Source: a virus. From it: a DNA stretch of 41,764 nucleotides. The notes under the pieces are model-generated. The model ran no database searches. It was not told the origin of the DNA and saw only the letters and a list, made by a program, of their open reading frames with translations. A program made the translations under genes and the position numbers. Where the stretch lies: the IMG/VR virus record IMGVR_UViG_3300025759_000198, positions 1 through 41,764 of that record. One strand, written 5' to 3'. Positions 1 to 41,764 of this stretch are shown here, piece by piece (positions within the stretch are counted from its first letter, which is position 1; each line of letters starts with the position of its first letter).

Positions 1-316
1 AGATGCGTTCGGTACTTACATAGGTAGATTCAAGAATTTTAGAGTAAAAGGTAAGAAAGCAAAAGCTGACTTATATATGGACAAGGTTTCTAAGAAGTCG
101 CCTAAAGGTGATTTATATAGCTATGTATTTGCTATGGCAAGAAGCAACCCAGATATGTTTGGTAACAGTATTGTTTTCAAAGCTGGTGAATCTAGATATG
201 AGAACGAATTAGATGAGAACGAGAATGTAATTACTAAGGAGTACGTTTCTATTGTTGGACTAACTGCTTCTGATTTAGTAGATACACCTGCTGCAACAGA
301 GTCTTTATTCTCTGCT
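1..316. repeat. Terminal redundancy, left copy
   Basis: These 316 bases recur at 41449-41764. Only four positions differ: 82 C/T, 100 G/A, 148 C/T and 190 A/G. All four are third codon positions and none changes the protease sequence. The overlap shows that the window is a full circle of about 41,448 bp. A clonal terminal repeat should be exact, so the differences suggest that the two ends come from different members of a population. Confidence 0.95.
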
Positions 317-1135
317 GATATGCAATTAAGAGAGTCTTACAGCGACTATCCTGAAGCTGCCGTTAATAATGCCAAGAGAGGAATTAAATTAAACGAGAAA
401 GTAAATAATAGATGTGCTACTGATGTTGGTAAACAACGTGCCCAACAGATTGCTAAGAAAGAAGCACTATCTATGGATACTATAAAAAGAACTTTTTCTT
501 ATTTGTCAAGAGCAGAGGAATACTACAATCCAGATGATCCTGAAGCCTGTGGTACTATCTCTTATCTTTTATGGGGAGGTAAACCTATGAAAGCATGGGC
601 AGAGAGAAAAATTAATGAAATGGAAAATAATTATAAACAAAAAAATCAAGAAATGGAAAAAACATTTAGCGAAAAAGTTCTTGACGTTCTTTCTTCTGTT
701 GGAATTAAGTTTTCTGCAAAAGAGGAAGTTGAGAATACAGAAGTTGCTGAATCTCAAGAAGTAGTGACTGAGGAAGTAGTTGAAGAAGCTACAGAAGCAA
801 CTGTTGCAGAAGATGCAACAACTGAAGAGTTCTCTACTGAAGAGTCTCAAGAGGCTATCGCACAAGCTGTTGAGAAGTTCGAAGAAGAAAGAGAAGAATT
901 AGTAAAAGAGTTTAGCACAAAAGAAGCTGACTTCACTCATGCTCTTGCTGAGTTAGGAGAGAAAGTTAAGTCTTTACAAGCTGAGTTAGATGCAAAACAA
1001 GTTGAGTTAGATGCTTTATCTGTAAAGCCTACTGCTGTTGAAGGTTCTCAAGACCCATCAATCACAGGAGAGGAAGTAAAGTTAAGCGACAACCAACAGG
1101 CTTTGTTGAACTTCTTCAAGGATATTAAAGGATAA
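2..1135 (+). CDS. Prohead protease-scaffold fusion, 3' part (gene continues from 41237)
   Basis: This is the distal part of a gene that begins at 41237, so the 5' end is cut by the window and not missing in the phage; the joined product is 448 residues. The N-terminal half resembles the prohead maturation proteases of HK97/Mu-type phages. Candidate catalytic residues are His66 (in GHPSM) and Ser127 (in GNSIVF), followed by the family-typical VGLTASDLVDTPAA stretch. The C-terminal half (about residues 200-420) is strongly acidic and Glu-rich with a coiled-coil section near residues 360-415, as expected of a scaffolding (delta) domain. Such fusions act inside the procapsid and are degraded during maturation. 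The neighbouring downstream capsid gene fits. The exact catalytic residues are inferred from motif shape. Confidence 0.8.
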   Translation, partial: DAFGTYIGRFKNFRVKGKKAKADLYMDKVSKKSPKGDLYSYVFAMARSNPDMFGNSIVFKAGESRYENELDENENVITKEYVSIVGLTASDLVDTPAATESLFSADMQLRESYSDYPEAAVNNAKRGIKLNEKVNNRCATDVGKQRAQQIAKKEALSMDTIKRTFSYLSRAEEYYNPDDPEACGTISYLLWGGKPMKAWAERKINEMENNYKQKNQEMEKTFSEKVLDVLSSVGIKFSAKEEVENTEVAESQEVVTEEVVEEATEATVAEDATTEEFSTEESQEAIAQAVEKFEEEREELVKEFSTKEADFTHALAELGEKVKSLQAELDAKQVELDALSVKPTAVEGSQDPSITGEEVKLSDNQQALLNFFKDIKG

Positions 1136-1151
1136 ACTAAACAGAGCAATT

Positions 1152-1328
1152 ATGGCAAACATTAAAATTAAGTTCAAAGTAGGAGGCGTAGAGAGAGAAG
1201 CTGAGATTCCAGAGGCTGACTTCCCTAACTTCGAAAAGGCTTACGGAGCAAAAAAGGTTGGTGGTTCTGCACCTAAAAAAGCTGCACCTAAAAAGGCAGA
1301 AAAGAAAGAACCAAAAAAAGACAAGTAA
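1152..1328 (+). CDS. Small Lys-rich protein between protease and capsid genes
   Basis: This 58-residue ORF starts at ATG 1152, 16 bases after the protease stop, and ends 33 bases before the capsid gene. The first half (MANIKIKFKVGGVEREAEIP) looks like a small beta-rich fold. The last 20 residues are a run of Lys, Ala, Pro and Glu (APKKAAPKKAEKK) resembling histone H1-like tails. Its place in the head operon suggests a minor head or DNA-contacting role, which is inference. I do not recognise the family. Confidence 0.7.
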   Translation: MANIKIKFKVGGVEREAEIPEADFPNFEKAYGAKKVGGSAPKKAAPKKAEKKEPKKDK

Positions 1329-1361
1329 ATAATTAATTTTTAACAAAACAATTTAAGAAAC

Positions 1362-2705
1362 ATGGCTGATTTAATGTCACATTCTCTTAGTTACTCAAAA
1401 GAGTCAATTAGAGAGTATTTTATCAAACCTTTGTTCGTTCAATCGGACATCAGAGAAATCGTAACTGTAAGAACAGATATCAAGAACTCTGAAAAATTAG
1501 ACTTCATTGACAGTTTAGACAAGATTACTAAGGCTTATGCTCAAGGTTCTGCTTTCACAACTTCAACTGGAGTTACTATTACACAAAAGACTTTATCTGT
1601 AGCTGATATGAAGGCTGAGATTGCTCAAAACGGTAAAGCGTTCTTAAACTACGTAAAAGAGTCTTTATTAGCTAAAGGTGTAAGCGAAAACGACATCGCT
1701 GAAGGTGATGGGTTATTTGAAGAGATTGCTATGGATATTTACATGGCTGGTCTAGCAAGAGACTTCCAAAGACAAATCTTCTTAGGAGATGTGTTAAAAG
1801 AAGGAAGAGCATCAGAAGCACCTAACGGAACTTTAGATGCTGACTACAAAGAGTACGATGGATTCTTCCCAAGAATCATCAAGGCTTTCGATGCTGGAGA
1901 TATCCCTGCTGCACAGAAATTAGATTTAAACTCTGCTACTTACCAAGATACAGTTGCTGTTGCACAAGTTGACACAGGAGTTGTTACAGGTGGTTCTGGT
2001 GCTTTAGGATTATCTATCAATGGTGTATCTTACACAGAGGCTTTCGATACTAACATCGCTACTACTATCTCTAACTTCGTTGCATCTCACGCTGCTACTG
2101 TTGCTGCTAGAGAAGGTGGATTAGTTGTATCTGGTACTGCTACTGACATCGTTGTTACTGCTAGTGTTGCTGGTATGAAACAAGTTGTTGCTGATGCTTC
2201 TACTGGTGCAATGGATTCTAATGTTGCTACTACTACTGCTAACGTTAAGAACGCTGAGTTAAAAACTGATGCTGCCTTAAACGCTTTCAAAGCAATGTGG
2301 TCTAAAATGCCTGCATCTTTAAAAGGATTAATGGTACAAGAAGGAAGAATCATGGTTACAGGTTCTGTTGGTGATAACTACATCGACACTATCGAGGACT
2401 TAAATGGTTCTGATGCTGCTTACTTCACTTTAAGAGATGGAGAAAGAGTTAAAGCGTTCAGAGGTATTCCAATCGTAGAGAGAATTGAGTGGGATGAGCA
2501 TATCGAAGCTGACTTCAACGGAGTTAGACCTCACAGAATCCTATTCACTATTCCTAGAAACTTAGTTGTAGGAACAGATGGAATTTCTGACGATACTAAG
2601 ATTGAGTCTTGGTATGAGAAATTAACTCAAAACAGACACATGAGAGTTGAGTACAAAGCTGGTACTCAGTTCATTCACGAAGATTACATAGTTGCTGCTT
2701 ACTAG
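1362..2705 (+). CDS. Major capsid protein (HK97-like fold)
   Basis: This 447-residue product follows the protease-scaffold gene. Its N-terminus (SLSYSKESIREYFIKPLFVQSDIREIV) and C-terminus (RPHRILFTIPRNLVVGTD...RMRVEYKAGTQF) resemble the major capsid proteins of Bacteroidetes siphophages. Residues about 195-295 are a Val/Thr/Ala/Gly-rich, low-Lys segment that looks like an inserted beta-rich domain, possibly surface-exposed. Codon choice is strongly biased (TTA, AGA, GCT, GTT), as expected for a highly expressed gene. A strong rho-independent terminator follows. The identity rests on position and family resemblance. Confidence 0.85.
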   Translation: MADLMSHSLSYSKESIREYFIKPLFVQSDIREIVTVRTDIKNSEKLDFIDSLDKITKAYAQGSAFTTSTGVTITQKTLSVADMKAEIAQNGKAFLNYVKESLLAKGVSENDIAEGDGLFEEIAMDIYMAGLARDFQRQIFLGDVLKEGRASEAPNGTLDADYKEYDGFFPRIIKAFDAGDIPAAQKLDLNSATYQDTVAVAQVDTGVVTGGSGALGLSINGVSYTEAFDTNIATTISNFVASHAATVAAREGGLVVSGTATDIVVTASVAGMKQVVADASTGAMDSNVATTTANVKNAELKTDAALNAFKAMWSKMPASLKGLMVQEGRIMVTGSVGDNYIDTIEDLNGSDAAYFTLRDGERVKAFRGIPIVERIEWDEHIEADFNGVRPHRILFTIPRNLVVGTDGISDDTKIESWYEKLTQNRHMRVEYKAGTQFIHEDYIVAAY

Positions 2706-2722
2706 TATATTCTTTCATGGCG

Positions 2723-2757
2723 AGGAGGGAGTTTTCGGACTCCTTCCTTACTTTTTT
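2723..2757 (+). terminator. Rho-independent terminator after the capsid gene
   Basis: The 10-bp stem AGGAGGGAGT / ACTCCTTCCT (2723-2732 with 2739-2748, one G-T pair) has loop TTTCGG and is followed by TTACTTTTTT. It separates the capsid gene from the next structural gene. Confidence 0.85.
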
Positions 2758-2783
2758 AAACTAAACTTTTAAATAATAATATT

Positions 2784-3302
2784 ATGGCATTAACGGCTGG
2801 ATTAGCAAAAGATTGTAACCCAAATAGTGGAGGGATACAAAGGATTGCTTTAGCGAACGTTGCTGATATTACTACTATCTCTCAAACTTCAGGTACTATT
2901 GATACTATCACTATGAATGGTGCTGCTACTTTTTTTGAGATTCAAGTTGAGCAAGATTCTGCTGAATGGAGAGAGAATGGTGAATTAGTAAACGGTTCAT
3001 TAAAATATACTCAAGAATTAGAGTTTTACGTTAGAAAGAACAATGCAACAACTGCTGCTGCTCTTAGAGAAATCGGAGAGAACTTATGTGGAATGGTTGC
3101 TATCGTTTTAGATACTAACGGATTACATCACGTAATAGGATGGTCTGAAAACTTACAGTTAGAAAGACCACTAAAATTAGCTTCTGAAGCACAAACAACA
3201 GGTAAAGAGTTAACAGACCAAGCTGGTTCTGTAATTACTTTAACTGCTATGTCTGATGAGAAGTGTTACCCAAGTTCTGTAACTCTTGCTTCATTGATTT
3301 AA
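2784..3302 (+). CDS. Probable major tail (tube) protein
   Basis: A 172-residue protein with no signal peptide or membrane segment and alternating beta-type sequence. The central part (QVEQDSAEWRENGELVNG, then LKYTQELEFYVRK) and the end (GKELTDQAGSVITLTAMSDEK) look like tail tube proteins of Bacteroidetes phages, where such a gene often sits beside the capsid gene. It lies between two strong terminators and so probably has its own expression level, which suits an abundant structural protein. A head decoration or connector role is the main alternative. Confidence 0.6.
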   Translation: MALTAGLAKDCNPNSGGIQRIALANVADITTISQTSGTIDTITMNGAATFFEIQVEQDSAEWRENGELVNGSLKYTQELEFYVRKNNATTAAALREIGENLCGMVAIVLDTNGLHHVIGWSENLQLERPLKLASEAQTTGKELTDQAGSVITLTAMSDEKCYPSSVTLASLI

Positions 3303-3308
3303 TATTAA

Positions 3309-3335
3309 GGGGAGGGTATTGCTCTCCCTTTTTTT
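3309..3335 (+). terminator. Rho-independent terminator after the tail tube gene
   Basis: GGGGAG (3309-3314) pairs with CTCTCCC (3322-3328), forming a short GC stem with one bulged base. Seven T's follow. It lies directly after the stop codon at 3302. Confidence 0.75.
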
Positions 3336-3356
3336 CTTTACTTTTAAATAAACATT

Positions 3357-3551
3357 ATGGCTAGTAAGTATATCGTAATAGATGAATACAAAGATAAAGG
3401 TTTAAAAACTGTTAGACCTGAAGGCGTTTATATGTTAGACGAATGTTCACAAAAGCAACTCAAGAAACTGTATGATGCAGGTTTAAATTTCGTAGAAAAG
3501 GTAGACAGTAAGGCTGACTCTGAAAAATCAGAAGATGGAGAAGGACAATAA
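3357..3551 (+). CDS. Small acidic-tailed protein upstream of portal
   Basis: 64 residues starting MASKYIVIDEYKDKGLKTV, with a charged, Lys/Asp/Glu/Ser-rich C-terminus. It overlaps the portal gene by 17 bases, which suggests translational coupling. Its length and place between tail tube and portal suggest a small head or connector protein. No family is recognised with confidence. Confidence 0.65.
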   Translation: MASKYIVIDEYKDKGLKTVRPEGVYMLDECSQKQLKKLYDAGLNFVEKVDSKADSEKSEDGEGQ

Positions 3552-4854
3552 GCAATTCGACAACGATCCTAAAGAAACAAGTTTTTCGTCTAGTGTAATC
3601 TCTACTACTAGTGCTTCTACTATAAAAGAGCCAAGTAAAGTAGATTATAACTCATTAGATTATATATCTTTTGGTACAGACAACTTATTTCCACAAGGAT
3701 TAGCTATACTTAATAGGAGAGCATCTACTCACAGAAGTATCTTAAATAATAAAGTTATTTACTCGCTAGGTAGAGGGTTCATAACTGAAGGTAATGCTCC
3801 TTTAGAAAACTTTATTAAGCAAGTAAATAATAACAGAGAATCTTTAAGAAAGGTACTCAAGAAGATATTCAACGATTATTATAGCTTCGGTAACGCTTAT
3901 TTAGAGGTTGTATTGGTAGACAATGGACAGCCTCAGTTCTATCATCACGATGCAACTAAAGTTAGAATACACAAGGAGAGAACTCATGTAATCATTCACC
4001 CTGATTGGAAGCAATATGAAGGCAAAAAAATGTTTGCTAAAGTGTTACCTTTATATCCTGAGTTCGAAACGATTGATGGTGCTAAAAGAGCTATATTCCA
4101 CTTTAAGCAATATGAACCTGAGTTCTGTGATTACGGAATACCTGACTGGGTGGCTGCTTTAGATGCTGCTGCAATAGGGTATAAAACAACTAGATGGAAC
4201 TTATCTAGATTAGAGAACAGTTTCCAAGCCTCTGGTGTACTAGAGATAGTTGGAGATATGTCTGCTGAGGACATGAAAAAGGTTAAGAAAGACTTAGCTA
4301 AAGAGTTCTCAGGAGAAGAGAATGTAGGAAAGCTGTTGGCTATCACTAGGAAGTTCTCAGAGCAAGGTGGAGGCACAACATTTACACCACTAATACAAAA
4401 CTCTGAAGGTGAGTGGATTAACTTACACAATCAATCAGATAGTGATTTAATTATTGCACACAATTGGTTCAGAAGTTTAAGTGGTATTGCTGACTCTACA
4501 GGTTTCGATACTAAGAGAATTAGAAACGAATATCAAGTAGCTAAGAACACAGTAATTGGTGAAAATCAAGATGCCATTTTATCTGAGATTAAATACTTGC
4601 TTGAGATGCACTCTAGCATTGACCCTACGGCATTATCTTTTAGAAATGAATCTCCAGTATCACTTATTGATTTAATTGACGTTAATTCAATTATTACTGT
4701 TGATGAAGCTAGAGAGAACAGTCTAGGATTAGCTGCTTATCCAGATGAAGAGAAAGGTTCTATGCTAATATCTGAAGTAAGAGAAGCAACAATGTTGAGA
4801 GGAAAACAAAAAGACACTCCACAACAACAGAAAGATGGCGATACAGATAACTGA
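3535..4854 (+). CDS. Portal protein
   Basis: A 439-residue protein. It has the layout of portal proteins: a low-complexity N-terminus, then segments about residues 60-130 (STHRSILNNKVIYSLGRG, DYYSFGNAYLEVVL) and a central DWVAALDAAAIGYKTTRWN helix. The C-terminus is Gln/Asp-rich (PQQQKDGD). Portals form the dodecameric ring at the capsid vertex through which TerL pumps DNA. The position downstream of the capsid gene is unusual, because most phages place the portal just after TerL. It overlaps the next gene by 20 bases. Confidence 0.82.
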   Translation: MEKDNKQFDNDPKETSFSSSVISTTSASTIKEPSKVDYNSLDYISFGTDNLFPQGLAILNRRASTHRSILNNKVIYSLGRGFITEGNAPLENFIKQVNNNRESLRKVLKKIFNDYYSFGNAYLEVVLVDNGQPQFYHHDATKVRIHKERTHVIIHPDWKQYEGKKMFAKVLPLYPEFETIDGAKRAIFHFKQYEPEFCDYGIPDWVAALDAAAIGYKTTRWNLSRLENSFQASGVLEIVGDMSAEDMKKVKKDLAKEFSGEENVGKLLAITRKFSEQGGGTTFTPLIQNSEGEWINLHNQSDSDLIIAHNWFRSLSGIADSTGFDTKRIRNEYQVAKNTVIGENQDAILSEIKYLLEMHSSIDPTALSFRNESPVSLIDLIDVNSIITVDEARENSLGLAAYPDEEKGSMLISEVREATMLRGKQKDTPQQQKDGDTDN

Positions 4855-5356
4855 TAATACAGATACTATTGACATAAGTTTTGATGGTAATGCAGACTTA
4901 CGTTGCATACATAAGACCAACTGTTCTATAGAGAGAAGTGGTGACCACGTTAGCATATTTGATTCTGGTATTACTCCTCCAAAAGAATATGTTATTAAGT
5001 ATGATGAAGTTACTAACTATTCTTTTACAGATGGTGCAGACTTCTTTCATCAGATAAACGCTATCCTAAATAATAAGTATTCTACAGCTACATTAATTGC
5101 AGGTGTAGAGTTAGATAATCACACATCAACAAAGATTATAGATGCTAATTCTTCAAGAAGAGGATTAGTTGTAAGCAATAGTAGTAATCATGGCTTTTTT
5201 ATAAAGTTCCAAGCTGCTACAGTAGATGACGACCTAAAAGGAATATTTATTCCACCTAGATCAAACTATGAATTAACAAGTAAATTTATTTATACAGGTG
5301 AAATATCTGCAATAGCAGAAGAAAATTCACCTATAGCATACGTTCAAGAATGGTAA
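4835..5356 (+). CDS. Structural protein of unknown role
   Basis: 173 residues, acidic and beta-rich. The N-terminal half reads ITDNTDTIDISFDGN. The C-terminal half (SRRGLVVSNSSNHGFFIKF) resembles a jelly-roll-like or decoration-like segment. It overlaps the portal gene by 20 bases and precedes a small membrane protein. A head or neck accessory role is inferred from position only. Confidence 0.6.
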   Translation: MAIQITDNTDTIDISFDGNADLRCIHKTNCSIERSGDHVSIFDSGITPPKEYVIKYDEVTNYSFTDGADFFHQINAILNNKYSTATLIAGVELDNHTSTKIIDANSSRRGLVVSNSSNHGFFIKFQAATVDDDLKGIFIPPRSNYELTSKFIYTGEISAIAEENSPIAYVQEW

Positions 5357-5357
5357 A

Positions 5358-5534
5358 ATGGGTAATATAAAAAACGACATTTACGTAATATTAGGCTTTG
5401 CAGGTAGTACGGCTGGAAAAATAGCTAATGAACTAAACATGGAGTTAGTAAATGACGTACTTTATAGTGGCGTATTACTAGCTACAATGATATATACTGT
5501 TTATAAGATTAGAAACGAAATTAAAAAGAAATAA
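5358..5534 (+). CDS. Small membrane protein with two hydrophobic segments
   Basis: 58 residues starting at ATG 5358, two bases after the previous stop. Hydrophobic stretches lie at about residues 8-20 (IYVILGFAGSTAG) and 33-50 (VLYSGVLLATMIYTVYKI), and the C-terminus is basic (RNEIKKK). The size and layout are holin-like. It sits in the structural operon and not beside the endolysin, so a role in lysis is uncertain. Confidence 0.6.
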   Translation: MGNIKNDIYVILGFAGSTAGKIANELNMELVNDVLYSGVLLATMIYTVYKIRNEIKKK

Positions 5535-5544
5535 AACATTAATA

Positions 5545-6045
5545 ATGGCTTGGATTATCACAAACAAATCGACACACTTGGAGTTTGCAGATGGAAACAC
5601 TAAGTATTTATTACCTAAATCTGATGTTAAACTAAAGTTAGTAGACGATAAGGTAAAAGTTTATTCAGATGCAAACGAAAGAGACGAAATATCTTTGAAC
5701 TATCAAAATGTTTCAAGTCCTTCAGAGGCTTCTAACGCAGCTTTATATGCTTCATTGGTAGATTACATGGAGACTGCTGCTTCAGGCTCTTCTAGTCAAA
5801 CTGAGGTAGCTTATAACAACGCTTCTACTCAGTTAGTAGCTGAGAACTTAAAAAGAAAAGGTGTGTTAGTTGTAAACAAGACAGACGTTGCTTTAACTCT
5901 TGAGTTAGGTGATGTTACTGTTGTATTGAATGAAGGTCTACAAGTAGAAACTGACAAGGCTACATTCATTGAAACAACAGAAGAAGTTAAGTTTATTTGT
6001 AACACAGCAACATCTGGAAAGGTGATTGCAGTAGAATATTTATAA
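5545..6045 (+). CDS. Hypothetical structural protein
   Basis: 166 residues, beta-rich at both ends (MAWIITNKSTHLEFADGN; KGVLVVNKTDVALTLELGD) with a Ser/Ala-rich linker near residues 60-85. The repeated theme of short beta strands ending in VIAVEYL suggests a virion surface or fibre-associated protein. I do not recognise a family. The ten-base gap to the preceding gene places it in the same transcription unit. Confidence 0.6.
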   Translation: MAWIITNKSTHLEFADGNTKYLLPKSDVKLKLVDDKVKVYSDANERDEISLNYQNVSSPSEASNAALYASLVDYMETAASGSSSQTEVAYNNASTQLVAENLKRKGVLVVNKTDVALTLELGDVTVVLNEGLQVETDKATFIETTEEVKFICNTATSGKVIAVEYL

Positions 6046-6046
6046 T

Positions 6047-6841
6047 ATGAAAGTTAAAGGTGACGGAATATTTTCTATAAACACATCTAGCACTAGTTTT
6101 GGTAGTGGTGGAATTTCTTTGCCAGAGGCTGTCGTAGAATCAGGTGGAGGTGGAGATAATCCTCCAATTACTACTGGATTAGAGTTATTTATTAATGTAG
6201 AAGCAGAGGTTTATTCTGATACTGGAAGTACATTAGCAGAAGATGGTGATAACATTAGACAAATAAATGACCAAAGTGGTAATGGCAATACATTAGAACA
6301 AGCTACTGCATCCTCTCAATTTGTATATACTGCTGATGCTTTAGGTACTGGAAATTTTGGATTGTTTAAGGCTGCTGCTGCAGACCACATGGATTTTGCT
6401 AGTACGCTAAGTATTGCTGGGCCAAATTCATCATTTACTTTCTATACCGTATATGATAAAACTAATCTTAGTGCAATAAGTTATCTTTTCGGTACAACAG
6501 ATGGTAACTTTAATAGAATACTTGAATATGCAAATAGTACAATTTATATACAAGATGCAGATGGAGATACGCATTTTGCTACTATTACAAATGCAGGTGA
6601 TTTAGCAATAAGAACATTTACATTAGATACTTCAACAGATACTATATCAACATATATTAATGGTAGTTTAGTAAATAGTTCATCATCATCTAAAACTTGG
6701 GGAGATTTTAATTTTGATAATTTCTGGGGAGGGGCTGTTGTTGGATATATTGGTAACACATTATTATATTCAGAACTGCATGATGCTACTCAAGTTGCAC
6801 AAGTTTCTGATTGGTTAAACGATAAATACTCAATTTACTAA
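6047..6841 (+). CDS. LamG/concanavalin-like virion protein
   Basis: 264 residues. A Gly-rich N-terminus (ESGGGGDNPP near residue 36) links to a domain of about 215 residues with the pattern of concanavalin A-like lectin/glucanase folds: NDQSGNGNTLEQ near residue 73, a FTFYTVY strand, TFTLDTSTDTISTYINGSLV, and an ending of the QVSDWLNDKYSIY type. Such domains bind glycans, so host surface recognition or capsid decoration is likely. The fold assignment is from motif shape only. Confidence 0.65.
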   Translation: MKVKGDGIFSINTSSTSFGSGGISLPEAVVESGGGGDNPPITTGLELFINVEAEVYSDTGSTLAEDGDNIRQINDQSGNGNTLEQATASSQFVYTADALGTGNFGLFKAAAADHMDFASTLSIAGPNSSFTFYTVYDKTNLSAISYLFGTTDGNFNRILEYANSTIYIQDADGDTHFATITNAGDLAIRTFTLDTSTDTISTYINGSLVNSSSSSKTWGDFNFDNFWGGAVVGYIGNTLLYSELHDATQVAQVSDWLNDKYSIY

Positions 6842-6842
6842 C

Positions 6843-7103
6843 ATGAAAGCAATATTATTTACACAAGATGACACAGCAGGATTTGATGCACTAGAGCAGA
6901 AGATTCATTTACATCTTATATCTAAGGTAGGTGTAGATGGATTTAAATATTCAGCAAATAAATGGGCAGAATTATCAGAGGCTATAGTACATGAAGAGAA
7001 ATTGTGTATGCCAATAGATGAGGCAGAGCCAAGATATGGCTACATACTAGAGGCACTAACACAAGAAGAAATAGATTCAATACAAGACATAAACTTAGAA
7101 TAA
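6843..7103 (+). CDS. Hypothetical protein
   Basis: 86 residues, acidic, starting MKAILFTQDDTAGFDALEQK and ending in ALTQEEIDSIQDINLE. It resembles small conserved proteins that sit before fibre or connector genes in flavophages. No motif gives a function. Its stop shares a base with the start of the next gene (TAATG), so the two are probably translationally coupled. Confidence 0.6.
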   Translation: MKAILFTQDDTAGFDALEQKIHLHLISKVGVDGFKYSANKWAELSEAIVHEEKLCMPIDEAEPRYGYILEALTQEEIDSIQDINLE

Positions 7104-7591
7104 TGGCACAATTCGTTACAGCACAACAAGTTATAGATAATTCGTTCTCAAGCACGAATACAGACCCTAACTTTATAAAGACTACATCTATAGAACAGAC
7201 TCAACTAAAGCACATTAAACCTGTCTTGACTGAGGAGTTGTATGATTTAATTGTTACAGAAAACAATGCTAGTAGCTTGTCTGCTGTTAATCAAACTATA
7301 TTTGATACTTATATTGTACCAGCTATGTATTGGTTTGTAAAACATGATGTTATTTTAGATATTGCAATCAAATCTAACTCTAAAGGAGTCAATAGGTCTT
7401 TCGGTAATTTTAGTGAGCAAGGAACTAATACAGATGTATCTCATACTATGGAAGTTGCTTTCTCAAATGGACTAAAAATACTAGAGAGAATGACCGAATA
7501 TATACACGATAACGAATCAGATTATCCTACGTATAACAGAGGTGAAAATGTATTAAATGACGTTTCTTACAGAGGAGGAATAATCTACTAA
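7103..7591 (+). CDS. Head-tail connector-like protein (DUF6712-like)
   Basis: 162 residues, mostly helical. The N-terminal part (MAQFVTAQQVIDNSFSSTNTD, then QTQLKHIKPVLTEELYDLI) and the helix PAMYWFVKHDVILDIAIK match the pattern of Bacteroidetes phage proteins related to the gp6-type adaptor that docks on the portal. The role is inferred from that resemblance and from its place between structural genes. Confidence 0.6.
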   Translation: MAQFVTAQQVIDNSFSSTNTDPNFIKTTSIEQTQLKHIKPVLTEELYDLIVTENNASSLSAVNQTIFDTYIVPAMYWFVKHDVILDIAIKSNSKGVNRSFGNFSEQGTNTDVSHTMEVAFSNGLKILERMTEYIHDNESDYPTYNRGENVLNDVSYRGGIIY

Positions 7592-7592
7592 T

Positions 7593-10370
7593 ATGGCAAG
7601 TAATCAACACAGAAACTTAACAGGAGAACAATTACACAATCCAAAAGGATTTGATGGTGCTTCTCCATCAACAACATTAATAAAGAACGCAGCAGGTGAG
7701 ATAGAATGGAGAGATAATACTACTTTCGACAATGCTCTAGACTACGTATCTCCACAATCAGCACCTCCTACAGAAGTAGAGGATGATATTTATTTGTTAG
7801 ATGATACAGGAGTTGTATATGACATAGATACTATTGCGTGGCAATCTGGTAACACAATTAGATACACATTCAATGGTACACCTAACTTATCTGCTATTAC
7901 TGCTGGTGACTACTTAGTAACTTCAGGCAATGGTAACTCATCTAATGATGGTACATTTGTTATTAGTGCTGTTAATGATGGTTCTGATTATATTGAGATA
8001 ACTAATGCACTTAGATCGGATGCAACAGATGACGAGGCAAGTGATGCTGTAGGTACAGCTTACTATACTTTAGAAGAATGGGATGGTGCATCTAAAGGTT
8101 CACATATAAAGTTTGATGGTACGAATTGGAACTCTGTAAACGCACAAGATGGTGCTTTATGTTACGATGAGACATCAAGTTCACATAGAATATATAACGC
8201 AACAAGCACTAACTGGGATTTATCTTTAACTACTGCTAGTGGTGCAGGAGCAGCACAAATAAGTGGTACACCTGTAGATAATCAAATTGCGGTTTGGACT
8301 AACTCTACTACACTTGAAGGTGATGCTAACCTTACTTGGGACGCTGGATTAGATATGACAGCAACATCACTAAGGGGTATAGATTTAACACATAATCCAT
8401 CTGGTACTGGTACAGCAATAGGGCATGACATGGATTTAACTGGAAATGCAAATACTACTATTGCTTATGGTTTTTATTCTAAAGTAGACACATCATTAGG
8501 TGGAAGTGCCTATGGTGGTTGGTTTAGAGTGCTTGGTTCAGATGGTGCTGCTTTTGGTAGTTATGGCTCAGTTGAAGGTAGTGTAGGAGGTGCTGCTTAT
8601 GGGGCATACAATGTAGTTGGTATTGGAGGAACAGATACAAGTGGTGGTACTATGTATGGTTCGCAGAATGTTATTACAATTTCTACATCTGGTACACATG
8701 GTGCATCAATGATTGGTTCATCAGTAGACTTAAACTATAACAAAGTAGGTGGAAGTTTAACTAATGCCTTTGGATTTTATAGCACTGGTATAGTATGTAA
8801 TGATTCTGCTGCTACAATAGATAATGCTTATGGTATTTACTTAGGAGATAATGCTGGTTCTGGTACGATTACTGATTCTTGGGGAGTATATCAAGATGGT
8901 GCTGATGATAAAAACTATTTCGGTGGACAGCTTCAGCTTAATCATACATCAGGTACAGCTGGGCAGTTTTTAAAAGCTATTGATGTTGATGGTAATGCTC
9001 AATGGGATGATGCTGTAACAGCTACAAGTGGTAGTGCTAATCAAATTGCTGTATTTGATGGGGCAAATTCAATTGACGGTGATGCTAACTTTATTTGGAA
9101 TAATTATTTAGAAGTAACATCATCAGCAGTAGATGCAGTATCAGTAATACATACTGCTAGTAACACTACTAATATTGCAGTAGACGCAACAGTAACTACG
9201 GGAGCAAGTGCTGCGAATAGTTATGGTCATAGAGCAATAGTAAACGCTGCTGCAGGTGGAAGTGGTATTGGAGGATTTTTCCAAACTAGCCAAACAGCAT
9301 CTACAAAAAGTGCTATTGGTGTTTATGGTAAAGCAGGAGGAGGTGGTGACTTAGGAGGTGCAAGTTATGGAGGATTCCATTTTGTTGAGGTTAGTGGTAC
9401 TGACAGTTCAGGTGGAACTATTCATGGTTCTAAGGCACAAGTAACTATTAATACTACTGGTACACATACTTCTACTGTTTATGGAGTTGCGTCTGACATT
9501 AATTATGATAAAACTGGAGGTACTTTAGGAACTGCTGTAGGATTCTATCATTCGGGTGCAGTTGTAAATACGGGAACAATTACAGATGCCTATGGTATAT
9601 ATTTAGGAGATAATACTGGTACTGGTACAATTACTAATAGCTATGGAGTATTCCAAGTAGGTAGTGATGACCACAACTATTTTGCAGGAAACGTAGGAAT
9701 AGGTGAGACAAGTCCACAAGTTAAACTTCATGCTAGTGGTAGTGGAGAGATAGCAAGACTAGAAACTTCAGCAGGTACTGGAGATAACTACTTTACTTTC
9801 CACGACACAGCACAAAAAGGTCTATTAGGTTATGAAAGTGGTAGTGATGACCTAATAATAGAAAACGGAGAGGAAGGCTCTAGTATAATATTTAAGACAG
9901 CACATAATGGTGGAGCTGGTACTACTTATACTGGTTTAGAACTAGATGGTGAAGGTGACACTACAGTTTATGGAACTTTAATATGTAATTCAGATGCAAC
10001 GGCACGTCAATTTTATACAGACGTAACAACATTTTCTCCTACTGGTGCAAGTCCTACAGTATCTCCAAATTTCAATAATGATGGTTCTGTTATTGTAATA
10101 GACTGTTCTGGAGTTACTAGTGGAAATGTAACTATTGATTTGAGTTCTGCAAGCTCAAATGCAGGGGCATCTTACTTGTTTAAATTAATACAAGGCTCTA
10201 ATAGTACAAGTATAGTTTTTCCTTCTTCTGTAAAATTTGCAGGGGAGACTGCTCCCTACACACACGCTTTAACAACTGCAAGTGGGTCAATTGATGTAGT
10301 TGCAATGACTTGTATATCTGATAGTGGAACAGTAGAATATTTAGGTAACGTATCAGAAAATTACGGATAG
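7593..10370 (+). CDS. Large repeat-containing tail fibre protein
   Basis: 925 residues, Gly/Ser/Thr/Asn/Asp-rich with few charged residues, typical of trimeric fibres. A module of about 250 residues occurs twice. Each copy opens with an NQIAVW/NQIAVF...GDAN...W segment (near residues 230 and 484) and closes with DAYGIYLGDN-type and DxxNYF sequence (near residues 415 and 668). A further GIGETSPQVKLHASGSG motif near residue 705 is common in phage fibres. The C-terminus (about 800-925) looks like a globular receptor-binding end. It probably contacts the host surface. Confidence 0.75.
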   Translation: MASNQHRNLTGEQLHNPKGFDGASPSTTLIKNAAGEIEWRDNTTFDNALDYVSPQSAPPTEVEDDIYLLDDTGVVYDIDTIAWQSGNTIRYTFNGTPNLSAITAGDYLVTSGNGNSSNDGTFVISAVNDGSDYIEITNALRSDATDDEASDAVGTAYYTLEEWDGASKGSHIKFDGTNWNSVNAQDGALCYDETSSSHRIYNATSTNWDLSLTTASGAGAAQISGTPVDNQIAVWTNSTTLEGDANLTWDAGLDMTATSLRGIDLTHNPSGTGTAIGHDMDLTGNANTTIAYGFYSKVDTSLGGSAYGGWFRVLGSDGAAFGSYGSVEGSVGGAAYGAYNVVGIGGTDTSGGTMYGSQNVITISTSGTHGASMIGSSVDLNYNKVGGSLTNAFGFYSTGIVCNDSAATIDNAYGIYLGDNAGSGTITDSWGVYQDGADDKNYFGGQLQLNHTSGTAGQFLKAIDVDGNAQWDDAVTATSGSANQIAVFDGANSIDGDANFIWNNYLEVTSSAVDAVSVIHTASNTTNIAVDATVTTGASAANSYGHRAIVNAAAGGSGIGGFFQTSQTASTKSAIGVYGKAGGGGDLGGASYGGFHFVEVSGTDSSGGTIHGSKAQVTINTTGTHTSTVYGVASDINYDKTGGTLGTAVGFYHSGAVVNTGTITDAYGIYLGDNTGTGTITNSYGVFQVGSDDHNYFAGNVGIGETSPQVKLHASGSGEIARLETSAGTGDNYFTFHDTAQKGLLGYESGSDDLIIENGEEGSSIIFKTAHNGGAGTTYTGLELDGEGDTTVYGTLICNSDATARQFYTDVTTFSPTGASPTVSPNFNNDGSVIVIDCSGVTSGNVTIDLSSASSNAGASYLFKLIQGSNSTSIVFPSSVKFAGETAPYTHALTTASGSIDVVAMTCISDSGTVEYLGNVSENYG

Positions 10371-10371
10371 T

Positions 10372-11016
10372 ATGCAGTTTTTTATGCAACAAGTAGTGAT
10401 GGGTGGTTCATCTTGTGCCCCTATTCAAAACACAAACTTTGATCCTATACCAGATGTTGGGGATGGATACGATACAGATGTAATCAATCACTATTGGGAG
10501 TTTGGTTTGAATTGTTGGATAATTAGTTCTTCTGAAATGGGAACTGCAAAACAACTTACTGGACTAACATTGTTGGCAAATAGATATAGTGGAAGTTATG
10601 CCTATAGTCCAGAAAACCAATATATTAAGATAGCACACACTACCGATTCTGTTTTGCCATCTGGGACAATGAGTCCTATTGGTTTAACTGCTGCCGACAA
10701 GAGTATGTCTAACATATTAAGTATAACAGATGAAACTTTAGTAGCAAGTGGTACTTTTGTGATACCTAATTTATCGGATGGTGATTATCATACTTTTAGT
10801 TTTAATAATAGTAATTTTTGTTATAATGGAACAGATAATATTGTAGTTTTTTGGATAAACGCTTGGGATGATTATTCTAGTGGAAGAGAATGGTGGGCAG
10901 TAGATGATACTTCTGTAGGTTCTAACAATAGAGGTGCTTACGCTAAAGCTATATCTTCTTTACCAACAAGTTTCTCAAGACAAGACACAAGACCAGTAAC
11001 AAGATTCACTTATTAA
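10372..11016 (+). CDS. Fibre-associated protein, possible receptor-binding tip
   Basis: 214 residues, rich in Trp, Tyr, Asn and Ser. The segments NHYWEFGLNCWIISSS, FSFNNSNFCYNGTDNIVVFWINAW and REWWAVDDTSVG resemble a jelly-roll carbohydrate-binding domain. It begins one base after the fibre stop, with no independent promoter visible. A role as fibre tip or fibre partner is inferred from position and composition. Confidence 0.6.
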   Translation: MQFFMQQVVMGGSSCAPIQNTNFDPIPDVGDGYDTDVINHYWEFGLNCWIISSSEMGTAKQLTGLTLLANRYSGSYAYSPENQYIKIAHTTDSVLPSGTMSPIGLTAADKSMSNILSITDETLVASGTFVIPNLSDGDYHTFSFNNSNFCYNGTDNIVVFWINAWDDYSSGREWWAVDDTSVGSNNRGAYAKAISSLPTSFSRQDTRPVTRFTY

Positions 11017-11026
11017 ACTTTATATT

Positions 11027-11257
11027 ATGATAGATTTAAACGCATTAATAACAGACTTAGACACAATAGGAAGTTTTTGTGTAGTAAACTTAGATAAGCA
11101 ACAAAACAATAAATATCATTTAGATGTTATTTATGTAAACGTAACAGAATCAGATAAATCTGTTATAGATAATATTATTGGAGTTTATATGGGCAATATG
11201 CAAATAGACTCTCTATTAGAATCAAATACTTATAAGGCATCTAGCATACAATTATAA
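11027..11257 (+). CDS. Hypothetical protein
   Basis: 76 residues starting MIDLNALITDLDTIGSFCVV, acidic and soluble. Its last base overlaps the start of the next membrane-protein gene (TAATG). The arrangement implies coupled translation with the lysis genes. No family recognised. Confidence 0.6.
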   Translation: MIDLNALITDLDTIGSFCVVNLDKQQNNKYHLDVIYVNVTESDKSVIDNIIGVYMGNMQIDSLLESNTYKASSIQL

Positions 11258-11499
11258 TGAGTATAGCAGACCAAAAGATAAGTTTAGCAATTGTAGTTAA
11301 GATATGTTTTTTCTTAGCTTCACTTCTTGGTGTATGGTATCATAATAAATACTCTGTAGAGGCACTAACAGAAAAGGTGCAAAGACTAGAAGATAGTCAA
11401 AACTCTTTTAACATACAAGTTATAGAAACTAATATAAGATACAATAGAGAGCATATAGATAGACTAGAGGAACAGTTAAAGAATAAAAGAGATAAGTAA
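11257..11499 (+). CDS. Membrane protein with coiled coil, holin or spanin-like
   Basis: 80 residues. One membrane segment (about residues 10-28, AIVVKICFFLASLLGVWYH) is followed by a charged coiled coil to the C-terminus (VEALTEKVQRLEDSQNSF; DRLEEQLKNKRDK). This layout is seen in small phage lysis membrane proteins. The gene ends one base before the M15 endolysin, which supports a lysis role. Whether it acts as holin or as inner-membrane spanin cannot be decided from sequence. Confidence 0.68.
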   Translation: MSIADQKISLAIVVKICFFLASLLGVWYHNKYSVEALTEKVQRLEDSQNSFNIQVIETNIRYNREHIDRLEEQLKNKRDK

Positions 11500-11500
11500 C

Positions 11501-11926
11501 ATGAAAGTAACTAAGAATTTCTATTTACACGAACTAGTAGATAAAACTACATACGAAAGGTTTGGCGACTTTTCACAAAGGTTTTTGGATGAAGATACTG
11601 TTAAGTTATTACAGTTCTTTAGAGAGAGATATGGCAGCACTACGGTCAATAATTGGAGACAAAGTGGCAACTTGCAATACAGAGGGTTCAGACCTCCTAA
11701 CTGCACAGTAGGGGGAATGTTTTCTCAGCATAAATATGGCAGAGCATTTGACATTAATTGTAAGAACGCTACACCAGACGAAATAAGACAAGACATCTTA
11801 GATAATCAAGACATATTCCTTAGAGAAGGACTGACTAGAATCGAAGATGGAGAGTTTGCTCCTACATGGATGCACTTTGACTGTGCATGGACAGGAGATA
11901 ATAAAATACATATTGTTAAACCTTAA
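11501..11926 (+). CDS. Endolysin, M15-family peptidase
   Basis: 141 residues with the Peptidase_M15_3 layout. The motif SQHKYGRAFDIN (residues 75-86) provides zinc ligands His77 and Asp84, and PTWMHFDCAW provides the third ligand His125. The N-terminal KNFYLHELVDKTTYERFG is family-typical. M15 endolysins cleave peptide cross-links in peptidoglycan. There is no signal peptide, so export would depend on a holin, and the genes on each side encode membrane proteins. The length fits a single-domain enzyme. Confidence 0.85.
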   Translation: MKVTKNFYLHELVDKTTYERFGDFSQRFLDEDTVKLLQFFRERYGSTTVNNWRQSGNLQYRGFRPPNCTVGGMFSQHKYGRAFDINCKNATPDEIRQDILDNQDIFLREGLTRIEDGEFAPTWMHFDCAWTGDNKIHIVKP

Positions 11927-11937
11927 ATATTTTTCTA

Positions 11938-12195
11938 ATGAAAATCATAATGGCTATTGAGGCAGGTGCAAAACTTGCTAAAAGATTTGGTATTGGTATT
12001 AAAGACATTAAGCATTTACATAATGCAATTAAAAAGAATAAACAAGACCCAGCAGACACTCCTGAAGGACAGGTAGACTACATTAGACTGTCAGGATTCA
12101 TTAGTTTTATATTGTCTGTAGCGTTTGGTATTGCCTATGCTTTTGATAAGATAGACCAAGAAGTGTACAATAAGCTAATAGAAGTCTTACAGTAG
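11938..12195 (+). CDS. Second small membrane protein of the lysis cassette (possible holin)
   Basis: 85 residues. A basic amphipathic N-terminal part (KLAKRFGIGIKDIKHLHNAIKK) is followed by one membrane segment (about residues 51-70, LSGFISFILSVAFGIAYAF) and a short acidic end. ATG 11950 is an alternative start. Its place just after the endolysin and its class III holin-like size suggest a holin, but it could be a virion membrane-contact protein. Confidence 0.6.
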   Translation: MKIIMAIEAGAKLAKRFGIGIKDIKHLHNAIKKNKQDPADTPEGQVDYIRLSGFISFILSVAFGIAYAFDKIDQEVYNKLIEVLQ

Positions 12196-12199
12196 AAAG

Positions 12200-13408
12200 A
12201 TGGGAAGTAAGTGGGCAATCTATAATGACTTTATCTTAGAAAACAAAGATAGGTCTAAGTCTGATATTGCTAGAATGATTTATACCGAGTTTGGTTTAGA
12301 CCCTTCTACATTTCAAGCACTAAGAAACTACATTAAACGATTCCTAAACAGAACAGATAACTCTGCAATAGAACAATACTGTGAGGCTAATGGCATACCA
12401 GTATCTAAAGTAGATGGTTATTGGCATAAGGGAGAGTATAATGGTGTTAATATGTCAGTTCGTATCTCAGAAGATAGCGAATCACCATTAACAACAGAAG
12501 ATATACAAGATACCGTTAGAGAGATTCTAAGCGATTATAAGCCTTTAGAGGTACGTTCCAATGACATTGCCTTCGAAAGTGCCTTAAAAGTCGTCTTAAG
12601 CGATATTCACGTAGGTTTAGACCCTAATCCTAATGGTAAAAGCCTTTTTTCCTATGAATATAATGCAGATATATTTAACAAGAACCTAAATTCTGTATAT
12701 GATAGTATCATACAAGAGTATAGAGAGAATGGTACGTTTGAGTTATTTGTTTTAGATGACTTAGGAGATGGTCTTGATGGGTGGAATGGACAGACTACAA
12801 GAGGTGGACATCAGTTAGACCAGAACATGGATAATAAACTTGCATTTGATACTTATGTAAAAGGTAAATATCATCTAATAAGAAGAATATTAGAGTCTGG
12901 TGTTGCCAAGAAGTATGTAATTAGGTCTATATCTAACTGTAATCACTCAGGAGACTTTGGATGGATAGCCAACAAGACAGTACAATACATGATAGAGTGT
13001 AGTGGTGCTAAGAATGTAGAGTTTGCTCTGTTAGAGAAGTTCATGGAACACTTTGTGTGGGGCGACCATTGCTTCATACTAACACATGGTAAAGACAACA
13101 AGCACATGAAGAGAGGACTGCCTCTAGTGTTAAATGATAGGACTATAAACTTTATTAATGACTATATAGACCACTATAACATTAGGTCTAAGTATGTTCA
13201 TGTAGAGAAAGGAGACTTACACCAAGTAGGTTATCAAAGGACTAGAAAGTTTGACTATAGAAACTATATGACTTTTGCTCCACCATCTGCATGGGTGCAA
13301 CATAACTTTGGAGACAGCTACTCTGGATATTCTGTACAGATTGTACCTAAGTATAGCAATACAATCAAACACTCAGACATATTCTTTGAGATGAAAAAGA
13401 CTACATAA
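12200..13408 (+). CDS. Calcineurin-like metallophosphoesterase with N-terminal helical domain
   Basis: 402 residues. The phosphoesterase motifs occur in order: SDIHVG (Asp135, His137), DDLGDGLDG (Asp190), SNCNHSGD (Asn248, His249) and LTHGKD (His296). They form the two-metal site of the calcineurin/Mre11 superfamily. The first 60 residues (DRSKSDIARMIYTEFGLD) look like a helix-turn-helix. Related proteins in phages may act on DNA ends or nucleotides. The substrate is unknown. It lies between lysis and recombination genes and is followed by a hairpin, so it may be the last gene of the late operon. Confidence 0.78.
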   Translation: MGSKWAIYNDFILENKDRSKSDIARMIYTEFGLDPSTFQALRNYIKRFLNRTDNSAIEQYCEANGIPVSKVDGYWHKGEYNGVNMSVRISEDSESPLTTEDIQDTVREILSDYKPLEVRSNDIAFESALKVVLSDIHVGLDPNPNGKSLFSYEYNADIFNKNLNSVYDSIIQEYRENGTFELFVLDDLGDGLDGWNGQTTRGGHQLDQNMDNKLAFDTYVKGKYHLIRRILESGVAKKYVIRSISNCNHSGDFGWIANKTVQYMIECSGAKNVEFALLEKFMEHFVWGDHCFILTHGKDNKHMKRGLPLVLNDRTINFINDYIDHYNIRSKYVHVEKGDLHQVGYQRTRKFDYRNYMTFAPPSAWVQHNFGDSYSGYSVQIVPKYSNTIKHSDIFFEMKKTT

Positions 13409-13435
13409 AAAAAGGGAGAACTATGCGATTCTCCC
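13407..13435 (-). terminator. Hairpin with the U-tract on the minus strand
   Basis: The 7-bp stem GGGAGAA (13414-13420) / TTCTCCC (13429-13435) is preceded by seven A's (13407-13413). Read on the minus strand this is a stem followed by seven T's. On the plus strand the following bases are AATTAGTC, a poor tail. No minus-strand gene enters from the right, so it may work weakly in the plus direction after the phosphoesterase gene or protect against antisense transcription. Confidence 0.5.
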
Positions 13436-13475
13436 AATTAGTCAAAAAAATAGCGTTAAAAAAAATATTACTCCA

Positions 13476-13549
13476 CAATAATAATAAATAAATATTATTG
13501 TACAAACTTTTTCTAGTAAATGTAACCTAATTACAAATAAATTGTATAA
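13476..13549 (+). promoter_or_regulatory. AT-rich leader of the recombination operon with two dyads
   Basis: Two inverted repeats lie in the 150-bp gap before the ERF gene. CAATAATA / TATTATTG is at 13476-13483 and 13493-13500. TTACAAATAAATTGTATAA at 13531-13549 is close to the early operator-like sites found elsewhere (compare 22268-22286). A -7-like TAACTTAG (13547-13554) would place the transcription start almost at ATG 13559. The promoter geometry seen at the other sites is not kept here, so the promoter is uncertain. Confidence 0.4.
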
Positions 13550-13558
13550 CTTAGTGTT

Positions 13559-14101
13559 ATGAAAGAATTACAAACTAGGTTGTTAAAGGTTCAAGAGGAA
13601 CTCAAAGCACCAAAAAATCAGAGAAACAATTTCGGTAAATATAACTACAGAAGTTGTGAGGACATTTTAGAAGCTGTTAAACCATTATTAGTTAAGCATG
13701 GACTACTTATCACTATTGCCGACCAAGTACATGAAATTGGTAATTATATGTATGTTGAATCTACAGTTATGGTTTCGTATGAAAATGACAGGATTGCGGC
13801 TACGGCACAAGCAGGTATTGATCCAAACAGAAAGGGGATGGATATTGCACAGAGTTTCGGTTCATCGAGTTCATACGCAAGAAAGTACGCCCTTAATGGA
13901 ATGTTCTTAATTGACGATACTAAAGATGCAGATGCTACTAACACTCATGGTAAAACAGAAACTGTTGTTAAGAAGAAGCTAACTGCTGAGATTAAGACTG
14001 CTATGAAGAAAGCAATAGAAAAAGGTCAAATTGAGGCTGTTGTTGCTAAGTTAGAGACTTATCAGTACACAGAGAAAGATAGAGCAGAGATTTTAGGATG
14101 A
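13559..14101 (+). CDS. ERF-family single-strand annealing protein
   Basis: 180 residues. The N-terminus (KVQEELKAPKNQRNNFGKYN, then YRSCEDILEAVKPLL) and the core (DIAQSFGSSSSYARKYALNG, FLIDDTKDADAT) carry the ERF superfamily signature. ERF proteins anneal complementary single strands in phage recombination. The next gene is a YqaJ-type exonuclease, giving the usual exonuclease-annealase pair. The C-terminal 40 residues are Lys/Glu-rich helix, possibly for partner binding. It is the first gene after the AT-rich leader. Confidence 0.88.
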   Translation: MKELQTRLLKVQEELKAPKNQRNNFGKYNYRSCEDILEAVKPLLVKHGLLITIADQVHEIGNYMYVESTVMVSYENDRIAATAQAGIDPNRKGMDIAQSFGSSSSYARKYALNGMFLIDDTKDADATNTHGKTETVVKKKLTAEIKTAMKKAIEKGQIEAVVAKLETYQYTEKDRAEILG

Positions 14102-14126
14102 GAATCAATTAAGTTACTAGAAAAGC

Positions 14127-14783
14127 ATGGATATGAAAGAGAAAGAATTTAAAATACGCTGTTCTGCTATTGGTCAAATCATGACTAATAGTAGGACTAA
14201 AAGTAACCCTCTTAGTAAGACTACAGAGGCATACGTTCAGGAATGGATGAAAGAACAGATTTATGGAGGTCAAAAGTTTATGGGTAACAAGTATACTCAG
14301 AAAGGACTAGACATGGAGAATGATGCTATTGACTATTTCTCAGAGGAAGCTGGACATGGTTTCTTAGTTAAAAACGATGTTAAGTATGAGAATGAGTTTA
14401 TGACAGGTACTCCTGACTTAATACATAACGGTGTTGTTATTGATATTAAGAATAGCTGGGATCATTGGACTTTTCCTCTGTTTGAAGATAAGATTCCTAC
14501 TAAGGACTATTATTGGCAGCTACAAGGCTATATGGCACTTACTAACCTAGATAAAGCACAGTTGGTTTATACACTAATGGAAACACCAGATGATTTATTG
14601 AATCAATGGACAGACGTTCCTTATGAGTATGACCATTTAGAAGGGAAGTACAGAATAAAAGTGTTTAATGTGGAAAGAAATAATGAAGATATACAGAAGA
14701 TATACGACAGAGTGGCAGAGTGTAGAGATTATATAACAACCCTAAATAAACAACTCAATGTCGAAAGAACAATCAGATTATGA
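14127..14783 (+). CDS. YqaJ/lambda-exonuclease-like recombination nuclease
   Basis: 218 residues of the PD-(D/E)XK superfamily. The N-terminus (IRCSAIGQIMTNSRTK) and helix QKGLDMENDAIDYFSEE (Glu64) are typical. The active-site core is GTPDLI (Asp97) and VIDIKNS (Asp106, Lys108), followed by a YYWQLQGYMAL helix. It is predicted to resect 5' strands and load the neighbouring ERF protein. An alternative start is ATG 14133. It overlaps the next small gene by 26 bases. Confidence 0.83.
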   Translation: MDMKEKEFKIRCSAIGQIMTNSRTKSNPLSKTTEAYVQEWMKEQIYGGQKFMGNKYTQKGLDMENDAIDYFSEEAGHGFLVKNDVKYENEFMTGTPDLIHNGVVIDIKNSWDHWTFPLFEDKIPTKDYYWQLQGYMALTNLDKAQLVYTLMETPDDLLNQWTDVPYEYDHLEGKYRIKVFNVERNNEDIQKIYDRVAECRDYITTLNKQLNVERTIRL

Positions 14784-14949
14784 GATAGTTGATATTATTG
14801 ATAAAGTAATGGAAACTGTCATTAACACAAGAAACACAACATTAGAAGTAAAAGCACACGCAATTAAGATGATATTGTATAGAGACTATAACATTGACAT
14901 TGCTTACGATGCTTTAAAAAGAAGATTGAAATACAAAGGTGTACAATAA
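14758..14949 (+). CDS. Small helical protein
   Basis: 63 residues starting MSKEQSDYEIVDIIDKVMET. It is helical throughout with a basic C-terminus (DALKRRLKYKGVQ). It overlaps the exonuclease gene by 26 bases and the next ORF by 11 bases. Coupling with recombination genes is evident from the overlaps; function is unknown. Confidence 0.6.
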   Translation: MSKEQSDYEIVDIIDKVMETVINTRNTTLEVKAHAIKMILYRDYNIDIAYDALKRRLKYKGVQ

Positions 14950-15187
14950 CAGGTCAATATTTCTATGCACATTCTACTTTTCTATTGATATAGGCACTAA
15001 AAAGATTAAGTCTGTCATCACTAGGAAGGTAGAAGGTGTAGTAGCTAAGGGAAAAGACATAGATGCTCTTAAATTGGACGATTATGCTGTTAAGTCTGCA
15101 TTTAAAAAGCTAAACACCAAAGAAAAGAAATGGTGGGTGCAGAAAGTAGAAATCGAAAAATATTTAGGACAAAGCTATGTAGATTAA
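14939..15187 (+). CDS. Hypothetical protein (GTG start)
   Basis: 82 residues. No ATG occurs in frame, so GTG 14939 is the only plausible start and the true N-terminus may lie further in. The C-terminal part (KVEGVVAKGKDIDALKLDDY; FKKLNTKEKKWWVQKVEIEK) is soluble and Lys-rich. No family recognised. Confidence 0.5.
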   Translation: MYNNRSIFLCTFYFSIDIGTKKIKSVITRKVEGVVAKGKDIDALKLDDYAVKSAFKKLNTKEKKWWVQKVEIEKYLGQSYVD

Positions 15188-15221
15188 ACTATTTGAATTA
15201 CATTTACAAAAACATTGAATT

Positions 15222-15410
15222 ATGAAGATTGGAAACATTGAATACTTAAACCCACAAGAGTTTGCAGAAGCTAAAGGATGCAGCCTCAAGACAGTTTATA
15301 ACTGGATTAACGCTGGGGAGGACTCTGATGGCTATAAGATAGTTGTCGAGGATATTTTAAAGAAAACTATGATTAACATAGATACATATCAAGGAAAACT
15401 AAATTCTTAG
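15222..15410 (+). CDS. Helix-turn-helix protein (excisionase/MerR-like)
   Basis: 62 residues. The segment NPQEFAEAKGCSLKTVYNWI (about residues 10-29) fits a winged-helix/HTH-17 DNA-binding unit as in excisionases and small phage regulators. A strong terminator lies 13 bases after the stop, so it closes the recombination operon. With no integrase in the genome, a transcription regulator is more likely than an excisionase. Confidence 0.65.
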   Translation: MKIGNIEYLNPQEFAEAKGCSLKTVYNWINAGEDSDGYKIVVEDILKKTMINIDTYQGKLNS

Positions 15411-15422
15411 TCTATTGTTCTT

Positions 15423-15455
15423 AGGGAAGTGAAATTAAGTAGCTTCCCTTTTTTT
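15423..15455 (+). terminator. Rho-independent terminator closing the recombination operon
   Basis: AGGGAAG (15423-15429) pairs perfectly with CTTCCCT (15443-15449), followed by a run of T's to 15455. It lies upstream of the replisome organiser. An in-frame start at 15429 would begin inside this hairpin, so ATG 15480 is preferred for the next gene. Confidence 0.85.
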
Positions 15456-15479
15456 AACTTTATATACAAACTAATTGAA

Positions 15480-16166
15480 ATGGAAGGTTGGATAAAATTA
15501 CACAGAGGATTATTAGAATGGGAATGGTACGATGAACCAAATGTTTTTCGTCTGTTCCTTCATTGCATCCTTAAAGCAAATCACTCAGATAAAAGCTGGA
15601 GAGGGTCTGTCATTAAGAGAGGAGAGTTTGTTACTTCACTACAAAACCTCTCAAATGAGACAAAATTATCTGTTCAGCAAGTTAGAACTTGTTTAAAAAA
15701 ATTAACAAACGAATTAACAATCAAAAGTACGTCACAACATACTGTAATTCAAGTAGTTAAGTACAATGAGTACCAAGATGATAACAAGCAATCTAACAAA
15801 CGAGTAACAAACGAGCAACAAACAAATAACAAACAAATAACAACAACTAAGAATGATAAGAATAATAATAATAGTATATTGTCCTTTGATGATTTTTGGA
15901 ATCTGTATGATTTCAAGGTGGGTAGTAAGACAAAATTGGAAAAGAAATATGCAAGTATCTCTGAGCAAGACAGACAGAAAATAAAAGATCATGTGCCAAT
16001 GTATATTGCTAGTCAACCAGAGAAGCAATTTAGGAAAAGACCTGCTACTTATCTCAACAATGAATCTTGGAATGATGAGATAGTTGGACAGGAAAAAGTT
16101 GAGCAAGATAAGAAATGGTTAGAAAGAAATTCAAAAGACGTAGGAACAGTAAGAGATATATTTTAA
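15480..16166 (+). CDS. Replisome organiser / replication initiation protein
   Basis: 228 residues from ATG 15480. The N-terminal domain (MEGWIKLHRGLLEWEWYDEP, then VFRLFLHCILKANHSD; KRGEFVTSLQNLSNETKLS) is the winged-helix found in phage replisome organisers and DnaD-like loaders. It is followed by an Asn/Gln/Lys-rich linker (about residues 105-140) and a C-terminal helical domain (SFDDFWNLYDFKVGSKTKLE) resembling helicase-loader tails. Such proteins bind the origin and recruit helicase; the primase-helicase gene lies 0.7 kb downstream. Confidence 0.78.
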   Translation: MEGWIKLHRGLLEWEWYDEPNVFRLFLHCILKANHSDKSWRGSVIKRGEFVTSLQNLSNETKLSVQQVRTCLKKLTNELTIKSTSQHTVIQVVKYNEYQDDNKQSNKRVTNEQQTNNKQITTTKNDKNNNNSILSFDDFWNLYDFKVGSKTKLEKKYASISEQDRQKIKDHVPMYIASQPEKQFRKRPATYLNNESWNDEIVGQEKVEQDKKWLERNSKDVGTVRDIF

Positions 16167-16176
16167 AAAAGAAATA

Positions 16177-16860
16177 ATGAACTGGACAGATAAAATAAAA
16201 GTAACAAACGAGGATAATATGTCCCTAATGGCTCGTTATTCAGATAACCATTTTGATTTGGCTATTGTTGATCCTCCTTATGGGATTGATTTAGCAAAAA
16301 ATGGTAGTAATAGTAAAGAGTGGGGTTTAAGTGAAGCAAAGGGGTTTTCTTTTATTAAAAAAGAATATACACAAAAAGACTGGGATTCTGAAATACCAAA
16401 TATTGAATACTTTACTGAACTTAAAAGGGTATCTAAAAATCAAATAGTGTGGGGTGCTAATTTTTTTACTGAACACATTGGGAATATGCCTAACTATATC
16501 ACTTGGTATAAAATGGGTAAAAGCCAAAATCCAAAATATAGTGATACTGAATTTGCTTATTGCTCAAAAAAAGGTGTACCAAAGATGATAGATATTTGGT
16601 GGAATGGTTTTGGCACAATTAATAGTGGGGAAACAAGAATCCATCCTACACAAAAACCAGTAGCATTATACAAGTGGCTTTTAGATAATTATGCTAAAGA
16701 AGGTGATAAGATTCTTGATACACATTTAGGTTCTGGAAGTATTGCTTTAGCTTGTCATGATTACAAATTTAATCTGACAGCTTGTGAACTTGATGAAGAA
16801 TACTTTAATTCAGCATTCAAAAGATTTAAACAACATTCAGCACAACAAGCATTATTTTAA
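16177..16860 (+). CDS. DNA adenine methyltransferase (beta-class)
   Basis: 227 residues. The catalytic motif DPPY is at residues 32-35, HPTQKP at 156-161, and the AdoMet-binding motif DTHLGSGS at 181-188. The order DPPY then FxGxG is that of beta-class amino-methyltransferases. DPPY fits N6-adenine or N4-cytosine modification. No endonuclease partner is nearby, so this is an orphan enzyme, probably shielding phage DNA from host restriction or marking it during replication. It ends one base before the primase-helicase start. Confidence 0.85.
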   Translation: MNWTDKIKVTNEDNMSLMARYSDNHFDLAIVDPPYGIDLAKNGSNSKEWGLSEAKGFSFIKKEYTQKDWDSEIPNIEYFTELKRVSKNQIVWGANFFTEHIGNMPNYITWYKMGKSQNPKYSDTEFAYCSKKGVPKMIDIWWNGFGTINSGETRIHPTQKPVALYKWLLDNYAKEGDKILDTHLGSGSIALACHDYKFNLTACELDEEYFNSAFKRFKQHSAQQALF

Positions 16861-16861
16861 T

Positions 16862-18679
16862 ATGAGTAAAGTGACAGTAACCCCAAGTGTGCTACAACCA
16901 ACAGACGTACACCACAAAGACATACAAGTATCGTTTGACAGAATAAAAGAAGGTTCATCTCGGCAATCAGTAGTAGAGATTAGAATGTTGCAAAAAGAGA
17001 TGGACAAATGCGATAGGTCAACAGAACAAGGACAAAAAGACTACAAAGAACTAAAGAAGAACAAGGACAATTTAAAGAAAAAATTACCCTCGTGGTCATA
17101 CTCAGGAGTATTTGAGGGACGTAAGAACGCTAGTTGTACTGAGTCTAGTGGTTTAATGGTCTTAGACTTTGATGATATTGATGTAAGCTATGCAAAGAAT
17201 GAACTCAAAAACAGAGATTATATTCTTGCAACGTGGGAATCACCATCTGGTAATGGAGTAAAAGCACTAGCAAAGATTAGTCCAACAACAAAGGATGAAG
17301 AGTACAAGCAAATCTACAAACAGATAGAGTATGATTTAAAATACCTCAACATTGATGACAAGTGTAAGGATATATCAAGAGCCTGTTTTGAGTCCTACGA
17401 TCCTGAAATCTACATAAATCAATCTCCAAAGCAATTTGAGTTAGCACAGATTGATGTCATGGAAGGAATCAGAGGAATGATTTTTAGAAGTGGCGATGGC
17501 AATCTACACGACAGAAGAGTAGCAGCAGGTAATTATGCTGGTGGTTTAGTAGCTGAAGGTCTAATTAGCTATGATGATGCACTAGCAGAACTAAAAGAAG
17601 CTGTCATAAAGAATGGTACTTCTGACATTGAAATGGCTGTTAAGGACTTAGAAGATGGACTAAAGAATGGTATGGGTAGACCATTACCAAAGGAAATGAT
17701 TCCTACTCTAGAAGAACCAAAAGAGACAATATTGGATAAGTACCCAGCACTTAGCTTTGTATCAAATATGCAAGAGGATTTGAACTTTATCCAAAAGCTA
17801 AGAAGAGGAGAAGTAGAGATAGGCAAAGAGACAGGCTATAAGTCTTTAGACGAATACTTTAGATTTAAGGAAGGTAAATTCAATGTCATTATGGGTAGAG
17901 CAAATGTTGGTAAGTCCTACATTGTTTGGTTCTTAATGGCACTAGCAAACAGACTACATGGTTGGAAGTGGATTGTTTTCTCTGGAGAGAATGAGTCGTT
18001 TTCTATACGTCAAGAGTTAGTAAAATTTATTTCAGGAAAGAAAATAGAAGATATATCTGATTGGGAGTTAGAGAAACTAATGGAGTTAGTAGATGATAAC
18101 TTTAAAATCATTAAAGTAAACGACTTAATTACAGCAGAAGAACTGTTAACTTTAGCTGAGGAATTAATGAAAACAGGAGAGTACAAAGGCATGATGATTG
18201 ATCCGTACAATCACCTGAAGATACCACCTAAGTTTTCTACTAGTCCTTATAACTATCACTATGAAATAATCTCTAAGTTCAAGCAATGGAGTGGAGAAAA
18301 GAACTGTACAATCTTTCTAAATACTCACGTTGGAACAATTGGTGCTAGGAAGATACACCAAGATGGTGAGTTCAAAGGACATCCAACTGTACCAGAGAAA
18401 TTTGACATCGAGAATGGTGTTATGTTCGACAACAAAGCAGATGATTTTATCGTAGTACATCGTTACGTGCAAATGCAAGGAAGAGAGTTTATAACAGAGA
18501 TTCATGTTAAGAAAGTTAAAGAGACATGGTCAGGTGGTAGACCTACTCCATTAGGTATTCCTGTTGAACTAACATTAAGCAGACAGAATGGTTTTGGCAG
18601 CTTTTATGACAGCTATGGAAATTCACCATTACAAGAAAAATACATTGATTGGAAAAATGGTTTGCAAAAAGAATTATAA
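16862..18679 (+). CDS. Primase-helicase (BT4734-like N-domain plus RecA-type helicase)
   Basis: 605 residues from ATG 16862. Residues about 1-200 resemble the BT4734/VirE-N type primase-like domain, with VLDFDDID (Asp102, Asp104), SPSGNGVKAL and DISRACFESYDP. A linker leads to a DnaB-like ATPase. Walker A is GRANVGKS (345-352), Walker B is in GMMIDPYNHLKIP, and LNTHVGT is a likely sensor. It should prime and unwind DNA at the fork. The longer reading frame from 16784 would overlap the methylase and is less likely. A promoter-like dyad overlaps the stop codon. Confidence 0.82.
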   Translation: MSKVTVTPSVLQPTDVHHKDIQVSFDRIKEGSSRQSVVEIRMLQKEMDKCDRSTEQGQKDYKELKKNKDNLKKKLPSWSYSGVFEGRKNASCTESSGLMVLDFDDIDVSYAKNELKNRDYILATWESPSGNGVKALAKISPTTKDEEYKQIYKQIEYDLKYLNIDDKCKDISRACFESYDPEIYINQSPKQFELAQIDVMEGIRGMIFRSGDGNLHDRRVAAGNYAGGLVAEGLISYDDALAELKEAVIKNGTSDIEMAVKDLEDGLKNGMGRPLPKEMIPTLEEPKETILDKYPALSFVSNMQEDLNFIQKLRRGEVEIGKETGYKSLDEYFRFKEGKFNVIMGRANVGKSYIVWFLMALANRLHGWKWIVFSGENESFSIRQELVKFISGKKIEDISDWELEKLMELVDDNFKIIKVNDLITAEELLTLAEELMKTGEYKGMMIDPYNHLKIPPKFSTSPYNYHYEIISKFKQWSGEKNCTIFLNTHVGTIGARKIHQDGEFKGHPTVPEKFDIENGVMFDNKADDFIVVHRYVQMQGREFITEIHVKKVKETWSGGRPTPLGIPVELTLSRQNGFGSFYDSYGNSPLQEKYIDWKNGLQKEL

Positions 18680-18714
18680 AAACTTTGTAATATAATTATT
18701 ATTCACTTATTTAG
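18674..18714 (+). promoter_or_regulatory. Promoter with early-type dyad operator (site 1)
   Basis: TTATAAAAACTTTGTAA (18674-18690) is a 17-bp dyad one base different from the perfect site at 23354. Its TTTG (18684-18687) lies 19 bases before TTATTTAG (18707-18714), which is close to the Bacteroidetes -33/-7 arrangement. It precedes the operon that starts at 18729. Confidence 0.6.
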
Positions 18715-18728
18715 ATAAAACAAAAAAA

Positions 18729-18935
18729 ATGACACAAGAACAGCAGTTTTCCATGAGGCGTTTTCTACAAGAAAAATATTATCAAGATACGCTAAAAGCA
18801 GAATCAATTTTAGAGATGAAAATGTTAACAAAAGAATATGTAAGTAATCTGGAAAAAATTGAAAGTGGCGTTAATATCTTTAACAATAACGGCTCAGAGG
18901 ATAGTGACTATGAGTGCATAGGGTGTGGGGCATGA
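18729..18935 (+). CDS. Small hypothetical protein
   Basis: 68 residues, helical and acidic (MTQEQQFSMRRFLQEKYYQD), ending in YECIGCGA. It is the first gene after promoter site 1. Its stop overlaps the next start (ATGA). No family recognised. Confidence 0.6.
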   Translation: MTQEQQFSMRRFLQEKYYQDTLKAESILEMKMLTKEYVSNLEKIESGVNIFNNNGSEDSDYECIGCGA

Positions 18936-19102
18936 GAAATTTATACACAAAAAGGAAGAAAGTTCAGGCACTAATAGACCTAGAACTAAATTTATTAAAA
19001 CAATACACAAAGCATCAGAAGCCAGAGACAAAGGTAATGTTAGACAAAATTAGAAAGATGCAAGTAGAAGCAATAGACAGATTAAAAGAAACACATGGAT
19101 AA
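18932..19102 (+). CDS. Small basic helical protein
   Basis: 56 residues from ATG 18932, chosen because it overlaps the previous stop as ATGA; a GTG at 18914 would extend it by six residues. It is Lys/Arg-rich and helical (LYTKRKKVQALIDLELNLL). A TTATACACA DnaA-box-like nonamer lies inside it at 18941-18949. Confidence 0.55.
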   Translation: MRNLYTKRKKVQALIDLELNLLKQYTKHQKPETKVMLDKIRKMQVEAIDRLKETHG

Positions 19103-19523
19103 CGTAACAGAATACAAAGTGCTAAGAAAAGCACTAGAACTAATTGAAACACACACAAAGGAAGAACTACAAAACAAGTTTCAACTCATAGAGCATGGAG
19201 AAGTACACGACATAATTATTGATGATGTCTGTCAGTCTTATGGTGTTACTCTGGAGAAGATGCAATCCAAAACAAGATTAAGAAATTTAGTAGATGCTAG
19301 ACAAGTATGTATGTATCTACTTAGGAAGTTTACTAATATGTCCTACAGAGATATAGGTCTTTTATTTGGTAGAGACCATTCCACAGCTATACACGCTTGT
19401 AAGTCTGTTGAGGGTAATGCTTACTACGGAGACTATAAATACAAAGTTGAGAAGATAGAGAAAAGATTAAACGCATTATATGACACAGTACAACGCAACA
19501 ATAAAAGGCAATACTCCATCTAA
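19095..19523 (+). CDS. Stand-alone DnaA domain IV protein
   Basis: 142 residues. Residues about 44-108 match the DNA-binding domain IV of DnaA: VDARQVCMYLLRKFTNMSY (66-84), DIGLLFG, then the signature GRDHSTAIHA (92-101). The AAA+ ATPase domain of DnaA is absent. It may bind DnaA boxes at a phage origin or compete with host DnaA. It overlaps the previous gene by 8 bases and the RusA gene by 44 bases. Confidence 0.82.
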   Translation: MDNVTEYKVLRKALELIETHTKEELQNKFQLIEHGEVHDIIIDDVCQSYGVTLEKMQSKTRLRNLVDARQVCMYLLRKFTNMSYRDIGLLFGRDHSTAIHACKSVEGNAYYGDYKYKVEKIEKRLNALYDTVQRNNKRQYSI

Positions 19524-19836
19524 GTCTAATTGCTACATGATAGCACATAAACGTCTAATTAAAACAAAGCGTTTAAAGGACTATGAGGAGTCGTTCTATA
19601 TACAACTACCACCTGAACTGAGAAACATCGACATAACGTCTTATTTTGAGTTCTACGTGGATGTTTTCTATCCCTCACAACGTGCAGATTTAGATAACAG
19701 CCTAAAAATCATACTAGACTGTCTACAAAAGACTAAGACAATTAGGAATGATAACAAGTGTGTTAAGATAGTAGCACAGAAAGCATTAGATAAAGAGAAT
19801 CCAAGAATACAATTCACAATAAAACCCATAGAATAG
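19480..19836 (+). CDS. RusA-family Holliday junction resolvase
   Basis: 118 residues. The catalytic segment is SQRADLDNSLKIILDCLQ (Asp70 and Asp72), typical of RusA. The N-terminus (NTPSKSNCYMIAHKRLIKTK) and C-terminus (VAQKALDKENPRIQFTI) fit. RusA dimers cut four-way junctions made by recombination or replication, which helps clear branched DNA before packaging. It overlaps the DnaA-IV gene by 44 bases, so internal methionines could be the real start. Confidence 0.85.
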   Translation: MTQYNATIKGNTPSKSNCYMIAHKRLIKTKRLKDYEESFYIQLPPELRNIDITSYFEFYVDVFYPSQRADLDNSLKIILDCLQKTKTIRNDNKCVKIVAQKALDKENPRIQFTIKPIE

Positions 19837-19838
19837 TT

Positions 19839-20087
19839 ATGAGTAGATTATTACAAGACATAGTAGACACCTATAGAGACGAAGAAATACTAAAAGCAGA
19901 TGGATTTGATGATGCCGTAATTGGTATAGAAGAAAGCAGCATGAGATTGATATATTCTGTAGAGAAATGTATTACAATTCTGATGAAGGAAATGAGTTTT
20001 GAAGATGCTTTTGATTATTTTAATTACAATGTTTTAGGTGCTTGGGTAGGAGATAAGACACCAATTTGGTGTGAAGATATGATATAA
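19839..20087 (+). CDS. Conserved hypothetical protein
   Basis: 82 residues, acidic and helical. The end (EDAFDYFNYNVLGAWVGDKTP) resembles a conserved small protein of Bacteroidetes phages found near RusA and DnaA-like genes. The function is unknown. Two bases separate it from the RusA stop. Confidence 0.6.
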   Translation: MSRLLQDIVDTYRDEEILKADGFDDAVIGIEESSMRLIYSVEKCITILMKEMSFEDAFDYFNYNVLGAWVGDKTPIWCEDMI

Positions 20088-20102
20088 CAAAAACAAATAA
20101 TA

Positions 20103-20330
20103 ATGATGACAGACAAAGAATTAAAGAAGTATGCAGAAGATTTAATTGGCATGAATGAAGCTGGAATTGCATATCTCAAGCAACTACCTATAAACAGTTT
20201 AGTAGGTATGGCAATCGAAGGACTAGCACTATCGCAGCTTGTTACTGAAATGAAGCAAGACATACATGAAGATGTTGAGAACTTATACAAGGCATTAACT
20301 AGAGACATAGACAAAAAAGACATCAACTAA
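20103..20330 (+). CDS. Hypothetical protein
   Basis: 75 residues (MMTDKELKKYAEDLIGMNEA), acidic and helical. ATG 20106 is an alternative start. Its stop overlaps the next start (TAATG). No family recognised. Confidence 0.55.
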   Translation: MMTDKELKKYAEDLIGMNEAGIAYLKQLPINSLVGMAIEGLALSQLVTEMKQDIHEDVENLYKALTRDIDKKDIN

Positions 20331-20515
20331 TGAGAGTACAATACAAGAAAGTTACAGGTCACAAGAAAATGGCTATTGTAAAAGATTGGTTAAAGCTAGG
20401 TATAAGCTACGATAAGTTAGCAGACAAGCATGACACTACAAGACATATAGTTAGGCGTTCTATACAAGATTATTTGGCAAACACAATGACAAAAAAAGAC
20501 GTAAAAGAATGGTAA
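20330..20515 (+). CDS. Small helix-turn-helix protein
   Basis: 61 residues, basic. The segment DWLKLGISYDKLADKHDTTR (about residues 20-39) followed by HIVRRSIQDYL fits a helix-turn-helix DNA-binding unit. It overlaps both neighbours by a few bases. It may regulate the middle operon or bind DNA in replication. Confidence 0.58.
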   Translation: MRVQYKKVTGHKKMAIVKDWLKLGISYDKLADKHDTTRHIVRRSIQDYLANTMTKKDVKEW

Positions 20516-20787
20516 AACAAAGGGTAATGGTAGATTCTATAGCTTTCATTAAGCTAAAAGTAAAGTACGTGTACAAAGATGACCTGTATTTAGCAGAATC
20601 GGAACTTACACCTTTGGAATATGATAGTAGCTATTGTCTGTCAGAACAGTATGATTGGTTTGACTTAGCTGTTAAGATGTCTGGGATTAATTTATTGGAA
20701 CTTGACCCTGAAGAGTTTGAGATATTTAAAAACAGTTTAGACGTAGAACTATTATTGGATGATAAAATTAATGTATGCCTGAACTGA
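20509..20787 (+). CDS. Hypothetical protein
   Basis: 92 residues, acidic with several Tyr and Leu (YKDDLYLAESELTPLEYDSS). No motif seen. It overlaps its neighbours by 7 and 13 bases, so the operon is tightly packed. Confidence 0.55.
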   Translation: MVKQRVMVDSIAFIKLKVKYVYKDDLYLAESELTPLEYDSSYCLSEQYDWFDLAVKMSGINLLELDPEEFEIFKNSLDVELLLDDKINVCLN

Positions 20788-21080
20788 TGGACAAGATTGA
20801 TAAGGTGAGTTTAGCTGTTGCAGATTGCTTTGATATAGAATATCTAGAGTTGTTTTCTGCAAAGTGGTTTACCGAAATTGAGACTGCTAGACGTTTTGTC
20901 ATTTACATCCTTAACAAACATTACAATTATTCCGTAAATAACTTGTGTTGGGAGTTTGAAAAGACAGATACAAGTATTAATTTTAGTATCAATTATGTAG
21001 ACAATTGGATACATACTGATGAAAAAGCAAAGAAAGATTATTTATATATTATTAGTAAACTAGACAATTATGAGAGTTGA
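20775..21080 (+). CDS. Divergent DnaA domain IV-like protein
   Basis: 101 residues. The segment TARRFVIYILNKHYNYS (about 37-53), then NLCWEFEKTDTSINFSINYV, aligns by eye with DnaA domain IV in the gene at 19095 (DARQVCMYLLRKFTNMS, then DIGLLFGRDHSTAIHACKSV). The helix spacing is kept, but the recognition motif GRDHST is replaced by EKTDTS. If the fold is right, it has lost or changed DnaA-box recognition. The call is inference from pattern alignment. Confidence 0.5.
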   Translation: MPELMDKIDKVSLAVADCFDIEYLELFSAKWFTEIETARRFVIYILNKHYNYSVNNLCWEFEKTDTSINFSINYVDNWIHTDEKAKKDYLYIISKLDNYES

Positions 21081-21381
21081 AGCACAAGGAACTGTAGTCA
21101 AAAAGTTTGACACGTTCACAAAAGGAGATTTTAAGAAGATTGAGTTTGTAGTAAACTGCAAGAATGGAGAGTATGACAATCCTGTAAAACTTACAGCCAC
21201 TACTAAGTTAGCACCTGCTGTTGAAGCTGGACTAAATGTAGGTGATGAGGTAAAGTTCACAGCATTTGTTCAAGGTAATGAGTGGAAGGATAAGTTCTTC
21301 ATCAATCTTAATTTAGCATCGTTTGAAAAAGTAACTGTAGCAACACCAACACCAGATACTGTTGGAGATCTGCCATTCTAA
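21070..21381 (+). CDS. DUF3127-like OB-fold protein (SSB-like)
   Basis: 103 residues. The layout MRVEAQGTVVKKFDTFTKGD, KKIEFVVNC, VGDEVKFTAFVQGNEW and KFFINLNLASFEKV matches DUF3127, an OB-fold family of Bacteroidetes and their phages. The end is GDLPF, an acidic-hydrophobic tip like those that SSB uses to recruit partners. Binding of single-stranded DNA at the fork is likely but inferred. It overlaps the previous gene by 11 bases. Confidence 0.7.
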   Translation: MRVEAQGTVVKKFDTFTKGDFKKIEFVVNCKNGEYDNPVKLTATTKLAPAVEAGLNVGDEVKFTAFVQGNEWKDKFFINLNLASFEKVTVATPTPDTVGDLPF

Positions 21382-21382
21382 T

Positions 21383-21877
21383 ATGCCAAACAAGTACGAG
21401 AAAAAGGGTAAGGTAAGCAAGGCTGAGGCTGTCAAAGGTCTATCTAATGTTGAGGCTAATAAAAGGGAGATACTAAAGAATCTTGGTATGCCTAGCAATA
21501 AAGGATTAGTTAGCAAAGCAATAGAAGGCGTTGTTTCCTACTCTACGTACCAAAAGTATAGAAGAGAAGATGATGACTTCAAGGTTAAGTCTGATGAGGT
21601 CATTGAGGCAATGGAAGAAACTAAACTAGATAAGGTAGAGGAGAAGCTAATAGATGCTATCCTAGACGATGATAAGCAGCTTAGTAAAAACCAAACGGAA
21701 CTTGTTAAGATGTATCTAAAGACTAAAGGAAAGAACAGAGGATACACAGAAAGACAAGAGATAAAACAAGAAGGCGATGGAGGACAGCTACAGATAAATT
21801 ATGTAGTACCAAAGCAAATAGAAAACATTGAAGAACAAGACACAATAGAAATAAAAGGAGAAGAAGATGGCGAATAA
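21383..21877 (+). CDS. Terminase small subunit-like protein (candidate TerS)
   Basis: 164 residues from ATG 21383. ATG 21362 would overlap the previous gene by 20 bases. The N-terminal part is basic (KYEKKGKVSKAEAVKGLSNV). The C-terminal part has LIDAILDDDKQLSKNQTELV then KMYLKTKGKNRGYTERQE, typical of terminase small subunits in Bacteroidetes phages. TerS would select the packaging site and feed TerL, but TerL lies 8.5 kb downstream. A DNA-binding regulator is the alternative. Confidence 0.5.
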   Translation: MPNKYEKKGKVSKAEAVKGLSNVEANKREILKNLGMPSNKGLVSKAIEGVVSYSTYQKYRREDDDFKVKSDEVIEAMEETKLDKVEEKLIDAILDDDKQLSKNQTELVKMYLKTKGKNRGYTERQEIKQEGDGGQLQINYVVPKQIENIEEQDTIEIKGEEDGE

Positions 21878-22151
21878 AGTAATAATATCTAAGAAACCAC
21901 AAGAGGTATTCCAAGTTGATCCTACGTGGAAAGAATACGCAGTTAAACAAGATGATGTAAACGAATCTCTGTTGAGAATAATCTATGACATGAAAGATGT
22001 TAAGGATGTATTGAACCATCTGGAGACAGAATATCACTACGACAAGAGAAGAAAGCACGTATTTTTCTACACCAATAAAGACATTGATGGACTAAGAGAG
22101 TTCATGCAATATTTAGATTATGATATTTCTTTACCAGAGATACTAGAATAA
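21867..22151 (+). CDS. Hypothetical protein, last gene of the replication operon
   Basis: 94 residues (MANKVIISKKPQEVFQVDPT), with charged helices. It overlaps the TerS-like gene by 11 bases. A strong terminator follows 70 bases after the stop. No family recognised. Confidence 0.6.
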   Translation: MANKVIISKKPQEVFQVDPTWKEYAVKQDDVNESLLRIIYDMKDVKDVLNHLETEYHYDKRRKHVFFYTNKDIDGLREFMQYLDYDISLPEILE

Positions 22152-22219
22152 TAAAATAATTTTTATATATTAGAGTAATAGTTTTTATAAGCATAGTAAT
22201 TTTAGTTAGTTAGGAAAGG

Positions 22220-22246
22220 GGAGTTCAGGGGTGGACTCCTTTTTTT
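22220..22246 (+). terminator. Rho-independent terminator closing the replication operon
   Basis: GGAGTTC (22220-22226) pairs with GGACTCC (22233-22239) over 7 bp including one G-T, with loop AGGGGT. A run of seven T's follows. It lies just upstream of promoter site 2. Confidence 0.87.
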
Positions 22247-22267
22247 ATGTACCTATGTGAAACTTTA

Positions 22268-22308
22268 TTACAAATGTTTTGTATAATAAGATAAGATTAT
22301 TATATTAG
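22268..22308 (+). promoter_or_regulatory. Promoter with early-type dyad operator (site 2)
   Basis: TTACAAATGTTTTGTATAA (22268-22286) is an imperfect dyad. Its TTTG (22278-22281) lies 19 bases before TATATTAG (22301-22308), a -7-like box. It follows a terminator and precedes the gene at 22325, as expected for a promoter that starts a new operon. Confidence 0.65.
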
Positions 22309-22324
22309 TAAAAACAAAGCAATT

Positions 22325-22471
22325 ATGGACAAGAAATTAAGAACATTATCAGAAGAGATTTATCAGATTGTAGACCAAGCAGATTGTTATTTGGATGCAA
22401 TAGAAGAACTAGAGGATTATTTAAGAACCTCAACATTTCAAACAATATTAATAGCAGATAAAATAGACTAA
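22325..22471 (+). CDS. Small acidic helical protein
   Basis: 48 residues from ATG 22325 (MDKKLRTLSEEIYQIVDQAD, then CYLDAIEELEDYLRTST). It is a single acidic helical hairpin. It is the first gene after promoter site 2 and ends one base before the next gene. No family recognised. Confidence 0.6.
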   Translation: MDKKLRTLSEEIYQIVDQADCYLDAIEELEDYLRTSTFQTILIADKID

Positions 22472-22472
22472 C

Positions 22473-22763
22473 ATGGAACTACCAAGAACAACTAGACTAG
22501 AGATTTTAGAAGTAACAATGATAGATTATTCTATAATGGACTTAGAATACGCTGTTAAATGCTCTCTAACGGGAGATATCATGTCTACCCATACAGATAC
22601 CTTCGAATACTATAAAGACGCTTATAACACCTCTCATAAAAGTGTATGGGAGTTATGGCTGTCATCACACAATCCAAGTTTATCTGTGTTAGTACAGGTA
22701 AAGTATGGAAGGAATGGTATGATTGAAGAGTTTATACAGGTAGAGGAGTTAAGCTATTATTAA
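22473..22763 (+). CDS. Hypothetical protein
   Basis: 96 residues starting MELPRTTRLEILEVTMIDYS. It alternates beta strands and short helices, contains HKSVWELWLSSHNPSLSVLV and is acidic at the end. It precedes the non-coding RNA region and shares the transcript from promoter site 2. No family recognised. Confidence 0.6.
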   Translation: MELPRTTRLEILEVTMIDYSIMDLEYAVKCSLTGDIMSTHTDTFEYYKDAYNTSHKSVWELWLSSHNPSLSVLVQVKYGRNGMIEEFIQVEELSYY

Positions 22764-22772
22764 AGAAGTACA

Positions 22773-22841
22773 GATACGTATGCGAGTATGAATGGTCGTT
22801 GGACGCTCCTTTATGCAGACGATCAGTATACTGGACGTATC
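22773..22841 (+). ncRNA. Structured RNA element with a closed 7-bp outer stem
   Basis: GATACGT (22773-22779) pairs perfectly with ACGTATC (22835-22841). Inside lie GCGA / TCGT and the palindrome CAGTATACTG (22824-22833), which can form hairpins around a junction. The size (69 nt) and outer stem are tRNA-like, but there is no T-loop motif, so it is not an ordinary tRNA. It lies 9 bases after the stop of the previous gene and just before a tRNA-like element. Confidence 0.4.
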
Positions 22842-22842
22842 G

Positions 22843-22929
22843 GTGAGTGTGTTATGGGTGTTGGCTGAACCCTTTGAGAGTCGCTCTCTCGGTTTTAAAA
22901 AACAAGCAGTTCGAATCTGCAACACTCTC
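22843..22929 (+). tRNA. tRNA-like element (possible degenerate tRNA)
   Basis: A canonical T-arm GCAG-TTCGAAT-CTGC lies at 22906-22920. A D-arm-like GGG/CCC hairpin has GG in the loop. An anticodon-like stem TGAGA/TCTCG has the 7-base loop GTCGCTC, and there is a variable-arm-like GTTTT/AAAAC segment. GTGAGTGT (22843-22850) pairs with ACACTCTC (22922-22929) except for one T-T pair. The linker after the acceptor is longer than normal and base 37 is a pyrimidine. The anticodon would read CGC (Ala), but the alignment is ambiguous and the decoding identity should not be trusted. Confidence 0.42.
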
Positions 22930-23001
22930 TAAGTCTCAACCTATTTTCCCCAAGCTGTTTTTTCTGGAGGTCTGTCTATGTAGGTGAGTACAAATTAATT
23001 T

Positions 23002-23034
23002 AGGAGTGGATAAATTTTCTGCTCCTTTTTTTTT
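23002..23034 (+). terminator. Rho-independent terminator of the RNA region
   Basis: AGGAGTGGA (23002-23010) can pair with TCTGCTCCT (23018-23026) over 9 bp with two G-T pairs, followed by a run of T's to 23034. It would end a transcript carrying the two structured RNA elements upstream. Confidence 0.8.
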
Positions 23035-23129
23035 CTTAAAAAGTGCTGGAAATATTTGAAAAATCGGTTAATGTAGATAGGGTGGTCGGACTTCAGACCC
23101 CCTGACTTTTTGACAATTTCACCAAACAT

Positions 23130-23179
23130 AGTGATAGCAAGGCTTTGAGCATGAAACGCAGTCATAGTAAGGCTTTCAG
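23130..23179 (+). repeat. Two iteron-like copies of a dispersed repeat, 30 bp apart
   Basis: AGTGATAGCAAGGCTTTGAG (23130-23149) and AGTCATAGTAAGGCTTTCAG (23160-23179) match at 17 of 20 positions and are spaced exactly 30 bp apart. Each is followed by ATGAAAC, at 23151 and 23191. Related copies lie at 26053, 27108 and 27187. They could be initiator- or regulator-binding sites. Confidence 0.6.
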
Positions 23180-23206
23180 AAAGGTAATTGCATGAAACTA
23201 TTGCTA

Positions 23207-23235
23207 TTAGTACATTACAGGTAATTTAATGTACT
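23207..23235. promoter_or_regulatory. Inverted repeat AGTACATT / AATGTACT
   Basis: AGTACATT (23209-23216) and AATGTACT (23228-23235) are perfect 8-bp arms around 11 bases. The 10-mer TTAGTACATT at 23207-23216 recurs at 41190-41199 in the late leader. A binding site shared with the late promoter region is possible. Confidence 0.45.
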
Positions 23236-23353
23236 TGTATTTAATGTATATACATGGATTTTTGAATAAGATATTTTTAACCTGTTTAGATAGGTTTATT
23301 TAATCCAGTAATTAGAGACTAAAAAAAAATAATTAGCTAGTATTGAAACTTTA

Positions 23354-23396
23354 TTACAAAAACTTTGTAAAATAGATTATAAGTTTTATATATTTG
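23354..23396 (+). promoter_or_regulatory. Promoter with perfect early-type dyad operator (site 3)
   Basis: TTACAAAAACTTTGTAA (23354-23370) has perfect 7-bp arms around AAC. Its TTTG (23364-23367) lies 21 bases before TATATTTG (23389-23396), an exact TAnnTTTG box. It precedes the operon of tiny genes from 23442. This is the clearest of the five sites. Confidence 0.72.
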
Positions 23397-23441
23397 TAAC
23401 CAACAAAAAATAACTATTAACTAACTATTAAATTTATTACA

Positions 23442-24050
23442 ATGGAAACTACAACTATTAAACAGGAACAGTCTTTTTATAATCCTTACTATTTAAACGG
23501 CAAAAAAATAGACGCAATTGTGTTTTATAAACAAGGCAAAAAGATAGGACAAACAAACTGGTTTAAAGACTTTGGATCTAATAATGATTACCCTGAGGTT
23601 TATCTACCTGAGCAAATTAAGAACAAAAGAAAAATAAATTTAAACAGTAAAGATTCATTTTTGGCAAAAACTACGAATGATATTGACCCTTATAACGGTA
23701 ACTATACTCTTTATTTAAATTTAGATAACTACTATTATACTATTGAAAAATTAGTTCCTAGTCACTCAGATAAATATTATAATAGATTCAAGGATATAAT
23801 GTATATAAAATTAGATGCATTAAAAAGAGTATTAATACTAGATGAAGAAACTAAAGAAAAAAACTATATAACTGTAGATAATAATTATACTATAAAGGTT
23901 GAAATGAATTTTATAAGCCAAAGAACAAAAGAACAAAGATCTATTGAAAAATTAACTGAACTATTAAACAGTAAAAATATAGACGTATCGGAGTGGCAAA
24001 TAAGACAAATAAAAGAAATTTGTAATATATCAGTTAAAAGAAATAAATAA
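23442..24050 (+). CDS. Hypothetical protein, first gene of the miniature-gene operon
   Basis: 202 residues, rich in Lys, Asn and Tyr. The N-terminal part (EQSFYNPYYLNGKKIDAIVF) contains a KQGKKIGQTNWFKDFGS motif. The C-terminal 60 residues form a charged helical region (RSIEKLTELLNSKNIDVSEW). No family recognised. It begins 45 bases after the TATATTTG box of promoter site 3. The leader shares CTAACTATTAAATT with the next gene. Confidence 0.65.
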   Translation: METTTIKQEQSFYNPYYLNGKKIDAIVFYKQGKKIGQTNWFKDFGSNNDYPEVYLPEQIKNKRKINLNSKDSFLAKTTNDIDPYNGNYTLYLNLDNYYYTIEKLVPSHSDKYYNRFKDIMYIKLDALKRVLILDEETKEKNYITVDNNYTIKVEMNFISQRTKEQRSIEKLTELLNSKNIDVSEWQIRQIKEICNISVKRNK

Positions 24051-24075
24051 TTACTAACTATTAAATTATAATACT

Positions 24076-24306
24076 ATGAAATTAACATTCACCAAAGTAA
24101 GTACAGGAAAAAAAGCAACTTATGATATTGCTTTCGCATCACCAGTAAGTAGATCGGTTAAAAAAGATAAGGACACTTTTTTTTATATAGATTTAAACGA
24201 TAAATGTCATATAACTGGTACGCATAAACTTAAGTCGTGTAAAATATCTAAAATAGATAAAAATAAAACAGACTTTGAAATAATTTACTTAATCAATAAA
24301 TACTAA
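24076..24306 (+). CDS. Hypothetical protein
   Basis: 76 residues (MKLTFTKVSTGKKATYDIAF), beta-rich and basic. It looks like a small OB- or SH3-like barrel but has no diagnostic motif. The leader repeats the CTAACTATTAAATT element seen before 23442. Confidence 0.58.
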   Translation: MKLTFTKVSTGKKATYDIAFASPVSRSVKKDKDTFFYIDLNDKCHITGTHKLKSCKISKIDKNKTDFEIIYLINKY

Positions 24307-24317
24307 AATTAGATAAG

Positions 24318-24671
24318 ATGAACAGCTATAAAAAACAACAAAGAGTTAATACTTTAGACTATATAAAAAAAGATATTGAGCCATACGCTACAAAGATAAG
24401 TATTCAAGAAATGGATTCTTTATTAAATACTATAGGCTTATATATAGACTATAACGAAAGTTGGCAATATTACAATACAAGTAACGAAAAAAACTTTTTA
24501 TGTTACGATTTACATGTATATTGTAAAAAGTCTAAAAAACACTGGTGTAATATATATAGTGACTGGTATAAAGAAAACATTAATAAAGGATATACGGAAA
24601 CATATAGAAGATTAAAAGAAATTAGAAATAATTACTATTCTATATATAAACATGCTTTAGTAGAAATTTAA
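24318..24671 (+). CDS. Hypothetical protein
   Basis: 117 residues, Tyr- and Lys-rich, with a Trp/Cys-containing middle (NFLCYDLHVYCKKSKKHWCN). No family recognised. It lies 11 bases after its neighbour in a same-strand series of small genes. Confidence 0.6.
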   Translation: MNSYKKQQRVNTLDYIKKDIEPYATKISIQEMDSLLNTIGLYIDYNESWQYYNTSNEKNFLCYDLHVYCKKSKKHWCNIYSDWYKENINKGYTETYRRLKEIRNNYYSIYKHALVEI

Positions 24672-24682
24672 AATAAGATACA

Positions 24683-24829
24683 ATGAAAATAACAACAAAA
24701 AAAATAAACGGTATATCAATTTATCAAAACTGGTTTTATATATATAATAATCAAATTTATGGCAATAAACTGACAACTATAAATGAAAAAATAAACAACA
24801 AACAAAAAATACTAATACAATGCAAATAA
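24683..24829 (+). CDS. Very small hypothetical protein
   Basis: 48 residues from ATG 24683 (MKITTKKINGISIYQNWFYI), Lys/Asn/Ile-rich. It overlaps the next ORF by 10 bases. The composition matches its neighbours; a function cannot be given. Confidence 0.5.
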   Translation: MKITTKKINGISIYQNWFYIYNNQIYGNKLTTINEKINNKQKILIQCK

Positions 24830-24963
24830 TAAGCTATAAACAAATTAATAATACTATTGAGATTGAATATATAGACAAAGGTATTAAGCTGGTTTATAAG
24901 TCACCTTTGACTGTTTATAATAGTAAATTTTCTAACCTAATAAAATTAATTAGCCATGTATAA
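24820..24963 (+). CDS. Very small hypothetical protein
   Basis: 47 residues from ATG 24820 (MQIISYKQINNTIEIEYIDK), beta-rich. It overlaps the previous ORF by 10 bases and the next by 8 bases, and the chain of overlaps supports translation. Confidence 0.5.
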   Translation: MQIISYKQINNTIEIEYIDKGIKLVYKSPLTVYNSKFSNLIKLISHV

Positions 24964-25147
24964 CATAATAAAAGATTTAAGAACGTTAAAAGCTATTTCA
25001 AAAAGATTCAATTTGCAATTTGATAAAGTATTTAAATATAATATAGGTAAAGACTTTTATGGAACTATAGAGTATAAAAATAAGAAGTATAAATTAAAAT
25101 ATTTCGACGGTTGCTTTTATCCTTATTTAATAGAGTTAAAAAAATAA
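24956..25147 (+). CDS. Hypothetical protein
   Basis: 63 residues, basic (MYNIIKDLRTLKAISKRFNL), with a beta-rich second half (GTIEYKNKKYKLKYFDGCFY). No family recognised. It overlaps the previous ORF by 8 bases. Confidence 0.55.
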   Translation: MYNIIKDLRTLKAISKRFNLQFDKVFKYNIGKDFYGTIEYKNKKYKLKYFDGCFYPYLIELKK

Positions 25148-25150
25148 ACT

Positions 25151-25303
25151 ATGGATAATAAAATAATAGAATTCATACAGGAACTTAAAAAAGGTTATCC
25201 ATTAAGCCAATTGGATCAATTAAGGGATAAACTAAACAACGACGACCTTTATATAAATATTTTAGAGCTAACAATAAATCAATTACTAACTAATAAAAAA
25301 TAA
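25151..25303 (+). CDS. Very small helical protein
   Basis: 50 residues from ATG 25151 (MDNKIIEFIQELKKGYPLSQ, then LDQLRDKLNNDDLY). It forms a helical hairpin pattern. Three bases separate it from the previous stop. Confidence 0.55.
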   Translation: MDNKIIEFIQELKKGYPLSQLDQLRDKLNNDDLYINILELTINQLLTNKK

Positions 25304-25307
25304 TACT

Positions 25308-25553
25308 ATGAATCTATCCGAATTAAAACACTTTAAGACAATTAAAACAAGTAATAAATACGGTGAAAATTTTACTATAAAATTGCATTCTGTTTATTAC
25401 AAAATGAATCATGATACTAAAAAATGCTTTTTAGCCTACGATGGATCATGGCAATATAATAATGATACACCTTCAAACGTATACGGTCAAAGTATGTTAG
25501 AATTAAAAAGATTCATTAAAAAAGAAGGTACAATTGAATATAAATTTAAATAG
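25308..25553 (+). CDS. Hypothetical protein
   Basis: 81 residues (MNLSELKHFKTIKTSNKYGE), Lys-rich and beta-rich, with FLAYDGSWQYNNDTPSNVYG in the middle. It resembles the product of 24318 in the Tyr/Trp-rich style (SWQYYN and SWQYNN both occur). That may reflect a shared fold, but the similarity is short. Confidence 0.57.
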   Translation: MNLSELKHFKTIKTSNKYGENFTIKLHSVYYKMNHDTKKCFLAYDGSWQYNNDTPSNVYGQSMLELKRFIKKEGTIEYKFK

Positions 25554-25561
25554 ATAATACT

Positions 25562-25852
25562 ATGAAAGATGAAGTTACACATAAACAAGACTTTGCAATA
25601 TTTGAGCATAGATTCAAACAGCTGCAAGAATTAAAAGAAGAGGTTAATACTTATAAGACATTATTAAAGGAAGAAATCAATACTAACTTTGTTGCCATCC
25701 CTGAGCACGTATTGAATCATTTACCTATGGAACAATATTATACTAATGATACAATTTTAAAGGATTTATTAGAAGAGTATACAAAGTTATTACAAGACTA
25801 TAATAAACTTAAAAATAGAAACTTATTACAAAGATTATTTAACATAGATTAA
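25562..25852 (+). CDS. Coiled-coil hypothetical protein
   Basis: 96 residues, mostly helical (KDEVTHKQDFAIFEHRFKQL, then QELKEEVNTYKTLLKEEINT). Two coiled-coil segments flank a short central loop. Its leader reads ATAATACTATG, as in neighbouring genes. No family recognised. Confidence 0.6.
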   Translation: MKDEVTHKQDFAIFEHRFKQLQELKEEVNTYKTLLKEEINTNFVAIPEHVLNHLPMEQYYTNDTILKDLLEEYTKLLQDYNKLKNRNLLQRLFNID

Positions 25853-25863
25853 AATTAGATATT

Positions 25864-26028
25864 ATGAAAACTAAGGAACAAATAGAAAAAAGAATAAACC
25901 AAATAGAAAAAAGAATTGAGCAGTTATGGATAAGATACGATAAGCATAAAACTGAATTTTATTACAATAGAATAGAAACTTTAGAGGAAAAAATACAATT
26001 ATTAAATTGGATTCTATGTAAAGAATAA
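25864..26028 (+). CDS. Small coiled-coil protein
   Basis: 54 residues from ATG 25864 with two internal near-repeats (EQIEKRIN and NQIEKRIEQL), highly charged and helical. It lies 11 bases after the previous gene and is the last of this run before a non-coding gap and promoter site 4. Confidence 0.57.
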   Translation: MKTKEQIEKRINQIEKRIEQLWIRYDKHKTEFYYNRIETLEEKIQLLNWILCKE

Positions 26029-26052
26029 AAAAGTAAAAAAAAATTACTTTTG

Positions 26053-26080
26053 TGTAATGCAATAATACAGGGCTTTTTAT
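26053..26080. repeat. Dispersed repeat copy (TGTAATGCA...GGCTTT)
   Basis: TGTAATGCAATAATACAGGG followed by CTTTTTAT occupies 26053-26080. Related copies are at 27108-27135 and 27187-27216 and, without the TGTAAT start, at 23130-23179. Confidence 0.5.
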
Positions 26081-26122
26081 AAAAGATTAGCCCTAAAATT
26101 GTATATACTATTGTAACCTTTA

Positions 26123-26163
26123 TTACAAAAATTATGTAATACTAATTATAATTACTATCTTTA
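26123..26163 (+). promoter_or_regulatory. Promoter with early-type dyad operator (site 4)
   Basis: TTACAAAAATTATGTAA (26123-26139) is the dyad with one arm mismatch. TATG (26133-26136) replaces TTTG and lies 19 bases before TATCTTTA (26156-26163). It stands 22 bases before ATG 26185. Confidence 0.58.
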
Positions 26164-26184
26164 CAACAACAAAAAAAAATTACT

Positions 26185-26427
26185 ATGAAAAACGCTATCG
26201 AAATCAAAAGAGAATTAATAAATAACAAAGTGGGAGAAAACGCTACTATGGAGAAATTTCAGGTAACTTATAAAGGTTATACGATTCAAAAGATAGAGAG
26301 GATTGATTCTAGCGAATGGAAAATTATTAGCACTTACATGAGAGAAAAGCAAGAATGTAACCTTATAAAGACATACACTAAAGGAAGTGACTTTGATAAA
26401 GCATTAAATAGAATTATAAAGAAATAA
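26185..26427 (+). CDS. Hypothetical protein
   Basis: 80 residues (MKNAIEIKRELINNKVGENA), with a beta-rich middle (FQVTYKGYTIQKIERIDSSE). ATG 26248 could be an internal start. It is directly downstream of promoter site 4. No family recognised. Confidence 0.6.
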   Translation: MKNAIEIKRELINNKVGENATMEKFQVTYKGYTIQKIERIDSSEWKIISTYMREKQECNLIKTYTKGSDFDKALNRIIKK

Positions 26428-26432
26428 ACAAA

Positions 26433-26450
26433 GGGGCGAAAGCCCCATTT
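26433..26450 (+). terminator. GAAA-tetraloop hairpin
   Basis: GGGGC-GAAA-GCCCC (26433-26446) followed by ATTT. The GNRA loop and 5 GC pairs make a very stable hairpin with a weak tail, so it may be a partial terminator or an mRNA end stabiliser between two genes. Confidence 0.55.
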
Positions 26451-26475
26451 AAAACACTACTAAAAAAACTATATT

Positions 26476-26634
26476 ATGGAAAACTTAAATTACGGATTGA
26501 AAAAAATTGAAGAATGGACATTGCTAGGATTGAGTAAGAAGCAACAGCTTGCAATTATTAATGAATGGATGAATCAAAAGATTGATGATAAAAATATGCA
26601 AACATTGATTCTAATGAAAAATATTCTAGAATAA
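26476..26634 (+). CDS. Very small helical protein
   Basis: 52 residues from ATG 26476 (MENLNYGLKKIEEWTLLGLS, then KKQQLAIINEWMNQK). It is helical and possibly bihelical. It follows the tetraloop hairpin and precedes two terminators. Confidence 0.57.
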   Translation: MENLNYGLKKIEEWTLLGLSKKQQLAIINEWMNQKIDDKNMQTLILMKNILE

Positions 26635-26662
26635 TAAAACCAACAAATAAAACATTATTATA

Positions 26663-26693
26663 AGCCTTACTATTAATTTAGTAGGGCTTTTTT
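26663..26693 (+). terminator. Rho-independent terminator
   Basis: AGCCTTACTA (26663-26672) pairs with TAGTAGGGCT (26679-26688) over 10 bp with one G-T pair, followed by T's. It ends the operon from promoter site 4. Confidence 0.83.
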
Positions 26694-26709
26694 ATTTAAA
26701 GTACATTAT

Positions 26710-26728
26710 AGCCCGTTTAAGGGCTTTT
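26710..26728 (+). terminator. Second terminator in tandem
   Basis: AGCCC (26710-26714) pairs with GGGCT (26721-26725) and is followed by TTTCTTGTTT. It lies 17 bases after the first terminator and would act as backup. Confidence 0.62.
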
Positions 26729-27107
26729 CTTGTTTCTATAATGTTATGTATCAATAGCTATAAATAAAAGCCTTTAAAATAGCTTATAATAAGTATTAAG
26801 TATTAAATCTATATAAGTAGTTCTAACTCAATACCTTACAACAGTTTACGTAGTATTAACCTAATCCAGTCAATAATAATACAGGCAAAACAAGCCATAT
26901 AAGGAACTTAAATTAGTCAAGTGGTATAAGTATATCAAATTATATAGAAAGTGGCTTAGAACGTCTAAAAAGGGTATTCTCGAATAAGTTTAAGGTTTAT
27001 TTGGTTTGCATTGTTCCATGCACAAAAAACTTAATGTAAAACCTTTACAATCATGACATATTGTCAAAATAGCACTTGGATTAGTATCTATGAATCTTAG
27101 AATCTTC

Positions 27108-27135
27108 TGTAATGCAGTAATACAAGGCGTTTTAG
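27108..27135. repeat. Dispersed repeat copy
   Basis: TGTAATGCAGTAATACAAGG followed by CGTTTTAG. It shares its first 20 bases with the 26053 copy apart from two changes. Confidence 0.5.
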
Positions 27136-27186
27136 TTTCTATTTAACATAATACTAATTATAAGACAAAATATAATAGGTATTGGC

Positions 27187-27216
27187 TGTAATGCAGTGGT
27201 GATAAGGGTTTCAGAG
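27187..27216. repeat. Dispersed repeat copy
   Basis: TGTAATGCAGTGGTGATAAG followed by GGTTTCAGAG. The GCAGT, ATAAGG and TTTCAG parts match the 23160 copy (GCAGTCATAGTAAGGCTTTC). Confidence 0.48.
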
Positions 27217-27334
27217 TCTAGAAGTCTAATTTTGCGTTCTGAACATATCCTGAAATGTACTACACCCCATACAATATTTTTTCTCCCATAACTCGTTACA
27301 AAGCCTTTATAATTTTTTTGGGTTCTAAAACTTT

Positions 27335-27376
27335 ATACAAAACATTTGAAACAATTAAATACTTTTTGTAGTATTG
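27335..27376 (+). promoter_or_regulatory. Promoter with early-type dyad operator (site 5)
   Basis: ATACAAAACATTTGAAA (27335-27351) is a weaker dyad. TTTG (27345-27348) lies 20 bases before TAGTATTG (27369-27376). The first credible gene downstream begins at 27525, so the transcript would have a leader of about 140 bases containing the 16-bp palindrome. Confidence 0.52.
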
Positions 27377-27447
27377 TAATAGCAGAGTAATGATATGGGA
27401 AAATCTTTTTTGCTTTAGTTTTTTCTTATGTTATTACTAATAGTATA

Positions 27448-27463
27448 TTATTACTAGTAATAA
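27448..27463. repeat. Perfect 16-bp palindrome
   Basis: TTATTACTAGTAATAA reads the same on both strands. It lies in the leader of the gene at 27525, ten bases before the palindrome GTGCGCAC. It may be an operator or part of an origin. Confidence 0.5.
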
Positions 27464-27524
27464 AGTAATACCGTGCGCACGTAAATACTCTTTAATTATA
27501 AAAAGGTTACAAAACAGTAAAATT

Positions 27525-27818
27525 ATGGAAGAAATTAAGTGTCCTGTAGGGGGGTGTAACGACAAGTTGTTTTGTCATTGCATGAAAGAGGAAATGAAGC
27601 AAAGAAAAAAGAGGAAAGCTGCTAGAGGATGGACAACAGCAGATAACTTTGAGAAGGAACTTGGAGATATTGAATTTAAGAGAAAACAAAAGACGTTTTA
27701 TATTAAAAACATGAAGGTTAAACCAGAGTCTGGGGAGTTGTCATTTAACGGTAATGATAAAATATATACATTTGGTAACAGAAAGAAATTAATTGAATTT
27801 ATAAAAAAACAAATATGA
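27525..27818 (+). CDS. Small Cys/His-containing protein
   Basis: 97 residues. The N-terminus has Cys and His residues (CPVGGCNDKLFCHCMKEEMK) that could bind zinc, followed by a Lys-rich helix and a beta-rich C-terminal part. Nucleic-acid binding is plausible but unproven. It overlaps the next gene by 4 bases. Confidence 0.62.
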   Translation: MEEIKCPVGGCNDKLFCHCMKEEMKQRKKRKAARGWTTADNFEKELGDIEFKRKQKTFYIKNMKVKPESGELSFNGNDKIYTFGNRKKLIEFIKKQI

Positions 27819-28006
27819 GAGAATTAAAAGAATTAGATTGGTTCATTGATAAGATCGGTCAAGCAGTAATTAGATGGTCTGAAGGAGTTAACCCTGTACA
27901 GGTGAGAATATACAGCCTAGAACACGCTAAATGGATGTGCGATACACAGTATGATGGTGATAACTATAATGCTCACATAACTCATTCATTATTAAGATGG
28001 GAATAA
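27815..28006 (+). CDS. Hypothetical protein
   Basis: 63 residues (MRELKELDWFIDKIGQAVIR), with several Trp and His. It overlaps the previous gene by 4 bases (ATGA). No family recognised. Confidence 0.6.
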   Translation: MRELKELDWFIDKIGQAVIRWSEGVNPVQVRIYSLEHAKWMCDTQYDGDNYNAHITHSLLRWE

Positions 28007-28020
28007 TCACACCGAAAGGG

Positions 28021-28050
28021 TATAATTACGCTGATTTCGTGGTAATTATA
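28021..28050. promoter_or_regulatory. Long inverted repeat between operons
   Basis: TATAATTAC (28021-28029) and GTAATTATA (28042-28050) are perfect 9-bp arms around 12 bases (GCTGATTTCGTG). No T-tract follows, so a regulatory site or an mRNA structure is more likely than a terminator. Confidence 0.5.
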
Positions 28051-28158
28051 TCAGAACAGGTATAAAACAGAGTCTAATAGAAACATTTGTAATAAAAATG
28101 GGGTTATTTTAAAAGAATTTTGTAACAAAACAAAGGTTATTAAACCAAAACAAAGATT

Positions 28159-28404
28159 ATGAAGAAAGTATTAGGAATTTTAGGAGTAATATTATTAGCA
28201 TCTTGCTCTAATGTTGAGACTGAAACAGAAGTAAAAGCATTAAACTCAGGAAGAGCAAATACTGAATTACTTGAAGAATATATTAATGGAGGTGTTTATA
28301 TCTATACTATTGACGATTGCGAGTATATCTATATAAAGAGAGGTTCTGGTGCATCTGGACTTGTTCACAAAGAGAATTGTAATAATTGTAAAAAACAAAG
28401 ATGA
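28159..28404 (+). CDS. Small lipoprotein
   Basis: 81 residues. The N-terminus (MKKVLGILGVILLASCSN) is a lipoprotein signal peptide with lipobox LLASC and Cys at residue 16. The mature part is about 65 residues with three further Cys and a basic end (CNNCKKQR). Phage lipoproteins of this size often sit in the cell envelope and block superinfection; that role is inferred. The stop overlaps the next start (ATGA). Confidence 0.72.
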   Translation: MKKVLGILGVILLASCSNVETETEVKALNSGRANTELLEEYINGGVYIYTIDDCEYIYIKRGSGASGLVHKENCNNCKKQR

Positions 28405-28493
28405 AAGATTTTATTGAAGGTGCAATGTACGGTGTTATGTTTACGTTATTTTTTGCTTTACTGACTATTTCGGTGTTAACTATCATCTACTAA
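28401..28493 (+). CDS. 30-residue single-span membrane peptide
   Basis: ATG 28401 overlaps the lipoprotein stop as ATGA. After MKDFIEGAMY, the rest (GVMFTLFFALLTISVLTIIY) is one membrane helix. The coupling to a lipoprotein gene suggests a joint envelope function. Very short, so moderate confidence. Confidence 0.5.
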   Translation: MKDFIEGAMYGVMFTLFFALLTISVLTIIY

Positions 28494-28508
28494 CAGCGTA
28501 GTAGAGGT

Positions 28509-28673
28509 ATGAGCAAGAGAAAAGCAAGAATAATGTTCTTTAAGGCAGTATCTGTAGGGACATTAGTATTGTTAGGTGTGTGTACCTACCAGTTATTCAG
28601 ATTAGTAGAGGTAATGCAACAGCTAAACGTGAAATTTGACTTATTTGATGTTGTAGATAAACTATTAGAGTAA
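28509..28673 (+). CDS. Small membrane protein
   Basis: 54 residues from ATG 28509. A basic N-terminus (MSKRKARIMFFK) leads into one membrane segment (VSVGTLVLLGVCTYQLF) and then a short amphipathic end. It is coupled to the next gene by TAATG. Confidence 0.57.
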   Translation: MSKRKARIMFFKAVSVGTLVLLGVCTYQLFRLVEVMQQLNVKFDLFDVVDKLLE

Positions 28674-28837
28674 TGGCAAGAGAGACAGATCCTAAGAAAA
28701 GAATGGAAATATGCAGAAAATGCCCATTTATGATTCCTAAAGTAGAGGTTTGTAAAAAATGTGGCTGTATCTTGTTTGCTAAGACTAAAGTTAAGTGGGC
28801 AGATTGCCCTGTAGGAAGCTGGAAAAAGGAGGATTAG
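28673..28837 (+). CDS. Small zinc-ribbon-like protein
   Basis: 54 residues from ATG 28673. Cys pairs CRKC and CKKCGC followed by a single Cys (WADCPVGSWK) form a zinc-ribbon pattern common in phage genes. Its 3' end overlaps the end of the minus-strand gene by 4 bases. Confidence 0.65.
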   Translation: MARETDPKKRMEICRKCPFMIPKVEVCKKCGCILFAKTKVKWADCPVGSWKKED

Positions 28838-29004
28838 TTTCCTCCCTTCTCACTAGCATATTCTTTCATGATGTTTATGAACATATTGATGTTATCATTC
28901 ATGTTAGCATCTCTCTTGATTTGGTGCATCACTTCCCTTGCAGCTTTGGTTGTTCGCTTGGCAGATTTATCTTTCTGTTCTTTTCGATTTCTTGACTTAG
29001 CCAT
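28834..29004 (-). CDS. Only minus-strand gene: small basic protein
   Basis: 56 residues on the minus strand, from ATG (complement of CAT at 29002-29004) to TAA (complement of 28834-28836). The first 30 residues are strongly basic (MAKSRNRKEQKDKSAKRTTK) and the rest is an amphipathic helix (NMNDNINMFINIMKEYASEK). The plus-strand ORF across this stretch is hydrophobic and unlikely. The gene is divergent from the packaging operon, with a 17-bp palindrome in between, so a DNA-binding regulator is an attractive but unproven idea. Confidence 0.6.
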   Translation of the reverse strand: MAKSRNRKEQKDKSAKRTTKAAREVMHQIKRDANMNDNINMFINIMKEYASEKGGN

Positions 29005-29061
29005 TTCAAAAATTTTATATATCTTACGGTAACAAACTTAAAAAGTTTGCGTAGAGCAAAA
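29005..29061. promoter_or_regulatory. Divergent regulatory region with 17-bp palindrome
   Basis: CAAACTTAAAAAGTTTG (29033-29049) has perfect 7-bp arms around AAA. It lies between the minus-strand gene and the packaging operon. On the minus strand TTTG, then about 17-18 bases, then AAATTTTTG resembles a Bacteroidetes promoter. The palindrome may be an operator for one or both directions. Confidence 0.5.
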
Positions 29062-29262
29062 ATGATGAAAGAATTTACCTTCGAAATTGAGTCTTTAGAG
29101 CAGTTAGATGAGTTTCAACAGTTTTACTGCGAAAAAGGTCTTAGCCACGTTATACAAGTCATGTATTTTATAGATTCTTACTGTTGCGAGGTGATAGAGG
29201 CAAACGAATTTGAAGGAGACATCTTTTACTTAGAAATTGGCGACAAAATAAGTTTAAATTAA
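29062..29262 (+). CDS. Small acidic protein at the start of the packaging operon
   Basis: 66 residues from ATG 29062 (ATG 29065 is an alternative, and the TTG at 29047 would begin inside the palindrome). It is acidic with a Phe/Tyr/Cys-rich centre (FYCEKGLSHVIQVMYFIDSY). The stop overlaps the next start. No family recognised. Confidence 0.58.
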   Translation: MMKEFTFEIESLEQLDEFQQFYCEKGLSHVIQVMYFIDSYCCEVIEANEFEGDIFYLEIGDKISLN

Positions 29263-29696
29263 TGGGAAACAACAAACCTAACCCTGCTTACTTCGAATAC
29301 AGGGCAATTTTAGAAGATTTAGAGAATTTAGATGAGTTAGAACCTGCTCATGCAATGAAATTACAGACTAGACTTTGTGAATTGAAGCTAGAAATAGCAC
29401 AACATGAGAAAAACCTATCTGAACAACAGAAAAAAGTGTTTAGAAAGAACGCAATCCCTAAAAATAAGCACAATTTCCCAGCAGAACTGTCAGATTACAT
29501 GGCTTTTAAGCATTTATTAAGCAATAGAGAGTTTACAAGGAAACATCCTGCTGGAACACTACGATCTTGGCTTCACAGGCTAAATAACGGTGAATTGCCA
29601 ACAATAACAGAGGAATTATTGAAAGCTAACGGATATAAAGTAATTCAGCCTAGAAAATGGGCAAAACCTAACAGTATAAAGTATAAAAACAAGTAA
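29262..29696 (+). CDS. Helical protein upstream of TerL
   Basis: 144 residues, helical, with a basic end (RKWAKPNSIKYKNK). The middle (QKKVFRKNAIPKNKHNFPAE) and TRKHPAGTLRSWLHRL contain a possible DNA-binding helix. Its place four genes before TerL would suit a small terminase subunit or an early packaging factor. No recognisable family; the TerS-like protein at 21383 is a rival. Confidence 0.55.
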   Translation: MGNNKPNPAYFEYRAILEDLENLDELEPAHAMKLQTRLCELKLEIAQHEKNLSEQQKKVFRKNAIPKNKHNFPAELSDYMAFKHLLSNREFTRKHPAGTLRSWLHRLNNGELPTITEELLKANGYKVIQPRKWAKPNSIKYKNK

Positions 29697-29698
29697 TT

Positions 29699-29971
29699 AT
29701 GGAAGCAGCAACACAACAAACAGCAATGGAAGAGCAAAAACAGCCTATTGGGTACAGAGAAGTACAGAAAGCCTTCTCAGCAGAGGAACTTGTAGAGGGA
29801 TATTACTACTACAACAATAGGATACCAGCAGATAGGATGATAAAAGTCCTTAAAAAGCAAGAAAACAAGGTTAGAATAGAGATTTGGAGTAGCCATAAAT
29901 CATGCTTTGTGCAGACTACTATGGACTATTCAGGATTTTATAGAATCGTAACAGTACCTGTATATGAGTAA
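29699..29971 (+). CDS. Hypothetical protein
   Basis: 90 residues (MEAATQQTAMEEQKQPIGYR), with a beta-rich half (KVRIEIWSSHKSCFVQTTMD). It overlaps the next gene by 8 bases. No family recognised. Confidence 0.58.
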   Translation: MEAATQQTAMEEQKQPIGYREVQKAFSAEELVEGYYYYNNRIPADRMIKVLKKQENKVRIEIWSSHKSCFVQTTMDYSGFYRIVTVPVYE

Positions 29972-30215
29972 GGACAGAGGATTTGACGACATACAACTCA
30001 TGGAGTTAGGCTTTAAACAGCACAGAACACACATAAAAGGTGAGTATTATTGGGAGTTCAAGACTAAGAACGTAACTTTAGTGACTAATGAGACTAACTT
30101 TGAGTTATCACAGGGAAATTTATATACATTAATGCTATTAACAGACTACAATGAAATCACAATCAGAAATGCAACAGACTTTAAAGCAATTACTAGAATC
30201 CTTAGCAACCAGTAA
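29964..30215 (+). CDS. Hypothetical protein
   Basis: 83 residues, beta-rich (YYWEFKTKNVTLVTNETNFE). It overlaps the neighbouring genes by 8 and 65 bases. The large downstream overlap means that the start of the next ORF may be later than 30151. Confidence 0.57.
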   Translation: MSKDRGFDDIQLMELGFKQHRTHIKGEYYWEFKTKNVTLVTNETNFELSQGNLYTLMLLTDYNEITIRNATDFKAITRILSNQ

Positions 30216-30339
30216 CATGAAGATTACTGTTACTATTGAGCCGAATAATGGATTAACCGGCTCACAAGTAGAAGAAGCTAGACAAAAAGGTAGACAAGGA
30301 CAGGACATCTACTTTAAAAATACAGATTCAACGCTATAA
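30151..30339 (+). CDS. Hypothetical protein upstream of TerL
   Basis: 62 residues (MKSQSEMQQTLKQLLESLAT), ending one base before TerL. ATG 30217 would give a shorter form (MKITVTIEPNNGLTGSQVEE). Overlap with the previous gene is unusual, so the shorter form is possible. Confidence 0.5.
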   Translation: MKSQSEMQQTLKQLLESLATSNMKITVTIEPNNGLTGSQVEEARQKGRQGQDIYFKNTDSTL

Positions 30340-30340
30340 A

Positions 30341-31669
30341 ATGCCAAACATCAAGTTTACTCCCTCCTTAAAACAGCATATTGCTTGGCAGTATCTAACC
30401 GACAATGAAACCACAGAAATAGGTTACGGTGGTGCTGCTGGAGGAGGTAAATCTTATCTAATGTGCTATTGGCTCACTATAATGTGCTTACAATACCCTA
30501 AAACAAGGTATGGGTTCGCTAGAAAGGAGTTAAAGACACTAAAAAGGACTACACTAATGACATTGTTCAAGGTGTTTGAGGAGTGTGGCATAAATGACAA
30601 CTATTTTAAGTATAATCAACAGCAAGATGTTATTACATTTAACAATGGTTCGCAAATTTTTCTCGTGGAACTCACGTTCCAACCTAGAGACCCCCACTAC
30701 ACACGATTTGGAGGTATGGAATTGACAGGTGCAGCAGTAGATGAATCTAATGAGTGTAGCCATGAGTCTATAGAGATACTGTCCTCTAGGGTAGGAAGGC
30801 ACATGAACGCTGAGTATGGACTAAAGCCTAAAGTGTTAGAAACATTTAACCCAGATAAAGGTCATGTCTATAGGAGATTCCATAAGCCTGAGAAAGAGAA
30901 TAAGCTAGAAAAGCACATCAAGTTTGTAAGAGCAGTAGCTTCAGATAATCCTACTGTTACTCAAGATTACATAGACCAACTAAAAAAGAGAGATAAAGTA
31001 ACTGTAGAACGTCTACTTTATGGTAACTTTGAGTATGATGACGATCCATCTGCACTAATGGACTATGATTCTATATGTGATATGTGGCATAATGAGGATG
31101 TACCAGAAGGAGAGACGTATATTACTTGCGATATAGCACGATTTGGTAAAGATAAGACCACAATAATGATATGGAGTGGTTTTAGAGTGAAGCACATAGA
31201 AGTTATTAACAAAGGCGACTTAGTATTCACAGCACAAGCTATTGCACACCAAGCACAGCGATGGGCAGTACCTATGAACTGTGTAATTGTAGATGAAGAT
31301 GGTGTTGGAGGTGGTGTAGTAGATATGTTAAGCTGTAGAGGCTTTGTATCTAACAAATCTCCGATAAAAAGAGGTAATGGTGACCATAATTACAATAATT
31401 TGAAGTCACAATGTTACTTTATGTTAGCAAAATACGTAAATGAACGCAGAATATACTTTATGCCTCAAGATACAGTCATAAAAGACGAATTGATGCAAGA
31501 ATTAGAGGTTGTAAAGAAAGATAACCTGTATAAAGATGGAAAGAACGCAGTATTAAAGAAAGAAGTGATAAAAGACATGATAGGGCGTTCTCCAGACTAT
31601 TCTGATGCTCTAATGCAGAGAATGTGGTTTGAATTAGGAAGAAACGAAACAACTATTGGATTTATATGA
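30341..31669 (+). CDS. terL: Terminase large subunit
   Basis: 442 residues. The ATPase domain has Walker A GGAAGGGKS (residues 30-38) and Walker B GAAVDESNE (Asp134, Glu135). The nuclease domain has ITCDIARFGKDKT (Asp264), VIVDEDGVGG (Asp318/Asp320) and DYSDAL (Asp419, Asp422), an RNase H-like set. The protein packages DNA through the portal and cuts concatemers. The end overlaps the next start by 4 bases. The gene symbol is used in its general sense. Confidence 0.92.
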   Translation: MPNIKFTPSLKQHIAWQYLTDNETTEIGYGGAAGGGKSYLMCYWLTIMCLQYPKTRYGFARKELKTLKRTTLMTLFKVFEECGINDNYFKYNQQQDVITFNNGSQIFLVELTFQPRDPHYTRFGGMELTGAAVDESNECSHESIEILSSRVGRHMNAEYGLKPKVLETFNPDKGHVYRRFHKPEKENKLEKHIKFVRAVASDNPTVTQDYIDQLKKRDKVTVERLLYGNFEYDDDPSALMDYDSICDMWHNEDVPEGETYITCDIARFGKDKTTIMIWSGFRVKHIEVINKGDLVFTAQAIAHQAQRWAVPMNCVIVDEDGVGGGVVDMLSCRGFVSNKSPIKRGNGDHNYNNLKSQCYFMLAKYVNERRIYFMPQDTVIKDELMQELEVVKKDNLYKDGKNAVLKKEVIKDMIGRSPDYSDALMQRMWFELGRNETTIGFI

Positions 31670-32451
31670 TAAAGATTAAGGTTTTAGACGAAGAATATGA
31701 TGTAATTGACTCTTGGAGTGATATTACACTAAGAGAATTTATTGAGATTCAGAAATTATGCGATAAGTCACCTAAAAAGCTACAAAAGCTGCTAGGTCAT
31801 GTATATTTAGGACAAACTGATGAAATAGAGAGCATGGAGTTCTCCAATAGAGAGCAACTAAAGACTTTTCCTAAGTTTTATGGTGATATGCTAGAATTAG
31901 TTAGTTCTATACCTAAGAAAATCATAAATCAGATAGATCACCAATCTAGACAACAGTTTTTCAATACTTATCTGTTAAAGTTTGCTATTGGAGCATTGTA
32001 TGATGCTGTAGATGTAGAAGAAATCACAAGAGACTCATTTGAGTTTGAAGGAGATACTTATATACTACCTAAATCAAGAAATGTGCTAGGAGAAGAAAGA
32101 CCGATGGGTTATGCTTCTACTGTTCAGTTTACAGATGCAACAGATATTGATATTTATATGTTAAACGTAGATGAGAGAGATTATTCGACAGTAGCTAATA
32201 TCGTCTCCATAATGTGTCTTAAAGAAGGAGAAAAACCTGAGGATTATGATGAAGAGACTTGTCTGCGTAGAGCAGAGAAATTCATGGAACTAAAGATGGA
32301 TATTGTTTGGGATGTTTTTTTTTACTTAGGAGAACTGTTGCATTTGTTCACAAAAGCTACCCTCAACTCTTCTCTGGAAAAGGTAAAGCAAAGTATGAGG
32401 GAGCAGCTAAAGCATCTGGCATTAACCAATATGGGTGGTATCTCCAAGTAA
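31666..32451 (+). CDS. Tail assembly chaperone, short (zero-frame) form
   Basis: 261 residues. The N-terminal part (MIKIKVLDEEYDVIDSWSDI then TLREFIEIQKLC) is typical of tail assembly chaperones of Bacteroidetes phages. The last section after the T9 run (YLGELLHLFTKATLNSSLEK) looks like a normal protein end, so the unshifted product is real. It overlaps TerL by 4 bases. A longer form made by -1 frameshifting is proposed separately. The early position, about 6 kb before the tape measure, is uncommon. Confidence 0.75.
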   Translation: MIKIKVLDEEYDVIDSWSDITLREFIEIQKLCDKSPKKLQKLLGHVYLGQTDEIESMEFSNREQLKTFPKFYGDMLELVSSIPKKIINQIDHQSRQQFFNTYLLKFAIGALYDAVDVEEITRDSFEFEGDTYILPKSRNVLGEERPMGYASTVQFTDATDIDIYMLNVDERDYSTVANIVSIMCLKEGEKPEDYDEETCLRRAEKFMELKMDIVWDVFFYLGELLHLFTKATLNSSLEKVKQSMREQLKHLALTNMGGISK

Positions 32452-32615
32452 AGGCTGTAGCTGAGAAAGGAGTGTTCACTTTTGGCAACTATTCACCTAT
32501 AAAAAGCGTAGAAAAGACTAATCTTTACGACTTTTTGACTTACATTGCTGCAAACGCCTCAGAAGCGTTGTATCAAGAGAAAATAAGAGAATATGAAACT
32601 GGAAGAACTCGTTGA
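31666..32615 (+). CDS. Tail assembly chaperone, long form by -1 frameshift
   Basis: The sequence T TTT TTT (32316-32322) inside nine T's (32315-32323) is an ideal slippery heptamer in the zero frame (codons GTT TTT TTT TAC). A -1 shift after codon 219 continues in frame to 32615, giving 316 residues with a new C-terminus (GINQYGWYLQVKAVAEKGVF, YDFLTYIAANASEALYQEKI). Gp G/GT-type proteins of lambda-like phages use the same trick. The shifted frame has no good ATG start of its own, which supports fusion. It overlaps the next gene by 23 bases. Confidence 0.65.
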
Positions 32616-33282
32616 TAAAATTGAATCACTTGTAGACTCAGACCCAAACATAAACACATTTCTTTTTGACGACCCTGAAGCTGTCAATGAATTTGCAGCA
32701 CAGAGTTATCCTTTATTACTCTACACACCTGTAGAAGATACTGTAGACCCACGAGCAGACGAGCAAGATTACAACATTGAGTTCTATCTATTGCATACTT
32801 ACTTTCAGAATGATATAAAAGCATTAAGGAAGAAGTATTCAGATATGCAGACTTGGGGATTACAGTTAATTCAAGAGTTATATGATGTAGATGCAGTAAA
32901 GGATGTTGATGAGGTAACTGTAGTTAGAGGTACAGAGCAGTATAATGATAACTTAGCTGTTGTTCAGTTTAGTTTTACTGTTAGAGTATTTGACTGCATG
33001 AGGTTACTTAGAAAGCCTAGCAACTTAACTGCTACGGCAGCATCATCTTCACAAATAGACTTAGCTTGGAATGACAATGAATCGTCTGAAACTAACTACG
33101 AGGTATCTAGGAGCATTGATAACAGTACATGGACTACTGTTGCTACAATCGCTGCTGATAGTACAACACACTCTGATACTGGTCTTGATCCTAGCACTTT
33201 ATATTATTATCGTGTTAGAGCAACAACATCAACTAACAGGTCTGCCTTTTCTAATATTGATTCAGCTACAACAACTGCATAA
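32593..33282 (+). CDS. Tail completion-like protein with C-terminal FN3 domain
   Basis: 229 residues. Residues about 1-138 resemble tail terminator/completion proteins (DEQDYNIEFYLLHTYFQNDI; YNDNLAVVQFSFTVRVFDCM). Residues 142-229 form a fibronectin type III domain (KPSNLTATAASSSQIDLAWN; LDPSTLYYYRVRATT). FN3 or Ig-like domains on tail proteins are thought to give weak glycan contacts. The junction near residue 140 is sharp, suggesting domain acquisition. It starts inside the end of the long chaperone form. Confidence 0.7.
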   Translation: MKLEELVDKIESLVDSDPNINTFLFDDPEAVNEFAAQSYPLLLYTPVEDTVDPRADEQDYNIEFYLLHTYFQNDIKALRKKYSDMQTWGLQLIQELYDVDAVKDVDEVTVVRGTEQYNDNLAVVQFSFTVRVFDCMRLLRKPSNLTATAASSSQIDLAWNDNESSETNYEVSRSIDNSTWTTVATIAADSTTHSDTGLDPSTLYYYRVRATTSTNRSAFSNIDSATTTA

Positions 33283-33821
33283 TGGCTCAAATTGATTGGT
33301 TAAATACTTCTGATGCAATGACTAGGTTCAATAAAGAACTAGCTGATGCAATGAGAAAGACTTTGTTAGACCAAGAGCATTATGCTTCAGGTAAACTTTA
33401 TAATAGCGTAAAGTCTGAAACTAAATCAAGGCAAAAGAAAATACAATCTGTAATTAAATCTTTAGCTAGAGGAGAAGATATAGATAGAACTAGATATAAT
33501 GTGTTTTTAAGTGTTTCTCAGATTCTAACTTGGATGACAAGAAAGAATAAGACTGTTTATTCATCTAGAAAGTTCAACTTCAAGGACATCAAGCAAAAGA
33601 GAAGAATAGCTTACTCAATACAAAAGACGCTACAACAAGAAGGTACTCAATTATCTTTTAATGGGAAGCCTAAAACAGGATGGATTACAGAAAACTATAA
33701 TAGACACAAGATAGATATAGATAAGAGATTAGCTAAATATGTCTTAGCTGATGTATTAGAGAATATAGATACAGTATTAAGAGAGTTAACAGCGAAAGAC
33801 CCTAATATAAAAATAATATAA
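33282..33821 (+). CDS. Neck/tail-completion-like protein
   Basis: 179 residues, basic, helical at the ends (DAMTRFNKELADAMRKTLLD). It contains a YSSRKFNFKDIKQKRRIAYS segment. HK97 gp10-like proteins have this size and position between terminase and tail genes. The match is by position and general character only. It overlaps the previous stop (TAATGG). Confidence 0.55.
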   Translation: MAQIDWLNTSDAMTRFNKELADAMRKTLLDQEHYASGKLYNSVKSETKSRQKKIQSVIKSLARGEDIDRTRYNVFLSVSQILTWMTRKNKTVYSSRKFNFKDIKQKRRIAYSIQKTLQQEGTQLSFNGKPKTGWITENYNRHKIDIDKRLAKYVLADVLENIDTVLRELTAKDPNIKII

Positions 33822-33823
33822 TA

Positions 33824-35110
33824 ATGGCAATAACAATAAATTCACAACCTTCATCTAATGAGTTATTGACTCCATATAGACCTCTAGAGATTACAGCTAC
33901 ATCCGACAACACATCTTCAGACGGTACACCTACGGTTTATACTGTTAAGATGAAATGTTTTATCTATTTAGATGGATCAGTTGTTTCTGACAATGCAGAT
34001 AATCCTATTATTTTAGACCCAGACATAGGTACTTCATATACATTTACATTTGATATATCTAGCTATCTTTCAGGATTAGATACTTTGACTAACACAATAC
34101 AAACAAAAGGTTCTGCTATATCTGTAGTGGATTCTTCTACTAATTCAATAAAGTCTGTAAGAGTTAGGTTTACTGAGGTGCTATTGCAAGCAGATGGTAC
34201 ATTAACAAATGGTGCTACTTCTTCTTATACAAACACATTCTACATAATTAACGGAGTTTGGCAACACGACCAAATATCAGATAAGTTTGATTCTTTTGAG
34301 ATAGCATCTTCTGGAGATAAATATTTCTTGACTAATTATAGAACAAACATTTTACAGAGAAAATTTAGAACTATAGGTGTAAATGATAGTGAGTATGTTT
34401 CTGGTTTTACTAATTTAACAGGAGTTCCTTACTATAGATTAATATTATATACAAAAAAATATAATCAAGGTACTCCTAGTAACTATTATCAACCTTTATC
34501 AGCATTTAGCACAAAAAGATTTGATTTACCAGTAGGTGTTGCAAACATACACGCTACAACTGGTGGTTGGCTAAATATTTCAGGTGTATCGGTTGCAGAC
34601 CCTGTAATTGATAGTTCTGTAGGTTCTTACTCTGTAGCATTGACTACTGGTACAAATAATACAAAAACTTCTGAAATTGTTCATTTTAATGTAGACCATA
34701 CTTTTTGTGAAGATGAATCTACAAGAATAAAGTTCCTAAACAGATTAGGTGCATTTGAATACTTTACATTTAAAGGATACAGAGATAGGTCTACAATAGT
34801 AAGAAACCAATACTACAATAGGGCGTTAGATGCCTCCTACAGCGTTCACGAAGGTGGAGATAGGGTTTTAGCCTCTGACGTAAGAACAGAGTTTACTGTG
34901 TACTCTCAGGCACTAACTGAGGCACAAAGAATATGGTTAGAAGAGATGCTTGATGGACATGAGTGTTTTGTAGAAGAAGGAAACAATTACATTCCTATCA
35001 AGATAAGAGCAGGTAAAACTCAGATTATACAAGAGGCTTCTGATTTGTTTACCATTAAGATGACATACCAATACGCAAACCCTATAAGACGACAACATGG
35101 CGGATATTAA
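33824..35110 (+). CDS. Large structural protein, tail/minor tail
   Basis: 428 residues, beta-rich and Ser/Thr/Tyr-rich. The N-terminus (MAITINSQPSSNELLTPYRP) and C-terminus (KIRAGKTQIIQEASDLFTIK) match a structural family common in flavophages. RIKFLNRLGAFEYFTFKGYR near residue 303 resembles sequences in tail tip or baseplate proteins. The exact role is unknown. It overlaps the next gene by 14 bases. Confidence 0.6.
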   Translation: MAITINSQPSSNELLTPYRPLEITATSDNTSSDGTPTVYTVKMKCFIYLDGSVVSDNADNPIILDPDIGTSYTFTFDISSYLSGLDTLTNTIQTKGSAISVVDSSTNSIKSVRVRFTEVLLQADGTLTNGATSSYTNTFYIINGVWQHDQISDKFDSFEIASSGDKYFLTNYRTNILQRKFRTIGVNDSEYVSGFTNLTGVPYYRLILYTKKYNQGTPSNYYQPLSAFSTKRFDLPVGVANIHATTGGWLNISGVSVADPVIDSSVGSYSVALTTGTNNTKTSEIVHFNVDHTFCEDESTRIKFLNRLGAFEYFTFKGYRDRSTIVRNQYYNRALDASYSVHEGGDRVLASDVRTEFTVYSQALTEAQRIWLEEMLDGHECFVEEGNNYIPIKIRAGKTQIIQEASDLFTIKMTYQYANPIRRQHGGY

Positions 35111-38100
35111 ATTACAATTAGTAGATTTAGGTGTAGAGTTAGATGTGCCACAAGACAGACAGTTTCCTGTGGCTATTACCTTTACTTCTGCTACATTAAA
35201 AGATATAGAATCACGTTCATCTGACTATACATTAGAATTTAGAATACCAGCTACTAAAAGAAACAAAAGTGGACTAGACCATTTAGATTCTAGTAATGTG
35301 CAAGATGGCAACAACATACTAAAGAGAACTCCATGTGTAGTTAAGTCTGATGGTATGCCAATATTTAGAGGAGACTTTAAATTAATGGGCATAGTAGATG
35401 ACAGAGGGTATAAGGAGTTTAAATGTATCATTCTAGGTCATGCTCAAGACTGGGCAGATGGAATGAAGAATAAGACCTTACGAAGTTATGATTGGGGAAC
35501 TAACTTTACATTAGATGAATCTAGTGTACAAGGTACATGGACTAATGACTATACAGATGGATATGTATTCCCATTAATAAACTATGGTGCATGGAAGTAT
35601 AAAAACAATGTAAAGGCAGAAGAATTTAGACCTGCTATCTTTATGCGTTCCTTATTTGAAAAAGCATTTAAAGCAGAAGGATATACTTTACAGACAGATA
35701 CAGATGCAAATGACTTCTTTCATAGCACCAATAATCGTTTAATGGATTCTGTTGTTATTCCATTTACAGGGGATGGTTTTCAAATACAGGAAACTATAGT
35801 GCAAAATAACACTTTTGAGGCAGTTCAAGGTGATAATACAAAACTATATACAGGAACTAATAAAGTTGAAGAAGTTTTAACTGTATATCCAAAATCAGTT
35901 AGAAAGAGTGGTACTAATGTTACTACAATAAAATCTGGATTAGATAGAGCAGGTGCTGCTGTTCGTAATGACAAAATTAGAAGATTCTATTTAACTTCTG
36001 CACCTACAACAACATTAGATGAAAATAGTTTCATTGTAATACATACTGCTATAGACCAATTATATCTTAATAATATTCCCGGAAATAGTGGAGATATAAA
36101 TACTCCTAAAGGAATGGTTTATTCAATTGCTGATTATGGAACAGAATATGTTATAGACCCTTATAATGTAGGTACTTCTTCTGTTCTATATGAAGTAGGT
36201 ACATATTATTATATAGATGTAATAACAAACGATATAGCTAGAGATGAGACTGTTACTCCAGTTCATACTAATAAAACGAAAGAAGATTATTTTGGTAGAG
36301 AAACATATAAAATGCAAATTGTTAGTTGTGTATCTGGAGATGACAACCCTATTACAGTAAGAACAGACAGTAAGTCAGGGGCAGGTGCTTCTAAATTTGA
36401 TTTAGCAACATATAAATACACAGCAACAGAATCAATAAAGTCAAGATTTGAATTTGATTGTAAGTTTTTTGCAGACCAAATTTATCTACCTCAACAAAAA
36501 CTATCAAATAAAAATATAGCTGATGTTGAATTTAGAATTATACATAAAGTAGCTGGAGTTTTTACTAGAGTTGTTGGTACTACTAGGATTACAAATACAT
36601 CGTCTGTTTCTAATATAGATGAGTATAGCAGTTTGTTTGGACATGAACTAGCTGTAGAAAAAGTAGATGTAAATTCAGGTGTAATAGAATTAAAATCTGG
36701 AGATGAAGTTTATGTAGATGTATTAATTAGATTTGGCGATAAAATTGATAGTGCTAATAATGCTTTAAGAACAACTAGAGCAGGAAGAGGCTTCCAACAA
36801 AGAGTAGCAGTATCAGAGGCTAAACTTGTATCATTTCCTCAAGCTGATGTTATAGATAGTGCTATATTTGATATAGGAGATATATTAGACGATAGATATT
36901 CTACTTTAATGTATATAAAAGGATGCCTTCATGCTTTTAACTTATTAATACAGACAGATGTAGCAACTAAGACTGTTAAGATAAAGACTAGGGATGATTT
37001 CTATGGAGATAAAATAGATGCTATAGATTGGACAGACAAAGTAGATACTAAAAAGCAATATGTTATTGACTACTTAGATTACTATAAACAATATCTTGAT
37101 TTTACTTTTAAGGATGATAGTGCTGATGGTCATGCTAATGCTATTAGCGATATAGAAGAAAAGAAACTAGGATCATATAGAGATGATATAGGTGAAAGAT
37201 TTGCAGAGGGAATACAAAAGATGGAGAATCCTCTATTTGCTTATACTTATCATATTGCTGATTTATCTGTAGGTGATGATAATTTAACTCAACCTATATA
37301 TTTGTCTAGATTATGGACAGAATATTCTGCTAACTCACTTGCACCAACAAGAAGTTATAATTTTAGACCTAGACTACTTTTTTATAAGTATTCTGCTCAA
37401 CATCCAGATTCTTATTTCATATATGCGTTGAATAAGAAAACAGTAATACCAGCAGCATTGCCTTGTAGCTTTGGAAGTAGCACTCCATATTTAAATATTG
37501 ATGGACATTTAGGTTACAACTCAACGGCTAATGCTTCAGGATTATATAAGAAGCATTATGAAAAGACAGCTAATACAATAGAAAAAGGTACTAAGCTAAC
37601 TTTACCTGTTGTCTTGACTAATACTGATATATTTAATTTTGATATATCTAAGATTATTTATCTGTCTTATCCAGAGGAGATAAAAGGATATTGGATTGTA
37701 GATTCTGTTAAGAACTATTTACCTACTACTAATGTTTCTACTACTGTAGAACTAATAAAACTAGAAGAGTTTGATGCAAGAATAGAATCTCCAAACAGTA
37801 TAGTTATAGAAGAAGTACCAGATGTTAAAGAATGGAAAGAGGAACGCGAGGATTATAATGCTCATCGACCTAGTGGTGGTACTGGCTCTGGTAAATATAA
37901 GTGGGAAGAAGAAGAGCAAATAACCAATTGGAAAGACTCCCAAGTTGTAATAGAAGGTGGTAAAGGTGGTACTACTCAAAAACAGGTAAGCAATATTAAA
38001 GATTTAGGAGGAAAAGGTTATATTGGAGATAAAGGTAATAAGGCTTGGCAACCATTCAAAAGAGACGAACAAGCAGAAGAAGCTGCTGCTGAAGAATCTA

Positions 38101-38525
38101 GACAACTTGACTTTGAAAATGACAAAGGTAAATGGATTTCTAATGGTTTTATAGATGGTGTTTCTGACGAATTTAGAAAAAAGGCATATCAAAAGAAATT
38201 AGGTGAAGATAATGTTAATTCTTCAGTAGTTCAAAACTCAAAAGAAAATATATCTGTTGGTAATGCAAATACTGTAATGGGGAAGGGTAATGTTGTTATG
38301 GGAGATTCTCAAACAGTTGTTGGACAATATGCTAAAGCAAATGCTTCTTCATCTTTTTCAGTTGGTACAGGTACAAGTAAGTACGATAGAGCAACTGCTT
38401 TCTCTGTAGATAAGAAGGGTATTGTAAGAGAGTCAGGTGGTTCTATGATAGAACAAAGAGACGATGGTGGCTACGATCAAGTTTGGGAAGAAGTAAATGG
38501 TGAAATAGTTAAAGTAAATTTATAA
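35097..38525 (+). CDS. Very large tail tip/baseplate-like protein
   Basis: 1142 residues. The first 120 (VDLGVELDVPQDRQFPVAIT, then DYTLEFRIPATKRNK) are shared among Bacteroidetes phage tail proteins. The middle includes long beta-rich repeats. Near residues 1050-1110 a repeated VGNANTVMGKGNVVMGDSQT pattern, then VVGQYAKANASSSFSVGTG, resembles the YadA-head left-handed beta roll. The gene sits between structural genes and the tape measure, so it is probably a host-contact or tail hub protein. Confidence 0.65.
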   Translation: MADIKLQLVDLGVELDVPQDRQFPVAITFTSATLKDIESRSSDYTLEFRIPATKRNKSGLDHLDSSNVQDGNNILKRTPCVVKSDGMPIFRGDFKLMGIVDDRGYKEFKCIILGHAQDWADGMKNKTLRSYDWGTNFTLDESSVQGTWTNDYTDGYVFPLINYGAWKYKNNVKAEEFRPAIFMRSLFEKAFKAEGYTLQTDTDANDFFHSTNNRLMDSVVIPFTGDGFQIQETIVQNNTFEAVQGDNTKLYTGTNKVEEVLTVYPKSVRKSGTNVTTIKSGLDRAGAAVRNDKIRRFYLTSAPTTTLDENSFIVIHTAIDQLYLNNIPGNSGDINTPKGMVYSIADYGTEYVIDPYNVGTSSVLYEVGTYYYIDVITNDIARDETVTPVHTNKTKEDYFGRETYKMQIVSCVSGDDNPITVRTDSKSGAGASKFDLATYKYTATESIKSRFEFDCKFFADQIYLPQQKLSNKNIADVEFRIIHKVAGVFTRVVGTTRITNTSSVSNIDEYSSLFGHELAVEKVDVNSGVIELKSGDEVYVDVLIRFGDKIDSANNALRTTRAGRGFQQRVAVSEAKLVSFPQADVIDSAIFDIGDILDDRYSTLMYIKGCLHAFNLLIQTDVATKTVKIKTRDDFYGDKIDAIDWTDKVDTKKQYVIDYLDYYKQYLDFTFKDDSADGHANAISDIEEKKLGSYRDDIGERFAEGIQKMENPLFAYTYHIADLSVGDDNLTQPIYLSRLWTEYSANSLAPTRSYNFRPRLLFYKYSAQHPDSYFIYALNKKTVIPAALPCSFGSSTPYLNIDGHLGYNSTANASGLYKKHYEKTANTIEKGTKLTLPVVLTNTDIFNFDISKIIYLSYPEEIKGYWIVDSVKNYLPTTNVSTTVELIKLEEFDARIESPNSIVIEEVPDVKEWKEEREDYNAHRPSGGTGSGKYKWEEEEQITNWKDSQVVIEGGKGGTTQKQVSNIKDLGGKGYIGDKGNKAWQPFKRDEQAEEAAAEESRQLDFENDKGKWISNGFIDGVSDEFRKKAYQKKLGEDNVNSSVVQNSKENISVGNANTVMGKGNVVMGDSQTVVGQYAKANASSSFSVGTGTSKYDRATAFSVDKKGIVRESGGSMIEQRDDGGYDQVWEEVNGEIVKVNL

Positions 38526-38534
38526 TAACATAAC

Positions 38535-41162
38535 ATGGCTGAAAATAGGAAAATAATAATAGAAGTAGTAGCTAGAACTTCTGGTGCTGAGAAGAACCTA
38601 AATAAAGTAGGTACTGAAACAGAAAAGACAGGTGAAAAGGCTAAGAAAGCAAGTAAATCATTTCTAGGATTAGGAAAGACATTTACTGCAATAGCAAGAG
38701 GATTTGTTATTGTTAAGTCTTTTCAGTTGTTATCAAGAGCAATAACTGAGTCTGTTAAGATTCTTGCTGACTTTGAACTTACTATGAACAAAGTAAGAGC
38801 AATAACTGGTGCTACAGATAAAGAATTTGCTAGGCTAACTAAATCAGCAAAAGAACTTGCATTAGGTACTATGTTTACTGCTACAGAAGTAGGTGAACTA
38901 CAATTAGCTTATTCAAAACTAGGTTTTACTACTCAAGAAATAATAGATGCTACTGAGGCTACTACTAAGTTAGCTACAATTACAGGAGATGATTTAGCAG
39001 GTGCTGCTGATGTAGTTGGTGCTTCAATTAGAGGGTTTGGTTTAGATGCTGCACAAGCAACAACAGTTGTAAATGTTATGGCTAAATCTTTTAGTTCATC
39101 TGCATTAAACTTAGAGAACTTCAAGCAATCAATGAAAACTGTTGCTCCTATTGCTGCTGCTGCCAATATATCTTTAGAGCAAACTACTGCTTTATTATCT
39201 GTTCTTGCTGATTCAGGTCTAAGAGGAACTAGAGCAGCTACAGGACTTAAAAACATAATGACTAAGCTAACAGACCCTACGTCTGATTTAGCAAAAGAAT
39301 TAGGTTATACAATAAATAATTCTGAAGGATTAGAAAGAGCATTTGCTGACTTATCTAAAATGAACATAGATTTAGCAAAAGCCACAGGATTAACGGATGA
39401 AAGGTCTAAGGCTGCGTTCTTAACATTACTAAGAGGTAAAAAGACTGTAGATGAACTAACAGAGTCTTATAAAGATTCAAGAGGTGCTGCTGATGAAATG
39501 GCAAACATAGTAGAAGAAAGTGTTAGTATAAAATTTAAAAAGTTCTTCTCTGCTGTTGAGAATTTTGTACATAGAGAAGGAGGTGATTTCTTAAAAATGC
39601 TAGGTAATTTAGTAGATGGACTTACTGAATTTATGAACTCTTCTGATCCTGCTGTCCAAGCTATTGAGAGGGCTACATCTATGTTTTATGATTTCTCAAA
39701 AGGTCTACATATCTCTTATGTAGCTACAGAAGATATAAATGTTAAGATAAAAGAATTAAAAGATACTAATGAAAAACTAAACGCTTCATTTAAGGAATTT
39801 AAATCTCCTATGGAGGAGTATAATGAATTAATAGCAAGAAGGCTAAATTTAACAGGAGACTTGCTTCCTTTAAATGAAATTGAGATAAAAAGATTAGATG
39901 AATTACAATCTTTAATGCAGAGTGGATCATCTATCTTACAAGATTCTGCTTCTCAAAAAATAGCTGATAAAGATGCAACGGAATCACAAATTGATGCAAA
40001 TGAAGTTTTAATAGAGAAGTTAGAGAAAGAATTAAAACTAAGAGAAACTTTAGCTAAAGGTGATGGTGGTGCTGCTATATCTCCATTAGAATCTGATGCA
40101 GCACTTGGTTTAGCTGATTCTTATGGTAAACTTAATGTAACTTTTGATGAGACATTAGAAAAATTACCAGAATTAGCAGAAAGTGGTGAACTGGTTGGAT
40201 TTACTTTCTTGGAACAGGCTGAAGCAATAGGAGAAACTATTGGCTATTATCAAGAACATATAGATGCTATTAGCTCACTTATATCTTCTATGAATGATTT
40301 ATTCCAAACTCTTACTATCAATAGACTAAATAGAATAGTTGAGGAAAACGACTTTGAACTACAAAAGTTCGATGAAACACAACAAGAAAAACTAAGAATA
40401 CAGCAAATAAATGACAATTATGCCTTAGAGTCTTTTGTGGGAACACAACAAGAGAAGGCAACTTTTGAAAGACATTTAGAATTAGAAAGAATAGAACAAG
40501 AAAAGAGGTTGGCTGCTGAAAGACAAGCACTAAGAGAAAGGCAACTACAAGAAGAGAATGACATTGCTAGAAAAGGATTTAGAGCCAACAAAGCAAATGC
40601 TATTGCTCAAATAGGTATGAACTTAGCACAAGAATTATCTTCTATTGCTCTTAATGCTTCTGGTAACCCTAACAACATTTGGTCTTTTGGTGCAGCAGGT
40701 GCTTCACAATTTGCTATACTATCAAGTATTGCTGTTGCTAACTCTGCACTTCAAACTGCTGCCATTGCTTCACAAAAATTCCAACCTAAGACATTCCAAG
40801 ATGGAGGTACTATTGTAGGTGCTAGTCATTCTGATGGTGGTGTTCCATTTACTGTTGCAGGTCAAGCTGGTTTCGAAGCAGAAGGTGGAGAGTATATCTT
40901 CTCTAGGTCTACAGTAGACAGGCTAGGAACAGGAATACTAGATGCAATTAACTTTGGTGGTGCTTCGCCTAGAATGTTTGCAGATGGTGGTGCTATCGGT
41001 AGAGCAACAATGGAAGCATCAACAATATCACAGTTATCTATGCAAGAAACACTAAGAGAAATAGTAGGTTCTATAGCAGAGATTCCTGTAGTAAATGTTG
41101 CCCAAGAAACAGTAGATACAAGCAGATTAGTTGAAAATGCAGCAGCTATGGCTAGATTGTAA
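38535..41162 (+). CDS. Tape measure protein
   Basis: 875 residues. The N-terminal part (MAENRKIIIEVVARTSGAEK) and the core (ELTMNKVRAITGATDKEFAR, LALGTMFTATEVGELQLAYS, DDLAGAADVVGASIRGFGLD) match TP901-type tape measure proteins. Hydrophobic segments are near residues 45-65 and 690-745. A Glu/Gln/Arg-rich coiled coil is at about 600-680, and the end is Gly-rich. At about 1.5 A per residue the tail would be near 130 nm. The tape measure fixes tail length and helps DNA eject. Confidence 0.87.
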   Translation: MAENRKIIIEVVARTSGAEKNLNKVGTETEKTGEKAKKASKSFLGLGKTFTAIARGFVIVKSFQLLSRAITESVKILADFELTMNKVRAITGATDKEFARLTKSAKELALGTMFTATEVGELQLAYSKLGFTTQEIIDATEATTKLATITGDDLAGAADVVGASIRGFGLDAAQATTVVNVMAKSFSSSALNLENFKQSMKTVAPIAAAANISLEQTTALLSVLADSGLRGTRAATGLKNIMTKLTDPTSDLAKELGYTINNSEGLERAFADLSKMNIDLAKATGLTDERSKAAFLTLLRGKKTVDELTESYKDSRGAADEMANIVEESVSIKFKKFFSAVENFVHREGGDFLKMLGNLVDGLTEFMNSSDPAVQAIERATSMFYDFSKGLHISYVATEDINVKIKELKDTNEKLNASFKEFKSPMEEYNELIARRLNLTGDLLPLNEIEIKRLDELQSLMQSGSSILQDSASQKIADKDATESQIDANEVLIEKLEKELKLRETLAKGDGGAAISPLESDAALGLADSYGKLNVTFDETLEKLPELAESGELVGFTFLEQAEAIGETIGYYQEHIDAISSLISSMNDLFQTLTINRLNRIVEENDFELQKFDETQQEKLRIQQINDNYALESFVGTQQEKATFERHLELERIEQEKRLAAERQALRERQLQEENDIARKGFRANKANAIAQIGMNLAQELSSIALNASGNPNNIWSFGAAGASQFAILSSIAVANSALQTAAIASQKFQPKTFQDGGTIVGASHSDGGVPFTVAGQAGFEAEGGEYIFSRSTVDRLGTGILDAINFGGASPRMFADGGAIGRATMEASTISQLSMQETLREIVGSIAEIPVVNVAQETVDTSRLVENAAAMARL

Positions 41163-41179
41163 ATTTTTTTAACCTATAC

Positions 41180-41231
41180 TGTATACTTTTTAGTACATTT
41201 TGACGTATAAGTGTATAGTATTTAATACATT
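41180..41231 (+). promoter_or_regulatory. Tandem 20-bp dyad repeats before the protease-capsid operon
   Basis: TGTATACTTTTTAGTACATT (41180-41199) and TGTATAGTATTTAATACATT (41212-41231) match at 16 of 20 positions, 32 bp apart (three helical turns). Each has TGTA...TACA dyad ends. They lie in the only non-coding gap between the tape measure and the protease gene. They look like binding sites for an activator or repressor of the capsid genes. Confidence 0.55.
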
Positions 41232-41236
41232 ATAAT

Positions 41237-41764
41237 ATGAAATTTAGAACAGACGTTTCATTTTCTCAAAACATAGATGACATCAATGAGGAAATTGGAA
41301 TCATCAAAGGCGTTACTTTAGCTAGAGAAGGGATTGCAAAAGGACATGGTGTTCATTTGGATTCTAAATTCATCTCTGACTTAGTAGAACTAGGTAACAG
41401 TCAAGAACAAGGTGTAAAAGCAAGGTTCGGTCACCCTAGCATGACTTCAGATGCGTTCGGTACTTACATAGGTAGATTCAAGAATTTTAGAGTAAAAGGT
41501 AAGAAAGCAAAAGCTGACTTATATATGGATAAGGTTTCTAAGAAGTCACCTAAAGGTGATTTATATAGCTATGTATTTGCTATGGCAAGAAGCAATCCAG
41601 ATATGTTTGGTAACAGTATTGTTTTCAAAGCTGGTGAGTCTAGATATGAGAACGAATTAGATGAGAACGAGAATGTAATTACTAAGGAGTACGTTTCTAT
41701 TGTTGGACTAACTGCTTCTGATTTAGTAGATACACCTGCTGCAACAGAGTCTTTATTCTCTGCT
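41237..41764 (+). CDS. Prohead protease-scaffold fusion, 5' part (continues at 2)
   Basis: 176 residues to the window end, in frame with the 3' part at 2-1135 once the 316-base overlap is removed. ATG 41237 is preceded by the tandem dyads. The N-terminus (MKFRTDVSFSQNIDDINEEI) is followed by RFGHPSMTSDAFGTYIGR, carrying the candidate catalytic His66. The complete protein is 448 residues. See the entry at 2-1135 for the scaffold part. Confidence 0.8.
   Translation, partial: MKFRTDVSFSQNIDDINEEIGIIKGVTLAREGIAKGHGVHLDSKFISDLVELGNSQEQGVKARFGHPSMTSDAFGTYIGRFKNFRVKGKKAKADLYMDKVSKKSPKGDLYSYVFAMARSNPDMFGNSIVFKAGESRYENELDENENVITKEYVSIVGLTASDLVDTPAATESLFSA
41449..41764. repeat. Terminal redundancy, right copy
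   Basis: Second copy of bases 1-316, with four synonymous differences at 41530, 41548, 41596 and 41638. See the entry at 1-316. Confidence 0.95.

Follow-up and report, generated by a model that had tools for sequence, protein, structure and literature searches.

Dyad sites in a probable flavobacterial phage genome

The window (the whole stretch of DNA analyzed, record G000) comprises 41,764 bases of a viral genome, and non-coding sequence makes up only about 11% of it. The opening 316 bases recur at its end with 4 mismatches, so that the genome, of about 41.4 kb, is probably near complete. The large terminase shares 44% identity with its counterparts in Flavobacterium phage 11b and in Cellulophaga phage phi10:1, which points to a probable flavobacterial siphovirus. 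A search of the window with Rfam at gathering scores gave no match. The genes of interest are the following.

13559..14101, + strand: ERF single-strand annealing protein (PF04404, E 1.5e-38), opening the recombination operon
15222..15410, + strand: 62-aa putative winged-HTH protein (HTH_17; Xis/Cox/BldC-like), the best-placed candidate regulator
16862..18679, + strand: BT4734-like/DnaB-like primase-helicase, with its stop codon inside dyad C
18729..22151, + strand: replication operon downstream of dyad C, encoding two DnaA domain IV proteins (19095 and 20775) and small proteins without assigned function

The original prediction described five copies of a 17-bp dyad, TTACAAA-N3-TTTGTAA, and all five were found where it had placed them. 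The related dyad that it reported before the recombination operon, at 13531, is likewise real, and similar dyads adjoin start codons at 15204 and 15464. A further copy at 27296, absent from that prediction, is a better match than the one at 27335. The sites are as follows.

13531..13547, + strand: dyad A, TTACAAATAAATTGTAT, before erf
15204..15220, + strand: dyad B, TTACAAAAACATTGAAT, separated by 1 bp from the HTH_17 ATG that follows it
15464..15480, + strand: weaker dyad, ATACAAACTAATTGAAA, running into the ATG (15480) that starts a DnaD-like replication gene; matrix score 14-15
18674..18690, + strand: dyad C, TTATAAAAACTTTGTAA, 1 mismatch; holds the helicase gene stop codon; next gene at 18729
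22268..22284, + strand: dyad D, TTACAAATGTTTTGTAT, 1 mismatch; -7 box TATATTAG at 22301-22308; next gene at 22325
23343..23353, + strand: upstream third half-site (TTGAAA + CTTTA) before dyad E
23354..23370, + strand: dyad E, TTACAAAAACTTTGTAA, 0 mismatches; -7 box TATATTTG at 23389-23396; next gene at 23442
26123..26139, + strand: dyad G, TTACAAAAATTATGTAA, 1 mismatch; box TATCTTTA at 26156-26163; next gene at 26185
27296..27312, + strand: dyad F0, TTACAAAGCCTTTATAA, 1 mismatch; 39 bp upstream of 27335
27335..27351, + strand: dyad F, ATACAAAACATTTGAAA, 2 mismatches; doubtful -7 box TAGTATTG at 27369-27376

Several dyads have a third half-site 11 to 12 bp upstream, and some have a second dyad. 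Half-sites comparable to the one before dyad E were found at 22257-22267, 26111-26122 (TTGTAA-CCTTTA), and 13520-13530 (ATGTAA-CCTAA), and the TTGWAACTTTATTACAAA of the upstream third half-site is common to the window and the relative L013. Because the centers of the TTACAA and TTGTAA half-sites are 11 bp apart, these half-sites would lie on the same face of the helix.

The dyad occurs far more often than composition predicts. The window holds 1, 5, and 9 copies at 0, ≤1, and ≤2 mismatches, respectively; 300 dinucleotide shuffles gave means of 0.01, 0.09, and 1.24 and maxima of 1, 2, and 5. Among 105 palindromes with permuted arm letters, only TTACAAA-N3-TTTGTAA exceeded 1 match in the window. 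We also built a position matrix solely from the sites of relatives and ran it over the whole window. Its nine best places were 23354, 13531, 22268, 15204, 26123, 18674, 15464, 27335, and 27296, all of them intergenic or at gene starts; equally good matches at random places inside genes, which would have spoken against the original prediction, were not seen among these nine. At a score threshold of 13, the matrix gave 14 strand-hits, compared with 1.1 in shuffled sequence. Reading the dyad as an RNA hairpin was rejected, as transcription is predicted to begin downstream of most of the sites.

Conservation of the dyad among relatives

Relatives were retrieved with helicase, terminase, YqaJ, and HTH_17 protein queries; they are metagenome records, several of them short. 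The YqaJ protein is 68 to 81% identical between the window and the diverged relatives, and a YqaJ scan of genome contigs found no prophage relative. The clade consists of uncultivated viruses of marine-type Bacteroidetes, probably flavobacterial siphoviruses. The motif recurs in related phages, with dyads at orthologous places in L005/L006, L007, L009/L092, L013, L014, L015, L016, and L017.

The dyad before erf is present at eight loci (the window, L005, L006, L013, L014, L015, L016, and L017), and in L013 an HNH gene is inserted between it and erf. A dyad directly precedes the HTH_17 start codon in the window, L005, L006, L013, L014, L092, and L017, and it has been lost in L016, where an HNH gene is inserted; the 15464 dyad is retained only in L005/L006. 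At seven loci a dyad overlies the helicase stop codon even where the helicase C-termini differ, and dyad C is identical at 17 of 17 positions in L013, L092, and L016 and at 16 of 17 in L017. Dyads D (after the terminator), E (before the block of small genes), and F (before the last unit) were each found at three loci. The orthologues of D (L092 7643 and L013 18462) have a perfect TATATTTG at 19 bp, and those of E (L092 9316/9339 and L013 19557/19579) are tandem dyads 22 to 23 bp apart. The F0/F pair recurs 40 bp apart at L009 6747/6787 and L007 1021/1061, and no orthologous copy of dyad G was found in L009.

Pairwise identity of the arms was 86 to 100% in 12 of 14 comparisons, against 22 to 67% for the flanks; the exceptions were the right arms of E (0.67) and F0 (0.57). 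Conservation at the same places amid changed neighboring sequence marks a putative docking site of one regulator protein. In the records of seven relatives, we counted 25 dyads at ≤2 mismatches, compared with 4 for a reversed control pattern. Across 26 clade sites, chosen partly by similarity to the consensus, symmetric positions were retained alike: T2 and A16 in 26 each, A5 and T13 in 26 and 25, A6 and T12 in 26 and 25, and C4 and G14 in 22 and 25. The nearly equal conservation of both arms fits a symmetric dimer and not a bare -33 element.

In the wider YqaJ family (L019 to L090), dyads at ≤1 mismatch fell inside three recurrent coding families and were attributed to chance; the motif was therefore not extended to that family. 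In L011, a record found by pattern, the match is intragenic and the phage is unrelated.

Copies beyond chance, at promoters or gene starts and at orthologous places in relatives, are among the marks of a multicopy operator, and these three were found here. The dyad is very probably an operator.

Promoter geometry and mode of action

In Flavobacterium johnsoniae, promoters have TAHHTTTG at positions -12 to -5 and the start 4 to 5 nt later (PMC6847099). The original prediction, which placed a TAnnTTTG-like box 19 to 21 bases after each dyad, stands as to spacing: the right-arm TTTG (TATG at 26123) lies 19, 19, 21, 19, and 20 bp from the box at 18674, 22268, 23354, 26123, and 27335, respectively. 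The boxes are less convincing, those at 18707, 26156, and 27369 being poor. The box at 23389, TATATTTG, is perfect, 5 of 6 positions match in TATATTAG, TATCTTTA, and TAGTATTG, and TTATTTAG (18707-18714, 19-bp spacer after dyad C) matches at 4 of 6; a perfect TAHHTTTG is also present in some orthologues of D and A. Given this uneven quality, the boxes on their own say little. The 27335 promoter is doubtful because TAGTATTG carries a G almost never found in Flavobacterium boxes (PMC6847099); the box is retained in L009 and L007. Gene starts follow the five dyads by 38, 40, 71, 45, and 173 bp. Of the two sites proposed to follow terminators, only 22268 lies directly after a terminator-like hairpin (22227-22240); the hairpin at 23002-23026 lies about 330 bp before 23354. 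A sigma-70-type promoter scan was uninformative (86 found, 88 expected).

By the F. johnsoniae rule, the dyad center lies at -37 (18674, 22268, and 26123), -38 (27335), or -39 (23354). The idea that the dyad supplies the -33 element agrees with the right-arm TTTG spacing at most of the five sites, but it does not extend to erf, where the dyad, centered near -20, falls in the stretch separating the -33 region from the -7 box, or to 15204, which adjoins the HTH start codon. At erf, the -7-like TAACTTAG (13547-13554) overlaps dyad A and ends 4 nt before the ATG (13559); with the spacing rule of PMC6847099, a leaderless transcript starting at the ATG itself is predicted.

Of the claim that a single regulator could switch all of these operons, a sequence-specific regulator is supported by the excess, symmetry, orthology, and matrix results, but a simple -33 placement is not. 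We consider it reasonably probable that the dyad serves as operator to a single dimeric DNA-binding protein with sequence specificity, most likely phage encoded, which would control the early and replication units of the clade and shut them off together. This protein would bind TTACAA/TTGTAA half-sites, sometimes extended by a third half-site or by a second dyad 22 to 23 or 39 to 40 bp away. Bound at promoters C, D, E, and G, it would cover the -33 region (center at about -37 to -39); at erf, it would occupy the stretch that separates the -33 region from the -7 box; and before the HTH_17 gene, its presence would block the start. The units might be shut off together at, for example, the switch to late genes, and the protein would limit its own gene.

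We lean toward a bound protein that mainly represses, since a repressor fits the erf site near -20 and the dyad adjoining a start codon better than an activator does, and variable placement relative to the start suits steric repression. Activation is possible though less probable: a protein on the dyad would recruit host RNA polymerase to weak -7/-33 promoters and turn the units on together. The constant dyad center in C, D, E, F, and G (-37 to -39) and the spacer of 19 bp in most orthologues and 19 (+1/+2) bp in the window would suit a class-II-type activator equally well, as would the mostly imperfect -7 boxes and the weak Flavobacterium -33 element (PMC6847099). However, a class-II activator cannot act from the erf site or from the HTH_17 site, which adjoins the ATG, and in some members D and E have a perfect -7 box, TATATTTG.

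Candidate binding proteins and comparison with known operators

The operator-binding protein is probably encoded by the phage. The HTH_17 protein is a tentative candidate for this role: it is conserved in the clade, its HTH region is almost unchanged, and a dyad lies directly before its gene. Its Pfam HTH_17 match is below the Pfam cutoff. AF2 gave a pLDDT of 86 in the best model and 48 to 54 in the other four, and Foldseek gave probabilities of 0.93 to 0.99 to BldC and Xis chains (E 0.09 to 0.4), the meaningful matches being BldC (6ama), Pukovnik Xis (4j2n), and P2 Cox (4lhf). By prediction, this 62-aa protein would share the fold of the group of P2 Cox, 186 Apl, and Streptomyces BldC, whose members regulate early promoters. 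For the HTH_17-type proteins Apl and BldC, the recognized sites are direct repeats at one-turn spacing and not dyads (PMC7498355, PMC5859096), whereas the half-sites here alternate in orientation. The element is an inverted repeat and not the direct repeat expected for Xis/Cox/BldC-like regulators, which speaks either against binding by HTH_17 or against a typical mode of binding. It seems unlikely, although conceivable, that in a phage without noticed lysogeny genes a small Xis/BldC-like protein governs the entire early and replication program as a master regulator and recognizes half-sites of alternating orientation along one face of the helix, at positions that range from the -33 region to start codons, leaderless ones among them.

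Binding by another phage HTH protein, namely, one of the DnaA domain IV proteins (19095 and 20775) or the HTH_23 protein (20330), is also unlikely. These proteins are clade conserved and encoded downstream of dyad C, but phi10:1 carries a DnaA-like gene and has no motif excess, and conservation of the 20330 protein is just 43%, its HTH region being altered, while the motif is unchanged. The DnaA box is TTATNCACA. DnaA boxes, compared with the dyad by eye, are asymmetric and different from it, and they were rejected as its identity.

Binding of the dyad by a transcription factor of the host, whose operator the phage would borrow, appears improbable. A perfect dyad with a -7 box is present in some Bacteroidota genomes, but among 84,980 genomes of bacteria and archaea the strict dyad plus -7 box gave 52 stretches, with one match per fetched stretch, and the recurrent matches (Aquirufa, Lishizhenia, and Saprospiraceae) are part of another, longer operator, AACTA-N6-TAGTT. 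Matches in genomes and viral contigs were scattered and single, with no regulon; no host regulon with several matching promoters per genome was found in the stretches fetched from the 84,980 genomes. The cultured flavophages P12024L, 11b, phi10:1, and P12002L have no motif excess to speak of; phage 11b has two matches at a stricter threshold (0.2 expected). Absence from cultured flavophages, other flavophage promoters, and host regulons makes a clade-specific binder likely, and the dyad is, on this evidence, a property of this phage clade.

A motif without any regulator, in which a host sigma-factor promoter is simply longer than usual (a -33 TTTG plus conserved flanking bases), would explain the right-arm TTTG 19 to 21 bp from the -7 box at most of the five sites, but it is very improbable, as the left arm is conserved as much as the right, the left arm at ≤1 mismatch is absent from all 33 non-coding promoters compared from other flavophage sequence, and sites A and B retain the dyad although it does not serve them as a -33 element.

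The five promoter sites, with their 19- to 21-bp spacing, resemble Bacteroidetes sigma-ABfr promoters (-33 TTTG/-7 TAHHTTTG; PMC6847099); unlike other flavophage promoters, they have a conserved left arm that completes the dyad. As in lambda OL/OR and the stoperators of cluster A mycobacteriophages (PMC6550527), a short operator is repeated at early promoters, and a single phage protein is inferred here. In contrast to those phages, no lysogeny genes were noticed in the window, and the dyad also adjoins start codons; furthermore, stoperators are asymmetric (PMC9283540), whereas the dyad is symmetric. A literature search on a limited scale found neither a report of this motif nor a description of any regulatory operator in Flavobacteriia phages.

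By these sequence comparisons, the dyad is a real, conserved, clade-specific element before most early and replication gene groups and very probably a phage operator. The element gives a putative regulon of seven or more sites and names the genes that would be switched together, and the clade supplies matched natural promoter variants. Promoters bearing the dyad could give a regulated promoter for Bacteroidetes genetics.

Dyad-flanked genes and a probable separate operator

The erf transcript, encoding the ERF single-strand annealing protein, is predicted from the promoter sequence to be leaderless (13531 to 13559): the -7 box ends 4 nt ahead of the erf ATG, an arrangement kept in three related viral records (L013, L014, and L015). 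HNH endonuclease genes have been repeatedly inserted beside genes putatively controlled by the dyad in relatives, as follows.

L013, 8960-9415: HNH endonuclease gene adjoining such a gene
L016, 2457-3050: HNH endonuclease gene adjoining such a gene
L017, 10429-10893: HNH endonuclease gene adjoining such a gene

No dyad precedes the candidate regulator gene HTH_17 in L016, at the site of the HNH insert. In cultured Flavobacterium phage 11b, two matches to the dyad matrix scored above 13 (at 31822 and 1554; 0.2 expected from shuffles). AACTA-N6-TAGTT repeats were observed in promoters of five Bacteroidota stretches (L108, L109, L144, L147, and L152), where the downstream gene encodes about 122 aa (82 aa in L109, a cut contig); they probably represent a separate, autoregulated operator.

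Genome ends and noncoding regions

The two ends of the window are near-identical (positions 1 to 316 versus 41449 to 41764; 312/316 identical), so it probably represents a complete genome of about 41,448 bp. The record itself is credited with no end repeat. One small gene runs opposite to the rest of the genome, which is plus-strand.

28837-29004, minus strand: small gene, 55 to 56 aa, basic N-terminus

A similar minus-strand gene occupies the matching position in L009 (8556 to 8732), another related record.

Positions 22840 to 22930 resemble a tRNA, with a GCAGTTCGAATCTGC loop and a possible acceptor arm. This sequence, possibly a decayed tRNA, was accepted by neither ARAGORN nor Rfam and is missing from relatives L092 and L013. 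The noncoding stretch at 22940 to 23350 (~400 bp), conserved in both of these relatives, holds a terminator and repeated TTTAATGTA words; since two DnaA domain IV proteins are encoded nearby, it may be a replication origin.
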